Shown here piece by piece: positions 1-64,000 of a DNA stretch of 64,000 nt. The stretch spans positions 840,001 to 904,000 of the forward strand of contig NZ_CP016538.2 of assembly GCF_001687625.2 (NCBI RefSeq), read 5' to 3'. Source of the DNA: Planococcus maritimus (lineage in GTDB: Bacteria > Bacillota > Bacilli > Bacillales_A > Planococcaceae). A program made the translations under genes and the position numbers. The notes under the pieces were generated by a model that saw nothing but the letters and a program-made list of their open reading frames with translations, was not told where the DNA came from and made no database searches. Each line of letters opens with the position of its first letter. Position 1 is the first letter of the stretch.

Positions 1-1488
1 TTCGAGGGGAAATCCTATACGTATCAGGAATTAAACGCGGAAGTGAATCGCTTGGCGAACGCTTTAGTACGTGAAGGGATTGCAAAAGGCGATAAAGTCG
101 CGCTATTCATGAAGAATTCGGATGCTTACGTCATAGCGTTTTTTGCGGCATTGAAGGCAGGGGGCGTCGTCGTCCCAGTCAATTACAGGCTAAATGCTGA
201 GGAAGCGGGCTATCTCTTTGGTCAGTCGGATGCGGCCTATGTGTTTTGCGATCAGGAGTTTGAAAGCTTAGTGGCGGAAGCAAAGAAATCGGAGGAGCTG
301 CTGCACCAAGTGGTCGTCTACCCGAAAGCGCAAGAGCAAGCCCACCTGAGCTGGGACGAAATGCTGGACGATGACCGCACGGAACCCAACGTAGAAATCT
401 TGCCGGAAGACGATGCCGAAATCCTCTATACTTCAGGAACGACCGGCCCGCCGAAAGGAGCACTTTTTGACCACCAGCGAATCGTCAATGTCAGCACCTC
501 TTTCATCCTCGGGACCGGTGTCAATCATGATGACCGCTTGCTTCATGCTGCACCATTTTTCCATCCTTCCCAGCTGAATTTGTTTTTAGTGACCGGCGTC
601 ATACTCGGCGTGCCACAAACCATCTTGCGCGACTTTGCGACCAGGGATGTATTGGAAGCCATTCAACAGGACGGCTGTACGGTGTTTTTCGGATTGCCTG
701 ATATGTACCATGCATTGATGGAGGCACCGGAGAGCACGTACGACCTCGGGACGATTCGTAAATGCATGTACGGGACAGACCCGATGCCAAGCGGCCTGGT
801 GGCACGTGCGATGAAATTCTTCGGTCACGAACAATTTTATAATTTATGCTTTCTCACTGAGGGCGGTCCGGGAGGCGTTTATTTGTTGCCAAGCGAGCAT
901 GCTCATAAAGAAGGCGCCGGCGGTAAGTCAATGTACATGACACATGTCCGAGTGGTCGATGAATCAATGAACGACGTCGCGCCGGGGCGGGTCGGTGAAT
1001 TCATCATGCGCGGCGAGACAATCATGAAATCGTATTACAAGATGCCCGATGAAACCGAAGCCGCCTTCCGAAATGGCTGGTTGTTGACTGGCGATCTTGC
1101 GACAATCGACGAAGACGGCTACATCACGCTCGTCGACCGAAAATCCGACCGCATCATCTCTGCGGGAAACAATATCTATTCAATTGAAATTGAACAATTG
1201 CTAAATCGTCATCCGCAAATTCAGGAAGCGGCGACTGTCGGAATCCCTGAAGAAGAGTGGGGCGAAATCGTCGGTGTTGTCATCGTTCCAAAAGAAGGGG
1301 AGACGATCGATGAAGTGGCGCTTTCGGAATACTTGCTGGAACATTTGCCGCCTCACAAAGCCCCGAAAAAATTCCGTTTCGCGGATGAATTGCCGCGCAA
1401 CGCTTCAGGAAAAATTTTGAAATATCAGTTGCGTGAACGGCATACTAGCGAATACACTTGGTTCCGTCATACATTCATTGAACGTTGA
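1..1488 (+). CDS. Acyl-CoA synthetase, AMP-binding family (5' end outside window)
   Basis: The frame is open from base 1 and already reads F-E-G-K-S-Y-T-Y-Q-E-L-N, the start of a typical AMP-binding domain, so the true start lies upstream and the GTG at 43 is internal. The enzyme class activates a carboxylic acid with ATP to an acyl-adenylate and transfers it to CoA. Visible motifs are the phosphate loop LYTSGTTGPPKG (about residue 141 of the visible part), the hinge region GWLLTGDLATIDEDGY followed by DRKSDRI, and the C-terminal catalytic lysine motif NASGKILKYQLR. Roughly 495 codons are present, so little of a usual 500-550 aa protein is missing. The substrate (fatty acid or other acid) cannot be told from sequence. 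A hairpin follows the stop codon. Confidence 0.9.
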   Translation, partial: FEGKSYTYQELNAEVNRLANALVREGIAKGDKVALFMKNSDAYVIAFFAALKAGGVVVPVNYRLNAEEAGYLFGQSDAAYVFCDQEFESLVAEAKKSEELLHQVVVYPKAQEQAHLSWDEMLDDDRTEPNVEILPEDDAEILYTSGTTGPPKGALFDHQRIVNVSTSFILGTGVNHDDRLLHAAPFFHPSQLNLFLVTGVILGVPQTILRDFATRDVLEAIQQDGCTVFFGLPDMYHALMEAPESTYDLGTIRKCMYGTDPMPSGLVARAMKFFGHEQFYNLCFLTEGGPGGVYLLPSEHAHKEGAGGKSMYMTHVRVVDESMNDVAPGRVGEFIMRGETIMKSYYKMPDETEAAFRNGWLLTGDLATIDEDGYITLVDRKSDRIISAGNNIYSIEIEQLLNRHPQIQEAATVGIPEEEWGEIVGVVIVPKEGETIDEVALSEYLLEHLPPHKAPKKFRFADELPRNASGKILKYQLRERHTSEYTWFRHTFIER

Positions 1489-1490
1489 AA

Positions 1491-1526
1491 AATAGCGCCC
1501 TGATGGTTCGGGGCGCCATTTCTCTG
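1491..1526 (+). terminator. Probable terminator of the acyl-CoA synthetase gene
   Basis: GCGCCC at 1495 pairs with GGGCGC at 1511 across a 10-base loop. The following T-rich tract (CATTTCTCT) is weak, so termination may be partial. Confidence 0.45.
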
Positions 1527-1577
1527 TGGTATGATGGAACAGGATTTGAATCGAACACGGCAGGAGGATTTTTTTAG

Positions 1578-2060
1578 ATGGACAATAACGATGTATTGAT
1601 CCGGTTGCGCTATGCGCTGGACTTGAAAAATAGCGACGTAAAAGAAATTTTCGCACTCGGCGGGGAAAAAGTGGATGCGGTGGATGTCCCGTTGATCTTA
1701 ACGAAAACGCCGGAACCAGAAGATGAAGGGGCAGAAGCCAATATTCCGTTGGCAAACGATCAGTTGGAGCGTTTTTTGAACGGCCTGATTACCTTTAACC
1801 GCGGCCCGAAACCTGGTGACGCCGGACCACCTGACGTAAGTGGCGAACACGTTAACAATTTGGTCTTGAAAAAGCTGCGCATTGCGTTGGAACTGACGAG
1901 CGAAGATTTACTTGACTTGTGGAAGCTGGCTGGGATCAATGTTTCTAAAGGCGAACTTGGCGCTTTTCTCCGGAAAGAAGGCCACAAGAACTACAAAGAG
2001 CTGGGCGATCAACTTATGCGGAATCTTCTTAAAGGCATCACGCTGAATTATCGTCCGTAA
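1578..2060 (+). CDS. DUF1456 family protein (YehS-like)
   Basis: This 160-aa protein contains two related halves, each opening with a similar segment: NNDVLIRLRYALDLKNSDVKEIF near residue 3 and an LVLKKLRIALELTSEDLLDLW segment near residue 95. That duplicated layout is typical of the DUF1456/YehS family, whose biochemical role is not established. It is soluble, with no signal peptide or membrane segment. The ATG is preceded by CAGGAGG at a normal distance. It appears to be a single-gene unit between two hairpins. Confidence 0.85.
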   Translation: MDNNDVLIRLRYALDLKNSDVKEIFALGGEKVDAVDVPLILTKTPEPEDEGAEANIPLANDQLERFLNGLITFNRGPKPGDAGPPDVSGEHVNNLVLKKLRIALELTSEDLLDLWKLAGINVSKGELGAFLRKEGHKNYKELGDQLMRNLLKGITLNYRP

Positions 2061-2062
2061 TG

Positions 2063-2099
2063 AAAAAGCGCGGCATCCGAATTGGATGCCGCGCTTTTC
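2063..2099. terminator. Bidirectional rho-independent terminator
   Basis: A 15-bp stem (AAAAGCGCGGCATCC paired with its complement at 2084-2098) has a 5-base loop, with A and T runs on both sides. It serves the DUF1456 gene on + and the 56-aa gene ending at 2100 on -. Confidence 0.9.
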
Positions 2100-2270
2100 T
2101 TATTCGCCGCCGCTCGTGTAGCGGTTGTCGCCCATGGTGTAATTTGAGCTGTCGCCAGGTTTTGCGTCCGGGTGGGTCGGCTTGTCGTAATAAGCAGACG
2201 TCTTGCGCCGGCGATCGACGATAAAGCCAAGGCCGAAGACGATAGCGATCGGAACCAGGAAATAGAACAT
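2100..2270 (-). CDS. Small single-pass membrane protein, 56 aa
   Basis: The minus-strand frame reads MFYFLVPIAIVFGLGFIVDR and then a polar tail rich in Asp, Lys, Ser and Tyr ending TSGGE. One N-terminal hydrophobic helix (residues 2-18) is followed by a basic RRRK stretch, giving an N-out/C-in membrane topology by the positive-inside rule. An excellent ribosome site (AAAGGAGAG) lies 6-7 bases before the ATG, and a strong shared terminator abuts the stop. I do not recognise the family. The gene is transcribed away from the 217-bp tandem array that begins 40 bp upstream of its start. Confidence 0.75.
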   Translation of the reverse strand: MFYFLVPIAIVFGLGFIVDRRRKTSAYYDKPTHPDAKPGDSSNYTMGDNRYTSGGE

Positions 2271-2310
2271 GCAATCTCTCCTTTGTGCTGAATAGAGGTT
2301 GAAGAAGTTA

Positions 2311-3236
2311 GTGACATGGATTGTTCTTTGGTGAAGTCATCGCCAAATAGTCGCCTCCCGCTTTGGGCTGGCCTCTTGCCAGGAGCCAAGAAGAACACTT
2401 GGCTCCTGGCATCGGCTCGCCCGTGAGCGCGGTTCGGCTTATACATTTCATTGTAGTTTTTGAGCGATGAAGCATGTCGTTTTTTTTTTGATCGACCGCT
2501 TGTGGATGATGCTTGTTGAGGCTGGTGGGGTGACATGGATTGTTTGTTGGTGATGTCATCGCCAAATAGTCGCCTCCCGCTTTGGGCAGGCCTCCCGCCA
2601 TGAGCCAAGAAGAACACTTGTCTCATGGCATCGGCTCGCCCTTGTGCGCGGTTCGGCTTATACATTTCATTGTAGTTTTTGAGCGATGAAGTATTTCTTT
2701 TTCACATTTTCATCCGCTGGTGGTGATGCTTATTTAGGCTTGATAGTGACATGGGTTGTTCGTTGATGATGTCATCGCGAAGCAGCCGCCTCCCGCTTGG
2801 GGCAGGCCTCCCGCCATGAGCTGAGAAGAACGCTCATCTCATGACTTCGGCTCGCCCTTGTGCGCGGTCCGGCTTATACATTTCATTGTAGTTTTTGAGT
2901 GATGAAGCATGTCATTTTTTTTTGGTCATCCGCTGGTGGATGATGCTTATTTAGGCTTGTGAGTGACATGGGTTGTTCTTTTATGATGTCATCAGGAAGC
3001 AGTCGCCTCCCGCTTGGGGCAGGCCTTTCGCCATGAGCCAAGAAGAACACTTGTCTCCTGGCATCGGCTCGCCCTTGTGCGCGGTTCGGCTTATACATTT
3101 CATTGTAGTTTTTGAGTGATGAAGTATTTCTTTTTCACATTTTCATCCGCTGGTGGTGATGCTTATTTAGGCTTGATAGTGACATGGGTTGTTTATTGGT
3201 GATGTCATCGCGAAGCAGTCGCCTCCCGCTTGGGCA
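2311..3236. repeat. Tandem array of four ~217-bp repeats plus a partial fifth
   Basis: Units begin with GTGACATGG at 2311, 2530, 2746, 2963 and 3179, giving lengths of 219, 216, 217 and 216 bp, and a broken fifth unit stops near 3236. The units alternate in type. The tails of units 1 and 3 carry a long T run after GAAGCATGTC, whereas units 2 and 4 share an identical tail beginning GAAGTATTTCTTTTTCAC. The array is therefore best read as two copies of a ~434-bp dimer. Each unit has a hairpin with a loop AAGAAC(A/G). Minus-strand frames of 71-205 codons run through it and encode a repeated peptide, but they lack ribosome sites and I do not call them genes. Bases 3237-3291 hold nothing I recognise. 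Confidence 0.9.
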
Positions 3237-3291
3237 TGACTTTAGCTATATGACCAGGATTTGATTTTATTTATACATTCCAATCCATAAG

Positions 3292-3325
3292 AAAAAAAGC
3301 GCACCACAAAGGGAGCGCTTTTTTT
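3292..3325 (-). terminator. Terminator of the aldolase gene
   Basis: AAAAAAGCGC at 3293 pairs with GCGCTTTTTT at 3315. Read on the minus strand it sits just after the aldolase stop codon. Confidence 0.8.
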
Positions 3326-3328
3326 ATA

Positions 3329-4216
3329 TCAGGTGATGGATGCTTCGTAGATTCCTTTAATCGACTGGTCGAGTGTCGCATTAAAGTCTTCATCCGCTTG
3401 GTCGGCGCTTAAGCCTTCGGACAAGGCGCGTGAGAAGCTGGCGATCAAGCCGTTGTTTTCAGCAAGCTTTTCGTTCGCTTCTTCTCGCGGATAGCCGCCG
3501 GACAACGCCACAACGCGCACGACGCGCGGGTGATCGATAAGTTCTTTGTAGAAATTCGCGAGTGTCGGAATCGTCAATTTCAGCATGACGTACTCGTCGT
3601 CGCTGAGTTTATCAAGATGGCTCAAGATTTCGTCGTTTAACATCGCCTCGATTTGTTCTTTGTTGGCGCTGTTGATGTCGACTTCCGGCTCAATGATCGG
3701 CACGAGTCCTGCGGCGATAACTTCTTTCGCCACTTCAAATTGCTGGTCGACTACTTGCTTGATGCCGTCTTCGTTTGGCTCTTTGATGACTGAGCGCATT
3801 TTCGTGCCGAAGACATTGCGTTCAACCGCACGCGTCAACAACTCGTTTAAATTCGGATTCGGCTTCATCAATTGCACGCCGTTTTGTTCATCAGCGAGTC
3901 CTTTATCGATCTTCAGGAATGGCACGACGCCTTTTGCTTCCCAGAGATAATCGCTCGTGTATTTGCCATAGACATCGCGGTCCATCGTTTGTTCGAACAG
4001 GATGGCCCCGAGTATGTGATCTGACGTAAAGCCGGGTGCTGTCATAACACGTGTTCTCATTTCGTGAATCAAGTCGTACATTTCGTCTTCATTGGAGTAA
4101 GCATCTTCGTTCACACCATACAGTTTTAACGCTTTTGGCGTACTGCCACCGCTTTGGTCGAGCGCTGCAATAAAGCCTTTGCCGTTCTTCATTACTTCAA
4201 ATTGTTTTGTGTTCAT
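3329..4216 (-). CDS. fda: Class I fructose-bisphosphate aldolase
   Basis: This 295-aa cytoplasmic enzyme reversibly cleaves fructose 1,6-bisphosphate into dihydroxyacetone phosphate and glyceraldehyde 3-phosphate. It matches the bacterial class I type found in staphylococci. It opens with the hallmark [14 protein letters not shown] (about residues 18-31) and has the Schiff-base lysine segment VMLKLTIPT near residue 210. A VEPEVD-like IIEPEVDI strand is present near 172. Length is normal for the family. The start ATG is preceded by a GAGGAGCTGAGACG ribosome region. The gene has its own terminator and is not in an obvious operon. A class II enzyme may exist elsewhere in the genome. Confidence 0.93.
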
Positions 4217-4323
4217 CGTCTCAGCTCCTCAATTAAGAAATTTTGTCTGCATTACTGCTGTTCCCTGCTTAGTGTATCAATAATCGGATTTTTCATCAAA
4301 AATGAAAAAAGGTGTAGTGAATG

Positions 4324-5247
4324 TCAGTTTTCCGGTGATGAATGTTCACGCTCAGCCGATACAAAATCGAATGTGACACCCGTCAATTGCTCGGCGACGT
4401 CCCATAATTTTTGAGCGAGTGCTTCATCGACGGCTGTCGGATGGGGCGTATCGAGAGCCGGATAGCCTTTTCTGCGCCCTTTTCCTGCCGGGCCGATGTA
4501 TTCGCCACCTTTGAGATCCGGTTCGGTGGCGGCATGGAGGGTGGCGAGCGCTCCCATATCGGGTGGCTGCAAAAAGCGGTTGGCGAAATCGCGCACTAGC
4601 ACGGGTGCGTCGTATTTGCCGATCTTGAAAATATTGGTGGCTGAAACTCCGGGATGGCAAGCGACGCTGATGGTCTGTAGGTTGTGCTTTTTCAGCCTGC
4701 GGTCGAGTTCTATGGCAAATAGCATATTGGCGAGTTTGCTTTGATTGTAGAATTTTTTTGCCCTGTAGCCTTTTGATCCGTCGAGATTATCGAAGTCGAT
4801 TGTGCCACGGTTATGCGCCAGACTGCCGAGTGTGATGACGCGCGAAGCTGGCGTTTTGGCGAGCAAGGGCAGAAGATGTGCAGTCAACGCGAAATGGCCA
4901 AGGTAGTTGCTGCCAAACTGCAGTTCAAAGCCGTCTTTCGTTTTGCCGTATGGCGGCATCATGATTCCTGCATTATTGACCAATAGATCGAGTGAATGAA
5001 AGTGTTTTTTGTAGCTGTCCGCAAAGTGGCGGACGCTTGAAAGGTCAGCCAAGTCGAGCTTTAATACCGCAACCGTCGCTTCCGGATGGAAATCGAGAAT
5101 TTCCCGTTTGGCGTTTTCGCCTTTAACCAGGTCACGGACAGCCAGTAGAATCGAGAAGCCTCGTCCGGCAAGCATATTGGCAGCTTCCCATCCGATGCCG
5201 CTATTGCCGCCAGTGATGATGGCGATTTTGTGATGGACATCTTTCAA
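4324..5247 (-). CDS. Short-chain dehydrogenase, retinol-dehydrogenase-like
   Basis: This 307-aa NAD(P)-dependent oxidoreductase has the Rossmann motif TGGNSGIG (residues 12-19), NNAG near residue 91, and the catalytic YNQSK motif near residue 167. The longer C-terminal part resembles the retinol dehydrogenase/WWOX-like branch of the SDR family rather than the classic 250-aa enzymes. The substrate is unknown. The start is TTG, chosen because GAGGAGATGATGTC places a ribosome site 8 bases upstream and nearby ATGs run quickly into stops. The gene is monocistronic, convergent to nothing, and divergent from ilvA. Confidence 0.85.
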   Translation of the reverse strand: MKDVHHKIAIITGGNSGIGWEAANMLAGRGFSILLAVRDLVKGENAKREILDFHPEATVAVLKLDLADLSSVRHFADSYKKHFHSLDLLVNNAGIMMPPYGKTKDGFELQFGSNYLGHFALTAHLLPLLAKTPASRVITLGSLAHNRGTIDFDNLDGSKGYRAKKFYNQSKLANMLFAIELDRRLKKHNLQTISVACHPGVSATNIFKIGKYDAPVLVRDFANRFLQPPDMGALATLHAATEPDLKGGEYIGPAGKGRRKGYPALDTPHPTAVDEALAQKLWDVAEQLTGVTFDFVSAEREHSSPEN

Positions 5248-5449
5248 GACATCATCTCCTCTTTTTTTTGAGACATTGCACGAAGCCTCGTTTCTTCCTA
5301 GTTTACCTCATTTTAAATATGAAACCGCATACATTTACGAAAAAATGAAAATCTGATGAAAAGCTCACATAATTGTCTAAATTTTTACACAACAAAGAGC
5401 GCCGATGTGTTAGAGTAGTTCAATAATCAAAATGAAGAGGGTGAATCAG

Positions 5450-6736
5450 ATGGCAAAAAACATCACAGAGCTGGAAAGGGAAGCTGTCGCGGACGAGGTG
5501 ACCGTGGCCGATATTATGGTCGCTAATCAGGCGCTGAAGGATGTCATCATCCGAACGCCCTTACAGCGCAATGAGATTCTCTCGGCACGTTACGGCTGCA
5601 ATGTCTTTTTAAAACGGGAAGACCAGCAAGTGGTCCGTTCCTTTAAACTGCGTGGCGCTTATAATTTCATTCGCAGTATGACCGAAGCTGAACGGGCAAA
5701 AGGCGTCGTTTGCGCAAGTGCCGGAAATCATGCGCAAGGCGTGGCTTATTCTTGCCAGGCACTTGGCATTGAAGGCAAGATTTTCATGCCGCTTACGACA
5801 CCGAGTCAAAAAGTGTCACAAGTAAAGCGCTTTGGCGGTGCCTATGTAGAGGTCATCTTGATCGGCGACAGCTTTGATGATGCTTTCGCAGCAGCGATGG
5901 AAGTTTGTTCGGCAGAAGGCAAGACTTTCGTACACCCGTTCAATACCGAAGCGGTCATCGCAGGACAAGGAACGGTTGCGGTCGAAGTGCTCAATGATAT
6001 GCAAGAACCAGTCGATTATATGTTTTGCGCAATCGGCGGAGGCGGATTGGCGTCTGGTGTCGGCACGTATTTAAAAGGCATCTCTCCATCAACGAAACTG
6101 ATCGGTGTCGAACCACAAGGCGCAGCGAGCATGAAAGCTTCCCTCAAAGAAGGCCAAGTGACGCGACTTGAGACAATCGATACCTTTGTCGACGGAGCGG
6201 CAGTGAAGCAGGTAGGTGATTTGTCGATGGCGATCTGCCAAAAAGTACTGGATGATATCGTTCCGGTTCCAGAAGGCAAGGTATGCACGACAATTCTCGA
6301 GCTGTATAACGAAAATGCGATTGTCGCAGAACCGGCCGGCGCTTTGTCTGTGGCAGCACTCGATTTTTACCGAGAAGAAATTCGTGGTAAGAATGTCGTT
6401 TGCGTCGTCAGCGGCGGCAATAACGATATTGAGCGCATGCAGGAGATCAAGGAAAAGTCCTTGATTTACGAAGGCCTGAAACATTATTTCATCGTCACAT
6501 TCCCGCAACGTGCGGGAGCTCTTCGGAAGTTTATGGGCGATGTGCTCGGTGAACAAGACGATATCACCCATTTTGAATACACCAAACGAAATAACCGGGA
6601 ACAGGGACCTGTCCTTGTGGGGATTGAATTGAAAGACCCGGCGGATTATGGTCCACTCGTTGAACGCATGGCACAAAACGGCTTTCCGTATAAAGACATC
6701 AATAACGATTCGTTGCTGTTCAATTTATTGATTTGA
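5450..6736 (+). CDS. ilvA: Threonine ammonia-lyase (threonine dehydratase)
   Basis: This 428-aa PLP enzyme converts L-threonine to 2-oxobutanoate and ammonia, the first step to isoleucine. The PLP lysine lies in SFKLRGAYNF (about residue 60) and the phosphate-binding glycine loop is GGGGLASG near residue 190. A single C-terminal ACT-like regulatory domain (from about residue 330, HYFIVTFPQRAGALRKF) suggests the allosteric biosynthetic type, as in B. subtilis IlvA. I use the ATG at 5450 because GAGGGTG lies 6 bases before it, whereas the in-frame ATG at 5432 has no ribosome site. It stands alone, with no other ilv or leu gene nearby. Confidence 0.93.
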   Translation: MAKNITELEREAVADEVTVADIMVANQALKDVIIRTPLQRNEILSARYGCNVFLKREDQQVVRSFKLRGAYNFIRSMTEAERAKGVVCASAGNHAQGVAYSCQALGIEGKIFMPLTTPSQKVSQVKRFGGAYVEVILIGDSFDDAFAAAMEVCSAEGKTFVHPFNTEAVIAGQGTVAVEVLNDMQEPVDYMFCAIGGGGLASGVGTYLKGISPSTKLIGVEPQGAASMKASLKEGQVTRLETIDTFVDGAAVKQVGDLSMAICQKVLDDIVPVPEGKVCTTILELYNENAIVAEPAGALSVAALDFYREEIRGKNVVCVVSGGNNDIERMQEIKEKSLIYEGLKHYFIVTFPQRAGALRKFMGDVLGEQDDITHFEYTKRNNREQGPVLVGIELKDPADYGPLVERMAQNGFPYKDINNDSLLFNLLI

Positions 6737-6747
6737 TTGAAGGACTG

Positions 6748-6793
6748 ACTGTACTGTCTGCTGTGTTATTGAGTGGACAGTGCAGTTTTTTTA
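6748..6793 (+). terminator. Terminator of ilvA
   Basis: ACTGTACTGTC pairs with GACAGTGCAGT (one G-T pair) and is followed by seven T residues. Confidence 0.8.
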
Positions 6794-6959
6794 TTTTCCG
6801 ATAAACTCGAACTTTTTTGATCGGCCAATGCTAAAAAGGAGTATTTTTTATCAAATATAAACAATAAAATGATGATAAAATATTATTTTAAATATTCAGT
6901 AATTTAGGGTTTACAAGAAATGTGAAATATTGTAGTCTAATACTATCAAATCACCTTAT

Positions 6960-7164
6960 ACAAAAGAGTGGTTTTAGTTGGCAATTATGGATAACAGCTT
7001 CAAGTAAATTGAACGGCTGTTTCCGGATAGGGCAGAGAGCAGGCATTGCCGTTTCTGTTCAACGGCAAACTTTAAACTTTGGTTGAATGTGTCAGACAAT
7101 AGTGCTGTACACAGCGCCGGAAATATTCTCCTCTCGATAGAGGAGTCTGTTCCGGTGCTTTTTT
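6960..7164 (+). promoter_or_regulatory. Structured leader with intrinsic terminator, possible attenuator or small RNA
   Basis: This non-coding stretch ends in a strong terminator only 25 bases before the start of the next gene. AGCGCCGGAA (7113) pairs with TTCCGGTGCT (7150), encloses a perfect 7-bp inner hairpin (7128-7145), and is followed by six T. Upstream there is a perfect 8-bp hairpin TTGCCGTT/AACGGCAA (7046-7068). TTTCCGG at 7020-7026 is complementary to CCGGAAA at 7117-7123 in the terminator's left arm and could form an alternative antiterminator. A weak promoter, TTTACA-N17-TAGTCT, lies near 6912-6940. It matches no riboswitch class I can recall. A plain small RNA is the other reading. 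Confidence 0.5.
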
Positions 7165-7189
7165 ATTACGGAAAAGAGGAGAGCACGTG

Positions 7190-7534
7190 ATGCAAGAAAG
7201 GAGAGAGTTTGTCCAATCGGTTGAAGGTATTTGGCGAGCACCAGTATCCACAGGGAAAAACAGCAGCGGAGCGACATGGGGAACCATTCGATTTTTAGGC
7301 TATGACAGTGGCGGCCGAGCAATCAATCAAGTGGATATATGGCTTAGGGAAGATGAACTGCCTGTGTTTGTTCGGGCGCTTGTCGCCTACCCATTACCCT
7401 TGCCGACGGATTACTTGCAGACAGCTGAACTTTGTGAAGACGGTTTTTCTGTGCGGATCCGTTCCCATGAGTCACCGAAGACATTTGTTTCAAGACTGAG
7501 TTCGGCGTTGGGATGCCTGGGACAGTCAGCATGA
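7190..7534 (+). CDS. Hypothetical protein, 114 aa
   Basis: I do not recognise the family. The protein is soluble and mixed alpha/beta, with no signal peptide. A segment GATWGTIRFLGYDSGGRAINQVDIWL near residues 27-52 looks like paired beta strands, and hydrophobic strands recur later. I take the ATG at 7190 rather than the overlapping GTG at 7187 because AGAGGAGAG lies about 7 bases before it. It is the first of three small genes (7190-8170) lying behind the structured leader and before one shared terminator, so they probably form one transcript. Confidence 0.65.
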   Translation: MQERREFVQSVEGIWRAPVSTGKNSSGATWGTIRFLGYDSGGRAINQVDIWLREDELPVFVRALVAYPLPLPTDYLQTAELCEDGFSVRIRSHESPKTFVSRLSSALGCLGQSA

Positions 7535-7565
7535 AGAGCCAAACTAAAGGAAGGCGGTAGTTTCA

Positions 7566-7778
7566 ATGGATAATCGGAGTGACTTGATTAAATTAGGCGA
7601 TGAAGATATCTATCTGATCTTATATTTGTGGAAAGTAAAAGGCTGGCAAACGAAAGAGTTGGCCCAGCATTTTCATATCAGCGCCGAGTCTTTAGAGGAT
7701 TTGCTGTCTGGCCATGCGAGAAGGGATTGCTACAAAGGGTTCAACCAGATTGAAAAATACTTGGTGGAAACTTACTGA
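7566..7778 (+). CDS. Small helix-turn-helix-like protein, 70 aa (paralogue of the next gene)
   Basis: The sequence is largely helical and carries an HTH-like stretch, TKELAQHFHISAESLEDLLS (about residues 29-48), close to the AxxxxVSxxTIxxxL pattern of small DNA-binding proteins. It aligns along most of its length with the following 77-aa protein, sharing L-x-x-L-x-D-E-x-I-Y-x-I-L-Y near the start and G-H-x-R-x-x-C-x-x-x-F-x-x-(I/V)-E near the end. An AGGAAGGCGG ribosome region precedes the ATG. The function is unknown. DNA binding is an inference from the HTH-like pattern only. Confidence 0.65.
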   Translation: MDNRSDLIKLGDEDIYLILYLWKVKGWQTKELAQHFHISAESLEDLLSGHARRDCYKGFNQIEKYLVETY

Positions 7779-7936
7779 GAGCTAAACTTTTATTGGGGAG
7801 TGTTCACTACGGAAGGCCAAAGCGAGATAGAAAATGAGTGCTGCGTTTGCAGTTGGTTATAGACGGTTCATTAAAGGGTATTAGCCATTTAAAGACAATC
7901 GAAGCCGCCAGCGGCCTAATGGGGAGGTCAAACAAA

Positions 7937-8170
7937 ATGACAACAGCACACGAATTGAATAGACTCAACGATGAAATGATTTATAGCATCCTGTACTTCT
8001 ACCATATTGAAGAAATTTCTGCCGAACATCTGGGGATGAAATACGATGTCAGTAGTTTGACGATTGAAGGAATCGCCAAAGGTCACTATCGCCCGAAATG
8101 CCATGAAAACTTTATGATTGTTGAAGGCATTTTGGAACGCCGTTTAGTCAAGCGGGTGCAAAGCCAATAA
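7937..8170 (+). CDS. Small helix-turn-helix-like protein, 77 aa (paralogue of the previous gene)
   Basis: The frame is open further upstream, but GGGGAGG sits just before the ATG at 7937 and the alignment with the 70-aa paralogue begins right after it, so this start is preferred. The pattern ISAEHLGMKYDVSSLTIEGI (about residues 27-46) occupies the same place as the HTH-like segment of its neighbour. The conserved G-H-x-R-x-x-C-x-x-x-F motif follows near residues 49-59. The pair probably arose by tandem duplication and then diverged strongly. A bidirectional terminator follows directly. Confidence 0.65.
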   Translation: MTTAHELNRLNDEMIYSILYFYHIEEISAEHLGMKYDVSSLTIEGIAKGHYRPKCHENFMIVEGILERRLVKRVQSQ

Positions 8171-8187
8171 GGTCGAAATCCAGCATT

Positions 8188-8226
8188 AAAAAGCCGGAAT
8201 CCGCATCATACGGGTTCCGGCTTTTT
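8188..8226. terminator. Bidirectional terminator between the small-protein cluster and msrAB
   Basis: AAAAAGCCGGAA pairs with TTCCGGCTTTTT, extended by CCG/CGG inside. A and T runs on both ends serve both converging transcripts. Confidence 0.9.
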
Positions 8227-8230
8227 GTAG

Positions 8231-9340
8231 TCAATTTACCTTGTCTGTTAAATTTCCATAACCTTGCGCTTCCATTTCTTCAAGCGGCACAAAACGTAAA
8301 GCTGCGCTGTTCATGCAATAGCGCAAACCGCCTGCATCTTCCGGACCGTCTTCGAACACGTGTCCCAAGTGACTATCGCCTGTTCGGCTTCTGATTTCCG
8401 TCCGTATGCCGAATAGGGACAAGTCATCGTGTTCAGTCACGACTGCCGGATCGATCGGTTTCGTGAAACTTGGCCAACCAGTTCCGGAATCGTATTTGTC
8501 TGTGGATGAAAAGAGCGGTTCACCAGTGACGATATCGACATAAATACCTGGCTCGTAAAAGCCGTCGTATTCATTATCGAACGCCGTTTCGGTGCCGTCA
8601 TCTTGAGTGACGCGGTATTGTTCATCTGTCAGCATCGCCCGAATTTCTTCTTCATCTGGTTTTGGATAATCGGCTGGATCGATTAATTGCGGTACTTGTT
8701 GGTCTTCTAGGCTAGTGAAATCCACATGGCAATAGCCGTCAGGATTTTTTTCCAAATAATCTTGATGGTAGTTTTCCGCGAGGTAGTAATTCGTCAGCGG
8801 TTCGACTTCGGTGACGATTGGTTTATCGTATTTCTTTTGCTCTTCTGTGATCACCTCGTCAATTGTACTCACGGCAGACGGGTCATCATAAAAAATGGCG
8901 GTCCGGTATTGATTGCCGCGGTCATTGCCTTGCTGATCGACAAGCGTCGGATCGATGATCAGGAAATAGCGGTCGAGCAGTTCCTCGAGCGACACGCGTT
9001 CTGGGTCGTATCGTAAATGGACAGTTTCGGCATAGCCGGTATCGCCTGTCAGTACTTCTTCATAAGTCGGGTCTTCGATCGTTCCGCCTGCATAGCCAGA
9101 AGTCACATCGTAAACGCCGTAGATGCGTGCCATATAGGCTTCAACACCCCAGAAGCAGCCACCTGCAAACCAAATGTCTTCGAGGTTTTCCGTATCGAAT
9201 TCGAGTTCTTCATTTGGATTGTCTGGGAAACGAGATTCTGATGCTGAAGATGAAACTGAAGTGGAGTCAGTAGCTGCTTCGCTTGAACAGCCTGCGAGCA
9301 GCAATAGCAGTAAGAGTATGGGCATGAAATATCGTGTCAT
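8231..9340 (-). CDS. msrAB: Bifunctional peptide methionine sulfoxide reductase MsrA/MsrB, lipoprotein
   Basis: This 369-aa protein reduces both S- and R-methionine sulfoxide in oxidised proteins. A short signal peptide ends in the lipobox LLAGC (Cys about residue 18), so the enzyme should be anchored outside the membrane. The MsrA domain follows a Ser/Thr-rich linker and has the catalytic GCFWG (about residue 62). The MsrB domain starts near residue 240 and carries [21 protein letters not shown] and the catalytic [11 protein letters not shown]. The usual zinc-binding CxxC pairs of MsrB are absent (TGEPLFSS where CGxxLF is common). It lies 16 bp downstream of the TlpA-like gene and is probably co-transcribed with it. 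Confidence 0.93.
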
Positions 9341-9356
9341 TGGTGGTTCCGCCTTT

Positions 9357-9863
9357 CTAGCGAATCGAATTCATCAATTCGAGTATTTCGTCGTTGCTTA
9401 TGTGGCCGGTGCGTTGCTTGGTGATTCTTCCAGCAGAACTGATCCAGGCAGAACTCGGATAGGCCTCCATTTCGAACTGTCCGAATACATCCCCTCCGTC
9501 ATCCAGCAGGACAATAAAATCCCCGTGATGGTCAATGGCTGAGAACCAAGCATTGAATTCATTGGCATTTCGTTCAGCGTAGGTTCCGGGGGAAATGATG
9601 GTGAGGATCGTAAAGTCGTTTTCACTTTCGGCCAATTCTTCCAGCTCGTTCAATCCGGAAAGGCAAATCGAGCACCAGGATGCCCAAAAGAACAGATACA
9701 CTTTTTCGCCTCGGTAGTCGGAGAGATGATGGACGGTGCCATTGAGATCAGGTAACGCAAAATCAGGTGCCTCGGGGCCGCGGTTTTCTGATAAGGCTTC
9801 CGAGCAGGAAGAGAGAGTGAGCAGAAGGGCAGCCAGTACAAGCAGCAGTTGTGGTAATTTCAT
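9357..9863 (-). CDS. TlpA/ResA-like thioredoxin-fold lipoprotein
   Basis: This 168-aa exported thiol-disulfide protein has a hydrophobic signal ending in the lipobox LSSC. A redoxin fold follows, with the active site WASWCSIC (about residue 70), a [10 protein letters not shown] entry motif, and a cis-proline region YPSSAW near residue 132. I start at the ATG whose ribosome site GGAAGG lies 9 bases upstream; the frame extends a few codons further. As first gene of the operon with the MsrAB lipoprotein, it most likely supplies electrons to it outside the membrane. The fused three-domain PilB-type enzymes of Neisseria combine the same activities. A CcdA-type partner is not in the window. Confidence 0.85.
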
Positions 9864-10048
9864 GATGATCATCCTTCCAGGTGAGGGCAAGCAATTCGCT
9901 GAAAACTTGGCGTTTTCTTGCGCGAATTGCTATCTATTTGAGTTATTCCCCAAATAGAGTCCTTTGAACCACGAAACTGAAAGGATGCGGCATACTTATC
10001 GATAAAGTAGGGTAAACTGACGATAAGTAATAGTATGGGAGCGGTTGG

Positions 10049-10783
10049 ATGGATAGAGAAACAAAATTATCAGGGTTTGCCTTTATCGTACTTCTTGTAG
10101 GACTAGGGCTGGCGACATTATTCATTGTATTATTTGCAGAATTGGCGGATGAAATGCTCGATCAGGAGTTGGCAGTATTTGACGCTGTCACTATACATTT
10201 GATAGAAGCGATTGGAAGCAATTGGATGGATACTATCATGTTCATCATCACAGAGCTGGGGTCCGTTTGGTTTCTCGTCATGCTGTCAATCGGCGTTTTG
10301 TGGATCCTAGGTGTCAAAATGCACGATAAATGGGGAGTTTTGTTTTACTTGGTAGCAGTCGGCGGCGGCTCGCTATTGACTGTTTTGTTGAAGCACTTCT
10401 TCAGTCGGGAACGGCCAAACATCGATGCAACAATCGATGCGGTCGGCTATAGTTTCCCGAGTGGCCATTCGATGGGCTCATTGATTTTCTACGGCTTCCT
10501 TATTTATTTGGTCATTCGGACGGGGCAGAAACCCTGGGTGCGATGGACCACAATTGTTGGGTTAAGTGTGTTGATCGTACTGATCGGCATTAGCCGCATT
10601 TATCTCGGCGCCCATTTTCCAAGTGACGTCATCGCAGGCTATATTGCCGGTACCATCTGGCTTGTGTTAAGTCTTGTGGCACTCGAATGGATTCAGTGGC
10701 AACAAAGAAGCCCAGTGCCGCCTGTAGCCGCTTTACGAAAAGTATTGGCGCCTGTTTACAGAGGCCTCATGGACAAATTATAA
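10049..10783 (+). CDS. PAP2-family membrane phosphatase
   Basis: This 244-aa protein has about six membrane helices and the three-part phosphatase signature: KHFFSRERPN (about residue 115), PSGHSMGS (about 139) and SRIYLGAHFPSDVIAG (about 183-198). Members hydrolyse lipid pyrophosphates or phosphatidic-acid-type lipids, including undecaprenyl pyrophosphate recycling. Which one applies here is not decidable from sequence. GGGAGCGGTTGG precedes the ATG. The gene is single, with its own terminator. Confidence 0.88.
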   Translation: MDRETKLSGFAFIVLLVGLGLATLFIVLFAELADEMLDQELAVFDAVTIHLIEAIGSNWMDTIMFIITELGSVWFLVMLSIGVLWILGVKMHDKWGVLFYLVAVGGGSLLTVLLKHFFSRERPNIDATIDAVGYSFPSGHSMGSLIFYGFLIYLVIRTGQKPWVRWTTIVGLSVLIVLIGISRIYLGAHFPSDVIAGYIAGTIWLVLSLVALEWIQWQQRSPVPPVAALRKVLAPVYRGLMDKL

Positions 10784-10787
10784 GGAC

Positions 10788-10818
10788 AAAGCTGCCGGTG
10801 GTTCCGGCGGCTTTTTTC
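10788..10818 (+). terminator. Terminator of the PAP2 gene
   Basis: AGCTGCCGG pairs with CCGGCGGCT (one G-T pair), followed by six T. Confidence 0.8.
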
Positions 10819-10875
10819 TAGCCTTTTGGCAAAGTGTAGCCGCATACATTTATCGGTTGGCGGTGTGCAAACGAT

Positions 10876-10960
10876 CCTAAGAGGGCAAAGTGATTAAACT
10901 GAAAATGTACATTCGACTTTCAAGAAGCTTGAATGGCCGAGGGTGTTAATGCCTCTTAGG
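10876..10960. repeat. Nested inverted repeat upstream of the 32-aa gene
   Basis: The outer arms CCTAAGAGGGCA (10876) and TGCCTCTTAGG (10950) are complementary except for one extra G. Inside lies a perfect short hairpin TTCAAG-AAG-CTTGAA (10919-10933). A TATAAT-like box follows the right arm at once. It could be a regulatory structure, a small RNA or a decayed mobile element. Confidence 0.45.
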
Positions 10961-11065
10961 TTTATTATAATAGCAAAACAATAAAAAATGACTGAAAAAT
11001 CGAACAATTTTGTGGCAATTTCTGCAATATCGGCGTATGATCGAAGAAAAGGAGGTGCCCTTGAG

Positions 11066-11164
11066 ATGGCCGACATTGTTGGGCTGCTGCCCATGCTCAT
11101 TTTTGGCGGAATAGCTGTAGTCATCATCGGGATGGTATTCTCATTTAAAAATTGGACACATTAA
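11066..11164 (+). CDS. Tiny single-pass membrane protein, 32 aa
   Basis: The frame reads MADIVGLLPMLIFGGIAVVI then IGMVFSFKNWTH, an almost wholly hydrophobic helix with a polar Lys/Asn/His end. AAAGGAGGTG, close to a perfect ribosome site, lies 7-8 bases before the ATG. A promoter-like TATAAT occurs about 95 bases upstream and a hairpin follows the stop. No family recognised. The strength of the translation signal is the main reason to call it. Confidence 0.6.
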   Translation: MADIVGLLPMLIFGGIAVVIIGMVFSFKNWTH

Positions 11165-11188
11165 TGGAAAATGTGGAGCGCTTTACAG

Positions 11189-11229
11189 AACATCCTGCAC
11201 AGGGAAGACGGGTGCGGGATGTTTTCGTG
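11189..11229 (+). terminator. Probable terminator after the 32-aa gene
   Basis: ACATCCTGCAC pairs with GTGCGGGATGT (one G-T pair). The tail TTTTCGTGTTT is an imperfect T run. Confidence 0.55.
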
Positions 11230-11284
11230 TTTGAAAAGGATTTTTTGGAGCGTTTATGGAATGAACTAGCAAGGCGGTGATGGA

Positions 11285-11647
11285 ATGGGAGAAATGAACT
11301 TAGCAGCAATGATCATTGGCGGGGTGGCGTTGCTGCTAGTGCTTTTGGGGCTTTATATGTTGCAGGGGAAGTGGATGTTTTTAATCGCTGGCTACAACAC
11401 GATGCCGAGAGAAGAACAAAAAAAATACGACAGCCTAGCGATGGCCCGCTTTATTGGAAAGCTATTGTTGGCCTTGGCATTCTGTATGATATTGTGGATC
11501 GCTGGCATATGGAGCGGAGAAAGTTGGATGCTCTATATTGGCGTGGCTCTGTTTCTGGTGTGTATCGGAGCCGCTTTGATGTATATGAACACGGGCGGGC
11601 GTTTTCTGAAACAGCCGTCCATAAAAGAGCATAAAAAAAACAAGTAA
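11285..11647 (+). CDS. DUF3784 family membrane protein, 120 aa
   Basis: It has three hydrophobic helices (about residues 6-26, 58-74 and 80-97) and the conserved cytoplasmic loop GYNTMPREEQKKYD near residue 35, a signature of the DUF3784 family in Firmicutes. The function of the family is unknown. AAGGCGGTG gives the ribosome site; the closer ATG at 11280 is in another frame and stops after five codons. A tight hairpin terminates it against the convergent STAS gene. Confidence 0.8.
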   Translation: MGEMNLAAMIIGGVALLLVLLGLYMLQGKWMFLIAGYNTMPREEQKKYDSLAMARFIGKLLLALAFCMILWIAGIWSGESWMLYIGVALFLVCIGAALMYMNTGGRFLKQPSIKEHKKNK

Positions 11648-11670
11648 AGACGAGGCTGCCTCGTCTTTAT
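11646..11670. terminator. Compact bidirectional terminator
   Basis: AAAGACGAGGC and GCCTCGTCTTT form an almost uninterrupted palindrome between converging genes. Confidence 0.75.
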
Positions 11671-12689
11671 TTGTTTTTGGTGCTGATAGAACGGCCGCTG
11701 CGCCCAAGTGCGTAATAGATGCCGTGCTGCAAGCTTTGTAAGGTTTCGAATTTTGACAGGTCCTGCATCGTTCGCGTAATGATCATGGCGAGTTCTGGCG
11801 ACACACCGACCAGAATGGTCTCTGTGCCAAGCAGTCGTGCTGCAGCTGCTAGTTTGTCGATTAGTTGGACAGTGTGTTCTGAAATGTTGCGGTTTAATCC
11901 TGTCAGGTCCAGCAATAGAAACTCGGCTTTATGCTTTGGCAATTCATTCAATGTGTTGTTGATCAGGTCTTCGGTACGATTTTCATCGTAGCTTCCAATC
12001 ATCGGGACAACGATGATGCCTTCGAGCACAGGGATGACGGGAGAAGAAAGTTCACGCACCAATCTTTGAAGCATTTTGGTTTTTTCATCGACCATATTTT
12101 CGAGCTGCCGGATTTGTTGGTCTTCCTGGCGTCTTGCGAGTTCTCGGATGTTTTGCTGCACATTGACGTCTGAGGGATAATATTCAACAATGCTGTAGGG
12201 CTGATCAAGGTCTTGATAGCGCAGAGTTCGGTACCAGAAATTCTGGCCGAATAATCCCGTTAGGACCCCCGCGTAATGCGAAGGAACAAAAATGCCTTTT
12301 GTACCTTTGTGGTTTAATTGATTCATTTTGTATTCCCAGTCATCTTGGATGTGCATCGTAAACGTATAGTGTTCGGTGTCCATCTTGACAATTTCCACTT
12401 TTCCCCAGCCGGCCGGGGCATAAGTATTGGAAATCCATTCGACGACATTGCTGGCGTCGATTTTTTTCAGTTCCCGGAACCCTTCTCCCACAACGATCCC
12501 TTGTCTGAATCCTGTAGTTTCCAGTACCAGGTCGGTTGCTTCTGCGCCAGAGATTTCCCGGATGGTGTCGAAAAAGGTTTCCATGGCAGAAGTCCAGAAA
12601 AAGACGACATCGCCTCCGTCAAAAAGTACTTCCCCCGTTTCCAAATCCCATTTCAACTCGGCTGCGCCGACCGTAATTTCTTTTTTCAT
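11667..12689 (-). CDS. V4R-like sensor plus STAS domain protein (RsbR-type)
   Basis: In this 340-aa protein the N-terminal ~150 residues resemble the V4R ligand-binding fold (ETTGFRQGIVVGEGF, GWGKVEIV, then FGQNFWYRTLRYQ). A helical linker (about 185-215) is followed by a C-terminal STAS domain beginning LEGIIVVPMIGSYDENR, with LLLDLTGL near residue 275. Such proteins are stressosome-type co-antagonists that feed the SigB general stress response. The phosphorylatable Thr usually found after the LDLTG strand is not obvious here (NISEHT); a Ser occurs later at VGVSPELA. A MEDS-domain gene lies next upstream on the same strand, so both may serve one stress-sensing pathway. Confidence 0.75.
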   Translation of the reverse strand: MKKEITVGAAELKWDLETGEVLFDGGDVVFFWTSAMETFFDTIREISGAEATDLVLETTGFRQGIVVGEGFRELKKIDASNVVEWISNTYAPAGWGKVEIVKMDTEHYTFTMHIQDDWEYKMNQLNHKGTKGIFVPSHYAGVLTGLFGQNFWYRTLRYQDLDQPYSIVEYYPSDVNVQQNIRELARRQEDQQIRQLENMVDEKTKMLQRLVRELSSPVIPVLEGIIVVPMIGSYDENRTEDLINNTLNELPKHKAEFLLLDLTGLNRNISEHTVQLIDKLAAAARLLGTETILVGVSPELAMIITRTMQDLSKFETLQSLQHGIYYALGRSGRSISTKNK

Positions 12690-12804
12690 GACAGTATCCT
12701 CCGCTTCATTCTATCTCAGCCTTGCGTTTTGCTAGTAGTTGTTTCAGTATTCCCTGAGATTGTAAAAAATATGCATCGAACAGCAAGAGCTTTTGTTGAA
12801 AACT

Positions 12805-12833
12805 AAAAAAACCCAGAATTTTTAATTCCGGGC
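12805..12833 (-). terminator. Terminator of the MEDS gene
   Basis: On the minus strand CCCGGAATT pairs with AATTCTGGG (one G-T pair), followed by seven T. Confidence 0.75.
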
Positions 12834-13400
12834 TTTCTTATCGTAAAAAGATAATGCAGAAATGCTATGGTCTTTCATCAAATAGCCGTGGCAATGCATC
12901 AGCCGTTCACCTAAGCTAGCCGAGACGCGGACCGCATCATATGCGCAAACGGAAATTACTTTGCGCTGTGGAACGGAGCGGTCGACTTCGATTTCGTACT
13001 CGATGATTTTTTGGTCAATATCTTCCTGGCTGCCCCATTCGATATGGCCCCACGTCCGGCACTCACGTCCATCTGCGGTAAAAGATCCCACTACGCTCTC
13101 GAAGTATTCCAAAATGGCTTCAGGATGAAAATTTCCTTTGCGCCAATAAAAATCGAAGTTATTGACGTAATGGACCAACTTCAACTCTTCTGATGTCAGC
13201 AAGTTTTGGAGTTTTTGGTGAATTTGAGGATAAAGTCTTTGGTTTTCGACGAATAAAACACGATCGCCGTTACGAACACCGTCGAGGATATAGGAGACAG
13301 CATTTTCTATATATACATCTGTTTGTTCAGTCAAGTATAGAATATGCGCATAATCGGTCTGACGCAAGGTCTCGGTGAAATCGCTCATTTTTTGGTTCAT
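12822..13400 (-). CDS. MEDS domain sensor protein, 192 aa
   Basis: The protein matches the MEDS (DcmR-type sensory) domain family. Its order is HILYLTEQTDVYIENAVSYI near the start, a GDRVLFVENQRLY strand, then GRECRTWGHIEWG and a late VISVCAYDA strand. MEDS domains are ATPase-like ligand sensors without the usual P-loop and are often found beside stress-response regulators. I start at the ATG with GGAGGGGAAAAA before it; an upstream in-frame extension lacks a ribosome site. The exact signal is unknown. Confidence 0.75.
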   Translation of the reverse strand: MNQKMSDFTETLRQTDYAHILYLTEQTDVYIENAVSYILDGVRNGDRVLFVENQRLYPQIHQKLQNLLTSEELKLVHYVNNFDFYWRKGNFHPEAILEYFESVVGSFTADGRECRTWGHIEWGSQEDIDQKIIEYEIEVDRSVPQRKVISVCAYDAVRVSASLGERLMHCHGYLMKDHSISALSFYDKKARN

Positions 13401-13615
13401 TTTTTCCCCTCCATATAACGCATGATCCAAATAGTGATGAAATTCACCTGCAGCCTTAGAAATAGCTGGAAGTAGAAAAAATGACAGCACTTGTGTACCT
13501 TCCCTCAGTATATACTATCTGATGTCATTGTGCTTCTTCTAACCGAACAGCCGTTTCACATGTTTACAGAGACTGCACTTAAGGGAATGACTGCACACAA
13601 AGGAGGCGTAAATTG

Positions 13616-14416
13616 ATGGGTATTTTTGACAAACAAGCCTTAGCCAAAAAGCATGTATTGGTTACCGGTGCGACTGGCGGCATCGGGTGGGATACAGCGA
13701 AAACGATAGCGGAAATGGGCGCGAAATTAACGATCACAGGACGGGACTTAGAGAAGTTAAAAAAACTAGAAAGTGAATTGGTGACCTTGATGGATCCAGA
13801 CTGGCTGTATCTCCATGTAGCAGATTTAACCAATGCTCAAGAGCGACAGCAGCTTGTCGAAAGCGCTGAAGCGCACTTCGGAGTGATTGACGGCTTGGTT
13901 AATTCCGCAGGAGCAGCTGGAGGTAAGCATATGGAAGAGCTGGATCAGGAATTATTGGAACGATTGATGAGTATCAATTACACTTCGACAGTCTTGCTGA
14001 CGCAGTTGGTGTACCGGCGCATGATAGAGCTCGGCAGGGGCGATATCGTCAACCTGGCTTCGCTATCCGGCCTTCGCGGCACGGCCGGCAACACTGCTTA
14101 TGCAGCGAGTAAATTTGCGGTAGTCGGCTGGACCCAGTCCATGGCATTGGAAGCAATCGAATACGGCGTTCGTGTCAATGCGGTATGCCCGGGCTATGTC
14201 GATACGGAAATGGCGAGAGGCAGCATCCGAAGGAAAGCGGAACGACAAGGAATCTCCATCGAGCAGGCGATGGACGAAGCGCAGTCGGGGATTCCATCGA
14301 ACCGGCTATCGACTCCTCAAGAAGTCGCCCAGACGATTGCGTTTCTGCTAACCGATGCGGCTCCGAATATCGTCGGTGAATCGGTGAAAATCTCAGGCGG
14401 CAGCGTCATGAGATGA
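13616..14416 (+). CDS. Short-chain dehydrogenase (SDR), 266 aa
   Basis: A classic SDR: cofactor motif VTGATGGIG (about residues 15-23), an NSAGAAGG variant of NNAG near residue 97, catalytic Ser in NLASLSG and YAASK near residue 163. The C-terminal GESVKISGGS is typical for the 3-oxoacyl-ACP reductase-like group. The substrate is unknown. The ATG at 13616 is preceded by AAAGGAGGCG; a TTG three bases earlier is less likely. Monocistronic with a perfect terminator. Confidence 0.85.
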   Translation: MGIFDKQALAKKHVLVTGATGGIGWDTAKTIAEMGAKLTITGRDLEKLKKLESELVTLMDPDWLYLHVADLTNAQERQQLVESAEAHFGVIDGLVNSAGAAGGKHMEELDQELLERLMSINYTSTVLLTQLVYRRMIELGRGDIVNLASLSGLRGTAGNTAYAASKFAVVGWTQSMALEAIEYGVRVNAVCPGYVDTEMARGSIRRKAERQGISIEQAMDEAQSGIPSNRLSTPQEVAQTIAFLLTDAAPNIVGESVKISGGSVMR

Positions 14417-14456
14417 AAAAAGCGTTGAACTCTCTCAGAGAGTTCAACGCTTTTTC
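14415..14456. terminator. Strong bidirectional terminator
   Basis: The stem AAAAAGCGTTGAACTCTC with its perfect complement has a very short loop, between the SDR and the converging LTA-synthase-like gene. Confidence 0.9.
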
Positions 14457-16265
14457 TTATTTGATATATTCCAGTGCATTGTCTTCAATCACAGTGTCAG
14501 ATACACGCAATTGATCGAGCGCTTCGTCGATATATGGCTCACAAGCGGAACCATCAATTTGTTCGCCGCTTTCAATCGAGTAGCATTCACCGGTACCTGG
14601 GGTGGTCGTTAAATCAGGCTGGAAGTACACATCGCCTTTTCGGAAAGAGCCATCTCGGAAGACGACCATTCTTTCTGTGTCTGATAACAGCGAAGTGCCG
14701 AGCATGAAGCCTGGGTCGATGCCTGCAAGTTCAAAAATCGTCGGTGCCACGTCGATCTGTCCGCCGACCGTTTCGACCGTTTCACCTTGCGTGAGTTCAG
14801 GCGGCTTGATCCATAGCGGAACTTGGCGTGCCAATTCAAATTGCTCTGTCACTCCATTGGCATCGAGCTTATTCGCCATCTCACGGCCTGCCTCGGTCAA
14901 GCCGCTATCATGGTCTCCGTAGAAAATGACGATCGAATCGTCCCACATATCCCGTTGTTTTAGTTCCTCGACGAGTACTTCAACGGCGCCATCGACATAA
15001 TGGACGGTGTGGTAATAGTTCCGGACCAATTCGTTTTCATAGCCAGGCAAAGCCAGTTGTTTTTTATCTTCGGGAATCTCAAATGGAATATGGCTGCTCA
15101 AAGCGACCATGAACGAAAAATACGGTTCTTTGAGTTTTTCCATATGCTCGATCGAGGTGGTGAAAAAATCTTCATCATTGATTGCCATGCCAATTTTTTC
15201 TGTATCAGGATAATCTTTTTTGCTGAAGAAATGAGAAAATCCAATATGTTCATAGACGGTATTGCGGTTCCAGAAGCTGGCTTCATATGCATGCATTGCA
15301 GCGGTATCATAACCGCCATTTTTTAGGGCTTCTGGCAGCGGGGCGAAGGTATTGTCAGGGAATCGGGTATAGACAGAACCTGTGCGCAGCGGGTGGAGTG
15401 AGGAGTTGATGACAAACTCAGCATCCGATGTACGCCCTTCATGGGTCTGGTGATGGAAAGAAGGGAAGTAAAGCATTTCTTCTTTCAAGGTGTTTAAGTA
15501 GGGCGTGACCTCCTCGCCGCCGATTTTTTGCCCGATGACAGAAGTTTGCAGCGATTCCAATTGCACGAGGATAATGTTTGGCTGCTCGCCTTTATTGACC
15601 GTGCTGATGTCGGCCGCAGCTTTCTGGAGCAGGACTTTATCTTGTTCAGAAGGTATGGGATCACGGAATATCGAAACGACGCCTTTGCCAAAATCATATC
15701 CGTGGTAGCCCCAAAAGCCGAGCTCATAGTATTCACGCATATTGCTGGTCGCATCTCCAGTGAGCCAGCGTTCGCCTTTTGCAATGCTCATAAAAAGCGG
15801 TGCTGAAAATAACAATAATCCAACTGTGGCAATAACGGCGGCAAGCTTGCCGTTCGTTTTCTGTGCCGGTGTCCGGCTCTTTTTCAGTGCAAAAATGAAT
15901 AGCAGGAATAATAGGAAATCAGCGAAGAACAGAAAGTCCGTCCAGCGGATCAAACTCAAAAAGCCGCCCCCCACATCATTCATTTGCGTCATTGAAGGAA
16001 TCAATTGCACCGACAGCAGGTCGCCGAAATAACGGTAATACCAAACGTCAGAGATCAATAAGGTGCTATGCAGCGCCAACAGCGACAATAAAATCCATCG
16101 CCGCTTGCGGGCACGGATGAGCAAGGTCCAGCTTGATAGAAGCAGCGCGCTGGATAAGCTGATCAGGAAAAAGCCGAAGCTGAACGGTGTATCGGTGTAT
16201 AAGCTAAAAAGAAATAGTTTAATTGCGGAAAAGGCCAAATAGACCCAGTAATCGATTGTTTTCAT
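14457..16265 (-). CDS. LTA synthase family sulfatase-fold membrane enzyme
   Basis: This 602-aa protein has five N-terminal membrane helices followed by a large extracellular sulfatase-type domain from about residue 230. Motifs are PNIILVQLES (metal site), EGRTSDAEFVINSSLHPL with the presumed nucleophilic Thr, ALSSHIPFE and YGDHDSG. LtaS-type enzymes transfer glycerol phosphate from phosphatidylglycerol onto a glycolipid anchor to build lipoteichoic acid or its primer. This may be a main synthase or a YqgS/YvgJ-type paralogue. The start with AAAAGGAGAACAAGC before the ATG is preferred over an upstream extension. It lies between two terminators. Confidence 0.88.
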   Translation of the reverse strand: MKTIDYWVYLAFSAIKLFLFSLYTDTPFSFGFFLISLSSALLLSSWTLLIRARKRRWILLSLLALHSTLLISDVWYYRYFGDLLSVQLIPSMTQMNDVGGGFLSLIRWTDFLFFADFLLFLLFIFALKKSRTPAQKTNGKLAAVIATVGLLLFSAPLFMSIAKGERWLTGDATSNMREYYELGFWGYHGYDFGKGVVSIFRDPIPSEQDKVLLQKAAADISTVNKGEQPNIILVQLESLQTSVIGQKIGGEEVTPYLNTLKEEMLYFPSFHHQTHEGRTSDAEFVINSSLHPLRTGSVYTRFPDNTFAPLPEALKNGGYDTAAMHAYEASFWNRNTVYEHIGFSHFFSKKDYPDTEKIGMAINDEDFFTTSIEHMEKLKEPYFSFMVALSSHIPFEIPEDKKQLALPGYENELVRNYYHTVHYVDGAVEVLVEELKQRDMWDDSIVIFYGDHDSGLTEAGREMANKLDANGVTEQFELARQVPLWIKPPELTQGETVETVGGQIDVAPTIFELAGIDPGFMLGTSLLSDTERMVVFRDGSFRKGDVYFQPDLTTTPGTGECYSIESGEQIDGSACEPYIDEALDQLRVSDTVIEDNALEYIK

Positions 16266-16349
16266 GCTTGTTCTCCTTTTCTGGCGGTAAGGGCCTGTCC
16301 TATTCACTACCTGTAAAAAGCCGTTCGGAAACATCTGCAGGCAAAAAAG

Positions 16350-16398
16350 AAAAAAAGCTATCCTGAATGCCCTGCTTGAGAGCTTTCAGGATAGCTTA
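16350..16398 (-). terminator. Terminator of glutamate dehydrogenase
   Basis: AAGCTATCCTGAA pairs with TTCAGGATAGCTT. On the minus strand it is followed by a T run. Confidence 0.8.
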
Positions 16399-16403
16399 TG
16401 TTG

Positions 16404-17729
16404 TTAAATCCAGCCGCGCGCTTCCATCGCTTGTGCAATCCGTTCGACTGCGACCAAATACGCCGCTTCGCGCATCGTGCTGCCTTTTTGTTCTTTCATT
16501 TCATAGACATCATCGAAAGCTTCCGTCATTTCGGTGTGGAGCCGTTCATTCACTTCCTGTTCAGTCCAGCGCAAGTGAGTAGTGTTTTGCACCCATTCAA
16601 AATAGGACACCGTGACGCCGCCGGCATTACATAAAATATCCGGGATGACTGTGACACCGTTCTTTTCCATCGCAGCGTTGCCGTCTGGTGTCGTCGGCCC
16701 ATTCGCTGCTTCTGCTACAATCTTGGCGCGAATAGTAGGGCCAGTAACTGAAGTGATTTGGTTCTCAAGCGCAGCAGGGACCACGATATCCACATCAGCT
16801 GCAAACAATTCTTCGTTGCTGAGAGACTCATAGCCATTGAATCCGGAAACTGTTCCGGTCTTTTGGGCATAGTCGATCAATTCATCAATTGGCAAGCCGT
16901 CTTGATGGTAAATACCGCCTCCTGCATCCACGATTCCGAGCACTTTTACGCCTCGTTTGTGCAATAGTTTAGCGGTGATAGACCCGACATTGCCAAAACC
17001 TTGCACGACAGCGGTCATGCCATTCAGCTCGAGTCCCAACTTTTGGGCGGCATCTTCAATGGTGAAAACAACGCCACGGCCTGTCGCTTCGATTCGGCCT
17101 TCTGAGCCTCCAAGGATTAACGGCTTACCGGTGATCGTACCGGGAACGTTTTTCCCTTTCAAGCGGGAGAATTCATCGATCATCCATCCCATGATTTGCG
17201 GCGTCGTGTTAACGTCTGGAGCTGGGATATCTTTTTCGGGCCCCATGATTGGTTCCAGTTCCCGGATAAAGCCACGGGATAATTCTTCGAGTTCCCGTTC
17301 GGACAATTCTTTCGGATTGACGACAATGCCACCTTTACCGCCACCATATGGAATTCCGAGAATGGCTGCTTTCATCGACATCCAAATCGACAATGCCGCG
17401 ACCTCATCTTCGGTTACGCCTGGGTGAAAGCGGACGCCGCCTTTTGTCGGTCCGAGCACGTCTAGATGCTGGGAGCGATAACCTTCGAATTCACGGTACG
17501 TGCCGTCGTCCATACGCACCGGAATCGAGACTTCTAAAATGCGCTTCGGCTTTTTGAGGATCTCGTATACTCCTTGCGGCAGTTCAAGATCTTGTGTCGC
17601 TACTTCAAGCATGCGCTGGACGATTTCAAGCGGATTTGACAGCTCGACGCCGTTTTTTACTTCTTTAACCGGCATTTCCTGCTTCAAGTCTTCCGTTACT
17701 TCTTCTTGGCGATTTTTTTGCTGTGTCAT
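16404..17729 (-). CDS. gudB: NAD-type glutamate dehydrogenase
   Basis: This 441-aa cytoplasmic enzyme interconverts glutamate with 2-oxoglutarate and ammonia. It carries GPTKGGVRFHPGV and PYGGGKGG (substrate site, about residues 90-130), IPAPDVNT (about 170) and the NAD fold VVQGFGNVGS near 240. It is closest in style to B. subtilis GudB/RocG but slightly longer because of a charged N-terminal tail. The usual GRESATAKG loop reads GRIEATGRG here. Choosing gudB over rocG is a guess from context, since no arginine-catabolic genes are nearby. GAGGAGAATTGC precedes the ATG. Confidence 0.9.
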   Translation of the reverse strand: MTQQKNRQEEVTEDLKQEMPVKEVKNGVELSNPLEIVQRMLEVATQDLELPQGVYEILKKPKRILEVSIPVRMDDGTYREFEGYRSQHLDVLGPTKGGVRFHPGVTEDEVAALSIWMSMKAAILGIPYGGGKGGIVVNPKELSERELEELSRGFIRELEPIMGPEKDIPAPDVNTTPQIMGWMIDEFSRLKGKNVPGTITGKPLILGGSEGRIEATGRGVVFTIEDAAQKLGLELNGMTAVVQGFGNVGSITAKLLHKRGVKVLGIVDAGGGIYHQDGLPIDELIDYAQKTGTVSGFNGYESLSNEELFAADVDIVVPAALENQITSVTGPTIRAKIVAEAANGPTTPDGNAAMEKNGVTVIPDILCNAGGVTVSYFEWVQNTTHLRWTEQEVNERLHTEMTEAFDDVYEMKEQKGSTMREAAYLVAVERIAQAMEARGWI

Positions 17730-17822
17730 GCAATTCTCCTCCTTGGCTGATTTCCTTCTATACTCTATGTCTTCCTATTAACTGGGATCATTAAACATCA
17801 GCAGAGGAGGAGAAGGGGGGAA

Positions 17823-18677
17823 TTAAATATCCGTGCCGTATAAAAACCAAGGCGATGGCAAGTCGAATGGATGTCCTTCTGGCAATAGATCTACTTGTGT
17901 GCGAGTCAAGTCCATCCAGACAAACGCACCTTCCTCGGAATGTAGACGGATGTTCTCAAGTGGAGTGCGGAGAGTTTCCCACAAACCTGGCTGGTCGAAA
18001 AAATCTTCATAAGGGTAGAGGGTATGAAGGTAATCGTATTTTTTCACATCGTGCTTGGTAATGACGACCCGGTCGCGTGAGGGGTTTTCATAGAATTCCC
18101 ACTCTGTTAAAGGCTGTCCGGAAAATAGTTCTGGCCTTGCGGGAAATGGATAATAACATTCGAAAGGAAAGACTCTTTCAGAATGGATGTACACCGATTC
18201 GAGCCAACGCATTTTCTCATCGTCGTTGTCAATTTTTCGCCAAGGCGCTGCGCCGCTTTCAAGCATTTCGACATTCGGAGCAATGGCGGAAAACAGTTCA
18301 GCTTGACGGGACAGGCCAATTTTTTCCAGGACACGTTGAGCAGGGAGGTTAGATTCTTGTGTATTCGCACCGACAAATCGGATGCCCGGGTGCGTAAGAG
18401 CTGCGTCGCGAACATGAGCCATCAATCGGGAAGATAAATTGAGGCCTCGAAAGCGCATATCGCTTCGCATCCGCCCGAGCATGGCGTAGCTACCGGCAAA
18501 AACAGTATAACCGCCGATACTCGCAAGCTGGCCGTCGTAGAACAAGCCAAACAAGCGGTTGGCCCCTGTGGAAATCCGGTCGAATACCCGAATCACGTAA
18601 TCATCGTCGATGCCGGTGTCCATATCCTGTAAAGCTTGCAGGTCATCGCTTGTCAATTGACGAATCGTTTCGTTCAT
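17823..18677 (-). CDS. GNAT family acetyltransferase, 284 aa
   Basis: The N-terminal ~140 residues form a GNAT domain with the acetyl-CoA loop region RGLNLSSRLMAHV near residue 79 and the later NTQESNLPAQRVLEKIGL strand-helix near 105-123. The remaining ~140 residues, rich in Phe and Tyr, form a second domain I cannot name. It may transfer an acetyl group to an amine of unknown identity. AAGGAGTGACAATAT precedes the ATG. Monocistronic. The 245-bp gap before the next gene (18678-18922) shows no feature I can support. Confidence 0.75.
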   Translation of the reverse strand: MNETIRQLTSDDLQALQDMDTGIDDDYVIRVFDRISTGANRLFGLFYDGQLASIGGYTVFAGSYAMLGRMRSDMRFRGLNLSSRLMAHVRDAALTHPGIRFVGANTQESNLPAQRVLEKIGLSRQAELFSAIAPNVEMLESGAAPWRKIDNDDEKMRWLESVYIHSERVFPFECYYPFPARPELFSGQPLTEWEFYENPSRDRVVITKHDVKKYDYLHTLYPYEDFFDQPGLWETLRTPLENIRLHSEEGAFVWMDLTRTQVDLLPEGHPFDLPSPWFLYGTDI

Positions 18678-18922
18678 ATATTGTCACTCCTTAAAGATCG
18701 TAGTCGCACCCTAATTTTAGTGTATTCGGCGCGTGTCTACAAAGTGGGAACTATCGTGGAACGATATATTTTAACGACGGCAGTCGATTGTAGAACCCGC
18801 CGAGGGATTTAAAAGGGCTGGCAGGGGAAAAGCGGTAGCGCGGCGAACTAATCGAAATAGTGAATGTTTTCTTATAGGCGAAATAGCCGATAGGATTTTT
18901 AGCATGTTGAGGAGGGAAGACG

Positions 18923-19345
18923 TTGGAAAATTGGAAAGCGGTGGAGCTAGTCAAAGATATGTTGTTCGGATTGGGTCTTTATGCATTGATCACGATCGTC
19001 GGACTGTTGGTGACAATGGCGATTTCCGCTGGGTCGGATACATTATTGCTCAATGATGAAGTAAGGGGCAACATGGCAACAAACACCTTGCTGTGGATGA
19101 TTGTTCCGGCCTTTTTGCTATCGCTGGGCTTAGCGGCGTTGAGGCGGATTCGCATGAAAAATGCAGCACTGCGCGTGAGCATCGTATGGGCGACGCTTTT
19201 ACTGTTCTTGTACATGGTGGCAGGGTTGTGGAGCGGTATTTTCACGGTACTCGTTGCTTCTGTTTCATTTTATCTATTCCTAGCAGCGGTTTTCCTTGGG
19301 CCCATTGTGTATGCCTTCTTGAAGAAGTTACCCACTTGGAAATAG
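18923..19345 (+). CDS. Four-helix membrane protein of unknown function
   Basis: This 140-aa protein has hydrophobic segments near residues 14-35, 52-70, 83-100 and 104-128. Between helices 2 and 3 lies a basic loop RRIRMKN, and the C-terminus is a short basic tail, LKKLPTWK. I do not recognise the family. The start is TTG, supported by GAGGAGGGA 5 bases upstream and no nearby ATG. It may be translated together with the VOC gene 69 bp downstream. Confidence 0.6.
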   Translation: MENWKAVELVKDMLFGLGLYALITIVGLLVTMAISAGSDTLLLNDEVRGNMATNTLLWMIVPAFLLSLGLAALRRIRMKNAALRVSIVWATLLLFLYMVAGLWSGIFTVLVASVSFYLFLAAVFLGPIVYAFLKKLPTWK

Positions 19346-19414
19346 GACAGGGAGTTTAGTGCCAAAAGCGGCAGGGAAAAGGGGAGGATATAGAAAGTTC
19401 AAGGAGGCGACGAC

Positions 19415-19819
19415 GTGGCGATTCATCCACAGATTATTTTTAACGGAAACTGTAAACAAGTGCTGTCTTATTACGAAGGCGTGTTTGGCGTTTCCGATGT
19501 TTCCGTTATTCATTACGGCGACAACCCGGGGTCGAAACTAGACGAAGACCTGAAGGAATTGATTTTAGAAGCAGCGATTCCGCTCTATGGAAACTATTTG
19601 CTGCTATCGGATGCCATGCCTGGAAAGCCAGCGACATTCGGCAGCAATTTTCATGTATCGATCCAGTCGGAAGATCTCGGGGAAATGAAGGCCGATTTCA
19701 ATAAGTTAGCGGAAAGCGGCAAAGTGATTTTTGAGTTTGAAGAAAGCTATTGGAGCGAAGCTTATGGTGTGGTTCAAGATAAGTTTGGCGTGCAATGGCA
19801 ATTCGATTATCGAAAATGA
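19415..19819 (+). CDS. VOC/PhnB-like glyoxalase-fold protein
   Basis: This 134-aa protein begins HPQIIFNGNCKQVLSYYEGVFG, the usual start of the PhnB/3-demethylubiquinone methyltransferase-like branch of the vicinal-oxygen-chelate superfamily. It ends WGVVQDKFG-like (YGVVQDKFGVQWQF), as its relatives do. The members often lack a known reaction. GTG start with AAGGAGGCGACGAC upstream. Its own terminator has been duplicated around an inserted element. Confidence 0.8.
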   Translation: MAIHPQIIFNGNCKQVLSYYEGVFGVSDVSVIHYGDNPGSKLDEDLKELILEAAIPLYGNYLLLSDAMPGKPATFGSNFHVSIQSEDLGEMKADFNKLAESGKVIFEFEESYWSEAYGVVQDKFGVQWQFDYRK

Positions 19820-19853
19820 GAAACCTGGCCAGTCAAAGGTCGCAATCGAGAAT

Positions 19854-20230
19854 AACAACCCCCATCGCTAAGGCGATGGGGGTTGTTAGCGTGTTGAAGA
19901 AGCCCATTATCCACTATTAATGAAAGGAGTGGGAGACTATTCCACAATGAAAAATCAATGAACTCTCTAAGTATTTGGAGAAGCGTGCGCTCGTAAACCC
20001 TTCTGCTCAATAATGCTGCGCATTACTTTCGCAAAGATAGTGTCTCCCGTAGGTCGACCTTATCTTTCCTGTGGATCAGCGAGACGACCGAGCCCCCGCA
20101 AGGCGCATAGCGACTGAGGAGGCTTGGGCGCGAGCCCACGGAGTCGTGCGATAAGCTTCGGAAAATACGACTTTTCACCTTTCTCGACAACCTGACAACC
20201 CCCATCGCTAAGGCGGTGGGGGTTGTTAGC
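19854..20230 (-). mobile_element. Dispersed terminator-associated element, copy 1 (longest)
   Basis: A ~304-bp element (19891-20194) is flanked by two copies of a ~36-bp terminator hairpin, left 19854-19890 and right 20195-20230. The two copies differ at one central base (GCGATGG against GCGGTGG) plus the edge base. The element starts GTGTTGAAGAAG and ends CTCGACAACCTG, with weakly complementary ends. It shares the blocks CTAAGTATTTGGAGAAGCG and GATAAGCTTCGGAAAATACG with the other three copies. About 70 extra bases (near 19995-20065) are absent from them. No transposase frame is present. The flanking hairpins terminate the VOC gene (+) and the 55-aa gene (-). Confidence 0.75.
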
Positions 20231-20398
20231 TTACTGAAACTTGAAAGCAAGCTGGTCATATAAAGCGAACGTTGTAGAAAAAGCCGGTTCCATTAACATA
20301 AAGCCTCCGACAAAACGGTTGTACAAGGTAATGGCAACATAGAATCCGATGAATAGCAGCGCCGATACGATCAGTAAAATGACAAATGTTCTCGTCAT
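20231..20398 (-). CDS. Small single-pass membrane protein, 55 aa
   Basis: The protein starts MTRTFVILLIVSALLFIGFY and continues with a hydrophobic AITLYNRF stretch, then a polar end LYDQLAFKFQ. ATGGAGGAATGCCCG upstream of the ATG contains a GGAGG ribosome site at good distance. Its stop codon touches the right-hand terminator copy of the inserted element. No family recognised. Confidence 0.55.
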   Translation of the reverse strand: MTRTFVILLIVSALLFIGFYVAITLYNRFVGGFMLMEPAFSTTFALYDQLAFKFQ

Positions 20399-20464
20399 CG
20401 GGCATTCCTCCATTTCTTCAAGTACAAAGCGTTCGCAATGATCAACAAACCGGGAAGAGAGCAA

Positions 20465-20551
20465 CTAGAAAAATAGTAGGTTTAGCAAGATGGTTAATAC
20501 GATTGACAAGATGATGGAAATCAATAAACTTCCCATACAGGAAATGCGCAT
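20465..20551 (-). CDS. Possible 28-aa hydrophobic peptide
   Basis: The minus frame reads MRISCMGSLLISIILSIVLT then ILLNLLFF, essentially one membrane helix. AAAGGCGGG lies 6 bases before the ATG. It lies 66 bp upstream of the 55-aa gene on the same strand, so both may be on one transcript. The call rests only on hydrophobicity and the ribosome site. Bases 20552-20823 hold no other feature I can support. Confidence 0.35.
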   Translation of the reverse strand: MRISCMGSLLISIILSIVLTILLNLLFF

Positions 20552-20823
20552 GAATTGCCCGCCTTTCTTTCCTTTCAGGATGACTGTAAAAGGGCCACGA
20601 GGTAGATTCAATTTATCAGGTTTTCCAATTGTTTACCCGAAAAAAAGAACGAATACTCTTTTCGAGTCAAGACAATTCGGTCATTCTGCGTAAATCCTCC
20701 CTTTTGAAAACGCAGTAGTTTTGTCGAATTTTGTCTTAATTTCTTGGGTTTTATAAAAAAACGGATGCTATTTTTCGTGTTATTTGTTACAATCATGTTA
20801 CGAATAGATGTCCGGAGGGTAAC

Positions 20824-21474
20824 ATGGCTAATTACAATCAGTTTTCAGACGGTAATCCGCATAATGAATCCAATCGAATCGCAGCGGAAAAAGGTACCGA
20901 AACCGGTGCTGAACCGCCAAATTTTCGATCTAATAATAAAAATTCGCAACGCCGCAAATTTTGGCTAAAAGCCGGTGGCGGTATTTTGCTGTTGTTTGTG
21001 CTATGCAATGTGTATGCTTTCGCAAGCTATGTGGCTCCGTGGAGTGATGAGCGTTCAACAGGCGATGCTGAACAGGATGAAATCGAGCAATACATTCACC
21101 GAAGCGAAAAAAGTGAGGAAACGCTCAAAGAAGTCAGCAATTCGCTCATTCGCTTGTATGATCACAATTCGCTGACAGACCTCCACATCAATGAGATGGA
21201 AGAGAAATTGAAGCAACTTGCCAAAGAACTCGACACGGATGATCCGCGACTTGCGCGATTGGAATCTTACCATTTTGCTCAAATTGAGTTGACGCGCGAA
21301 ATGACAAAGACTTTGCAAGAAAACCAGGCAGAGGAAGTTCATGAACAATTGGATGACATACTGGATCGCCAAAAAGTGCAAGCGGACGATAAAGCCGAAA
21401 TCTTGATTTCTTTAATGGAACAGGAAAACATTCGATATGAACAACAGGCAGACGGAACGATTGCCTACGAATAA
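20824..21474 (+). CDS. Membrane-anchored coiled-coil protein of unknown function, 216 aa
   Basis: A polar, Asn/Gly-rich N-terminus (~45 residues) precedes one membrane helix (ILLLFVLCNVYAFASYV, about residues 54-70). The extracellular ~145 residues are strongly helical and acidic with heptad-like Leu/Ile spacing (IEQYIHRSEKSEETLKEV, MEEKLKQLAKEL, HEQLDDILDRQ). I do not recognise the family. CCGGAGGGTAAC precedes the ATG. Monocistronic. Confidence 0.65.
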   Translation: MANYNQFSDGNPHNESNRIAAEKGTETGAEPPNFRSNNKNSQRRKFWLKAGGGILLLFVLCNVYAFASYVAPWSDERSTGDAEQDEIEQYIHRSEKSEETLKEVSNSLIRLYDHNSLTDLHINEMEEKLKQLAKELDTDDPRLARLESYHFAQIELTREMTKTLQENQAEEVHEQLDDILDRQKVQADDKAEILISLMEQENIRYEQQADGTIAYE

Positions 21475-21481
21475 CGACTTG

Positions 21482-21523
21482 AAGCTCTTTTGTAATCCAT
21501 ACCGGGTTGCGAAGGAGCTTTTT
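21482..21523 (+). terminator. Probable terminator of the coiled-coil protein gene
   Basis: AAGCTC at 21482 pairs with GAGCTT at 21515; the stem extends inward with several G-T pairs and is followed by five T. Confidence 0.55.
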
Positions 21524-21656
21524 AATGTTTTAAAATTGCTAACAGCAGCTCACGATATGACAATATGTATAAAGTGTTTGAGGAAAAAGCCCTGTCATTG
21601 CAACTTGAGAAAACGGGTATGGAGAAAGAGGCAATTAGATTTCAAGGAGGAATTTC

Positions 21657-22520
21657 ATGGATACACGGCGCTATAAAGTGGAGCTGGGAAAGAAAGTGGA
21701 TTTGGCTGACTGGCCAACGCATGAAAAGAGCGGGGTGGAACTCGGTCAAGTCAACGAACAATTGAAAGAAACAATCGAAGAACTGAAAAAATGGCACACA
21801 CGGCTTCATGCTGAAGAAGAAAAAGGCATCGTGGTGGTTCTTCAGGCAATGGACGCGGCTGGAAAAGACGAAGCCATCACATATTTGTTCTCACACTTGA
21901 CGGCCCAGGGCTTGAGAGTGACGACACTCGGAAAACCGACGGAAGAAGAATTGAAGCATGATTATTTGTGGCGCTTGAACAAAGCTTTGCCGGAGCGGGG
22001 ACAAATCGGCATTTTGAATCGTTCTCATTACGAGGAAGTGATTGCGGCGCGCGTTCATAACCTGCTTGAAGAAGAGCCGCTGCCAGACCAGTTGATAGAC
22101 GGAGAAGTATGGAATCGGCGCTACAGACAGATCAACGATTTTGAACGTTATATGTGCGAAAATGGTTTCCCGTTCGTGAAATTTTTCTTTAATATATCGA
22201 AAGAAGAACAAACGACGCGTCTGCTTGAACGCATGAAAAATCCCGAAATGAACTGGGAGTTTTCTTTCAGCGATGTAGAAGAGCGAGAGCATTGGGAGGA
22301 ATACCAGGATATTTTTGGGGACATGCTGACGCATACATCGACAGACCACGCCCCGTGGTACATATTGCCGGCGGATGACGAAATGTATTCCCGTTTGATC
22401 ATTGCCCGTGTGATGGTGGAAATGCTGAAAGACATTAACCCGGAGTTGCCTGAGATCAGCGGCGGGCAAAAAGAAAAGCTTCAGTATTATATCGATAAAT
22501 TGGAACAGGAAGCAAAATAA
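21657..22520 (+). CDS. ppk2: Polyphosphate kinase 2 family protein
   Basis: This 287-aa cytoplasmic enzyme belongs to the single-domain PPK2 family, which transfers phosphate between polyphosphate and nucleotides, usually making NDP or NTP from polyphosphate. Walker A is LQAMDAAGKDE (about residue 63), the lid/Walker B area includes GILNRSHYEEV (about 120), and the family Trp/Arg-rich pattern follows (NDFERYMCENG). Length is normal. Which nucleotide it uses (class I, II or III) is not clear from sequence alone. AAGGAGGAATTTC precedes the ATG. It has its own terminator. Confidence 0.88.
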   Translation: MDTRRYKVELGKKVDLADWPTHEKSGVELGQVNEQLKETIEELKKWHTRLHAEEEKGIVVVLQAMDAAGKDEAITYLFSHLTAQGLRVTTLGKPTEEELKHDYLWRLNKALPERGQIGILNRSHYEEVIAARVHNLLEEEPLPDQLIDGEVWNRRYRQINDFERYMCENGFPFVKFFFNISKEEQTTRLLERMKNPEMNWEFSFSDVEEREHWEEYQDIFGDMLTHTSTDHAPWYILPADDEMYSRLIIARVMVEMLKDINPELPEISGGQKEKLQYYIDKLEQEAK

Positions 22521-22556
22521 CAAAACCCGAGTCAGCAAACGCTGATTCGGGTTTTG
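22521..22556. terminator. Bidirectional terminator
   Basis: CAAAACCCGAGTCAGC pairs with GCTGATTCGGGTTTTG (one G-T pair) around an AAAC loop, between ppk2 and the converging EAL gene. Confidence 0.9.
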
Positions 22557-22565
22557 TCTGGATGG

Positions 22566-23783
22566 TTATTGAAACAGTAAATAGTCGTTTTCGGAGAGGA
22601 AGTCGTAACTTAGATCAATAAATAGGAAGCATTCGTCCGATAGCGGATAGCTGAAGGTGCGAATCATCTCCCCAGTCTCGATATCGGCGTAGATGTCCGA
22701 TAATCGGCCCTTGTGACTCGCTTTCATAAGCATCATGTTTTCTAAAAAATACGGGCGGAAAGCCCAATGTGAACCGCTGTGTTGAGGTTCGCCATGCCAA
22801 AAGCCAGCGGTCTTCCGAAAGTTGGAAGAGATTTGTTCTCCGTTGCTGTTGCAGATATAGATGCGGAAACTTTCCGCTTCAAAAAAGGGTTGCACTTCCT
22901 GAATGAACTGGTCGGCCAAATCAGGGGTTTGCCATTTGCCCATCAAGCGTTTGAGTTTTTCTTCGGAACGAGCGGTATAGGCCAATCGTTCGCTGACCAT
23001 CGTTTTTTCGCGGTGGACAAATTCTTTTACTTTTTCGCCTACGTGGATGGATAAAGAATCCGTCGTCAGCAAGGCAGGGTTTGGATGCGCCAAATAATAA
23101 CCTTGGTAATAATGGCCGCCGTGTTTCCAGGCAAAATACAATTGATGGTTGTCTTCTATGTATTCGTACAGCAAACGTGCACCAATGCGGTGGGCAAGCA
23201 TCGATAATGAATGGATGATGTCCTGAAAAGCGTCAGGTTGATGGTGGCGGCTAATGCTCATATCGATCTTCAGGATATGCGGCCGCAACTGGCGGATGCG
23301 GTCGATGTTCGAACTTTTTGCTCCGACGTGATCGACAGCTATTTGGATGCCGTATGTCTTGAAATACAATAGCAGATGATTGAGTGTATCGAAATCGTCA
23401 TTGAAATCGTGTTCGGTAATTTCAAGGACAATGCGTTGGAGCGGGAATCCGCGTTTCTGGTACTTGAGCAAGGTCTTGAGGAAATCTTCGCCATCGCCTG
23501 CCATCAGCTGGCGGGCGTTGCGGTTGATAAACAATAAGCAGTCGTTGTTTTCCAACAGCATTTGATCCAGCGCCATTTCCAGCAGCTTTTGGTCAACGTC
23601 TGTTTTGAACTCGTCCGGAACATCCGGGTCGTTGAAGAAATTGCCGAGTGACTTGGTTCCGTTCTGTTCTACGAAGCGGCCGAGCAGTTCATAACCGATG
23701 ACGTCATGCTTGACGGCGCTGACGATCGGCTGAAACACTGGCATGATGTTGTCCATATTGTCGATGATGTCTAACGGATCCAT
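22566..23783 (-). CDS. ykuI: EAL-domain c-di-GMP protein, YkuI-like
   Basis: In this 405-aa cytoplasmic protein an EAL domain (residues 1-~245) is joined by a helix to a PAS-like C-terminal domain, the layout of B. subtilis YkuI. Motifs present are YELLGR (the EAL glutamate), FINRN (Asn), LEITEHD, and LKIDMS (Lys). The usual DD pair of DDFG reads VDHVG, so one metal-binding Asp is a His, and phosphodiesterase activity may be weak or lost. YkuI binds c-di-GMP without clear activity, so a receptor role is plausible. AAGGAGAGATATT precedes the ATG. Monocistronic. Confidence 0.85.
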   Translation of the reverse strand: MDPLDIIDNMDNIMPVFQPIVSAVKHDVIGYELLGRFVEQNGTKSLGNFFNDPDVPDEFKTDVDQKLLEMALDQMLLENNDCLLFINRNARQLMAGDGEDFLKTLLKYQKRGFPLQRIVLEITEHDFNDDFDTLNHLLLYFKTYGIQIAVDHVGAKSSNIDRIRQLRPHILKIDMSISRHHQPDAFQDIIHSLSMLAHRIGARLLYEYIEDNHQLYFAWKHGGHYYQGYYLAHPNPALLTTDSLSIHVGEKVKEFVHREKTMVSERLAYTARSEEKLKRLMGKWQTPDLADQFIQEVQPFFEAESFRIYICNSNGEQISSNFRKTAGFWHGEPQHSGSHWAFRPYFLENMMLMKASHKGRLSDIYADIETGEMIRTFSYPLSDECFLFIDLSYDFLSENDYLLFQ

Positions 23784-24031
23784 AATATCTCTCCTTGCCG
23801 TCCACAGTCTTCTTCTATTTTAATCTTAATTATCCCAGCATTCAATTGAAGCTTTCGAAACACCGCTTAAATGAGGAATATTGCGTGAATAATAAGAAAG
23901 TGAAAATCCAACCAGAAGTGCTTGCTTTTCTATAAGCCCACCCCCTATAATGTGAATCGCTGCCTTGCCTCATCGCCTTCAACGGAATGTGGGCATCGCT
24001 TCATTATGTATAGACGAACGGAGAATAAAAA

Positions 24032-24873
24032 ATGGACAAATTCTTACGCCTCGGGGCAATTTTCATTGCCTCCATTGTTATGGCGATCGCTTTTAATATG
24101 TTTCTCTTGCCACATGAAATTCTATCAGGGGCGTTACTGGGGTCGCCATGATCTTCGGTTTGATGACGCCAATCAACTCGGGGATTTGGTTGATTTTGCT
24201 GAACTTGCCGATTCTCGTTGTCGGTTGGATGAAGCTTGGGAAAACCTTCATCGCCAACAGCATCTTCTCGGTAGCTGTTACATCGATCGCCATGCTGTAC
24301 ATCCCGATTGTTCAAGTAACGGAAGATGCTTTATTATCATCCGTATTTGGCGGCGTCATTTCAGGCGCAGCGGTCGGGATCATCATCCGCTTTTACGGTT
24401 CGACGGGCGGCTTTGATGTGGTCGGTCTATTATTGACGATGAAACGCGATATTCCGCTCGGCTTCATGGTGTTTACCTTGAACAGCGGCGTGGTCTTCAT
24501 TTCAGGCTTTATTTTCAATTGGGAGCTCGCGATGTATACAATGGCTTCCATCTACATTACCGGAATCGTCGTTGACCGCATCCATACGCGCCATATCAAG
24601 CTTAGCTTGATGGTCGTAACGGCCAAAGGCGATGAAGTGAAGAAGAAACTTCTGACGAACCTGTACCGTGGCATCACAGTGACGGACGGGGAAGGCGCAT
24701 ATACGGGTGCCAAAGTCAAAGTGCTGCATAGCGTCATCACGCGGTACGAGCTGGCATTTGTTCGACCGCTGATCCGGGAAATTGATCCGAATGCCTTTGT
24801 CAGCATCACAGAGACGATGGAAGTCGTCGGGAACTTCCGGCGAGATGAAAACTATAAGAAACATCAAATGTAA
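24032..24873 (+). pseudogene. YitT-family membrane protein with a single-base frameshift
   Basis: The ATG at 24032 (CGGAGAATAAAAA upstream) starts a typical YitT N-terminus, DKFLRLGAIFIASIVMAIAF..LLPHEILSG, but the frame shifts at GGGG (24128-24131) and stops at 24145. Adding one G there restores S-G-G-V-T-G-V-A-M-I-F and joins the 241-codon frame starting at 24148. That frame holds the remaining membrane helices and the C-terminal DUF2179 domain (KVLHSVITRYELAFVRPLI, DPNAFVSITETMEVVGNF). The rebuilt protein would be ~280 aa, the family's normal size. Family function is unknown (membrane transport is suspected). The cause may be a true mutation, slippage at the G run, or a sequencing error. 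Confidence 0.8.
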
Positions 24874-24877
24874 TGAA

Positions 24878-24926
24878 ATAAGCCGCCCCATAAAAGTGTG
24901 GAACCACTTTTATGGGGCGGCTTTTC
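24878..24926. terminator. Very strong bidirectional terminator
   Basis: A perfect 19-bp stem (24880-24898 with 24905-24923) and six-base loop separate the YitT-family gene from the converging GyrI-like gene. Confidence 0.93.
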
Positions 24927-24960
24927 CTATGGCTGGGGCTTGTCTTTAAACAGACGGAAA

Positions 24961-25548
24961 CTATTCCGCTTCTTCTACAAAGACACGATACACCACTTCT
25001 TCGAACATTGCATTGTCCGCATGAGGATAGAGTTCACGATACTGGAGACTGCGGCGTTTCAGGGCATTCGTCAAAAGAAAATGATCGATCTTGCCAAAAG
25101 CTTCCCCGATCGTTTCGCGTGTCGTGGAACTGCGCAATTGAACCGATAAGCCATCGGTGAACTCCTCGAATGCCACTTCTGGAAGCAAGGGGAACTGCCG
25201 CTCTTGGTGAATCTGTCTAAAGGCGCGATTGATCGTCTCGTTATCAATAAATTCGGGTTGCCTGATCATCAGTGAGAAAGTTGAGGACGGTCCTTCGAAG
25301 TGATGCAAGGCTTCCACTGGATATAGAGCGTATTCGGCAAATCCCGGCGGGCGATAACCCGTATCTGGACTGTTTCTCACGGCTTCTGATAAAGCCTTCA
25401 ACAAACGAAGGCGTTCGTGGAAATCATCGGACCCAATGCTGCCACGCCCGTCGATGACAAAATAGAATTGTTTGGGAATGTGGACGGTGTGGGCTTTAGT
25501 GGCGGGAAGGTATAATTTTTGTTCGTCCGTTTTCCAGTCCTGCATCAT
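24961..25548 (-). CDS. GyrI-like small-molecule-binding domain protein
   Basis: This 195-aa protein is recognised by the pattern LPATKAHTVHIPKQFYFVIDGRGSIGSDDF at the start and then LLKALSEAV and TGYRPPGFAEYALYPVEALHHFEG, as in stand-alone GyrI-like proteins (the effector-binding fold of BmrR/Rob regulators). No DNA-binding domain is attached. It probably binds a hydrophobic or cationic small molecule. It lies 12 bp downstream of the CapA-like gene and is likely co-transcribed. AAAGGAGAGAATCG precedes the ATG. Confidence 0.75.
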   Translation of the reverse strand: MMQDWKTDEQKLYLPATKAHTVHIPKQFYFVIDGRGSIGSDDFHERLRLLKALSEAVRNSPDTGYRPPGFAEYALYPVEALHHFEGPSSTFSLMIRQPEFIDNETINRAFRQIHQERQFPLLPEVAFEEFTDGLSVQLRSSTTRETIGEAFGKIDHFLLTNALKRRSLQYRELYPHADNAMFEEVVYRVFVEEAE

Positions 25549-25560
25549 CGATTCTCTCCT

Positions 25561-26694
25561 TTACTCGCGGAATTCGAGTTCTGGTATCCAAGTGGCCAGA
25601 TGAGCTTTTGTATTGTCATTCCATTCACCGCTGATGTCTTTCAATAATAAAACTTCATAGTCTTCATAACCTTGATGCTGTACGAAGGTTGGGGTGAAGG
25701 CTGGGTTTGTAAGGGAGATGCTTGAGCCATCCACCGATACACGTTTCTCGATTTCCAGGTGAGCGATGCCGCCAATCCGCCGTTCGACGCCTTTTTGTCC
25801 AGACAGAAAATTGCCGAGTGAGTAAAAGACAAAACTGCGTCGCCCATCGGCAGTATCAATCCAAGCTGGGGGCTGCAAGACATGTGGATGATGCCCTAAA
25901 ATAATGTCTGCGCCATTGTCAGCTGCAAAGCGGGCAAGATCCAGCTGTTCTTGCGTAGGCATCGGTTCATATTCATTTCCAAAATGGAGGCTCAGCACCG
26001 TGACGTCGGATTTCTTCCGGGCAGCTGCCAAATCTTCTCGGATCAACTCTCTGTCGATGCGATTGACCAAATAAGGCTGGCTGGCGGGCGTCGGGATGCC
26101 GTTTGTTCCATACGTATAAGACAAGAAAGATAAGGTAATGCCGTTGCGTTCGAGCACTGGAATGTCCGCACGTTGTTGTGCAGACAGATAAGCGCCGGAA
26201 GATACCACCCCAATGTTCCCCCAATAAGTAACGGCGTTTTCGATGGCCTTCACGCCGCGGTCCAAAGTATGGTTATTTGCCATGGAGACAGCGTCGATTC
26301 CAGTCGCTTTCATGGCATCGCCGAGCTCGAATGGGCTATTAAACGACGGATAAGTCGAAACCCCGATGTCACTGCCGCCAACGATGCTTTCGGAATTGGC
26401 GATGGTAACATCCGCCGTTTCAAGAAAGGGTTGGATGGGTTCGAACATCGAGTCAAAATTGTATGCAGCACCGGTTTTGGCGTCTTCATAAACAAGCTCG
26501 TGAATGAGTACATCGCCAATGGCGGATAAACTCACACGGTTCTTTCTCGCCAATCGCTCCGGCGTTACGGCAAGCGGTATAGAGCGTTCTGTAAATTCAG
26601 TGGGGGCCGGTTCAGCTGCAACGGGCAATTCGCTAGTGGATAAGATCCCAATTGCTGCCAAGCATGTCATGCACCATTTTTTAGAAATCGCCAT
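25561..26694 (-). CDS. CapA family metallophosphatase-like protein, exported
   Basis: This 377-aa protein has an N-terminal signal peptide (cleavage about residue 27, VAAEPAP) and a CapA/PgsA-type metallophosphatase fold. Motifs are AIGDVLIH (Asp metal ligand, about 58), ANSESIVGG, ANNHTLDRG (about 140), SLHFGNEYEP and GHHPHVLQPP (about 265). CapA/PgsA proteins take part in poly-gamma-glutamate synthesis or export, but the other cap genes are absent here, so it is more likely a stand-alone member of unknown role. GAAAGGAATACACGA lies before the ATG. Confidence 0.85.
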   Translation of the reverse strand: MAISKKWCMTCLAAIGILSTSELPVAAEPAPTEFTERSIPLAVTPERLARKNRVSLSAIGDVLIHELVYEDAKTGAAYNFDSMFEPIQPFLETADVTIANSESIVGGSDIGVSTYPSFNSPFELGDAMKATGIDAVSMANNHTLDRGVKAIENAVTYWGNIGVVSSGAYLSAQQRADIPVLERNGITLSFLSYTYGTNGIPTPASQPYLVNRIDRELIREDLAAARKKSDVTVLSLHFGNEYEPMPTQEQLDLARFAADNGADIILGHHPHVLQPPAWIDTADGRRSFVFYSLGNFLSGQKGVERRIGGIAHLEIEKRVSVDGSSISLTNPAFTPTFVQHQGYEDYEVLLLKDISGEWNDNTKAHLATWIPELEFRE

Positions 26695-26868
26695 TCGTGT
26701 ATTCCTTTCGGCTGCTTAGTCAGAATCATGGCCAAGACAGCTTGTATTCATTCGCATTGTTGACTTCAGAATACTATAACAATGAGGAAATCACTAGGCT
26801 TTTTCGTGTTATGGTGTGAGCAATAGCCTACTTTAACGAGAGTTAAGCAAGTTACCGCCGCAAATGAA

Positions 26869-27246
26869 TTACATAATAATAAAGAAATAGATGATAACCA
26901 TAATGATCATAATAGACAGCATCGTGGAAATCATGCTGATACGCAAGTTTGAGGAGTAAAATGTCTCCTGAATGATCTGTTGGCGCTTTTCGCGATAGGT
27001 TCGGGTAGCTGTGAAAATGATGACCAGGCCAAACACACAAGCAAAAATACCCAGGATAATCGTAAACAAATCGACGAACGGATTGCGGACGACGCCCATT
27101 GTAAAATGCAGGCTGGTGGCGAGAAACCCGACGCCGACGATAGAAATCGCGGTACGGATCCAGGCTAGATAAGTTCGTTCATTGGCGAGGTGCTGCTGGG
27201 TATAAGTCAGTTGGTTTTTTTCTTTTTTATAAGATTGCCTTGACAA
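26869..27246 (-). CDS. DUF202 family membrane protein (YidH-like), 125 aa
   Basis: The family motif YTQQHLANERTYLAWIRTA (about residues 14-32) leads into three membrane helices. The frame is open to 27447, but that upstream part does not resemble the family. AAGGGGGT lies 7 bases before a TTG at 27246, which gives an N-terminus of normal length. DUF202 proteins have no established function. The gene is divergent from the Na+/H+ antiporter. Confidence 0.7.
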   Translation of the reverse strand: MSRQSYKKEKNQLTYTQQHLANERTYLAWIRTAISIVGVGFLATSLHFTMGVVRNPFVDLFTIILGIFACVFGLVIIFTATRTYREKRQQIIQETFYSSNLRISMISTMLSIMIIMVIIYFFIIM

Positions 27247-27394
27247 GTAATAGACCCCCTTCGGCCGGATGGCATCTGCTTTCTCATAGTTTACCCGAAA
27301 AGTGTGTGCTTTAATTAGAAAGTCGCCACGAAATGGATAACTAAAATCACAATCGGGGTATACATATATCATCACAAGTAAATGGGGAATAACG

Positions 27395-29428
27395 ATGGAA
27401 TTATTGCTGACTATATTGATCCTGTTGATCGCGCTTCTCGTTTCCAATGTAGTGAGCCACTATGTGCCACAAGTGCCGACAGCGCTTATCCAAGTAGCGC
27501 TCGGAACGATCATCGTGCTGGTCTTCGAGGATTTCACCTTTGAATTGGAAGCCGAATGGTTTCTACTATTGTTTATCGCACCGCTCCTCTTTAACGATGG
27601 GCGGCATTTTCCGCGTGAGGAATTATGGCGGATGCGCGGGCCGATCTTCGGCAATGCAGTTATCCTGGTGCTGCTGACGACAATGATCGGTGGGTATTTT
27701 ATCCACTGGCTCATTGAAGACATTCCACTGGCCGCTGCCTTCGCGCTTGCTGCCATCCTGTCGCCGACAGACCCGGTCGCAGTAAACGGCATCTCACAGC
27801 GCGTCCGTATTCCAAGCAACGTATTAAGTTTGGTGCGGGGAGAATCACTGATCAATGATGCTTCGGGGCTCGTCGCATTTAATTATGCGGTCGCCGCAGT
27901 CGTAACGGGTACCTTTTCGCTGTACTCCGCGATTTTTAATTTTTCCTATAAATTTCTTGCGGGCGCGCTGCTCGGGGCCTTATTGGCTTTATTATTTGTT
28001 GGAATTCGCTTGTTATTCCGCAAGCAAGGCATCAATGACGTGACCTTCCATTCGCTTTTGCAAATCATGACGCCGTTCATCATCTTTGTCATCGCAGATG
28101 AACTATTGGGTGCGTCTGGCGTTATCGCAGTAGTCGTCGGTGGCATTGTCCATTCGCTCGTGCAAGAAGACACGGAAGCTCTAGTCGCAGAAGAGCAAAT
28201 GCTGACGGAAAATATTTGGACGATCATCACGTTTGTCTTGAACGGCATCATCTTCCTCTTGCTCGGGCTCAATATTCCAGGCGCGATGAGCGGCGCATTG
28301 GAAAACCCGAGCGTGGATGAAAGTGTCTTGCTGTCTTATGTGCTGGCGATCACGGCCATGTTGCTTGGCATTCGCTTTATTTGGGCGTATTTGTTTTCCC
28401 ATTACGAATACCGCTTTGGCAAGATGGAAGATGCCGCTAAGCCAACTCTCAAATTGACTTTATTCGTCAGCTTGACGGGTGTACGCGGAACCGTGACTAT
28501 GGTCGGTATTTTGTCTTTGCCAATGATCATAGAAGGCGGCTATATCTTTCCAGAACGTTCCTTGTTGCTGTTTTTGGCAGTCGGGACGATCCTTTCGACC
28601 TTGCTGTTGGCGACCGTATGTTTGCCGCTGCTCAGTAAAGGCAAACTGGCGGGAAGCGAGGACGGCGAAACCATCGATTTAGAAGAAGCGCGGCGCCGGC
28701 TATTGCTGGCATCGATCGCCCGCATCAAATCGGAATTGACCGAGGCGAATGAAACCGCGGCGTACGAATTGATGGATGAATACCGCTTGCGTTTCCAGCA
28801 AGTGCAGCCGGAAGGCGAGGAAGCGAAAGAAGCCAATAAAAAATACCAACGCCGTATGAAAGAAGTTCGGCTGAAGGCGTTAAAAGCAGAGCGCCGCTAT
28901 ATCGAAAAAGTAAAGAAGACAGATGGCATGGAGCGCGAGGTCTACGAAGCATTCGAACATTCCTTAAATCGCCGCGAGGAAGCGATTGCCCACAACGCCC
29001 GCTCGACGCTTTTGTATCTGCAAGGCAAACTGATCCGGGCGTGGCGGAGATTCCGCGGGGAAAACTGGCAGGACGAGGAAATCCGGCTGGTCGAATATCA
29101 AGTCGGCCGTGAAGTGCAATTGAAGGCACTCGAAGCCGCCCTTGAAAACTTGGAAGCCCATCACGAAAAAGCTAGCCGCAAAGACATCGTTGAGTCAGTT
29201 CTAACCGAATACCGAAAAATGATCAGTCGTTTGAGAAAGCCGGAAACCTTGTATGACGAACGTTATGAGATGCAAAAAGAAGAGCTGCGCATCAATGTTA
29301 TGGACATGGGCCGCGCCAAAATTTATGATATGTACGATGCCGCCGAAATCACCAGGCAGCAAGCGAAGGAACTAAGAAAATACATCAATTATATTGAAAG
29401 CGTCACTTTATACGATCCGACGGAATGA
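27395..29428 (+). CDS. CPA1-family Na+/H+ antiporter
   Basis: This 677-aa protein has about 12 membrane helices (residues 1-~410) with the CPA1 ion-site motif AILSPTDPVAV (about residue 130) and RGESLINDASG (about 150). A ~260-residue cytoplasmic tail follows that is highly charged and helical. Such proteins exchange internal Na+ (or K+/Li+) for external H+, serving pH and salt homeostasis. B. subtilis NhaK/NhaP-type proteins are the nearest relatives I recall. The start follows GGGGAATAACG. Its terminator is duplicated around an inserted element immediately downstream. Confidence 0.88.
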   Translation: MELLLTILILLIALLVSNVVSHYVPQVPTALIQVALGTIIVLVFEDFTFELEAEWFLLLFIAPLLFNDGRHFPREELWRMRGPIFGNAVILVLLTTMIGGYFIHWLIEDIPLAAAFALAAILSPTDPVAVNGISQRVRIPSNVLSLVRGESLINDASGLVAFNYAVAAVVTGTFSLYSAIFNFSYKFLAGALLGALLALLFVGIRLLFRKQGINDVTFHSLLQIMTPFIIFVIADELLGASGVIAVVVGGIVHSLVQEDTEALVAEEQMLTENIWTIITFVLNGIIFLLLGLNIPGAMSGALENPSVDESVLLSYVLAITAMLLGIRFIWAYLFSHYEYRFGKMEDAAKPTLKLTLFVSLTGVRGTVTMVGILSLPMIIEGGYIFPERSLLLFLAVGTILSTLLLATVCLPLLSKGKLAGSEDGETIDLEEARRRLLLASIARIKSELTEANETAAYELMDEYRLRFQQVQPEGEEAKEANKKYQRRMKEVRLKALKAERRYIEKVKKTDGMEREVYEAFEHSLNRREEAIAHNARSTLLYLQGKLIRAWRRFRGENWQDEEIRLVEYQVGREVQLKALEAALENLEAHHEKASRKDIVESVLTEYRKMISRLRKPETLYDERYEMQKEELRINVMDMGRAKIYDMYDAAEITRQQAKELRKYINYIESVTLYDPTE

Positions 29429-29729
29429 AACAGCACAAGCCTCCGCTTGTGCTGTTTTCAGGCTGTCGAGAAAGTGATAAAGTCGTATTTTCCGAAGCTT
29501 ATCGCTCGCTTTCCGTGGGGCGGGAATCGAGCCTCCTCGTTCGCTTCGCTCGCTGCGGGGTCTCTCAAACCCGCTAGTCCCACTGGAGTCGAGCGAACAC
29601 TTCTCCAAATACTTGGAGAGATCATTGAATGTTAGATATAGAAAAAGGTTCTCTCTTTCATAGTTGAGAGCGAAATGTAGACTTCTTCAACACTCTGGAA
29701 ACAGCACAAGCCTCCGCTTGTGCTGTTTT
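29427..29729 (+). mobile_element. Dispersed terminator-associated element, copy 2
   Basis: A ~239-bp element (29459-29697) is flanked by perfect 32-bp direct repeats, 29427-29458 and 29698-29729. Each repeat is a complete terminator hairpin (CAGCACAAG.CCTC.CGCTTGTGCTG with A and T runs) of the antiporter gene. The element begins CAGGCTGTCGAGAAAG and ends TTCTTCAACACTCTGG. It shares the CGTATTTTCCGAAGCTTATC and CTTCTCCAAATACTTGGAG blocks with copies 1, 3 and 4. Its central GC-rich part has diverged. There is no coding capacity for a transposase. Bases 29730-29902 hold only the presumed promoter region of the next gene. Confidence 0.8.
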
Positions 29730-29902
29730 TCTTTTAAATGAAAAATCTGTCACTTCTGTAAATGACATGCTTTCACTTAGATAAAAAGCGAACGAATTTC
29801 AAATAATGTATTGAATCGTACGTTAAATAGCGTAGACTGGGTTTATGGAATGCGATTTATTTTCATAATTGCTGTTATTTACGAAGAAAGCGGGGAGAAG
29901 AG

Positions 29903-30724
29903 ATGGAGAAAGTAGAATTGAAAACGGTCATCAAGGATTGGCGTTTGCATGCCATTGCCTTCATTTTAGTCGCCATTACCGAAGCAATCGGCCTGTTCAG
30001 CATTTCTGTAGGGCCAGGAGTTATTCTATTATTACCGATGCTGTACGCATTTTTTCTAGGACTCGGTTTGTATTTCACGCCGCTCATTTCTGAGAAAAAC
30101 GCAAAAAATGCAGAACCGCTCATTATTTTAGGGGTGACGCTGCTGATTGCCAAAATCGGGGTTACGATCGGGCCGCAGATTGAAGCGATTATCGCAGCAG
30201 GACCGGCCTTGCTCTTGCAGGAACTCGGCAACTTAGGGACAATTTTCCTGGCGCTGCCGCTTGCAGTGCTGCTTGGATTCCGCCGTGAAAGCATCGGCAT
30301 GACCCACTCGATTGCGCGTGAGCCGAATGTTGGGCTGATCGTCAATAAGTTCGGATTTTCATCACCGGAAGGCCGCGGCGTTATGGCGGTTTATATTTTT
30401 GGGACGGTGTTCGGTGCTGTTTTCCTGGGCTTGATCTCTGGTTTGCTTGCGACGGCGACACCGCTGCACCCGCTATCGTTCGCTATGGCATCTGGTGTTG
30501 GGAGCGGATCGATGATGGCGGCGGCGAGCGGTTCACTAATTGGAGCGTATCCGGAGCTTGAAGAACAGATTGTCGCATTTGCAGGAGCGAGTAATTTGTT
30601 ATCACTTTCGACCGGTTTATATTTCAGTATTTTTATCGGTTTGCCGCTGACGGAGAAATTATACAGCATCATGATGAGAAGGTCTGAACGCAAAATAGCT
30701 AAAGGAGGCGGGCCAAATGCTTAA
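29903..30724 (+). CDS. DUF3100 family membrane protein, 273 aa
   Basis: About eight to nine membrane helices with the family segments RRESIGMTHSIAREPNVGLI (about residue 127) and AMASGVGSGSMMAAASGSL (about 195-213), which is glycine/serine-rich like a transporter core. DUF3100 proteins are presumed transporters with unknown substrates. The gene overlaps the next one by 8 bp, suggesting translational coupling and a two-part complex. Ribosome site GGGGAGAAGAG. Confidence 0.78.
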   Translation: MEKVELKTVIKDWRLHAIAFILVAITEAIGLFSISVGPGVILLLPMLYAFFLGLGLYFTPLISEKNAKNAEPLIILGVTLLIAKIGVTIGPQIEAIIAAGPALLLQELGNLGTIFLALPLAVLLGFRRESIGMTHSIAREPNVGLIVNKFGFSSPEGRGVMAVYIFGTVFGAVFLGLISGLLATATPLHPLSFAMASGVGSGSMMAAASGSLIGAYPELEEQIVAFAGASNLLSLSTGLYFSIFIGLPLTEKLYSIMMRRSERKIAKGGGPNA

Positions 30725-31169
30725 GAGCGTAATTGAATGGACGTGGGTGTTGGCCATTTTTGGCATCGCCGCCTTGATTGGCAATTGGTTTGGGATGGAT
30801 GTGTTGCCGTGGCAGGCGATTCCGGGAATGCTGGTCTTGATGGCAGTCAGTCTCGTTGGCTTGATGTTGGAGAAGGCTTTGCCCTTTAGCATGCCAGCTG
30901 TCGGTTATATCGGGATACTCGCTATCCTTATTTCCTTGCCCGGGGTCCCAGGTTCTGAATATGTGGTCGCGTGGACGAGCCAAATCGGCATTTTGTCGCT
31001 TGCTACACCTATTCTTGCCTATGCCGGCATCTCAGTCGGTTCAAACTGGGCAGATTTCCGCCAGTTAGGCTTCCGAAGCTTCTTGGTGGCGATATTGGTC
31101 TTTCTTGGGACTTTTCTCGGATCGGCTCTTATCGCTGAGGTGATCTTGCGTTGGCAAGGCATTATATAA
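30717..31169 (+). CDS. Membrane partner of the DUF3100 protein, 150 aa
   Basis: Five hydrophobic helices fill this protein, with a conserved-looking PGVPGSEYVVAWTSQIG loop and GISVGSNWADFRQLG near residue 115. Its start lies inside the end of the DUF3100 gene (AAAGGAGGCGGGCC upstream). It is probably the second subunit of the same membrane system, a split-transporter arrangement recalling LysO/CidA-LrgB-like pairs, but I cannot assign homology with certainty. Confidence 0.65.
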   Translation: MLKSVIEWTWVLAIFGIAALIGNWFGMDVLPWQAIPGMLVLMAVSLVGLMLEKALPFSMPAVGYIGILAILISLPGVPGSEYVVAWTSQIGILSLATPILAYAGISVGSNWADFRQLGFRSFLVAILVFLGTFLGSALIAEVILRWQGII

Positions 31170-31176
31170 ACAGTAG

Positions 31177-31206
31177 AATCCCCGCAGCGAAAAAGCTGCG
31201 GGGATT
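31177..31206 (+). terminator. Terminator of the DUF3100 operon
   Basis: AATCCCCGCAGC pairs with GCTGCGGGGATT around a short A-rich loop. The T run after it is short (TTTGTTTT). Confidence 0.75.
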
Positions 31207-31221
31207 TGTTTTGCAATGAGC

Positions 31222-31258
31222 AAAAGAAATGGCCCGGTGCAGTCGCCTGCATCGGGCC
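31222..31258 (-). terminator. Hairpin, probably terminating a minus-strand transcript
   Basis: GGCCCGGTGCAG (31231) pairs with CTGCATCGGGCC. On the minus strand it is followed by ATTTCTTTTG. It would end transcription of the 54-aa minus-strand frame. Confidence 0.5.
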
Positions 31259-31306
31259 TTCAAAAAATTTTTGGGGGGTGAAGGGGAAGCTCACTATACG
31301 CTTCTG

Positions 31307-31471
31307 TTAAGTAGTTACCACATGTGGCGGCTCCTTAAACATCTTACCCAAATTTTTTAGTTCCCGGCCTTTGTACAGAGAGAACAGGATGCAAGCGTCA
31401 TCCTGCAAGGAAAAACCGCCCCCATCTATTTTGCCTACAGCAGCACTCCAGACTTCTAGCTGAAACTCCAT
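31307..31471 (-). CDS. Possible small protein, 54 aa
   Basis: The minus strand of this 368-bp gap holds a frame beginning MEFQLEVWSAAVGKIDGG and ending KEPPHVVTT, with protein-like composition and codon use. GGGAGG directly touches the ATG, closer than normal, which lowers confidence. A minus-oriented hairpin lies downstream. No family recognised. The rest of the gap (to 31537) holds a TATAAT-like box at 31496 that may serve the MFS gene. Confidence 0.35.
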   Translation of the reverse strand: MEFQLEVWSAAVGKIDGGGFSLQDDACILFSLYKGRELKNLGKMFKEPPHVVTT

Positions 31472-31537
31472 CCTCCCAAGCGAGCGGAAACACGTTATAA
31501 TGAAACCGTTGTTTTACTTTCGAATGGGGGCCAGAGG

Positions 31538-32836
31538 ATGGCTGATGAAAATGTGAAGACAGGCAGTCGTTCGCTTGAACATTATAGCGACTCGCCAGAA
31601 AAATTACAGGGCTTGTACAAACGCACTTTATGGATCGTCATGCTGTCGCAAATCTTTGGGGGAGCAGGTTTAGCGGCTGGCATCACGGTCGGGGCGTTGC
31701 TTGCGCGCGATATGCTTGGCACTGAAAGTTATGCAGGATTGCCGGTCTTTCTCTTTACACTCGGATCGGCAGGGGCCGCGCTCGTTGTTGGGCGCTTGTC
31801 GCAGCGTTTCGGCCGCAGGACAGGGCTGGCCGCCGGCTTTTTAGCAGGTGGTGCCGGTTCGATTGGCGTGGTATTCGCCGCGATATGGGGCAATGTTTTC
31901 TTATTGTTCGCAGCCCTTCTAGTTTACGGCGCAGGCTCGGCGACGAACCTTCAAGCACGTTATGCCGGAACCGACTTGGCAAGCGCGAAGCAGCGCGGCA
32001 CGGCTATCAGTGTGGCAATGGTGGCGACCACGTTCGGCGCATTTGCCGGTCCGAACCTGGTTGGTGTCATGGGAAGTTTTGCCGAATCAATCGGAGTGCC
32101 CGCGCTTGCTGGACCGTTTATTTTAGCTGGTGCTGCCTATTTACTGGCGGGCATTGTGTTGTTCGCGCTATTGCGTCCGGACCCGCTAGTAGTATCGCGT
32201 GTCATCAGCGATCAAAAAAAACGGGACCAGGCGGCATCTGGTGAAGCAGAAGCGACAGGACCTGCAATCAATAGCCGGGGCGTCTTCCTCGGGGCAACTG
32301 TGATGGTCATCACGCAAATCGTCATGGTCGCCATTATGACGATGACACCGGTGCATATGGGCCATCACGGCCATTCACTCAGTGCGATCGGTATGGTCAT
32401 TGGCATTCACGTCGCCGCGATGTATTTGCCTTCGCTCGTGACAGGTGTGCTAGTCGATAAAGTGGGCCGTGTCGCAATGGTCGTCGCGGCCGGCGTGACG
32501 CTGCTGGCAGCAGGGCTGGTCGCTGCATTCGCTCCAGGAGATTCGTTGTTTGTGTTGATTCTCGCACTCGCGTTGCTTGGTCTCGGCTGGAATTTCGGTT
32601 TGATCAGTGGGACAGCGCTAATTGTCGATTCGACGAAGCCGGCAGCACGCGCCAAAACGCAAGGCACGGTCGATGTTTTGATCGCACTCGCCGGCGCGAC
32701 AGGCGGTGGCATGTCCGGCCTTGTTGTAGCGGGCACCAGTTTTGCGGTGTTGTCTCTTTCGGGCGGCATCCTATCGTTATTACTCGTACCTGTCGTCATT
32801 TGGTTTTGGCGCAACGAAGAAACCGTTCTTTCATAA
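31538..32836 (+). CDS. MFS transporter, 432 aa
   Basis: Twelve predicted membrane helices in two halves, with the cytoplasmic loop motif GRLSQRFGRRTGLAAG (about residue 86) typical of MFS proteins, and a second related loop GVLVDKVGRVAMV (about 306). A His-rich loop HMGHHGHS lies before helix 7. The substrate is unknown; drug or metabolite efflux is most common among relatives. GGGGGCCAGAGG precedes the ATG. Monocistronic. Confidence 0.85.
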   Translation: MADENVKTGSRSLEHYSDSPEKLQGLYKRTLWIVMLSQIFGGAGLAAGITVGALLARDMLGTESYAGLPVFLFTLGSAGAALVVGRLSQRFGRRTGLAAGFLAGGAGSIGVVFAAIWGNVFLLFAALLVYGAGSATNLQARYAGTDLASAKQRGTAISVAMVATTFGAFAGPNLVGVMGSFAESIGVPALAGPFILAGAAYLLAGIVLFALLRPDPLVVSRVISDQKKRDQAASGEAEATGPAINSRGVFLGATVMVITQIVMVAIMTMTPVHMGHHGHSLSAIGMVIGIHVAAMYLPSLVTGVLVDKVGRVAMVVAAGVTLLAAGLVAAFAPGDSLFVLILALALLGLGWNFGLISGTALIVDSTKPAARAKTQGTVDVLIALAGATGGGMSGLVVAGTSFAVLSLSGGILSLLLVPVVIWFWRNEETVLS

Positions 32837-32869
32837 AAAAGTGGAGGCATTCAAGCCTCCGCTTTTTTT
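32834..32869. terminator. Terminator of the MFS gene
   Basis: AAAAAGTGGAGGC pairs with GCCTCCGCTTTTT around ATTCAA (one G-T-like mismatch). Confidence 0.85.
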
Positions 32870-33015
32870 ATCGAGAAGCATTGTTTCGATAAAAATTAGC
32901 CACAAGCTAAAAGACCTTAAAAAGCGCTGTGCCCTCAACTTAAGTGCGCCAGGCCAGTGTGTTGAGAACCACCATATGCTCGAGGTGAGGGCGGACGAAA
33001 AAATACTTGAAACAG

Positions 33016-33047
33016 TCAAAACCCCCATCCGGTTAAAGATGGGGGTT
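33016..33047 (-). terminator. Terminator of the peroxiredoxin operon
   Basis: AACCCCCATC pairs with GATGGGGGTT. On the minus strand it follows the peroxiredoxin stop codon, though the T run is short. Confidence 0.65.
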
Positions 33048-33052
33048 AGAAA

Positions 33053-33703
33053 TTATTTTAGTTTTTTCAACTCGGCCAATACTTCGGACGGTTCTACACG
33101 ATCTTTATAATCTGCTTTTGTGTATTCGTAAGCGATTGTGCCATCGCTTGAAATGATATACGTAGCGGATACCGGCAAAGTCCATTCGGCATCGCCGTTG
33201 TACTGGTCGACATCCAATTTATTGCCTTTGTAAATATCGATCAGGTAATCCGGCAAGCGATAGACCAAATTGAATTCGTCTGCTACTTTGTTGCCGACAT
33301 CGCTCAATACTTTGTATTCCAAGTCATGTTTTTCCTGGGCCGACATGGAATGATCTGGAGTCTGCGGGCTGATAGCCAATAGTTCAGCTCCGGCGCCGTG
33401 GATGTCTCCGATAATCTCTTGGTAAGCCCGTAGTTCCATATTGCAGTAAGGACACCAATTGCCGCGGTAGAAAGTCAGGATGACTGGGCCTTGCTTTAAT
33501 TGCTCATCAAGTGATATCGAGTTTCCAGCAGCGTCCGGCAACGTGAAGTTCGGGGCTTTGTCGCCTTTTTTCAAGCCTTTGCCTTCATCGGAAGCTTCGA
33601 GTTCAGTGATGGCATCCTCCATTTGCTGCTGGATTTCTTCTGGTTTGGAAGCTTTAAAATTTTTGATGTATTCATCGAATTCTTGTCTCATTTGCGTTGT
33701 CAT
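33053..33703 (-). CDS. Peroxiredoxin-like (AhpC/TSA) protein, 216 aa
   Basis: A helical N-terminal ~45 residues is followed by a thioredoxin-fold peroxidase domain: GDKAPNFTLPDAAG (about 47) and the active site FYRGNWCPYCNMEL (about 80-93). The CxxC arrangement marks the peroxiredoxin-like group rather than classic 2-Cys AhpC. It would reduce peroxides in the cytoplasm. It lies about 50 bp downstream of thioredoxin on the same strand, its natural electron donor. AGGGAGATGATGTGA precedes the ATG. Confidence 0.85.
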   Translation of the reverse strand: MTTQMRQEFDEYIKNFKASKPEEIQQQMEDAITELEASDEGKGLKKGDKAPNFTLPDAAGNSISLDEQLKQGPVILTFYRGNWCPYCNMELRAYQEIIGDIHGAGAELLAISPQTPDHSMSAQEKHDLEYKVLSDVGNKVADEFNLVYRLPDYLIDIYKGNKLDVDQYNGDAEWTLPVSATYIISSDGTIAYEYTKADYKDRVEPSEVLAELKKLK

Positions 33704-33756
33704 TCACATCATCTCCCTTTCGGTAATTGAGTTGCTTATCGAATACTAGTTTTCAA

Positions 33757-34071
33757 TTACACGAGTTTTTCAGCGATAGAAAGGATTTCTTCTTTCGGTT
33801 TGAAACCTACAGTCGTTTCTTGCAATTCGCCGTCTTTAAAGAACAGGAGTGTCGGGATGCTCATAACGCCGAAGTGTTGGGCCGTTTTTGGGTTTTCGTC
33901 GACATCCAATTGGACGACGCTGATTTTATTTTCGGAATCCTGGTCAATTTCTTCGAGTGCAGGAGCGATCATTTTACAAGGGCCGCACCAAGCTGCTCCT
34001 AGTTCTGCAATGACAGTTCCTTGGCCAGTCAATTCAGTGAATGTGGCATCTGTTACTTCTTTGATAGACAT
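33757..34071 (-). CDS. trxA: Thioredoxin
   Basis: This 104-aa protein has the canonical active site WCGPCK (about residue 29) and cis-proline MSIPTLLFF (about 72-80). I place the start at the ATG 8 bases after GAGGAGA, giving MSIKEVTDATF; the frame extends 15 codons upstream without support. It is the first gene of a probable trx-peroxiredoxin operon and divergent from the CGNR regulator gene. Since most Bacillales have a main trxA elsewhere, this could be a second copy. Confidence 0.9.
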   Translation of the reverse strand: MSIKEVTDATFTELTGQGTVIAELGAAWCGPCKMIAPALEEIDQDSENKISVVQLDVDENPKTAQHFGVMSIPTLLFFKDGELQETTVGFKPKEEILSIAEKLV

Positions 34072-34186
34072 GTAATCTCTCCTCATCTGTTTTTCTAACC
34101 ATTCATGATTATTCATGCGGTTAGAAAATAACTTTAAAGTATGTTATGATATACGTCAACGATTAAGTTTCGAGGAAGTGTATAAA

Positions 34187-34765
34187 ATGGATGGAAAGTT
34201 TGAAACACAATATCCTTACCTAAGCGATTATTTATTTTTGAACCTGCTAAATACGACCAAACGCCAACGAAGCAAGAGAATGGATTTTCTGGTGGATGGC
34301 GGTGGAGTCGAGGAATGGCTGAAACTTATGCAGCAATTGAACCTGCTTGATTCACAGCAACTCAGTAAATTAATGGAGCAGCCGATCGATGCGAGTCAAT
34401 TGCAGGCGTTTCGCATTCAATGGAGAGAGCATTTGTCGCAATTAGAAATTCCGGAGTACCCGCTAGACTCGCTGGCGCAGTATATCAAGCAAGCACCGCT
34501 TTATTTCGATTCGGAGTTAACGCCGATTCCAAGCAAAGGCGGGACTGCTGGCCTTCTATCGCTTGTGTCTTTTGAGATGTTGCGGGGAATCAAAGAAGGG
34601 CTGTTTGAAAAAGTGAAGAAATGCGACAGCGCGCCTTGCTATAGTTTTTTTGTGGACGTTAGCGGCAAACGGAAATGGTGTTCCATGGAAGTGTGCGGCA
34701 ACCGGGAAAAAGCGAAAAAGCAATATCTTAAGACAAAAGACAGCCAGGCGCAGCAACAACAGTAA
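34187..34765 (+). CDS. CGNR zinc-finger / ABATE-domain protein
   Basis: This 192-aa protein has an N-terminal ABATE-type domain (YLFLNLLNTTKRQRSKRMDFL) and a C-terminal CGNR zinc finger. The finger's cysteines are at KKCDSAPCYSFF and KWCSMEVCGNREKAKKQY (about residues 147-185). The family comprises putative stress-linked transcription regulators. The ATG at 34187 follows CGAGGAAGTG; an upstream extension is unlikely. It is divergent from the thioredoxin operon and may control it. Its terminator is duplicated around an inserted element. Confidence 0.8.
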   Translation: MDGKFETQYPYLSDYLFLNLLNTTKRQRSKRMDFLVDGGGVEEWLKLMQQLNLLDSQQLSKLMEQPIDASQLQAFRIQWREHLSQLEIPEYPLDSLAQYIKQAPLYFDSELTPIPSKGGTAGLLSLVSFEMLRGIKEGLFEKVKKCDSAPCYSFFVDVSGKRKWCSMEVCGNREKAKKQYLKTKDSQAQQQQ

Positions 34766-34775
34766 TAGGTAAACA

Positions 34776-35084
34776 AAAAAGCTCCTGCTAGAGAAGCAGG
34801 AGCTTTTTTCAGGTTGTCGAGAAAGTGATAAAGTCGTATTTTCCGAAGCTTATCGCTCGCTTTCCGTGGGCTCGCGCCCAAGCCTCCTCAGTCGCTACGC
34901 GCCTTGCGGGGTCTCGGTCGTCTCGCTGATCCACAGGAGTCGAGCGAACACTTCTCCAAATACTTAGAGAGGTCATTGACTGTTGAAGAAAGCAAAAGAC
35001 GCTATTTTTTCATAGTTGAGAGCAAACCATAGACTTCTTCAACACTCTGGAAAAAGCTCCCGCTATAGAAGCAGGAGCTTTTTT
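34776..35084 (+). mobile_element. Dispersed terminator-associated element, copy 3
   Basis: A ~241-bp element (34810-35050) is bracketed by two 34-bp terminator hairpins, 34776-34809 and 35051-35084, which differ at two positions. The element is closely similar to the minus strand of copies 1 and 4: CAGGTTGTCGAGAAAG start, CGTATTTTCCGAAGCTTATC, GCCCAAGCCTCCTCAGTCGC, CTTCTCCAAATACTTAGAG, and end TTCTTCAACACTCTGG. It lies between the CGNR gene and the converging cysK, and the two hairpins now serve one gene each. Confidence 0.8.
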
Positions 35085-35095
35085 TCGTGTGGCAT

Positions 35096-36013
35096 TTATT
35101 CAAATAAGTTCATGCTCAAATAGCGTTCTCCGGTATCTGGCGCAATGCACAAAACTTTTTTACCGGATCCAAGCCGTTTGGCGATTTCGATGGCGGCATA
35201 GATGGTCGCGCCGGCAGAAGGGCCGACAAAGACGCCTTCTTCTCGGGCAGCGCGGCGAAACATATCGATAGCATTTTCGTCTTCGATCGCCATGATTTCA
35301 TCGTAGATAGCAGTATTCAAAGTATCCGGCACAAATCCAGGGCTGGTGCCGACTAGTTTGTGTTTTCCTGGCTTGCCGCCAGACAAAACAGGAGAGCCTT
35401 TTGGTTCGACGACGGTAATGTGAAGGTTTGGCAAATGTGCTTTTAAGGTTTCACCGGTTCCGGTAATCGTGCCGCCTGTTCCGGCAGAAGCGACGAATGC
35501 ATCAAGTTCTCCATCCATTTGCTCGAGAATCTCGACGGCTGTCGTGCCGCGGTGAGCATCAGGATTCGATGGATTCTCGAACTGTTGCGGGATGTAGCTG
35601 CCAGGGATCGTTTCACGCAACTCCAAGGCTTTTTGGATCGCACCCGGCATTTTATCATCGCTCGCTGTTAGAACAACTTCCGAACCAAACGCCTTAAGTA
35701 AATTAATGCGTTCTTGAGTGGCGTTGTCCGGTAGTACCAGAATGGATCGGTAGCCTTTCGCTGCAGCGACCATCGCCAGGCCGATGCCAGTATTGCCGCT
35801 AGTCGGTTCGATGATTGTCGACCCGGGCTGCAAGGCTCCAGATTTTTCGGCTTGCTCGATCATGTTGTAAGCCGCCCGGTCTTTAACACTTTTTGTAGGA
35901 TTGAACATTTCCAGTTTTACGTAAACGTCCGCTGCGCCTTCAGGAACAATGCGGTTTAATTTAACAACAGGCGTATCGCCAATTAAGTCAGTAATGGAGT
36001 CATATGGTTTCAT
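35096..36013 (-). CDS. cysK: Cysteine synthase A (O-acetylserine sulfhydrylase)
   Basis: This 305-aa PLP enzyme makes cysteine from O-acetylserine and sulfide. The PLP lysine is in NPTKSVKDRAA (about residue 42), the substrate loop is PTSGNTGIGLA (about 70), and the phosphate loop is GTGGTITGTG (about 175). The length is usual for CysK. The ribosome site AAAGG is about 11 bases from the ATG, a little far. No cysteine-specific leader (T-box or S-box) is visible in the 237-bp upstream gap. Confidence 0.9.
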   Translation of the reverse strand: MKPYDSITDLIGDTPVVKLNRIVPEGAADVYVKLEMFNPTKSVKDRAAYNMIEQAEKSGALQPGSTIIEPTSGNTGIGLAMVAAAKGYRSILVLPDNATQERINLLKAFGSEVVLTASDDKMPGAIQKALELRETIPGSYIPQQFENPSNPDAHRGTTAVEILEQMDGELDAFVASAGTGGTITGTGETLKAHLPNLHITVVEPKGSPVLSGGKPGKHKLVGTSPGFVPDTLNTAIYDEIMAIEDENAIDMFRRAAREEGVFVGPSAGATIYAAIEIAKRLGSGKKVLCIAPDTGERYLSMNLFE

Positions 36014-36250
36014 CGGGTAAACAACCTTTCTTTATCGGATATTGAGGATATTATCCATTGTAGTATAAAGAGGAGGGCTGTGCCATTTGCTTGTTTGGCG
36101 AGCAGCAGTATGTCTTTATGCATTATAGAAGAAAGCTTGTCGACGCTTTCTGTTAGATGGGGTAAAATCTTCGACAAAACGCTCATGAGTAGCGTACTAT
36201 TTTGGTAACGGGGAATCGTTCGAATTATGCAATGGAAAGTAGGGACAGGC

Positions 36251-36907
36251 ATGAAAAAACAAATAGTGGTAATCGGGCTCGGTCGCTTTGGAAGCAGTGT
36301 CTGCAAAGAACTTTACGGGATGGGACACGATATTATGGCGATTGATTCGAATCCGGAAACGGTCAGCTCGATGTCCGATTATGCGAGTCATACGGCAACA
36401 GCCGATGCCACAGACGAAGGCAGCTTAAAATCACTTGGCGTTCGTAACTTCGAGTATGCCATCGTCGCAATCGGCGATGATTTGCAAGCAAGCGTTTTGT
36501 GTACGCTCATGCTGAAAGAACTCGGCGTCCCGAAAGTTTGGGTCAAAGCACGTGATCAGCAGCATCAAAAGATTTTAGAACGCATCGGGGCAGACCGCGT
36601 TATCCAGCCGGAATACGAGATGGGTGTTCGGACAGCGCATCACATCGATTCTGAAAAAGTGGTCGATTATATCAATCTGTCCGATAACTACAGCATCATC
36701 GAACTGGCTGCATCTAAAAAAGTGATTGGCAAAACCTTGGGCGAATTGAATATCCGCAAAGATTATGGCTGCATGATTTTGGCGATCAAACACGGCGAGG
36801 ATGTCAATATCGCTCCTTTACTTGAAGACCAAGTGGCTGCAGGTGACATTTTAATTGCGATGGGACATAAAGACGATCTCAAACGCTTTGAAGACAAAGG
36901 GCTATAA
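36251..36907 (+). CDS. ktrA: K+ uptake regulatory protein KtrA/KtrC (RCK domain)
   Basis: This 218-aa cytoplasmic gating subunit has the nucleotide-binding GLGRFGSSVCKEL (about residues 9-21), a TrkA-N fold and a C-terminal TrkA-C domain from about residue 135. KtrA-type rings bind ATP/ADP and open KtrB-type potassium channels; c-di-AMP binds the C-domain in relatives. The ATG at 36251 follows AGGGACAGGC; an earlier in-frame ATG at 36227 is not supported. No ktrB/ktrD partner is adjacent, so ktrC would be an equally fair name. Confidence 0.88.
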   Translation: MKKQIVVIGLGRFGSSVCKELYGMGHDIMAIDSNPETVSSMSDYASHTATADATDEGSLKSLGVRNFEYAIVAIGDDLQASVLCTLMLKELGVPKVWVKARDQQHQKILERIGADRVIQPEYEMGVRTAHHIDSEKVVDYINLSDNYSIIELAASKKVIGKTLGELNIRKDYGCMILAIKHGEDVNIAPLLEDQVAAGDILIAMGHKDDLKRFEDKGL

Positions 36908-36942
36908 GTTTAGCTTTACTGAAGGATAAAGGCGGTGACTGA

Positions 36943-37608
36943 ATGAAAGTACGGATTGATTGGACGTATAAATCACCGAAGAACAAAGTGGTTGAATTTC
37001 TTTCTGAAGAGCTTGAAGCAAACGAAGCATTGGTGGTGGCGCAAGATCTCGAGCGCACAGGCCGCACGAAGCGCCTTCAGTTTGCAGACCGTCACAACAG
37101 CAATTGGAGTTTGAAAGAGCTGAAGAACTACGTCAAAGAAGTGGAAACAGAACCGCATGACATTGTCGCGTATTTCGATGGCGGCTTTGATCTTCAGTCG
37201 AAACGGGCGGGTCTTGGCTGCGCTATTTACTTTAAGCAAAATGGCAAGGAGTATCGCTTGAGGAAAAATGCCATTATCGACGAGATCGAGTCGAATAACG
37301 AAGCGGAATATGCGGCGCTGTCGATGGCGGCCCAGGAGATTGAATTGCTGGGCGCCCATCATCTGCCTGTCCGTTTTATTGGGGATTCGAGAACGCTGGT
37401 CAACCAGATGAGCGGCGAATGGGCAGTGCCGGAACAGAGCTTGGCAAGATGGGCTGACCGCATCGACCAGCGATTGGAGAAAACCGGCATTCGTCCTGAA
37501 TATGAATTCGTTCCGAGAAAAGAAAACTCAGAGGCTGATCGCTTAGCGACACAAGCGCTCAATGGGACGCCAGTAAAAAGTTTAATCGATTTAAATGCAG
37601 GCAATTGA
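36943..37608 (+). CDS. RNase H-like domain protein (YpeP-type)
   Basis: In this 221-aa protein an N-terminal ~70 residues of unknown fold precede an RNase H domain. All four catalytic acids appear in order: AYFDGGFD (about 80), NNEAEYAAL (about 116), GDSRTLV (about 146) and ENSEADRLATQAL (about 198). It should therefore be able to cut RNA in RNA/DNA hybrids, as type I RNases H do. It lies 35 bp after ktrA and may share its transcript. AAGGCGGTGACTGA precedes the ATG. Confidence 0.85.
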   Translation: MKVRIDWTYKSPKNKVVEFLSEELEANEALVVAQDLERTGRTKRLQFADRHNSNWSLKELKNYVKEVETEPHDIVAYFDGGFDLQSKRAGLGCAIYFKQNGKEYRLRKNAIIDEIESNNEAEYAALSMAAQEIELLGAHHLPVRFIGDSRTLVNQMSGEWAVPEQSLARWADRIDQRLEKTGIRPEYEFVPRKENSEADRLATQALNGTPVKSLIDLNAGN

Positions 37609-37620
37609 ACTAATGTACAG

Positions 37621-37656
37621 AAGTTGTCAGGAAGAAGCATTCCTGGCAACTTTTTC
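37621..37656 (+). terminator. Terminator of the ktrA-RNase H unit
   Basis: AAGTTGTCAGGA pairs with TCCTGGCAACTT (one G-T pair), followed by TTTTTC. Confidence 0.85.
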
Positions 37657-37725
37657 TATTCCATGTAAGTTTGCATCGTTTCTTATGCCTAATTGCTTAA
37701 ATTTATCAGAATAATTCAAAAATTA

Positions 37726-37754
37726 TTGATTTTCTTTCGGATATGTTGTATAAC
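37726..37754 (+). promoter_or_regulatory. SigA-type promoter of the DUF4397-sortase operon
   Basis: TTGATT (37726) and TATAAC (37749) are separated by exactly 17 bases, about 50 bp before the DUF4397 start. Confidence 0.6.
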
Positions 37755-37803
37755 TGAGGTGTACAAAAGTTATACAAATACTATATGGAAAGAGGTTGGA
37801 CAA

Positions 37804-38604
37804 ATGAAGAAAATTTCTGTCTCTCTTGTCGCGATGCTCGTATTGCTCTCGCTTTTCGGTTCATTAGTTATGGCTGACAACCATGGCGATATGGCAAAAG
37901 TGCGGGTCCTGCATGCTTCGCCTGATGCTCCTGCAGTGGATGTATACGTCAACGGTGATTTAACGCTCGAAGAAGTACCATTCAAAACCGACTCTGGATA
38001 CTTAGAAGTCCCGGCTGGAACACATGATGTAGAAGTATTTGCTGCCGGCACTGAATACGCAGCAGGAGAAGGCGTCTTGCAGGCTGACTTGGAAGTGGAA
38101 GCTGGAAAAGCTTATACAGTAGCTGCCGCTAACCTCCTGGAGTCTATCGAATTTGTCGTAGCTGAAGATTCCATGGAAGTAACAGAAGGCCAAGCGAAGA
38201 TCCGCGTCGGCCATTTGTCCCCAGATGCCCCAGCAGTTGATGTTGGCATCATCGGAGGCGATGCGTTGTTCAGTGGAGCTGAGTTCCCGGGAATCACAGA
38301 TTACGCTGAAGTAGCCCCAGACACGTATGACTTGGAAATCCGCTTGCCGGATGGCACACAAGTCTTGCCGCTAGAAGGCACGGAACTGGCTGCAGATACA
38401 GTCTACTCGGTCTTTGCGGTCAATACAGTCGATTCGCTTGAAGTGATTGCGCTTGTCGATTACGAAGCTGCTGCAACACCGGATGAAATGCCGACAACCG
38501 GACTTGGTACACCGCAACAGTCCCAGTCTATGTGGTTGTTGATTGGTGGCGCACTGGTCTTGATCGCAGCTAGCGGGTTTGTGTGGAGAAAACGATTTCA
38601 ATAA
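37804..38604 (+). CDS. DUF4397 surface protein with LPXTG-like sorting signal
   Basis: In this 266-aa secreted protein a signal peptide (residues 1-~24, cleavage after VMA) precedes two tandem DUF4397 domains. Each is marked by V(R/G)xLHASPDAPAVDVYVNG or its variant GHLSPDAPAVDVGIIGG (about residues 31 and 131). The C-terminus has a sortase pattern: MPTTG (about 229), a hydrophobic helix and the basic end RKRF. The protein is therefore probably linked to the cell wall by the sortase encoded directly after it. AAAGAGGTTGGACAA precedes the ATG. Its role is unknown. Confidence 0.85.
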   Translation: MKKISVSLVAMLVLLSLFGSLVMADNHGDMAKVRVLHASPDAPAVDVYVNGDLTLEEVPFKTDSGYLEVPAGTHDVEVFAAGTEYAAGEGVLQADLEVEAGKAYTVAAANLLESIEFVVAEDSMEVTEGQAKIRVGHLSPDAPAVDVGIIGGDALFSGAEFPGITDYAEVAPDTYDLEIRLPDGTQVLPLEGTELAADTVYSVFAVNTVDSLEVIALVDYEAAATPDEMPTTGLGTPQQSQSMWLLIGGALVLIAASGFVWRKRFQ

Positions 38605-39259
38605 ACTTGCTTTGCTCCTTGCAGCACTATTTCTTGCAGGTTGTACGTCACCGCAAGATGAAGTGAGCATCCGCAGTGCGGAAGTTGGCTTTGCCGTCAA
38701 AGCAGAGCCAGCTTGGACCGAGCAAACGATAGCTCAAGAGAAAGTCAAAGAGATCAAGCAACCTGAAGCGCCGTCAAAGCAAACGGCCAATCCAATCAAT
38801 GAACTGAATCAGCCAGGCATCTCACCCGAAACTTTGGCGATTCCATCTATTGGATTGGAAGCCGATGTCACGCATCTCGGCGTAACGGATACGGGGGAAA
38901 TGGCAGTGCCGGATAATGGCGATGAACTGAGCTGGTTCTCGCCTGGCTATCGTCCTGGCCAAAGAGGGCGAGCCGTCATTGCAGGTCATGTTGATGATTT
39001 GGATGGCCCGGCTGTCTTTTGGGACTTGACGGAGCTTGAGCCGGGAGATGAAATTGTCGTTTCCGGTGAAGAGCGCGAGCTGCGCTTTAAGGTCCATAAA
39101 ATGGAATCGGTGCCACTCGATTTGGCAGATGTCGATTCGCTCTTCGGTTATCATTCATCTCCGGAACTGGTATTAATCACGTGTTCTGGAACTTATGATT
39201 ATGACCGGGGGACACGAGAAGAACGCTTGATCGTTTATGCTTCGCTATCGGAAGAATAG
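38579..39259 (+). CDS. srtF: Class F sortase, possibly a lipoprotein
   Basis: This 226-aa transpeptidase contains the catalytic triad His in VIAGHVDD (about 141), Cys in LITCSGTYD (about 206) and Arg in RGTREERLIVYA (about 218). The IPSIGLEADV entry is typical of class F. The start is a TTG inside the end of the DUF4397 gene, a 26-bp overlap, with weak translation signals that suggest coupling. The N-terminal helix ends in FLAGC, a lipobox, rather than a plain membrane anchor. Its obvious substrate is the MPTTG protein upstream. Confidence 0.82.
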   Translation: MCGENDFNKLALLLAALFLAGCTSPQDEVSIRSAEVGFAVKAEPAWTEQTIAQEKVKEIKQPEAPSKQTANPINELNQPGISPETLAIPSIGLEADVTHLGVTDTGEMAVPDNGDELSWFSPGYRPGQRGRAVIAGHVDDLDGPAVFWDLTELEPGDEIVVSGEERELRFKVHKMESVPLDLADVDSLFGYHSSPELVLITCSGTYDYDRGTREERLIVYASLSEE

Positions 39260-39288
39260 AAAAAACGTCTCCTTGGAGGCGTTTTTTT
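39259..39288 (+). terminator. Terminator of the sortase operon
   Basis: AAAAAACGTCTCC pairs with GGAGGCGTTTTTT, with a T run to 39290. Confidence 0.85.
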
Positions 39289-39476
39289 TATGTCTTTATT
39301 TTAGCTATCGTCTGGGGACTTTGGCGAATGTGGGCGTCACATTTTGGCAACAAACCTTATTAGGCGGCGGGATTGAATCGTCACTTCCGGATACGCACAT
39401 GATATAATTGGGCGGAACTGTTTGGCGCAATGTGCGCCGGTTACATCAGATGTTATAAGGAGTCGTCTATCGCCCT

Positions 39477-40280
39477 ATGAAAGAGTCATTGAAGCGAATC
39501 GTGGAAAGTGCGCGGTTCAATACGTTTATTACTATTTTAATCTTAATCAATGCGTTGCTGGTCGGCTTGGAGACTTATCCTGCTATTGCGGACAATTACG
39601 GTTCCTGGCTATTGGTGCTGGACATCATCATCCTGGCTTTTTTCACCTTGGAAATACTCGCCAAATTATTTGTGTACCGGACAAAATTCTTTGGCAATGC
39701 CTGGAACAATTTCGATTTCCTCATTGTGGTTGGAAGCCTGATCCTGTACAACTCCTCGTTTATCAGCGTATTGCGGATTTTCCGTGTGCTGCGCGTGTTG
39801 CGGACCGTGTCGACGATTCCTTCGCTGCGCCGTGTCGTGACCGCTTTGTTTATGGCAATACCGACAATTACGAGTGTCATTTTATTGATGTCGATCATTT
39901 TTTATGTCTATGCCGTGATTGGGACATTCTTTTATGCAGACATCGAACCAGAGTATTTCGGTGACCTCGGGCTGTCGCTCATTTCCTTATTCCAGATTTT
40001 CACTTTGGAGTCTTGGGCTAGTGGGATTTTCCGTCCGGTCTTTGCGGCAGAACCGTGGTCCTGGCTGTATTTCATTTCCTTTATCATCGTCTCGACGTTC
40101 CTGATGATCAACTTGATCGTCGGGGAAATCGTCAACAATGCCCAAAAGATTTCGGATGAAATTGATAAGGAGACAGCCGAACTTGAAGGCATCAAAGAGG
40201 ACACATCGGAAATTGAAGGTTTGAGAAAAGAAGTCAGCGAACTGAAAAGCATGATCCAAACACTCGTCGACCGAAAATAA
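39477..40280 (+). CDS. NaChBac-type voltage-gated sodium channel
   Basis: This 267-aa membrane protein of six helices forms a homotetramer. The voltage sensor S4 is rich in arginine (RIFRVLRVLRTVSTIPSLRR, about residues 100-119), the selectivity filter is FTLESWAS (about 178), and S6 leads into a C-terminal helical bundle with heptad-like spacing (EGLRKEVSELKSMIQTLVDR). Relatives support motility and pH homeostasis in alkaliphilic and marine Bacillales. The ribosome site AAGGAG is 14 bases from the ATG, unusually far, with no alternative start in frame. A TATAAT box lies at 39403. Confidence 0.92.
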   Translation: MKESLKRIVESARFNTFITILILINALLVGLETYPAIADNYGSWLLVLDIIILAFFTLEILAKLFVYRTKFFGNAWNNFDFLIVVGSLILYNSSFISVLRIFRVLRVLRTVSTIPSLRRVVTALFMAIPTITSVILLMSIIFYVYAVIGTFFYADIEPEYFGDLGLSLISLFQIFTLESWASGIFRPVFAAEPWSWLYFISFIIVSTFLMINLIVGEIVNNAQKISDEIDKETAELEGIKEDTSEIEGLRKEVSELKSMIQTLVDRK

Positions 40281-40288
40281 GTGAAATC

Positions 40289-40323
40289 AAAAAGAAGCTG
40301 CCTTTTCAGGCGGCTTCTTTTTT
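40289..40323. terminator. Bidirectional terminator
   Basis: AAAAAGAAGCTGCCT pairs with AGGCGGCTTCTTTTT around TTTC, between the sodium channel and the converging LysR gene. Confidence 0.9.
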
Positions 40324-40330
40324 GAGTGAC

Positions 40331-41212
40331 TTAAACTTTTGGGAGCTGGTTGACGAGTGTGATGAACTCGCGGGAAACGTAGGGCACATAGCGGTTTTTG
40401 GCCATGATGATGCCAAGCCGCCATGGGAAGGTCTGGGTGAGGGAAATGGTCTTGAACGGCCCGTGCTGGACACGGTCGCAAATCAATTTTGGCATCAAAG
40501 TGACTCCTAGGTTTTTTTCCACCATGCCGACAATAAAGTCCCATTGAGAGCTTTCATAGGCAACTTTTGGTTCGAATCCTTCCCCGCGGCAAAATTCGAC
40601 GGTCCGTCCATTGAGTGTAAATTCCTTGCTGAGCAGGAGAAATGGATCGTCTTTAAAATCGATTAAATCACGCGTTTCCCGATCAGCAAGCGGATGGTCT
40701 TCGTGAACGAGCAGCTTGATTTCTTGGGAAACAAAAGGAATGATGTCAAAGCGTTCGGCATCGACTGGCAACATAACAAACCCGAGGTCCACTTCACCAT
40801 CGGCCACTTTTTCTTCCACTTTCTTGGCGCCGTCTTCTACGAGAATGACGGTTACATCGGGATAGCAGGATTGGAACTCGGCAATGATAGTTGGGAAAAA
40901 CAAGGTGCTGATGACAGGGGGCAAGCCAATGGTGATTTTGCCTTTGTTCAAGTTCATGATGTCATAAAGCGAAGAGGACAAATCATCGAGACTGTTGACG
41001 ATTTTTTGCGCTTGGACGAAAACTACTTCTCCGGCATCGGTCAACCGCACTTTGCGTGAAGAGCGGTCAAATAGCGATACATCCATTTCTTGTTCCAAAT
41101 TTTTGACCATTTTGCTGAGTGTTGGCTGTGTTACATGAAGAGAATGAGCTGCTTTGGTAAAGCTTTGGTGCTTGGCGACTTCGATAAAATAACTTAGCTG
41201 GCGTATGTCCAT
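40331..41212 (-). CDS. LysR-family transcription regulator
   Basis: This 293-aa regulator has the N-terminal winged helix MDIRQLSYFIEVAKHQSFTK and the HTH AAHSLHVTQPTLSKMVKNLE (about 21-40), then an effector-binding domain starting near residue 90 (GKITIGLPPVISTLF). It is divergent from the 3-hydroxybutyrate permease/dehydrogenase operon and is its likely regulator, in the usual LysR layout. The shared 197-bp region holds an inverted repeat suited to it. AAGGAGTTCTCAT precedes the ATG. Confidence 0.85.
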   Translation of the reverse strand: MDIRQLSYFIEVAKHQSFTKAAHSLHVTQPTLSKMVKNLEQEMDVSLFDRSSRKVRLTDAGEVVFVQAQKIVNSLDDLSSSLYDIMNLNKGKITIGLPPVISTLFFPTIIAEFQSCYPDVTVILVEDGAKKVEEKVADGEVDLGFVMLPVDAERFDIIPFVSQEIKLLVHEDHPLADRETRDLIDFKDDPFLLLSKEFTLNGRTVEFCRGEGFEPKVAYESSQWDFIVGMVEKNLGVTLMPKLICDRVQHGPFKTISLTQTFPWRLGIIMAKNRYVPYVSREFITLVNQLPKV

Positions 41213-41343
41213 ATGAGAACTCCTTATCTATAACTAATATCTATGAAAGCTATTATAATTATTCATTTTACCTATCCTGCTCCCCGTTGTATAGTGATTA
41301 AAGGTTTCAGGACTAAATATTTAGACAATTTATCCATCGTCTA

Positions 41344-41378
41344 TTCGAACAAAAGAAAGCGTTTTCAAAATGTTCGAA
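41344..41378 (+). promoter_or_regulatory. cre-like site inside an inverted repeat before the 3-hydroxybutyrate operon
   Basis: AAGAAAGCGTTTTCA (41353-41367) matches the CcpA cre consensus WTGNAARCGNWWWCA at 14 of 15 positions. It is enclosed by the perfect arms TTCGAACA (41344-41351) and TGTTCGAA (41371-41378), a possible LysR-family site. The permease start follows 32 bp later. Confidence 0.6.
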
Positions 41379-41409
41379 AAAACGAAATGTATTTTAAGGG
41401 GGATTTATC

Positions 41410-42729
41410 ATGTTAAGTATGATTGGAATGATCGGAGGACTTATTCTCCTGATTGTGTTGACGATGAGAGGTGTCAACTTGTTAATTGCCGGACCATTGT
41501 CGGCATTGTTTGTCGCGGTACTCAGCGGCTTGCCGCTATTTCCGCAATTAGTGGAAGAAGGGGAAGTCAATTTACTCTCAAATTATATGGGTGGTTTCTC
41601 CGGATTCATCACGTCGTGGTTCCCGATGTTCTTACTCGGAGCCATTTTCGGTAAAGTTATGGAAGATACAGGGGCAGCAGATAGCGTCTCTAAATGGCTA
41701 GTCGGCAAGTTCGGGTTGTCAAAAGCAGTCCTCGCGATTGTTATTGCTTGTGCGGTTCTTACATATGGCGGCGTGAGCTTGTTCGTCGTTGCATTTTCGG
41801 TTTATCCGATGGCGCTCAGCTTATTCAAACAAGCCGATTTGCCACGCCGCTTCATCCCGGCCGCTTTGGCACTTGGGTCTGTCACATTCACGATGACTTC
41901 TGCAGGGTCGCCAGAGATCCAAAACTGGATCCCGATTGACTATTTGAACACTAGCCCGTATGCCGGCTGGGAAGTCAGCATCATTGTCGCCATCTTCATG
42001 GCATTCTTCGGCTACTGGTGGCTGAAACGCATGATCAATAAAGCGGTGAAAAAAGGCGAGCGTTTCGAAGCGCGTGAATCCGATCCGCAAATGGCCGATC
42101 GTGCATTGCCACATCCTGTGACGGGTTTGATTCCCTTGCTTGTGGTGCTAGCGGTATCATTCATTTTCCATGATTCGCTAGGTACTTCTGCCTTGATTTT
42201 GGCCTTACTTGGCGGTGTTCTTACGACTTATCTATTGAACATGAAATATTTCACGAATCTTGGCAAAGCATTAACTGATGGAACGATTGGCGCATTGATC
42301 GCCATCGGCAACACTGCAGCGGTCGTCGGATTCGGCGGCGTGGCAAAAGCCGTGCCAGCATTTCAAGTGGCAGTCGATGCCATGACGAGTATTCCGGGAA
42401 GCCCGCTGATCGGCGGCGCAGTAGCTGTCAGTGTCATCGCAGGACTAACGGGATCTGCTTCTGGTGGACAAGTCATTGCACTTCCGCTCATTGCGCCTCA
42501 TTACATCGATATGGGTGTGAACACAGAAGCGCTTCACCGGACCATCGCGATTTCTTCCGGCGCGCTTGATTCATTGCCGCATAATGGTTATGTCGTGACG
42601 ACAATTCAAGGGATTTGCGGCGAGACCCACAAGGCAGCTTACGGGGCGATGGGCGCTGTAACCGTCATCGTGCCGCTGATTGGCTTAACAATTGCGATTA
42701 TCTTGTTCAGCCTAGGATTGGGTATTTAA
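41410..42729 (+). CDS. GntP-family permease, probably for 3-hydroxybutyrate
   Basis: This 439-aa transporter has about 12 membrane helices and the glycine/serine-rich GntP core (GGVSLFVVAFSVYPMAL near 120; GLTGSASGGQVIALPLIAPHYIDM near 340). B. subtilis YxjC, placed beside the 3-hydroxybutyrate dehydrogenase YxjF, is the model. Here the dehydrogenase follows 24 bp downstream, so uptake of 3-hydroxybutyrate is the best guess over gluconate. AAGGGGGATTTATC precedes the ATG. Confidence 0.82.
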   Translation: MLSMIGMIGGLILLIVLTMRGVNLLIAGPLSALFVAVLSGLPLFPQLVEEGEVNLLSNYMGGFSGFITSWFPMFLLGAIFGKVMEDTGAADSVSKWLVGKFGLSKAVLAIVIACAVLTYGGVSLFVVAFSVYPMALSLFKQADLPRRFIPAALALGSVTFTMTSAGSPEIQNWIPIDYLNTSPYAGWEVSIIVAIFMAFFGYWWLKRMINKAVKKGERFEARESDPQMADRALPHPVTGLIPLLVVLAVSFIFHDSLGTSALILALLGGVLTTYLLNMKYFTNLGKALTDGTIGALIAIGNTAAVVGFGGVAKAVPAFQVAVDAMTSIPGSPLIGGAVAVSVIAGLTGSASGGQVIALPLIAPHYIDMGVNTEALHRTIAISSGALDSLPHNGYVVTTIQGICGETHKAAYGAMGAVTVIVPLIGLTIAIILFSLGLGI

Positions 42730-42753
42730 TCTTTCATTCGGAGGGATTCTATT

Positions 42754-43530
42754 ATGGTAGAGGGTAAAGTGGTATTGATCACTGGTGCCGCAAGTGGCAT
42801 CGGTTATGAAATTAGCAAGGACTTCGCTGAAGAAGGCGCCAAAATCGTGTTGACCGATATCAATGAAGACGCAGTGAAACAAGCTGCAGACGAGTTGAAG
42901 GGGCAAGGTTTTGAATGTATCGGCATCAAATGCGATGTCACCAGTGAAGATGAAATTAAAGCAGCCATCGATCAAACAGTGGAAACGTTCGGTTCTTTGG
43001 ACATCTTGATCAATAATGCGGGGATGCAGCACGTCTCGCCGATTGAAGAATTTCCGACCGAGAAATACGAATTGCTGGTCAAAATTATGCTGGTCGCGCC
43101 GTTTATCGCTACCAAGCATGCCTTCCCGATCATGAAACAACAAGGTTTTGGGCGTATCATTAATATGGCTTCAATCAACGGACTGGTCGGGTTTGCCGGG
43201 AAAGCAGCGTATAACAGCGCCAAGCATGGCGTCATCGGTTTGACGAAAGTTGCGGCTTTAGAAGGCGCAGAACATGGCATCACGGTCAATGCGATGTGCC
43301 CTGGATACGTTGACACACCGCTTGTGCGCAATCAACTGGGCGATTTGGCGAAGACGCGCAATGTGTCGCTGGAAAAAGTTCTAGAAGAAGTCATTTATCC
43401 ATTGGTTCCGCAAAAACGCTTGTTGTCGGTGCAGGAAATTTCCGATTACACGATGTTTCTCGCGAGCGATAAAGCGCGCGGCATCACCGGCCAGGCAGTG
43501 GTCCTGGACGGCGGCTATACAGCACAATAA
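42754..43530 (+). CDS. bdhA: 3-hydroxybutyrate dehydrogenase
   Basis: This 258-aa NAD-dependent SDR oxidises 3-hydroxybutyrate to acetoacetate. It shows ITGAASGIGYEI (about 9-20), NNAGMQHVSPIEEFP (about 87, a strong marker of this subgroup), catalytic Ser in NMASINGLVGF and YNSAKHG (about 152), and the conserved late AMCPGYVDTPLVRNQ. Ribosome site CGGAGGG. The CoA-transferase genes found in the B. subtilis cluster are absent from this operon. Confidence 0.9.
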   Translation: MVEGKVVLITGAASGIGYEISKDFAEEGAKIVLTDINEDAVKQAADELKGQGFECIGIKCDVTSEDEIKAAIDQTVETFGSLDILINNAGMQHVSPIEEFPTEKYELLVKIMLVAPFIATKHAFPIMKQQGFGRIINMASINGLVGFAGKAAYNSAKHGVIGLTKVAALEGAEHGITVNAMCPGYVDTPLVRNQLGDLAKTRNVSLEKVLEEVIYPLVPQKRLLSVQEISDYTMFLASDKARGITGQAVVLDGGYTAQ

Positions 43531-43562
43531 AAGCACGGCGCATTTTTGCGCCGTGCTTTTTT
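43528..43562. terminator. Bidirectional terminator
   Basis: AAAAGCACGGCGCA pairs perfectly with TGCGCCGTGCTTTT around TTTT. It overlaps the bdhA stop codon. Confidence 0.9.
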
Positions 43563-43589
43563 ATGGTTATAGCATTCATTAACAGTAAC

Positions 43590-44366
43590 TCAATCGTCGA
43601 GAAAGTTTTCGGCGATGCCGAGAAATAGCCGCGGCTGTTCCACGTTCGGGGCATGGCCGGAACGCTTGAACTCCATAAAACTTGCATGCTGGATGAGCTT
43701 AGCGGTCTCATGTCCTTTCTCAGGCGGGTTCAACTCGTCGTAGCGTCCGCTGATAACCAAGGTTTCTGCTGAGATTGCTGGAAGTTCTGGGCGCAAATCA
43801 AAACGCTCTAGGGCATTAGACGCGATGCCTTGTTGCTCTAAGCTCAATTGAGGGCTGTTTTCAGCGGTCTTTGCCTGCCATTTCTGGACAGCCGTCAAAC
43901 GATGGTACATATAAGTTTGTGCTTTTTCCAATTTGTCATGGATGGACAAGCCATCAAATTCTTCTGGGTGGCGCTCGAATAATTCGGCCATGGAAGATTT
44001 TTCGCCGAAGGACTTAGTGGCAACTAATAATAATTTGCGTACGCGTTCAGGTCGTCTTGCGGCTAGCCCTTGGGCAATATAACTTCCCATGGATACACCG
44101 AGAACATCAACTGATTCGAGCTGGAGGTGATCCAATAAGGCAACAGCGTCTTCGATATGGTCGTCGAGTGTATAGTCGCTAAGTTTTGCCGAATGACCAT
44201 GGCCTCTGGAATCCAACGCAATGATGCGGTGCTTGTTGCGGAAAAAATTCATTTCGCGGTAGAACATGGCAGAGCTGCTAGTCAAACCGTGAAACAAGAG
44301 AAGCGGCTGCCCGCTCCCGATATCTTCGTAATATAAACTGATGTTGTTCTTGGTGAATATAGGCAT
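43590..44366 (-). CDS. Alpha/beta-fold hydrolase, 258 aa
   Basis: The oxyanion HG motif (LLFHGLTSSS, about 24), nucleophile elbow GVSMGS (about 95), acid in SGRYDELNP (about 203) and His in RSGHAPNVEQP (about 235) make a complete serine-hydrolase triad. Related enzymes cleave esters, lactones such as 3-oxoadipate enol-lactone, or C-C bonds. No neighbour fixes the substrate. GAGAGGAAGAAAACA precedes the ATG. Confidence 0.85.
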   Translation of the reverse strand: MPIFTKNNISLYYEDIGSGQPLLLFHGLTSSSAMFYREMNFFRNKHRIIALDSRGHGHSAKLSDYTLDDHIEDAVALLDHLQLESVDVLGVSMGSYIAQGLAARRPERVRKLLLVATKSFGEKSSMAELFERHPEEFDGLSIHDKLEKAQTYMYHRLTAVQKWQAKTAENSPQLSLEQQGIASNALERFDLRPELPAISAETLVISGRYDELNPPEKGHETAKLIQHASFMEFKRSGHAPNVEQPRLFLGIAENFLDD

Positions 44367-44444
44367 TGTTTTCTTCCTCTCATCTCAATCTACTGTTACT
44401 ATACCTCAATGACGCAAGCGCAAACGGCATCCCGTCTGCGCTTG

Positions 44445-45008
44445 TCAGAGTTTGTCTACTTTATGCTTACGGCTTTGCCATTTGTCGATAAAACTGAAAA
44501 CCGCAGCGAGCAGCAGGAACATGCTCACTGTCGTATACCATGGAAACTGCGAAATGGCCCTGCCAAATGCTGTATACAAGAGGGCTGGCGCAATCAAGCC
44601 GAGCGCAGAGTAATACATGTATTCCCGACGCGTATTAGTCATTTCCATCAAATAAAAAGACAATAGATGAAAATGAACAAAGGGCATGACACGCAAAATC
44701 ATCACTTGGGAAACCGTCAGATTGCGGTCAGGAAATAATTTGTCTTTCAAGGCGGCGAGTTTAGCGCGAAAACGCGGAAATTTATTGATCAGCACATAGG
44801 AGACAAAGCTCATCAGCGTTAATCCAATGAAAGACAGCAAAGCTCCTTGGAAAAAGCCGAAAAGAAATCCGCCGGCAATGCATACGGCAATGACCGGCAA
44901 AAATAGCAGCGGACGGATCAAATGCAGCAATATGAATAGCAGCGGAGCCCAAAGCCCTGCCTGCCCGATAAAGTTTTCAATCGCTTGCTCAAAATCCGCC
45001 AAATCCAC
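44445..45008 (-). CDS. TVP38/TMEM64 family membrane protein (VTT domain)
   Basis: This 187-aa protein has the core pattern AVCIAGGFLFGFFQGALLSFIGLT (about residues 38-61) followed by membrane helices near 60-75, 135-155 and 160-178. Members of this VTT/DedA-like group are linked to lipid scrambling or proton-coupled transport, and the precise role here is unknown. GTG start, supported by AAAGGCGGG 7 bases upstream. A palindromic hairpin without a good T run follows at 44405-44445. Confidence 0.8.
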   Translation of the reverse strand: MDLADFEQAIENFIGQAGLWAPLLFILLHLIRPLLFLPVIAVCIAGGFLFGFFQGALLSFIGLTLMSFVSYVLINKFPRFRAKLAALKDKLFPDRNLTVSQVMILRVMPFVHFHLLSFYLMEMTNTRREYMYYSALGLIAPALLYTAFGRAISQFPWYTTVSMFLLLAAVFSFIDKWQSRKHKVDKL

Positions 45009-45180
45009 TGGTTTTCCCGCCTTTCAGCTTGCGTTACTAATAAGGAAGAATAAGCGAAAAACAATCGAAAAGCAAGGATTGTTTGCCCGCTCTAGATGAA
45101 GGGTATGAAAAATTATCTACATAAAAATCATTTTGATGAACATCCAGTTCAACTATCATCCAGAATAAGGAGAGGGTTTT

Positions 45181-46263
45181 ATGAGAAAAAGCTTGAAGAT
45201 AGCCAGCGCCTTTATCGGCATTGTTGTCGGCGCTGGCTTCGCCTCAGGTCAAGAGATTTTGCAATATTTTACCAGTTTTGGTTATTGGGGTATCGCTGGC
45301 GTTTTGGTCGCTACTGCGTTATTCGGTTACATCGGAATGATTTTGACACGTCTCGGAAGCCGTATGCAAACGACTTCGCATGAAGATGTTGTCTATCGCA
45401 TAAGCGGGAAATGGCTTGGGAAAGTCATCGATTATACTTTGATTTTGACCTTATTTGGTGTTTTAGTCGTAATGATTGCTGGGGCTGGGTCAATATTTTC
45501 ACAACAATTCGATTTGGCACCGGCATTCGGACGCAGCATTATGATTATTTTAGTGATTGTCACCATCATGATGAACGTCAAGAAAGTCATTGCCGTCATT
45601 TCCAGCATCACACCATTTTTGATTTTGATGGTAGTGGGCATCGCTATCTACAGCGTAGTTACGATGGACAGCAGCTTTAGCGCACTCGATCCAGTGGCTA
45701 AGGAGCAGCTGTCCGCGACACCGAACTGGCTATTATCAGCAGTCAATTATGTATCACTCGCCATTGCGCTCGGGGCTTCTATGTCGCTCGTTATGGGCGG
45801 CGCTGAAAAAGATGAGAAAGTGGCAGCGCGCGGCGGATTAATCGGTGGGCTAGGCTTCGGCTTTTTGATCCTGCTTAGCTATGTAGCGATATTCGCGAAA
45901 GTGGATGTTGTCGGGGGAGCGGATTTGCCGATGCTTGCTATCGGGGATGACATCTCGCCAATCCTCGGTATCATCATGGCGGTCGTCATTTTTGCCATGA
46001 TTTACAATACTGCTGTCAGCATGTTGTTGTCATTCTCAGCACGTTTTGCAGAAATTGGCACAAAGAAATTCCGGATTTTCGTCATTATTGCCGGATTGGT
46101 CGCTTTTGCACTAAGTTTCGTCGGCTTTACGTCCTTGGTCAATTACTTGTACCCGGCAGTCGGCTATCTTGGTTTGCTATTGATCGGTGCGTTGATCTTG
46201 TCGGATATCCGCAAGATTGGTAAAAACGACAAAGCTAACCGCAACAAGAAAGCAACAAACTAA
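45181..46263 (+). CDS. ykvI: YkvI-family membrane protein, 360 aa
   Basis: Ten or so hydrophobic helices. It opens with ASAFIGIVVGAGFASGQEIL (about 8-27), an unwound-helix motif seen in the LeuT-fold transporter superfamily and a marker of the YkvI group. A second glycine-rich helix pair lies near residues 195-230. It is probably a secondary transporter of unknown substrate. AAGGAGAGGGTTTT precedes the ATG. Its terminator is duplicated around an inserted element. Confidence 0.8.
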   Translation: MRKSLKIASAFIGIVVGAGFASGQEILQYFTSFGYWGIAGVLVATALFGYIGMILTRLGSRMQTTSHEDVVYRISGKWLGKVIDYTLILTLFGVLVVMIAGAGSIFSQQFDLAPAFGRSIMIILVIVTIMMNVKKVIAVISSITPFLILMVVGIAIYSVVTMDSSFSALDPVAKEQLSATPNWLLSAVNYVSLAIALGASMSLVMGGAEKDEKVAARGGLIGGLGFGFLILLSYVAIFAKVDVVGGADLPMLAIGDDISPILGIIMAVVIFAMIYNTAVSMLLSFSARFAEIGTKKFRIFVIIAGLVAFALSFVGFTSLVNYLYPAVGYLGLLLIGALILSDIRKIGKNDKANRNKKATN

Positions 46264-46264
46264 A

Positions 46265-46547
46265 AAAAGGCCTCCTGCATATCAGGAGGCCTTTTCTTAG
46301 TGTTGAAGAAGTCTATGGTTCGCTCTCAACTATGGAAAAGAGCGTGTTTTGCTATTTTTAACTGTCAATGACCTCTCTAGGTATTTGGAGAAGCGTTCGC
46401 TCGACTGACCGAGACCCCGCAAGGCGCAAAGCGACTGAGGAGGCTTGGGCGCGAGCCCACGAAGTCGTGCGATAAGCTTCGGAAAATACGGATTACCTAA
46501 GTTTCTCGACAACCTGAAAAGGCTTCCTGCATATCAGGAGGCCTTTT
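46265..46547 (-). mobile_element. Dispersed terminator-associated element, copy 4
   Basis: A ~221-bp element (46296-46516) lies between two 31-bp terminator hairpins, 46265-46295 and 46517-46547, which differ at one base. It has the same orientation as copy 1: GTGTTGAAGAAGTCTATGG start, CTAGGTATTTGGAGAAGCG, GCGACTGAGGAGGCTTGGGC, GATAAGCTTCGGAAAATACG and CTCGACAACCTG end. No coding frame of its own. Confidence 0.8.
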
Positions 46548-46593
46548 TGGTATAGTGAAATGAGAAAGCAGTGGATTCCAAAGGAGGAATAGG

Positions 46594-47550
46594 ATGAAGA
46601 TTTTAATTGCTGGGGCAGGGGCGATGGCGTGTCTTGTGGGAGGTAAACTAAAAGCAATCGGTGAAGAGGTACGCTTATACAACCGCATGAATAGCCACGT
46701 GGAAGCGATCCATCAGCAAGGCTTGCGCATCGTCGAAAAAGATAATTCGACGACACATATCGAGCTGGAAATCGTCCAGGAATTACAAGCTGGCGAGCAA
46801 GTGGACGTTTTGCTTGTCTTGTTGAAAGCGCAGGCCAATGAATCGGTGCTCGGAAAATTACGCGGCAAGCTGGCTAAAGAAACGCTGATCGTCACGATGC
46901 AAAACGGCATCGGCAATGCTGAAACCATCCAGCAATTGTTCCCGGAAAACACGGTAGTGTCGGGCACACTCGGCCACGGCGCAAGCGTTGAACATGACGG
47001 CACGATTTTGCATAGGGGATGGGGCAAGAATTATCTTGGCGATGTCGAAGCTAGTGCTGATAGCAAGACGCTCGACCATTTTGCTGGAAAACTCAGCGAG
47101 GCAGGCTTGGAAACAGCCGTCTCGCCAAATGTTAAGGCGGTTATTTGGAACAAATTATTCGTCAATGCTGCGTTCAATTCCGTTACTGCTTTGACGCGCC
47201 TGAAAAACGGAGACATCCTCAATACACCAGAAGGAGAAAGCCTATTACGTGCTGTGATAGAAGAAGCGGTGCTTGTTGCCCAGGCGGAAGGGGTCGAGGC
47301 GGACGCGCAAGCAGTCACGGAAGAATGCTTGAGGATGGGACATCAGGACATTGGCGCCAATAAATCATCGATGCTCATGGACGTGTTAAAAAAACGCCAG
47401 ACCGAGATCGAAGTCATCAATGGTGGCATTGTCACCTTAGGGAAAAAGCATGGAATCGCAACGCCAGTCAACGAGAGCCTCACCGGCTTGGTGCGCATCA
47501 TCGAACAGAATTACAAGCTGCGCGTGGATGAATCGAGTGTACAAAAATAA
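46594..47550 (+). CDS. panE: 2-dehydropantoate 2-reductase
   Basis: This 318-aa NADPH-dependent enzyme of pantothenate (CoA) synthesis reduces ketopantoate to pantoate. The cofactor motif is IAGAGAMACLVGGKL (about 4-18), NGIGN lies near 104 and the catalytic lysine is in VIWNKLFVNAAFNSVTAL (about 185). The C-terminal helical domain includes NKSSMLMDV near 264. Length is normal. Ribosome site AAAGGAGGAATAGG. The Ala where many PanE have Gly-Gly (GAGAMAC) is a small variation. Monocistronic. Confidence 0.88.
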   Translation: MKILIAGAGAMACLVGGKLKAIGEEVRLYNRMNSHVEAIHQQGLRIVEKDNSTTHIELEIVQELQAGEQVDVLLVLLKAQANESVLGKLRGKLAKETLIVTMQNGIGNAETIQQLFPENTVVSGTLGHGASVEHDGTILHRGWGKNYLGDVEASADSKTLDHFAGKLSEAGLETAVSPNVKAVIWNKLFVNAAFNSVTALTRLKNGDILNTPEGESLLRAVIEEAVLVAQAEGVEADAQAVTEECLRMGHQDIGANKSSMLMDVLKKRQTEIEVINGGIVTLGKKHGIATPVNESLTGLVRIIEQNYKLRVDESSVQK

Positions 47551-47584
47551 GCCATTGGCCGGAGTTCCGGCCAATGGCTTATTC
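47546..47584. terminator. Very strong bidirectional terminator
   Basis: AATAAGCCATTGGCCGG and its perfect complement around a four-base loop, between panE and the converging bioY. Confidence 0.93.
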
Positions 47585-47586
47585 GC

Positions 47587-48171
47587 TTAAGGTAAGTATT
47601 TTTTGATGATTGGCTGCATTCGGAAACCGAACAAACCGGCAAAGACAGCGAGCAGCACGTCTTTTGGAAGAGGCACTGCCATCCAGGCCCAAGCCATGCC
47701 GTAAGAAAAGCCTTCTGGTGCGGCAAACCATAATTTATAAGCGGCATACATCCAGTTGGTGCCAAACACATAATTAATCGCAGTGGCTGCAAGGGCTGCT
47801 AAAATGAATCCTTTTTTGGAAGGTATTTTTTCAGCAATCCAGCCGGCTGCAAAAGCGGTGAAGATATAGGATAGGATAAAGCCGAATGTCGGCGAGATCA
47901 AGGTATCCATGCCGCCTGAAAACTTAGCGAAAACCGGTACGCCGGCAAGACCGATTGCGGCATAGACGATCATTGAAGCAGCGCCAAGACGTTTGCCGAG
48001 CAGGATGCCGGCGAGTATCGCGAAGAAAGTCTGCAAGGTGATCGGCACGCCGCCGACGATCAGGAATGAGGAAATATTCGCCCCGATCGCCATCAATGCG
48101 GCAAACATGGAGACGTGGACAAGCGTTAAAGTGCGTGAATGATTGCTGGATCTGGTTACTGAAGTTGTCAT
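47587..48171 (-). CDS. bioY: BioY biotin transporter S component
   Basis: This 194-aa membrane protein has six helices. Family patterns are GVPITLQTFFAILAGILLGKRLGA (about 40-63) and GLAGVPVFAKFSGGMDTLISPTFGFI (about 75-100). BioY captures biotin and normally works with a shared EcfAAT energising module, which is not in this window. Its promoter carries a BirA-type operator, so repression by biotin is expected. Confidence 0.92.
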   Translation of the reverse strand: MTTSVTRSSNHSRTLTLVHVSMFAALMAIGANISSFLIVGGVPITLQTFFAILAGILLGKRLGAASMIVYAAIGLAGVPVFAKFSGGMDTLISPTFGFILSYIFTAFAAGWIAEKIPSKKGFILAALAATAINYVFGTNWMYAAYKLWFAAPEGFSYGMAWAWMAVPLPKDVLLAVFAGLFGFRMQPIIKKYLP

Positions 48172-48204
48172 GAAAAACCCTCCACTTACTATGTACTAAA
48201 ACTG

Positions 48205-48261
48205 AGTATAGAGACTGGTTTGTTTTAAGTCAACTTATTTTCATAAAAGGTTTACTTAAAA
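48205..48261 (-). promoter_or_regulatory. bioY promoter with overlapping BirA-type operator
   Basis: On the minus strand TTGACT (48228-48233) and TATACT (48205-48210) are spaced by 17 bases. The arms TTTTAAGTCAAC (48223) and GTTTACTTAAAA (48250) match as inverted repeats at 11 of 12 positions with a 15-bp spacer, the geometry of BirA operators. The operator covers the -35 box. Confidence 0.75.
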
Positions 48262-48335
48262 AGAGCTGTGTTTCTTTTTCAATTTTCCGTATGATGATAA
48301 GAAATGAATACATCTTCAGGGAAGTGGGCGAAGAA

Positions 48336-49946
48336 ATGACGGAATGGTGGAAAAAATCAACAGTGTATCAGATTTACCCGAGAAGTTTCATGGATTCAGA
48401 CGGTGATGGAATTGGGGATATCCAAGGCATCATCAGCAAACTGGATTATTTGGCGGAACTTGGCGTTGACGTATTGTGGCTATCGCCTGTCTATGATTCG
48501 CCGAATGATGACAATGGCTATGATATCCGCGATTACCAAAAAATTATGAGTGAGTTTGGAACGATGGACGATTTTGACCAAATGCTCCAAGGCATTCACG
48601 CGCGCGGAATGCGGCTGGTCATGGATTTAGTTGTCAATCACACTTCCGACGAACACGTATGGTTTACAGAACGACCTGATTACTACATATGGAAAAACGA
48701 GCCGAACAATTGGCGTTCGTTTTTCAGCGGTTCTACTTGGCAATTTGACGAAGCGAGACAGCAATATTATTTGCATTTGTTTTCCAAAAAGCAACCAGAC
48801 TTAAACTGGGAAAATGAAGAACTGCGGGATGAAGTATATCAAATGATGCGCTGGTGGCTGGATAAAGGGGTCGATGGCTTCCGCATGGACGTCATCAATA
48901 TGATTTCCAAAGACCAGGATTTCCCGGACGGCATCGAAGGCGATGGCACGCCACATTTTTTCAATGGGCCTCGCGTCCACGAATTTTTGCAGGAGATGAA
49001 CACAAAAGCGCTCGCTGATTACGATATCGTCACTGTCGGGGAAATGCCAGGCGCGACGACAGAAGACGCGAAATTGTACACAGGTCCCGGGCGCAAGGAG
49101 CTCAATATGATTTTCACCTTTGAGCATATGAACTTAGATGAGGGACCGAGCGGCAAATGGGAGCTTCAGCCGCTTCATTTGCCGGATTTAAAGGAAAACC
49201 TGGAGAAATGGCAAGTGGAGCTTTTCGGAAAAGGCTGGAATAGCTTGTATTGGAACAATCACGATCAGCCGCGCATCGTCTCGCGCTTTGGAAACGATGG
49301 GCCATACAGAAAAGAGTCGGCGAAAATGCTCGCCACTTGTCTTCATTTCCTGCAAGGGACGCCGTATATTTATCAAGGGGAAGAACTTGGCATGACCAAT
49401 GTGGCGTTTTCAGCTATTGACGAGTACCGGGACATCGAAACTCTGAATATGTATCAGGAAAAGCGGGCTCAAGGTATTCCACATGAAGAGCTGCTGGAAT
49501 CGATTCACGCAAAAGGCCGAGATAATGCGAGAACGCCGATGCAATGGGATGCTTCTGAAAATGCCGGGTTCACAAAAGGCGAGCCGTGGATTTCCGTTAA
49601 CCCGAATTATCCGGACATCAATGCTGCCGATCGCGAGGAAGAAGATTCAGTTTTCAACTATTACCGGAAATTGATCGCGCTTCGCAAAGATTTGGACGTG
49701 ATTGCAGAAGGCGAGTTCAATTTATTGCATCGGGATGATGAAGAAATTTTTGCTTATACACGGAAAACGGCAGATGAGCAATTGACGGTGTACTGCAACT
49801 TCTCCGAAACGTCGCGTGAATTGCCCTTGCCTAAGGGCCGTCTGTTGATTGGCAATTATCCGGATTCAGCACTGCAGGAACCGATAGAGCTTAGACCGTA
49901 TGAAGCACTATGCTTTTATGATAAGGACAGGAAAGTAAAAGAATGA
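48336..49946 (+). CDS. GH13 glucosidase, probably oligo-1,6-glucosidase
   Basis: This 536-aa cytoplasmic enzyme is a GH13_31-type alpha-glucosidase: start EWWKKSTVYQIYPRSF, calcium loop DSDGDGIGD, nucleophile Asp in GFRMDVINM (about 200), acid in VGEMPG (about 250), third Asp in NNHDQPR (about 320), and QQPDLNWE-like KKQPDLNWE. Val after the nucleophile is reported for alpha-1,6-specific members, so isomaltose/limit-dextrin type oligosaccharides are the likely substrates. The ATG at 48336 fits the family start; upstream ATGs at 48291 and 48303 add unrelated residues. The glucokinase follows 21 bp later. Confidence 0.85.
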   Translation: MTEWWKKSTVYQIYPRSFMDSDGDGIGDIQGIISKLDYLAELGVDVLWLSPVYDSPNDDNGYDIRDYQKIMSEFGTMDDFDQMLQGIHARGMRLVMDLVVNHTSDEHVWFTERPDYYIWKNEPNNWRSFFSGSTWQFDEARQQYYLHLFSKKQPDLNWENEELRDEVYQMMRWWLDKGVDGFRMDVINMISKDQDFPDGIEGDGTPHFFNGPRVHEFLQEMNTKALADYDIVTVGEMPGATTEDAKLYTGPGRKELNMIFTFEHMNLDEGPSGKWELQPLHLPDLKENLEKWQVELFGKGWNSLYWNNHDQPRIVSRFGNDGPYRKESAKMLATCLHFLQGTPYIYQGEELGMTNVAFSAIDEYRDIETLNMYQEKRAQGIPHEELLESIHAKGRDNARTPMQWDASENAGFTKGEPWISVNPNYPDINAADREEEDSVFNYYRKLIALRKDLDVIAEGEFNLLHRDDEEIFAYTRKTADEQLTVYCNFSETSRELPLPKGRLLIGNYPDSALQEPIELRPYEALCFYDKDRKVKE

Positions 49947-49967
49947 ACGGAAGGAAGGATGGAGAAA

Positions 49968-50840
49968 ATGAATAACGTCATCGGGGTAGATATCGGCGGA
50001 ACGAAAATCCGCATGGGGGTCATTGATGCAGAAGGGCGGATACTCGCAGAGCGTCAAGTGAAAACGCAGTTTCCGTTGTATCCATATTTAGAGCGCCAAG
50101 TCTTGCAGTTTTTAGAAGAACATCCCACTGTGTCTGCAATTGGCATCGGCACGCACGGGTTTGTCGATCCGAAAGCAGGAAGTATTGTATTCGCGGGCGA
50201 TATGCTGCCTGGCTGGACAGGGACAGAAGTCAAATCGCCCTTGGAAAAAGCAACTGGACGGCCCGTAGAAGTAGAGAACGATGCCAATTGCGCGGCGCTT
50301 GCTGAAGCGAAATTCGGTGCTGCACGGGGATTGGGGCGTGTTGTCTGTATCACGCTCGGCACGGGGCTCGGGGGCGGTATCATTTGGGACGGCAAACTGT
50401 TGAGCGGTGGGACGCATGGCGGGGCTGCAGAACTGGGGCATATGACTTTATATCCGAACGGCTCACGCTGCGCTTGCGGTCGCCTTGGCTGTGCGGAGCA
50501 GTATCTATCTGGCACCGCACTGGTGCGACGCATTCGGGAAGCGGGATTGTCAGTCACGCCGCCCGAATTGTTTGAAATGGCAAGAAGCGATTCCCAAGCA
50601 CAAAAGCTGGTCGCCGAATTTACCGAAGACTTGGCTATTTATATCAGTAGCTTACAGGCTATATTCGATATGGATATGCTCATCATTGGCGGAGGGGTAT
50701 CGGAATCAGCCTCAGCTTGGATCGATGCGTTGAACAGTCGTTTGGCAACCATGCTGCTAAATCCGCTGCCTGTCGAAATAGCGCGATTCGAGAACGACGC
50801 TGGCATGCTCGGGGCAGCGCTGCTCGTGCTGGATCGATAA
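49968..50840 (+). CDS. glcK: ROK-family glucokinase
   Basis: This 290-aa cytoplasmic kinase phosphorylates free glucose. ATP motif VDIGGTKIRMGV (about 6-17), VENDANCAALAEA (about 103), GTGLGGGI (about 133), and the ROK zinc motif CACGRLGCAEQY (about 166-177). It follows the GH13 gene and would trap the glucose released by the oligosaccharide enzymes of this locus. I prefer the ATG at 49968 with GGAG just before it; an ATG nine bases upstream is possible. Confidence 0.88.
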   Translation: MNNVIGVDIGGTKIRMGVIDAEGRILAERQVKTQFPLYPYLERQVLQFLEEHPTVSAIGIGTHGFVDPKAGSIVFAGDMLPGWTGTEVKSPLEKATGRPVEVENDANCAALAEAKFGAARGLGRVVCITLGTGLGGGIIWDGKLLSGGTHGGAAELGHMTLYPNGSRCACGRLGCAEQYLSGTALVRRIREAGLSVTPPELFEMARSDSQAQKLVAEFTEDLAIYISSLQAIFDMDMLIIGGGVSESASAWIDALNSRLATMLLNPLPVEIARFENDAGMLGAALLVLDR

Positions 50841-50971
50841 ATATCTTGAACAGTCTATGCTGCCCTGTCCGCTGTCTTTAAGTCTCACAGCTTAGCAGGG
50901 GCAATAGATCGAACCCTCACGTACTGATAAATATTTTTTGAAAAAACAATTGAAAAATTTAAAAAATAGAT

Positions 50972-51077
50972 TGTGCAAACGTTTTCATTGTGATAATCTG
51001 TATTTAATTAATTATTGGAAACGCTTACCGAAAGAGTTTCCAATTTTTTTCGCTATATTGTGCAATCGTTTGCACAA
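50972..51077 (+). promoter_or_regulatory. MalR/CcpA operator cluster before the maltodextrin ABC genes
   Basis: Three CG-centred sites lie in the 258-bp gap. TTGTGCAAACGTTTTCATTG (50972) contains a 14/15 match to cre. TTGGAAACGCTTACC (51015-51029) is also a 14/15 cre match. TTGTGCAATCGTTTGCACAA (51058-51077) is a perfect 8-bp-arm palindrome of LacI-family type, 7 bp before the ribosome site. The first and third share TTGTGCAA and are probably bound by the LacI-type regulator encoded downstream. Confidence 0.75.
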
Positions 51078-51098
51078 CAACTCAAAGGGGGAGTTCAA

Positions 51099-52403
51099 GT
51101 GAAGGATTTAAAGTTCAGCAAAGGGTTAATGGCATCTGTTTTATTGTCAGCGGGGGCACTTGCAGCGTGTAGTTCAGGGGATGACGGATCAACGGCAGAA
51201 GGCGGCGGTGAGCAAGTAACAGTCGATATCTTCCAATTTAAAGTGGAGTTTAAAGATCAGTTCGAAGATGTCGTCGCTCAATACGAGGAAGAAAATCCTG
51301 ATGTTAATATCGAGATCACGACAGTCGGCGGCGGCGAAGATTACGGCGCTGCGCTTCGTTCCCGTTTTGCTTCAGGCAATGAACCAGCCATCTTCAACAT
51401 TGGCGGTCCTCAAGATGTAGCAGATTGGAAAGACAATTTGACAGACCTGTCTGATACAGGAGCAGCAGATGCAGCTCTCGAAGGAACGCTTGATGGGGTA
51501 ACAGTTGAGTCGGAAGTGCTCGGATTGCCATATAACCAGGAGGGCTACGGATTCATCTATAACACCCGCCTGTTCGAGGAAGCGGGAATCGATGCCGCTT
51601 CCATCACAGATTACGCAAGTTTAGAAGAAGCGGTGAAAACGCTCGATTCGAAAAAAGACGAACTCGGGCTTGAATCGGTCTTCGCATTGCCAGGTAAAGA
51701 AACGTGGGTCACAGGGCTTCACTTGTCAAACACCTTCATTGCGCCTGAATTTGATAGCAATGTATTGACGGCTTATGATGCGGAAGCAATCGATTTTGAA
51801 TATGGCGAAGGGTTCAAGAAAATCCTTGATCTGCAAAATGAGTATTCCAAACAGCCAACAGTCAGCCTCGACTATTCACAACAAGTGGAAGAGTTGTTCT
51901 CACTTGAGCGCGTGGCGATCATCCAGCAAGGAAACTGGGCTTATGGCTCGATTGCCGGCATCGATCAGGAATTGGCAGACTCCGGCGTTGGCATGATGCC
52001 GATTCCAGTAGAAGGTTTGGAAGAAAGCGGATTGCCAGTCGGCGTACCGATGTATTGGGGCGTCAACTCGAACCAAGATGAAGAAGTGGTGACAGCATCA
52101 AAAGATTTCCTTGATTGGCTCTATACTTCCGATGCTGGGAAAACAGCCGTTTTGGAAGATTTCAAATTCATTCCTGCATACGAAGGATATGACACATCTA
52201 AAATTACCGATCCGATGTCCAAAACAATTTACGATGCTTCAGAAGCAGGCGACACAATCGGTTGGGTCTTCATGGGCTATCCGACTGGATGGGGCCAAGA
52301 TGAACTGGGTGCCAACATCCAGAAATACTTGAGCGATGAAGCGAGCTGGGACGAAGTGGTCGATTCAGCAAAAGCCGCATGGGAAGCAGACCGCGGCGAG
52401 TAA
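51099..52403 (+). CDS. Maltodextrin-type ABC transporter substrate-binding lipoprotein
   Basis: This 434-aa protein has a signal peptide with lipobox GALAACSS (Cys about 25) and then a family 1 solute-binding fold: VDIFQFKVEFKDQFEDVVAQYEEENPDVNIEI, IFNIGGPQDVADWKDNLTDL and late VPMYWGVNSNQ. GTG start, 5 bases after AAAGGGGGAG. The setting (two permeases, LacI regulator, three alpha-glucosidases) indicates malto-oligosaccharides as ligand. A small hairpin follows the stop and may keep downstream permease expression lower. Confidence 0.85.
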   Translation: MKDLKFSKGLMASVLLSAGALAACSSGDDGSTAEGGGEQVTVDIFQFKVEFKDQFEDVVAQYEEENPDVNIEITTVGGGEDYGAALRSRFASGNEPAIFNIGGPQDVADWKDNLTDLSDTGAADAALEGTLDGVTVESEVLGLPYNQEGYGFIYNTRLFEEAGIDAASITDYASLEEAVKTLDSKKDELGLESVFALPGKETWVTGLHLSNTFIAPEFDSNVLTAYDAEAIDFEYGEGFKKILDLQNEYSKQPTVSLDYSQQVEELFSLERVAIIQQGNWAYGSIAGIDQELADSGVGMMPIPVEGLEESGLPVGVPMYWGVNSNQDEEVVTASKDFLDWLYTSDAGKTAVLEDFKFIPAYEGYDTSKITDPMSKTIYDASEAGDTIGWVFMGYPTGWGQDELGANIQKYLSDEASWDEVVDSAKAAWEADRGE

Positions 52404-52420
52404 CTTGTCTATCAAACCAG

Positions 52421-52449
52421 AGCAGCCAATGTGCTGCTTTGTTTTGTTT
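52421..52449 (+). terminator. Weak hairpin between the binding-protein and permease genes
   Basis: AGCAGC pairs with GCTGCT, followed by TTGTTTTGTTTC. A partial terminator or RNA-stabilising hairpin here would explain high binding-protein to permease ratios, a common design in sugar ABC operons. Confidence 0.45.
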
Positions 52450-52479
52450 CAAGGCTAAAATAGAAAGAGAGGCGAAAAT

Positions 52480-53340
52480 ATGCGTACACGGGATCTTTCC
52501 TATTGGTTGTTTTTAGCGCCGGTGCTGTTGGCACTTGGCTTGGTCGTAGTGGTGCCCATGGTGCTTGGGCTTTTCTATTCATTCACGGCATGGAATGGCA
52601 TTCAAACCGGCGAATTTGTCGGATTTCAGAACTACATAAACTTGTTTACAGATGAGCGTTTCCTTGATTCGCTTTGGTTCACGACGAAATTTTCGGTCGT
52701 CTCCGTGATTTTGATCAACTTCATCGGGCTGTCGCTCGCGTTGATCGTCACGTCCAAGATCAAGACCAGCAGTTTGCTGCGGACGACGTTCTTCATGCCG
52801 AACTTGATCGGCGGCTTGATCCTCGGTTTTATCTGGCAGTTCATTTTCCTAAAAGTGTTTGCGAGCGTCGGCGAAGCAGTCGGCATGGAAAGCTTGCAGG
52901 CGTGGCTGTCAACGACGGAAACCGGGTTTTGGGGCTTGGTCATTTTGATGAGCTGGCAAATGGCCGGATACATTATGGTTATCTACATTGCTTATTTGGA
53001 AGGCTTGCCGAATGAATTGATCGAAGCGGCGGAAATTGACGGCGCCTCGACGATCCAGCGCTTCCGCTACATCATCTTCCCACTCGTCGCACCGGCTTTT
53101 ACCGTCAGCATGTTCCTGACCTTGTCGAATACTTTTAAACTATACGACCAGAACTTGTCACTGACAGCAGGTGGGCCATACAACTCGACGGAAATGGTCG
53201 CAATGGAAATTTTCAAGACTGCGTTCGTGCAAAATGCCTTCGCCTATGCGCAGGCAAAAGCGATCATTTTCTTCTTGATCGTTGCGGTCATCGCACTTGT
53301 TCAAGTGTATATCAATAAACGCCGGGAGGTCGAAATGTAA
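52480..53340 (+). CDS. Maltodextrin-type ABC permease, MalF-like
   Basis: This 286-aa protein of six membrane helices carries the EAA loop EAAEIDGASTIQRFRYIIFP (about 187-206) that docks the ATPase. It pairs with the following MalG-like permease, whose start overlaps its stop by one base (TAATG). No ATPase gene is in the operon, so a shared MsmX-type ATPase encoded elsewhere must energise it. GAGAGGCGAAAAT precedes the ATG. Confidence 0.88.
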   Translation: MRTRDLSYWLFLAPVLLALGLVVVVPMVLGLFYSFTAWNGIQTGEFVGFQNYINLFTDERFLDSLWFTTKFSVVSVILINFIGLSLALIVTSKIKTSSLLRTTFFMPNLIGGLILGFIWQFIFLKVFASVGEAVGMESLQAWLSTTETGFWGLVILMSWQMAGYIMVIYIAYLEGLPNELIEAAEIDGASTIQRFRYIIFPLVAPAFTVSMFLTLSNTFKLYDQNLSLTAGGPYNSTEMVAMEIFKTAFVQNAFAYAQAKAIIFFLIVAVIALVQVYINKRREVEM

Positions 53341-54155
53341 TGCGCAACCGCTGGAATATAAAAGTCGAAGTGCTTGGCATTTTGCTGGCGATCCTTTGGT
53401 TATTGCCGTTTTACTTAATGTTCGTCAATTCCTTTAAATCGAAAAAAGAAATCTTTCTCGATACGACGAGCCCTCCAGAAGCTTGGAGTTTCGATAATTA
53501 CATCACGGCCTTCCAGGAGCTCGATTTTCTTAGAACTTTGTTCAATTCTTTATTGATCACCGTCATTAGTGTCGTGTTGATCGTCTTGTTCTCGGCGATG
53601 GCTGCTTACGCGTTATCACGGGCCAAAAGCAAGATGTCCACTTTCTTGTTCTTCCTGTTCGTCTCAGCAATGCTCATCCCGTTTCAATCGGTCATGATTC
53701 CACTTGTCACGGTGTTCGGCCAATTCGACATGCTGAACCGTGGCGGGCTCATTTTCATGTACATTGGCTTTGGTGCGAGCTTGTCGATTTTCCTGTATCA
53801 TGGGGCTTTAAACAATGTTCCAAAGTCGCTCGATGAGGCGGCAAAAATAGACGGGGCGAACCGTTGGCAAGTGTTTTGGCATATCATTTTCCCGGTTCTC
53901 AAGCCGATCACGGTCACGGTCGCGATACTCAATATCATCTGGATTTGGAATGATTACCTGTTGCCATCGCTAGTTATCAATACGACGGGCAGCGAAACAA
54001 TTCCGTTGAAAATGTTCTTTTTCTTCGGCGAATACACGAAGCAATGGCATTTGGCGCTGGCCGGCCTGACGCTTGCCATCATTCCAGTTATTGTTTTTTA
54101 TTTCTTTGCACAACGCTCGATCATCAAAGGTGTTTCGGACGGCGCTGTAAAATAA
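53340..54155 (+). CDS. Maltodextrin-type ABC permease, MalG-like
   Basis: This 271-aa protein of six membrane helices has the EAA motif LDEAAKIDGANRWQVFWHII (about 163-182) and a conserved IWNDYLLPSLV near 203. It starts on the last base of the MalF-like gene, so translation is coupled. Together the two form the channel of the importer. Confidence 0.88.
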   Translation: MRNRWNIKVEVLGILLAILWLLPFYLMFVNSFKSKKEIFLDTTSPPEAWSFDNYITAFQELDFLRTLFNSLLITVISVVLIVLFSAMAAYALSRAKSKMSTFLFFLFVSAMLIPFQSVMIPLVTVFGQFDMLNRGGLIFMYIGFGASLSIFLYHGALNNVPKSLDEAAKIDGANRWQVFWHIIFPVLKPITVTVAILNIIWIWNDYLLPSLVINTTGSETIPLKMFFFFGEYTKQWHLALAGLTLAIIPVIVFYFFAQRSIIKGVSDGAVK

Positions 54156-54168
54156 GGGGGCACACGCT

Positions 54169-55188
54169 ATGGCGATCACAATTAAAGATGTTGCGAAACT
54201 AGCGGAAGTTTCGCCGGCGACGGTTTCCCGGGTTATTGCGGATCATCCGAAGATCACTCCGAAAACAAAACGCAAAGTAAGGCTGGCGATGGACGAGCTC
54301 GGCTATTATCCAAACTTCCAGGCACGCAATTTGGTGGCGCAAAAAAGCAAGGCGATTGGCGTCGTCATGGAGAATTCCACAACGCTCGCTTTTCAAAATC
54401 CATTTTTCCCGGAAGTCTTGCGCGGTATTTCGGTCAGTGCCCATCAGAGCCAGTACGGTTTGTATTTATCAACCAGCGCGACAGAACAGGAAATCTACGA
54501 AGAAGTCGTGGCGATGACACAAGGCAAGCGCGTCGATGGCGTTATCTTGCTGTATTCTAAAATTGATGATAAAATCTTGGACTACCTACTAGCGAATGGC
54601 GTGCCGTTTTCCGTCGTTGGACGGCCTTATACACGTCCGGATGCCATTTCTTATGTAGATAATGACAATGTCGCCATTGCGAAGGAAGTGGTAGATCATT
54701 TGATATCACTGGGCCACCGGGATATTTCGTTCGTCGGGGGGGCTTCTGATTTCATCGTGTCTTCGGACCGCTTGTGTGGTTATCGGCAAGCCTTGGCTGA
54801 AGCCGAAATTCCGTTCACACCGGAATATGTGGTCACGCAAGAAGCGATGGAAGGCCAAGAACAACAAGCCATCTGCAAGCTGATGAAACAGAAAAAGCCG
54901 CCGACTGCTATCGTCACACATGACGATTTGGTCGCCTATGAAGTGATTAGTTATTTGGAGGATTTGAACATCGCTGTACCGGCAGATGTATCGATTGTTG
55001 GGTTCAATAATCATACCTTGTCGAGCCACTTAAAGCCGCCACTCAGCACGGTGGATATTTCGATTTTTGACCTTGGTTTGGAAGCTGCGAATTTAGTACT
55101 GGAAAAAATAAACGATGGCAATGCAGCCCCGCGGAACATCGTCGTTCCAGCGACTTTGATCGAAAGGGCTTCTTGTCAAAGTCTTTGA
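54169..55188 (+). CDS. malR: LacI-family regulator of the maltodextrin locus
   Basis: In this 339-aa regulator the N-terminal HTH TIKDVAKLAEVSPATVSRVI (about 3-22) and hinge helix YYPNFQARNLVAQKSKAIGVV lead into a periplasmic-binding-like effector domain (VDGVILLYSK, IVGFNNHTLSSHLKPPLSTV). Its location inside the operon and the palindromic operators 3 kb upstream suggest it represses the transporter genes until maltodextrins bind. GGGGGCACACGCT precedes the ATG. Confidence 0.87.
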   Translation: MAITIKDVAKLAEVSPATVSRVIADHPKITPKTKRKVRLAMDELGYYPNFQARNLVAQKSKAIGVVMENSTTLAFQNPFFPEVLRGISVSAHQSQYGLYLSTSATEQEIYEEVVAMTQGKRVDGVILLYSKIDDKILDYLLANGVPFSVVGRPYTRPDAISYVDNDNVAIAKEVVDHLISLGHRDISFVGGASDFIVSSDRLCGYRQALAEAEIPFTPEYVVTQEAMEGQEQQAICKLMKQKKPPTAIVTHDDLVAYEVISYLEDLNIAVPADVSIVGFNNHTLSSHLKPPLSTVDISIFDLGLEAANLVLEKINDGNAAPRNIVVPATLIERASCQSL

Positions 55189-55200
55189 AAGGACACGATT

Positions 55201-56817
55201 ATGAAGAAAACATGGTGGAAAGAGGCCGTGGCGTACCAAGTCTATCCGCGCAGCTTCAACGACTCGAATGGAGACGGCATCGGAGATATCAATGGCGTCA
55301 CGGAAAAACTGGATTATTTAAAAGAACTTGGCATCGATGTCATCTGGATTTGCCCGATGTACAAATCACCAAATGACGATAATGGTTATGACATCAGCGA
55401 TTATCAGGAGATCATGGACGAACTTGGAACGATGGAAGACTTCGATCGCTTGCTGGAGGAAGTGCATGCACGCGGGATGAAATTGATCATCGATCTTGTC
55501 ATCAATCATACGAGTGATGAGCATCCGTGGTTTTTGGAATCACGTTCATCGCTCGATAATCCAAAACGCGACTGGTATATCTGGCGCGATCGCCCAACCA
55601 ATTGGGAAAGTATTTTCGGCGGCCCTGCATGGGAATTGGATGAGAAGACCGGGCAATATTATTTGCACATCTTCTCGAAAAAACAGCCGGACTTGAACTG
55701 GGAAAACAAAGAAGTACGTGAAGAGCTCTACAAAATGGTTAATTGGTGGCTCGATAAAGGCATCGATGGATTCCGCGTCGACGCCATTAGCCACATTAAG
55801 AAAGATTTCAGCGATTTGCCGATCGAAGAAGGCAAACCGTGGGTGCCGGCATGGGAGAAAATGATGAATGTCGATGGCATCCAGCCGCTGCTTGCGGAAT
55901 TGCGCGATGAGACCTTCGCAAAATACGACATTATGACAGTCGGTGAAGCGAACGGTGTCTATGCAGAAGATATTGACGAATGGATTAGCGAAGAAGAAGG
56001 CAAATTCGACATGGTCTTCCAATTTGAAGATTTGACGCTTTGGGACAACGATGTCAAACAAGGCATCAACGTCAACGACTTGAAAACCGTCTTGACGCGC
56101 TGGCAAAAAGCAGTCGATGGCGTCGGCTGGAATGCGTTGTTTATCGAAAACCACGACAAGCCGCGCGTTGTCTCTACGTGGGGCAACGACGGCGAGTATT
56201 GGCGCGAAAGTGCAACAGCGCTCGCTTGTATGTATTTCTTCATGCAAGGGACGCCGTTCATTTACCAAGGCCAGGAAATCGGCATGACCAATGCGCCGTT
56301 CGAGGAAATCCATCATTATGACGATGTCCATACGCATAATTTGTATTTCTATAATTTGGCGGAAGGCATGGAACACGATGCCATCATGACTTTATTGAAA
56401 TCGACCAGCCGCGACCATTCCCGCACGCCGATGCAATGGAACGCAGAGGAAAATGCCGGATTCACAACAGGTAAGCCGTGGCTGCAGATGAACCCGAATT
56501 TCGAATGGCTGAATGTCGAGAGCCAACAACAGGATCCAAGCTCCGTTTTCTCGTTTTATAAACAGATGATTTCTTTGCGCAAGAACATGGAGGTCTTGGT
56601 GTATGGCAGCTACGATTTGGCTGAAACCGACTGTGAGGACGTTTACGCTTATACCCGCACACATGGAAACGAACAAGTCCTTGTCCTTTCAAACCTGGGA
56701 AGCACTGCGTGTGCTTGGCAGGAACCGAAAGGCGCGGAACTCCTGCTCGCGAACTATCAAGACCGTGATGCCCATCAACTAAAACCGTATGAAGCAAGAG
56801 TGTACAAGCTCGCTTGA
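55201..56817 (+). CDS. GH13 alpha-glucosidase (alpha-1,4 type)
   Basis: This 538-aa enzyme has the same family layout as the 48.3-kb gene: TWWKEAVAYQVYPRSF, DSNGDGIGD, nucleophile in GFRVDAISHI (about 199), acid in VGEANG (about 255), third Asp in ENHDKPR (about 325). Ala after the nucleophile is the state reported for alpha-1,4-specific enzymes, so maltose and short maltodextrins are likely substrates. It is the last gene of the ABC-regulator operon (12 bp after malR) and is closed by a strong terminator. Confidence 0.87.
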   Translation: MKKTWWKEAVAYQVYPRSFNDSNGDGIGDINGVTEKLDYLKELGIDVIWICPMYKSPNDDNGYDISDYQEIMDELGTMEDFDRLLEEVHARGMKLIIDLVINHTSDEHPWFLESRSSLDNPKRDWYIWRDRPTNWESIFGGPAWELDEKTGQYYLHIFSKKQPDLNWENKEVREELYKMVNWWLDKGIDGFRVDAISHIKKDFSDLPIEEGKPWVPAWEKMMNVDGIQPLLAELRDETFAKYDIMTVGEANGVYAEDIDEWISEEEGKFDMVFQFEDLTLWDNDVKQGINVNDLKTVLTRWQKAVDGVGWNALFIENHDKPRVVSTWGNDGEYWRESATALACMYFFMQGTPFIYQGQEIGMTNAPFEEIHHYDDVHTHNLYFYNLAEGMEHDAIMTLLKSTSRDHSRTPMQWNAEENAGFTTGKPWLQMNPNFEWLNVESQQQDPSSVFSFYKQMISLRKNMEVLVYGSYDLAETDCEDVYAYTRTHGNEQVLVLSNLGSTACAWQEPKGAELLLANYQDRDAHQLKPYEARVYKLA

Positions 56818-56830
56818 TGTTGCAGTAATA

Positions 56831-56884
56831 GAAAAACGCTTTTCCCGATTGGCCAATAGGCTGTTCGGGAAAAGCGTTTTTTTT
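56831..56884. terminator. Bidirectional terminator
   Basis: AAAACGCTTTTCCCGA pairs with TCGGGAAAAGCGTTTT around a 15-base loop that itself holds TTGGCCAA. It lies between the operon and the converging pgi. Confidence 0.9.
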
Positions 56885-58160
56885 AGAAACCTGGTTTTTT
56901 CAACAGTTTGAAGATATTGTTCTTGTATTCTTCAACACCTGGCTGGTCGAATGGGTTGATGCCCAAAAGATATGCACTGTAAGCGCAGCTCAACATGTAG
57001 AAGTATAACAAATGGCCGATCTCAGATTCGTCGATGCGGTCTACCGTTAAGCTCATTTGCGGCACGCCGCCTGATAAATGGGCGTTTGATGTGCCTTTAT
57101 GGGCGATATGGTTGAATTCCTGCAAGGACAAGCCAGCAATATAATTCAATTCGTCGCCGTCTTCAGGCGTCTCGAAAATCTCCAAGTCTTGCTGTGCTTC
57201 TTTCACGAGCAAGAAGGTTTCGAACAGATTGCGCTGTCCGTCCTGGATAAACTGGCCGAGCGAGTGCAAGTCAGTCGTAAAGACAACAGATGCCGGGAAG
57301 ATGCCTTTTCCTTCTTTCCCTTCGCTTTCGCCGAATAATTGCTTCCACCATTCTTGGACGAATGACAGCTTCGGTTCGAAAATGGCATTGACTTCTGTCG
57401 TATAGCCTTGCACATACAGGTGATGGCGGATCGCCGCGTATTGCATTGCAGGGTTGCTATCAGGGCCCGCCTCCCGGTAAAGCGTTTCCGCTTCTTTGGC
57501 GCCGTCTAAAAGCTTACGGATCGAATGGCCAGCAGCGGCAATCGGCAATAGCCCGACTGCTGTGAAGACGGAATAGCGTCCGCCGACATCATTCGGCACG
57601 ATAAAGCGTTCATAGCCTTTTGTTTCGGCCAATTGACGAAGTGCTCCTTGTTCTGCATCGGTTGTCACGATAATGCGTTCAGCGGCTCCGTCGCCATAGC
57701 GCTGTTCCATATAATCGCGCAGGAAACGGAACGCGATGGCTGGTTCTGTCGTTTTGCCCGATTTCGAGATGACATTGACGACGACCTCTTTGCCCTCTAA
57801 ATGGGCAAGCAATTGCTTTAAGTATTCACCGCTCACTTGATGTCCCGCAAACAAGACTTCCAATTGTTCGTCTTTCGGGAAATAAGGTGACAGCGCAGAA
57901 AGGACAGCTTTTGCCCCCAGGTAAGAACCACCGATACCGATGACAACCATGACGTCCGCTTTTTCACGGATGGCTTTAGCGGTATCTTCGATTTTTACCA
58001 GAAAATCTTCCGGCAAGGAAGACGGCCAGTCCAGCCAACCGAGAAAATCAGAGCCGGCTCCTTTTTTCGCATACAGATCCTCCTGGATTTGCTGCAAACG
58101 TGTTTTCATTTTGAGATCCACTGCGGACTCGATGGCTTCAGAATATGTTAAATTAATCAT
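56883..58160 (-). CDS. pgi: Glucose-6-phosphate isomerase
   Basis: This 425-aa glycolytic enzyme interconverts glucose 6-phosphate and fructose 6-phosphate. It shows GIGGSYLGAKAVLSAL (about 76-91), VISKSGKTTEPAIAFR (about 133), the GGRYSVFTAVGLLP signature (about 197) and NPFDQPGVEEYK near the C-terminus. It is about 25 residues shorter than B. subtilis Pgi, mostly at the N-terminus. The ATG with GAGGAGG 6 bases upstream is preferred over one two codons earlier. Placement beside the maltodextrin locus matches flow of glucose 6-phosphate into glycolysis. Confidence 0.92.
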   Translation of the reverse strand: MINLTYSEAIESAVDLKMKTRLQQIQEDLYAKKGAGSDFLGWLDWPSSLPEDFLVKIEDTAKAIREKADVMVVIGIGGSYLGAKAVLSALSPYFPKDEQLEVLFAGHQVSGEYLKQLLAHLEGKEVVVNVISKSGKTTEPAIAFRFLRDYMEQRYGDGAAERIIVTTDAEQGALRQLAETKGYERFIVPNDVGGRYSVFTAVGLLPIAAAGHSIRKLLDGAKEAETLYREAGPDSNPAMQYAAIRHHLYVQGYTTEVNAIFEPKLSFVQEWWKQLFGESEGKEGKGIFPASVVFTTDLHSLGQFIQDGQRNLFETFLLVKEAQQDLEIFETPEDGDELNYIAGLSLQEFNHIAHKGTSNAHLSGGVPQMSLTVDRIDESEIGHLLYFYMLSCAYSAYLLGINPFDQPGVEEYKNNIFKLLKKPGF

Positions 58161-58443
58161 AAGCATCCTCCTCTTCTATAATTACTGATTTTACCATAGT
58201 GAAGGAAATGATAGCAGATATAGAAAGAAAAACTGCAAAGCTTCGAAAACGAGGGAATCGGGTTTGCTTCGGTGCCACTTATTGGTAAAATAAAAAGAAA
58301 CTTCAATTAGCCTGGGTTGTATTTTATGCCAGTCTAATCTAAATGGCTGGTTTTGGGGAGAGTATTAGTATTTTTTTGTTGAATAAGCAAAAAATAGTCG
58401 CGAACCCATAACGTGAGCTAGAAAGTTACAGGAGGTCAGGAAG

Positions 58444-60462
58444 ATGAAACGATACATAGCAATGGCAGCAGGGGCAAGTGCACTTATCCTGTCAGCGTGC
58501 CAACCCCAGCCGACGCCACAAGACCGTTTGGATGAATACGTCGACCATTGGAACGAACAGGATTTTGCAGCGATGTATGAAGATTATTTAACGGAAGGCT
58601 CAAAAGAAACCTTTCCATCAGAAGCGTTTGATGAGCGGCAACAGCAATTAATTGAGGACTTGGGCATTGAGAACTTAGAAGTTAGCTACACAGCTCAGGA
58701 AGAAGCGGAATGGGACGAAGCAGAACCGGCCGAATTTCCGTTGGCTGTGCAGATGGAAACGCTAGCAGGCCCAGTTGAATTCGAGCAGACCGTGTCATTG
58801 ATTTACGAAGAGCAAGAAGACGGGGAGAATTGGTTTGTCGAATGGGATCCGTCGCTAATCTTTAAAGACCTGGAAGCGGACGATGAAGTAGCCGTGCAAA
58901 CAGAAGCCGCTGAACGCGGTGAAATTTTAGATCGCGAAGGGCGCGGCCTCGCGATCAACGGCACCGGCTATAATCTTGGCGTGGTGCCGGAGCGTCTCGA
59001 GGGGGACGGCGACCTGGAGGAAGCCGCTGAACTGCTTGGGCTGACGGTGGAGTCGATTGAAGAAAGCTTGAACCAAAGCTGGGTGCAGCCGGACCAATTC
59101 GTGCCGCTGACGAAAGCATCGAAATCGGCTGAACAATTGATCGCTGATGTCGAAGCGAGTGATGTTGCGACTTATCAAGAAACAGCGATGCGCGAATATC
59201 CGTACGGAGAAGCATTCGGCCATTTGACCGGCTATATCGGTTCGATTACAGCGGAGCAATTGGAAGAATTGAAAGGTCAAGGCTATGGGGCAACGGACCT
59301 GATCGGCCGCCAGGGGCTCGAACGCCGCCTCGAAGAACAGCTTCGTGGTGAGAGCGGTGCGCGCATCCTGATCGACAAGCAGGAAGAAGGAGCGGAAGAT
59401 ATCGTCCTAGCTGAACAGGAGCCAACCGCTGGGGAAGATATAGAGCTGACGATTGATGCTGAATTGCAGACGGCTGCCTATGATTCGATGCAAGGAGAAC
59501 CAGGTGCTGCGGCCGCAGTGTCACCTGAAACAGGCGAGACCTTGGCACTCATCAGCTCACCAGGATTTGATCCGAATGAATTTATCGCCGGCATCAGCGG
59601 CGAACGGTACGCCGAACTATCAGACGACCCATTAAATCCATTGTTCACGCGTTTTGCCGCAAGCTATGCGCCAGGGTCGACGATCAAGCCGGTGACAGCG
59701 GCGATTGGCATGGAGGCAGGAACACTTGATCCGCAGCAAGGGCTTGAAATTGATGGCCAGACGTGGCAAAAAGACAGCTCATGGGGCTCGTACCGTGTCT
59801 CCCGCTTGCATCCAGAAGCGCCAAATCCGATCGATTTGAACAAAGCGCTTGTCTACTCGGATAATATCTATTTCGCAAGACAAGCACTTGAGATGGGGAC
59901 TGAGACCTTCATTGACGGCTTGACTTCGTACGGCTTCGGAGAGGAGTTGCCATTTGCCATCGAGCTGGAAAGTTCTCAGATTTCTAATGACGGAACTCTT
60001 GGGTCTGAAGGGCAATTGGCCGATACATCCTTTGGCCAAGGGGAGATGCTCGCCAACATCCTGCATCTTGCTTCTGCCTACGAACCATTCTTGAACGGCG
60101 GCACGATCTATGAGCCGACGCTTTATGCCAGTGAAGAAGCGGGGCAGGTTTGGAAAGAAGGCTTGATCAGTGAAGGCAATGCGGCTGTGCTTCAAGAAGA
60201 TCTCCGCAATGTCGTCACGGACGGCTATGCCAAATCAGCGGACATTGCCGCAGTTCCGATCGCCGGCAAAACCGGCACCGCTGAATTGAAAGGCGCTCTC
60301 GGCGAAGAAGGGCAGGAAAACGGATTTTTCGTTTCCTATCACGCAGAGCAGCAGGACTTCATTTTGGCAATGATGATTGAATCCATTGAAGACAATGGCG
60401 GCAGTGATTACGTTGCAGGCTTCTCCGCCAACGCCATGGAACAGTATTATTTAAATAATTAA
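58444..60462 (+). CDS. pbpC: Class B penicillin-binding protein (PBP3/PbpC, MecA-like)
   Basis: In this 672-aa protein a lipoprotein-like signal (ALILSAC, Cys about 19) and an NTF2-like MecA N-terminal domain (RLDEYVDHWNEQDFAAMYEDYL) are followed by a dimerisation domain and the transpeptidase. Active-site motifs are APGSTIKP (SxxK, about 417), YSDNIY (SxN, about 475) and GKTGTAE (about 612). It cross-links peptidoglycan, and low-affinity relatives contribute to beta-lactam tolerance. GGAGGTCAGGAAG precedes the ATG. Monocistronic. Confidence 0.9.
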   Translation: MKRYIAMAAGASALILSACQPQPTPQDRLDEYVDHWNEQDFAAMYEDYLTEGSKETFPSEAFDERQQQLIEDLGIENLEVSYTAQEEAEWDEAEPAEFPLAVQMETLAGPVEFEQTVSLIYEEQEDGENWFVEWDPSLIFKDLEADDEVAVQTEAAERGEILDREGRGLAINGTGYNLGVVPERLEGDGDLEEAAELLGLTVESIEESLNQSWVQPDQFVPLTKASKSAEQLIADVEASDVATYQETAMREYPYGEAFGHLTGYIGSITAEQLEELKGQGYGATDLIGRQGLERRLEEQLRGESGARILIDKQEEGAEDIVLAEQEPTAGEDIELTIDAELQTAAYDSMQGEPGAAAAVSPETGETLALISSPGFDPNEFIAGISGERYAELSDDPLNPLFTRFAASYAPGSTIKPVTAAIGMEAGTLDPQQGLEIDGQTWQKDSSWGSYRVSRLHPEAPNPIDLNKALVYSDNIYFARQALEMGTETFIDGLTSYGFGEELPFAIELESSQISNDGTLGSEGQLADTSFGQGEMLANILHLASAYEPFLNGGTIYEPTLYASEEAGQVWKEGLISEGNAAVLQEDLRNVVTDGYAKSADIAAVPIAGKTGTAELKGALGEEGQENGFFVSYHAEQQDFILAMMIESIEDNGGSDYVAGFSANAMEQYYLNN

Positions 60463-60468
60463 CCGAAG

Positions 60469-60495
60469 CCGTCCGCACTTAGCGGGCGGTTTTTA
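60469..60495 (+). terminator. Terminator of the PBP gene
   Basis: CCGTCCGC pairs with GCGGGCGG (one G-T pair), followed by TTTTT. Confidence 0.8.
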
Positions 60496-60598
60496 GTATG
60501 GAAAAAAGGGGTTTTAGGAAAAAAGGCGTATATTAATAAAAACGGCGGCTGTCCTGGCGATAGGGGAGCTTCCATTTCACAACAGCAGGAAGAGGGGG

Positions 60599-62224
60599 AT
60601 GAGCTTGAAAAAGACATGGTGGAAGGAATCAGTTGTGTATCAGATTTACCCGCGCAGTTTTTTCGATACGGACGGCGACGGGTTCGGTGACTTGAACGGC
60701 GTCCGGGCCAAACTCGATTACCTGCAAGAACTCGGTGTGGATATGATCTGGTTATGCCCCGTCTACAAATCGCCGAATATTGATAATGGTTATGACGTCA
60801 GTGATTACCAGGCAATCATGGATGAAATGGGGACGATGGAAGATTTCGACCGCTTGCTAGAAGATATTCACTCCCGTGGCATGAAGATTATGATGGATCT
60901 CGTCTTGAATCATACAAGCGACCAGCATCCGTGGTTTCTTGAATCGAAGTCATCACGCGACAATCCGAAACGCGATTGGTATATCTGGCGAGACAAACCG
61001 ACAAATTGGGAAAGCATATTCGGAGGGCCGGCCTGGACGTATGACCCGAAAACGAGCCAATACTATTTTCACTTGTTCTCGAAAAGCCAAGTCGACTTGA
61101 ACTGGGAAAATGCAGAGTTGCGCCGTGCGATATACGACATGATTCTTTGGTGGCTCGATAAGGGAATTGACGGTTTCCGTGTAGACGCCATCAATCACTT
61201 GAAAAAAGATTTTACGGACATGCCGAATCCAGAAGGACTGAATTATGTGCCAGCTTGGGAGAAGATGACCAATGTTCAAGGAATCCAGGAGCTGTTAGAA
61301 GAGTTGCGCCGCGAAACGTTTGGCCGCTATGATGTGGTGACAGTTGGCGAGGCCAATAGTATCAGGGCGCACGAAATCGGGGAGTGGATCAGTGAAGAAG
61401 AAGGGAAATTCAATATGATTTTCCATTTGGAAGCACATGAGGAAGCCTGGAGTGAAGAAAGCGTGGGAGGCGTCGATGTCGATGATTTGAGAATTGTGCT
61501 GGACCGCTGGCAACGCAGCACGCAAGGCATTGCATGGAATGCTTTGTATTTGGAAAATCACGACCGCCCGCGCACCGTTTCGACTTGGGGCAACGACCGA
61601 GAGCTGTGGCGAGAAAGCGCTACGGCCCTCGCTTGCATGTATTTCTTCATGCAAGGCACGCCGTTCATTTACCAGGGGCAGGAAATCGGCATGACCAATG
61701 CGCCATTTGACGACATCGATTTATACCGGGACATCGAGACGAAAAACATGTATCGCTACAATCGCCAAAAAGGGGTGCCTCACAGAGATTTGATGAACAC
61801 CCTCAGGAAAATCAGCCGGGACCATGCAAGGACCCCAATGCAATGGAATTTTGGTGCAAATGCTGGTTTCACAGGGGGCGAACCGTGGATTCCATTAAAT
61901 CCGAATTTCAATTGGCTGAACGTAACAGCGCAGCAGCGAGATCCGCAATCGGTTCTGTCTTTTTACAAAAAGATGGTGCAGTTAAGAACGCAGCATGAAG
62001 CCTTGATTTACGGCAGCACGCATTTGACCTTTTTGGAATGTCCGTATGTGTATGCTTATACGCGAGAATATGGGCAAGAACGTTATTTGATTATCTCGCA
62101 CCTCGACAATGATACCTGCTCGTGGTGGAGTCCAGCAGAAGGCCAATTACTGTTGTCGAATTACGTTCATCATATAGACGGCAAATTGCAACCCTACGAA
62201 GCAAGGGTATACCTATTAACGTAA
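60599..62224 (+). CDS. GH13 alpha-glucosidase, second alpha-1,4-type paralogue
   Basis: This 541-aa enzyme is clearly more similar to the 55.2-kb protein than to the 48.3-kb one: KKTWWKESVVYQIYPRSF, DTDGDGFGD, nucleophile in GFRVDAINHL, acid in VGEANS, third Asp in ENHDRPR. It again has Ala after the nucleophile. GAGGGGG touches the ATG, whereas a TTG six bases later (60605) would have ideal spacing and match the paralogue's start, so the start may be TTG. It is separated from the operon by pgi and the PBP gene, with its own terminator and no visible MalR site. Confidence 0.85.
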   Translation: MSLKKTWWKESVVYQIYPRSFFDTDGDGFGDLNGVRAKLDYLQELGVDMIWLCPVYKSPNIDNGYDVSDYQAIMDEMGTMEDFDRLLEDIHSRGMKIMMDLVLNHTSDQHPWFLESKSSRDNPKRDWYIWRDKPTNWESIFGGPAWTYDPKTSQYYFHLFSKSQVDLNWENAELRRAIYDMILWWLDKGIDGFRVDAINHLKKDFTDMPNPEGLNYVPAWEKMTNVQGIQELLEELRRETFGRYDVVTVGEANSIRAHEIGEWISEEEGKFNMIFHLEAHEEAWSEESVGGVDVDDLRIVLDRWQRSTQGIAWNALYLENHDRPRTVSTWGNDRELWRESATALACMYFFMQGTPFIYQGQEIGMTNAPFDDIDLYRDIETKNMYRYNRQKGVPHRDLMNTLRKISRDHARTPMQWNFGANAGFTGGEPWIPLNPNFNWLNVTAQQRDPQSVLSFYKKMVQLRTQHEALIYGSTHLTFLECPYVYAYTREYGQERYLIISHLDNDTCSWWSPAEGQLLLSNYVHHIDGKLQPYEARVYLLT

Positions 62225-62247
62225 AAGTCGCCTAGAGCGGCTTTTTT
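62223..62247 (+). terminator. Terminator of the third GH13 gene
   Basis: AAAAGTCGC pairs with GCGGCTTTT (one G-T pair), with six T. Confidence 0.8.
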
Positions 62248-62450
62248 CATTTTCTCATTTCAAGGCATATCGTTGCAGGTACAAAGGTTCATTATGAAGA
62301 TATCGGCTTTTTGAGAGACGGATTTTCCCAATTACGCAACGGCTGATTGTCTGCTAGATTTAAAGCATGGCCAAGCCGCAGGATAAACAGGCGGGACGCC
62401 GCTTGCTGCAAAGAGCCATGCAAATCTATTCGGAAAAGGGGATTCGAAAG

Positions 62451-63713
62451 ATGAAAAAATCAGCAAAATTCATTACCACAGCTATGTTGGCAGCGACTAT
62501 GCTCGTACCGGCAATGGGGGTTTCAGCAAATGAAGCTCCAGACGCACAAAAAACGAACGCCAACGAGACGATCCGTGTGCTCGTCGATATGCCAGGAAAA
62601 AGTGACTTGAAAAAGGCAAAAGACCAATACGGCGTGCAGTGGGATTTCGATAGCGAAGGCTTCACGACGGATATGACTGAGAAACAATATGAAGCATTGA
62701 AGAAAAATAAAAATATAAGTATTGAAAAAGTGCCGGAATTTACAGTAGAAACGACAACACTTGAACCGCAGGCACGCTATCAAGCAATGGCTGCAGCCCA
62801 GTCGACTCCATGGGGCATCAAAGCGATGTATAACAATAGTTCCATTACGAAGACAACGGGTGGTTCAGGCGTCAACATTGCTGTACTAGACACTGGCGTC
62901 AACACAAGCCATGCAGACCTTGCGGCGAATGTCGAGCAATGTAAAGACTTTACTATTGGAACAAGCATCGTCAATGGTTCTTGTACAGACCGTCAAGGAC
63001 ATGGAACGCACGTAGCTGGATCGGCACTTGCAAACGGAAATGGCGGGTTGTATGGTATAGCACCGCAAGCTGATCTATGGGCTTATAAAGTTCTAGGCGA
63101 CAATGGATCAGGGTCTGCCGATGATATCGCAACAGCTATCCGTCACGTAGCGGACCAGGCTTCATCACTGAAGCAAAAAACCGTCATCAACATGTCTCTT
63201 GGCTCTTCAGCAGAAAGTAGCTTGATCACGAATGCGGTCAACTACGCATACGGTAAAGGTGTTCTTGTCATTGCAGCAGCAGGCAACGAAGGCCCGTACC
63301 AAGGGTCGATCGGCTTCCCAGGTGCTTTGCAAAATGCCGTAGCGGTAGCAGCTCTTGAGAACGTACAGCAAAACGGCACGTACCGTGTAGCGGATTTCTC
63401 CTCACGCGGTTATAGCCAATACGCTGGTGACTATTCTATCGGCAAATACGATGTAGAAGTTTCAGCGCCAGGCGCAAGCATTTACTCAGCTTGGTACGAT
63501 GGAGGTTATGCGACAATCAGTGGTACATCGATGGCATCTCCTCACGCAGCAGGACTTGCAGCGAAGATTTGGGCAGCAAACCCAACTGCAACGCATACAC
63601 AAATCCGCAGCGATCTTCAAAACCGTGCAGCGAATAACGACATCCTATCCGGTTATTATGCAGGATCTGGAGACGATTCCGCTTCTGGATTCGGATTCTA
63701 TCGCTTGCCATAA
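62451..63713 (+). CDS. Secreted subtilisin-family serine protease (S8)
   Basis: This 420-aa preproprotein has a signal peptide to about residue 25 (VPAMGVSA), an I9-type propeptide (RVLVDMPGKSDLKKAK, about 40-105) and the mature protease from about 112. The catalytic triad is complete: Asp in AVLDTGVNTSH (about 146), His in GHGTHVAGS (about 184) and Ser in GTSMASPHAAG (about 364), with oxyanion Asn in AAAGNEGP. Two Cys flank the catalytic His region (EQCKDF, NGSCTD) and could form a disulfide, as in proteinase K/aqualysin-like enzymes. AAAGGGG lies before this ATG; upstream frame extension is unlikely. A partial XRE-type regulator gene follows. Confidence 0.92.
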   Translation: MKKSAKFITTAMLAATMLVPAMGVSANEAPDAQKTNANETIRVLVDMPGKSDLKKAKDQYGVQWDFDSEGFTTDMTEKQYEALKKNKNISIEKVPEFTVETTTLEPQARYQAMAAAQSTPWGIKAMYNNSSITKTTGGSGVNIAVLDTGVNTSHADLAANVEQCKDFTIGTSIVNGSCTDRQGHGTHVAGSALANGNGGLYGIAPQADLWAYKVLGDNGSGSADDIATAIRHVADQASSLKQKTVINMSLGSSAESSLITNAVNYAYGKGVLVIAAAGNEGPYQGSIGFPGALQNAVAVAALENVQQNGTYRVADFSSRGYSQYAGDYSIGKYDVEVSAPGASIYSAWYDGGYATISGTSMASPHAAGLAAKIWAANPTATHTQIRSDLQNRAANNDILSGYYAGSGDDSASGFGFYRLP

Positions 63714-63724
63714 GCATGAGTTCC

Positions 63725-63763
63725 AAAACAAGCCCGGCTGTTACAGCCAGGCTTGTTTTTTTG
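63725..63763 (+). terminator. Terminator of the protease gene
   Basis: AAAACAAGCCCGGCTG pairs with CAGCCAGGCTTGTTTT around TTA (one mismatch), with a long T run. Confidence 0.88.
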
Positions 63764-63802
63764 TGTTAATATTTATATATTCTGACAAAGAAAGGTGAGT
63801 TT

Positions 63803-64000
63803 ATGAACATCGGTTCTGTGATTAAATACTATCGCCACAAACACAATCTTACACAGTCACAGCTCGCTGATGGCATCTGTTCCGTCTCGCATCTCAGCAA
63901 AATCGAATCCAACACGTATACACCACACGAAGAAACCTATGAAGCGTTGCTGTTAAAAATGGGCGTGCAGTTGAAGAAAGAACTAGAGCACCAGAAACGG
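63803..64000 (+). CDS. XRE-family HTH regulator, RNPP-like (3' end outside window)
   Basis: The first 66 residues are present: MNIGSVIKYYRHKHNLTQSQ then LADGICSVSHLSKIESNTYT. This is a helix-turn-helix of the XRE type, with the SVSHLSKIE pattern seen in PlcR/NprR-type peptide-sensing regulators with TPR repeats. The TPR part, if any, lies beyond the window. AAAGGTGAG precedes the ATG. Placement after a secreted protease recalls quorum control of extracellular proteases, which is inference only. Confidence 0.75.
   Translation, partial: MNIGSVIKYYRHKHNLTQSQLADGICSVSHLSKIESNTYTPHEETYEALLLKMGVQLKKELEHQKR

Follow-up and report, generated by a model that had tools for sequence, protein, structure and literature searches.

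The length of a target-site duplication is usually a fixed property of the transposase that makes it, and for the IS1182 family of insertion sequences ISfinder gives direct repeats of 0–60 bp. Targeting of palindromes in this family is noted by Furi et al. 2016 (PMC4923244), who cite Siguier et al. 2015; in the accessible parts of their paper the targets of TnSha1 are hairpins, several of them confirmed terminators. According to the accessible parts of a second study, IS1272 replaces inverted repeats without duplication, and attack at the 5' feet of a stem-loop may duplicate the entire stem-loop (Wan et al. 2017, PMC5678879). One IS1182 member captured in Paracoccus is described, in the portion of the report available, with a 4-bp duplication (PMC3281130), indicating that duplication of whole palindromes is not a trait of every family member. 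A 2024 review of prokaryotic MITEs (PMC10969869) neither names IS1182 nor describes whole-terminator duplication in its accessible text. Among the open-licence matches listed, judged by title and opening lines of the abstract, duplication of whole terminators was found only as the 5'-feet pathway of Wan et al. 2017.

The window analysed here is a stretch of 64,000 nucleotides, positions 840001–904000 of a 3.28-Mb genome (G000). A sequence-only reading had described in it four elements, each bracketed by paired hairpins, and all four elements with their hairpin pairs are present (4/4). MITE copy 2 (29459..29697, + strand, 239 bp) ends in CAGGCTGTCGAGAAAGT and CAGAGTGTTGAAGAAGT and lies between a left hairpin copy at 29427..29458 and a right copy at 29698..29729, both on the + strand; the hairpin is 32 bp long and terminator-like, and the two copies are identical (32/32). 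MITE copy 1 (19887..20194, − strand, 308 bp) has hairpins at 19855..19886 and 20195..20226, to which no strand is assigned and which agree at 31/32 positions. The hairpins of MITE copy 3 (34810..35049, + strand, 240 bp), at 34775..34809 and 35050..35084 on the + strand, agree at 32/35, and those of MITE copy 4 (46296..46516, − strand, 221 bp), at 46265..46295 and 46517..46547 with no strand assigned, at 30/31. For copy 3 two mismatches had been given earlier, where we find three in 35 bp. From locus to locus the four hairpins show no relation, as had also been noted. Rfam gave no match within the MITE element, and two Rfam matches that cover the right hairpin and sequence downstream of it fell below the gathering score and were taken as chance. 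The window holds other repeats as well: four direct repeats at 2311–3234, spaced 216–219 bp apart and 68–100% like the reference copy, and three repeated stretches within 48334–61907 (near 48.3, 55.2 and 60.6 kb), which resemble paralogous genes and which we take, judging by motif, to be for glycoside hydrolases.

A core search of the whole genome returned 43 match rows, and end-pattern searches added more copies. The resulting catalogue contains 52 MITE copies with both ends recognised, after removal of two out of 54 rows as spurious or degenerate (2076016 and 2839860) and with six BLAST copies that have no recognisable end pair (L014, L015, L027, L063, L066 and L067) left out. The copies are 221–384 bp long, mostly near 239 bp; two longer variants, of 382 and 383 bp, have the same orientation and are separated by 5.1 kb (L102, 2525079–2530980). 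At 48 of the 52 copies, a duplication of 18–41 bp (threshold, at least 15 matching bases) adjoins the element on both sides, a recurrence that is beyond chance, and ten of these pairs are identical. Copies lacking a flanking duplication, which the earlier reading had named as counting against it while proposing this very search for core and flanks, are just four (2057596, 3168872, 3232581 and 3266824). The elements thus have the features of MITEs, being short, present in 52 copies, bounded by weak terminal inverted repeats, flanked by target duplications (48) and devoid of a transposase.

The duplicated segment is a hairpin in 46 of the 48 cases, often with an A-tract before it and a T-tract after it; at 2525079 and 2789512 the duplication covers the hairpin only in part. 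Its midpoint is no more than 1 bp away from that of the hairpin in 46/48, the latter having been sought only within the duplication. The length of the duplication also tracks that of the stem-loop (Spearman 0.64, P ~8e-7): the two differ by 3.1 bp on average and by 5.8 bp when loci are permuted, and none of 10000 permutations gave a mean difference as small. Stem limits were set here by a symmetric-stem measure, which replaced a fold-based one because weak outer pairs had extended the latter into the flanks. The longest frames beside the 52 sites (unannotated, at least 70 aa) are convergent at 28, tandem at 22 and divergent at one, with one side missing at one, an orientation that fits terminators, the role we infer for the hairpins; stop-to-stop frames crossing 13 of the 52 restored sites were not counted as genes.

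We found empty target sites in a close relative, G015. Its flanks are 76–99% identical to those of G000, mostly above 90%, and within the 1.195 Mb compared 26 of the 52 sites are comparable; three more with a single matched flank (1144826, 2057596 and 3212728) were excluded, and the others lie outside the compared portion. Twenty of the 26 sites are empty and six are filled. Eighteen of the 26 are empty with one hairpin where expected, although at two of these (1819248 and 3055336) the flanks are only 76–82% identical. Among them are the sites of window copies 1 and 3; the site of copy 4 is filled in G015 as well. The remaining two empty sites (3168872 and 3266824) have no clean hairpin, and there a clean duplication is missing in G000 too. 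Empty sites with a single hairpin were what the sequence-only reading had suggested looking for, and the contrary case that it named, element-free loci that keep two hairpins, occurs at 0/20 empty G015 sites. These sites demonstrate target-site duplication of the complete hairpin, as that reading had proposed. An end-like site pair 2.5 kb apart in G015 was set aside.

The same comparison bears on two explanations that dispense with such a duplication. If the paired hairpins arose by local duplication or by terminator gene conversion beside a repeat, without transposition, conversion could be what keeps the copies of a pair alike while hairpins at the same site differ between species; yet the single-hairpin empty sites at 18/26 positions speak against this, as do the opposite-orientation elements described below and the transposase-bearing elements with the same ends and the same duplication, and we regard it as very improbable. 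Hairpins that belong to the element and travel along with it would account for the co-occurrence of hairpin and element at most filled sites, but the hairpins vary by locus and are similar to the one hairpin present where the orthologous site is empty, which leaves this explanation next to no probability.

The site of copy 2 (29427..29729) was compared across genomes. It has a single hairpin in G001, G005 and G018, and match coordinates suggest the same for G036 and G041. In G028 the site is filled in the same orientation, with that genome's own hairpin sequence on both sides, and in G043, G042, G019 and G015 the element there is reversed; in G043 and G015 the second hairpin beside it is incomplete. 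The occurrence of both orientations indicates that the hairpin has probably been used repeatedly. Recombination between two hairpins would recreate a perfect empty site, so gain and precise loss look alike at any single site.

The genome of the window has no evident source of the transposase. Profile searches of G000 gave no match to PF13751, PF01609 or PF05598, a search with the protein of the partner element described below gave none either, and no intact IS1182 transposase was found. The one IS1182 remnant, at 642223, was rejected as the mobiliser of the MITEs; it is without a close copy of the ends (at best 5 mismatches of 17). The partner is undetectable in G000, yet at 20 of the 26 sites that can be compared G000 differs from its close relative G015.

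We searched the 46 genomes of the genus with profiles NF033551 and PF05598 and found IS1182-family elements with the MITE ends in three of them: G001 (1660 bp), G021 (1532 bp) and G036 (1660 bp). The first IS1182 elements met in the genus, with ends GGGGCTGTCCCA, GGCCACTGAAAAACT and GAATCAATTTCATAA, were rejected as the partner. The partner elements end in CAGGCTGTCGAGAAAC and CAG(AG or CT)TGTTGAGAAAC; between the MITE and the G001 element, CAGGCTGTCGAGAAA matches exactly at one end, and at the other CAGAGTGTTGAGAAA stands against CAGAGTGTTGAAGAA. On either side of the G001 element stands an exact 36-bp hairpin duplication, whose last two right-hand bases are shared with the beginning of a MITE; the duplicated hairpin around the G021 element is 32 bp long and likewise exact. 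The G036 element has two different hairpins at its sides, which we read as a later rearrangement. In G001 a third hairpin (30/32 alike) stands beyond the adjoining MITE, so that the array reads hairpin, IS, hairpin, MITE, hairpin (L126, 2054–4054). Successive insertions at one hairpin produce in this array a CRISPR-like layout of near-identical palindromes.

In all three copies the transposase is encoded in two frames, the second in −1, that overlap at A AAA AAG, a heptamer known as a slippery site. The dN/dS ratio between G001 and G036 is 0.03 for ORF1 and 0.11 for ORF2, and that of ORF2 against G021 is 0.07–0.08 with dS above 2; for ORF1 against G021 dS is saturated and gives no ratio, and frames were taken from stop to stop. 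By these low ratios both frames look conserved, which suggests that the transposase is made by programmed −1 frameshifting rather than that the gene is decaying. The single frame usual among protein relatives is absent from the partner, and we do not claim it as a condition of membership. NF033551 matches the G001 ORF1 at 1.5e-60, the G001 ORF2 at 2.4e-74 and the G021 ORF2 at 1.9e-70, each ORF alone scoring below the 270-bit cut-off, which is set for the whole protein. PF05598 (DUF772) is found in G001 ORF1 (1.1e-27) and PF13751 (DDE_Tnp_1_6) in G001 ORF2 (3.7e-29). Judged by this transposase match together with the DUF772 and DDE domains, the partner is a member of the IS1182 family, and the window elements, having the same ends, are its MITEs, which its transposase would mobilise in trans. 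The sequence-only reading was thus right to call the elements MITE-type and non-autonomous, since IS1182-family elements that carry transposase frames share their ends, and the transposase with matching ends that it proposed to seek exists in G001, G021 and G036. Its pointer to an IS1182-type enzyme held for the family, but IS1272 itself is reported, in the accessible parts of the sources, to delete its target hairpin or put itself in its place, leaving no duplication.

With the MITE as query, 151 of 261 family genomes gave matches, 105 of them outside the genus. Those of the outside rows that were listed reach no further than the GC-rich middle (query 15–157) and were rejected as MITE copies. 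Within the genus 46/46 genomes matched, the weakest matches not necessarily being whole MITEs, and a plasmid search with the MITE query gave no match. The GC-rich middle is absent from the G021 element, indicating that the partner does not need it. In the window this segment (GCTTTCCGYGGG ... GGAGTC) is seen at 34858–34941, and it was also noted at loci L071, L126, L201, L296, L300, L301 and L306. Some IS1182 elements have it in their leaders, other genera of the family contain it as a repeat standing alone, and apex-type IS1182 insertions use it as a target.

Relatives of the partner protein were found in 50 of the 261 family genomes (E up to 1e-30) and in 345 plasmid records (E up to 1e-20). 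We examined 32 loci of these wider relatives, of which four were skipped for want of a long frame, five had one end not found and 23 had both. A palindromic duplication of 17–52 bp is present in 21 of the 23, and the copies are identical in all 21 except one (27/29). The ends of these relatives read CAGNNTGNNGANAAA, one of them with GAG, and the relatives span Bacillota and Rhizobiales, the plasmid-borne palindrome duplicators including Brevibacillus, Bacillus pumilus, B. subtilis, Rhizobium and Aminobacter. The two exceptions are L384, with 4 bp, and L393, with no duplication; a hairpin is visible at L393, and its far end was probably misplaced.

Other IS1182 groups treat palindromes in other ways. 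A group with the terminal inverted repeat GAGGCCACTGAAAAA, mostly from Bacillales, was sampled as the best 80 of 354 relatives, several from one genome, with both inverted repeats in 71 and both flanks in 60. Here 54 of the 60 have a duplication of 7–9 bp at the apex, and at least five pairs span 47 of these 54 short duplications in the restored site; no duplication was found in 6/60, and one of at least 16 bp in 0/60. The transposases of this group share on average 21% identity over compared columns with the hairpin-duplicating ones. A third kind, with the inverted repeat GGGGCTGTCCCA, is represented by five loci in G001 and G036 that sit between an A-tract and a T-tract or stem remnants and have no duplication, so that these elements look as if they replace the stem. 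At L137 (2876–3114, G001), the end of a stem-replacing IS1182 element is separated by just a few bp from the end of a MITE and apparently occupies the place of the MITE's flanking hairpin. In a transposase tree with midpoint rooting the hairpin duplicators form one clade (24/24, support 0.948), partly by construction, as its members were picked by similarity to the G001 protein and for having the duplication; L350, probably in a wrong frame, falls outside its group, and L402 was entered with a partial frame.

We propose, with a probability of roughly 80%, that these are IS1182-family MITEs whose transposase picks palindromes capable of forming a cruciform, mostly terminator-like hairpins at gene ends, and that the stagger, and with it the duplication, equals the whole palindrome. 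The transposase would choose palindromes able to extrude as a cruciform in the cell, and the two 3' ends of the element would join the hairpin's 5' feet, one per strand. Because the two 5'-foot phosphates would come together at the four-way junction, the stagger would span the whole palindrome at any length, and so would the target-site duplication once the gaps are repaired, with a full hairpin left on both flanks. Counting against the cruciform account are the negative transposase searches of G000, the unlike hairpins in G036, the partial second hairpin in G043 and G015, the four of 52 copies without and two with a partial duplication, and the 4-bp duplication of the Paracoccus member. A transposase dimer that reads the palindrome as linear double-stranded half-sites, each setting its own cut outside it, would need no cruciform and would yield the same geometry, including duplications symmetric about the hairpin. 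Such an enzyme is unlikely, however: the hairpins have no evident common sequence between loci, a fixed protein spacing cannot explain duplications ranging over 17–52 bp, and apex use and apparent stem replacement in the other groups are easier to see as choices on one fold.

A broader version of the cruciform account, to which we give about even odds, is that a single IS1182 clade, from Bacillota to Rhizobiales, lets DNA shape set the duplication, its enzyme acting as a four-way-junction integrase that duplicates palindromes of any sequence. Other groups of the family would use the apex or remove the stem, so that one DDE scaffold would have evolved three cruciform outcomes; in this genus, a transposase made by programmed −1 frameshifting would have seeded dozens of harmless MITEs at terminators. 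Duplication length here follows the fold of the target, and the insertions are a natural record suggesting that cruciforms, or an equivalent, serve as targets in living cells. They are also a clear case of a mobile element multiplying at gene ends and leaving a hairpin on each side, which can explain paired identical terminators met by annotators, and with a defined MITE, transposase and target set the system is testable.

Among known systems, IS1272 and TnSha1 of staphylococci, as described in the accessible parts of their reports (PMC4923244, PMC5678879), are alike in having an IS1182-family transposase, in targeting inverted repeats, several of them confirmed terminators, and in inserting independently and in both orientations at one terminator. 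They differ in that their stem-loop is deleted or replaced with no target duplication, whereas the window MITEs duplicate the whole stem-loop and show no such stem replacement. The group with inverted repeat GAGGCCACTGAAAAA likewise has hairpin targets and a same-family transposase, but its 7–9 bp duplications lie at the apex and do not take in the whole hairpin. The BrickBuilt MITE of Porphyromonas gingivalis is flanked by predicted terminator or polyadenylation sites in 10/19 cases; unlike the MITEs here, it has short, variable duplications in 3/4 copies and not duplicated hairpins, according to the accessible text (PMC4596501). Attack by Cas1-Cas2 at both ends of a CRISPR repeat duplicates the repeat whole, an outcome that may be likened to ours by analogy only, the enzyme and element being unrelated. 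Alike in geometry is pathway b in Fig. 13 of Wan et al. 2017 (PMC5678879), which links the 3' ends with a cruciform at its 5' feet and duplicates the whole stem-loop. As far as the accessible parts of that paper go, the pathway is a drawn possibility, with another proposed for IS1272; here a set of natural elements displays its outcome, the duplication of a whole stem-loop.
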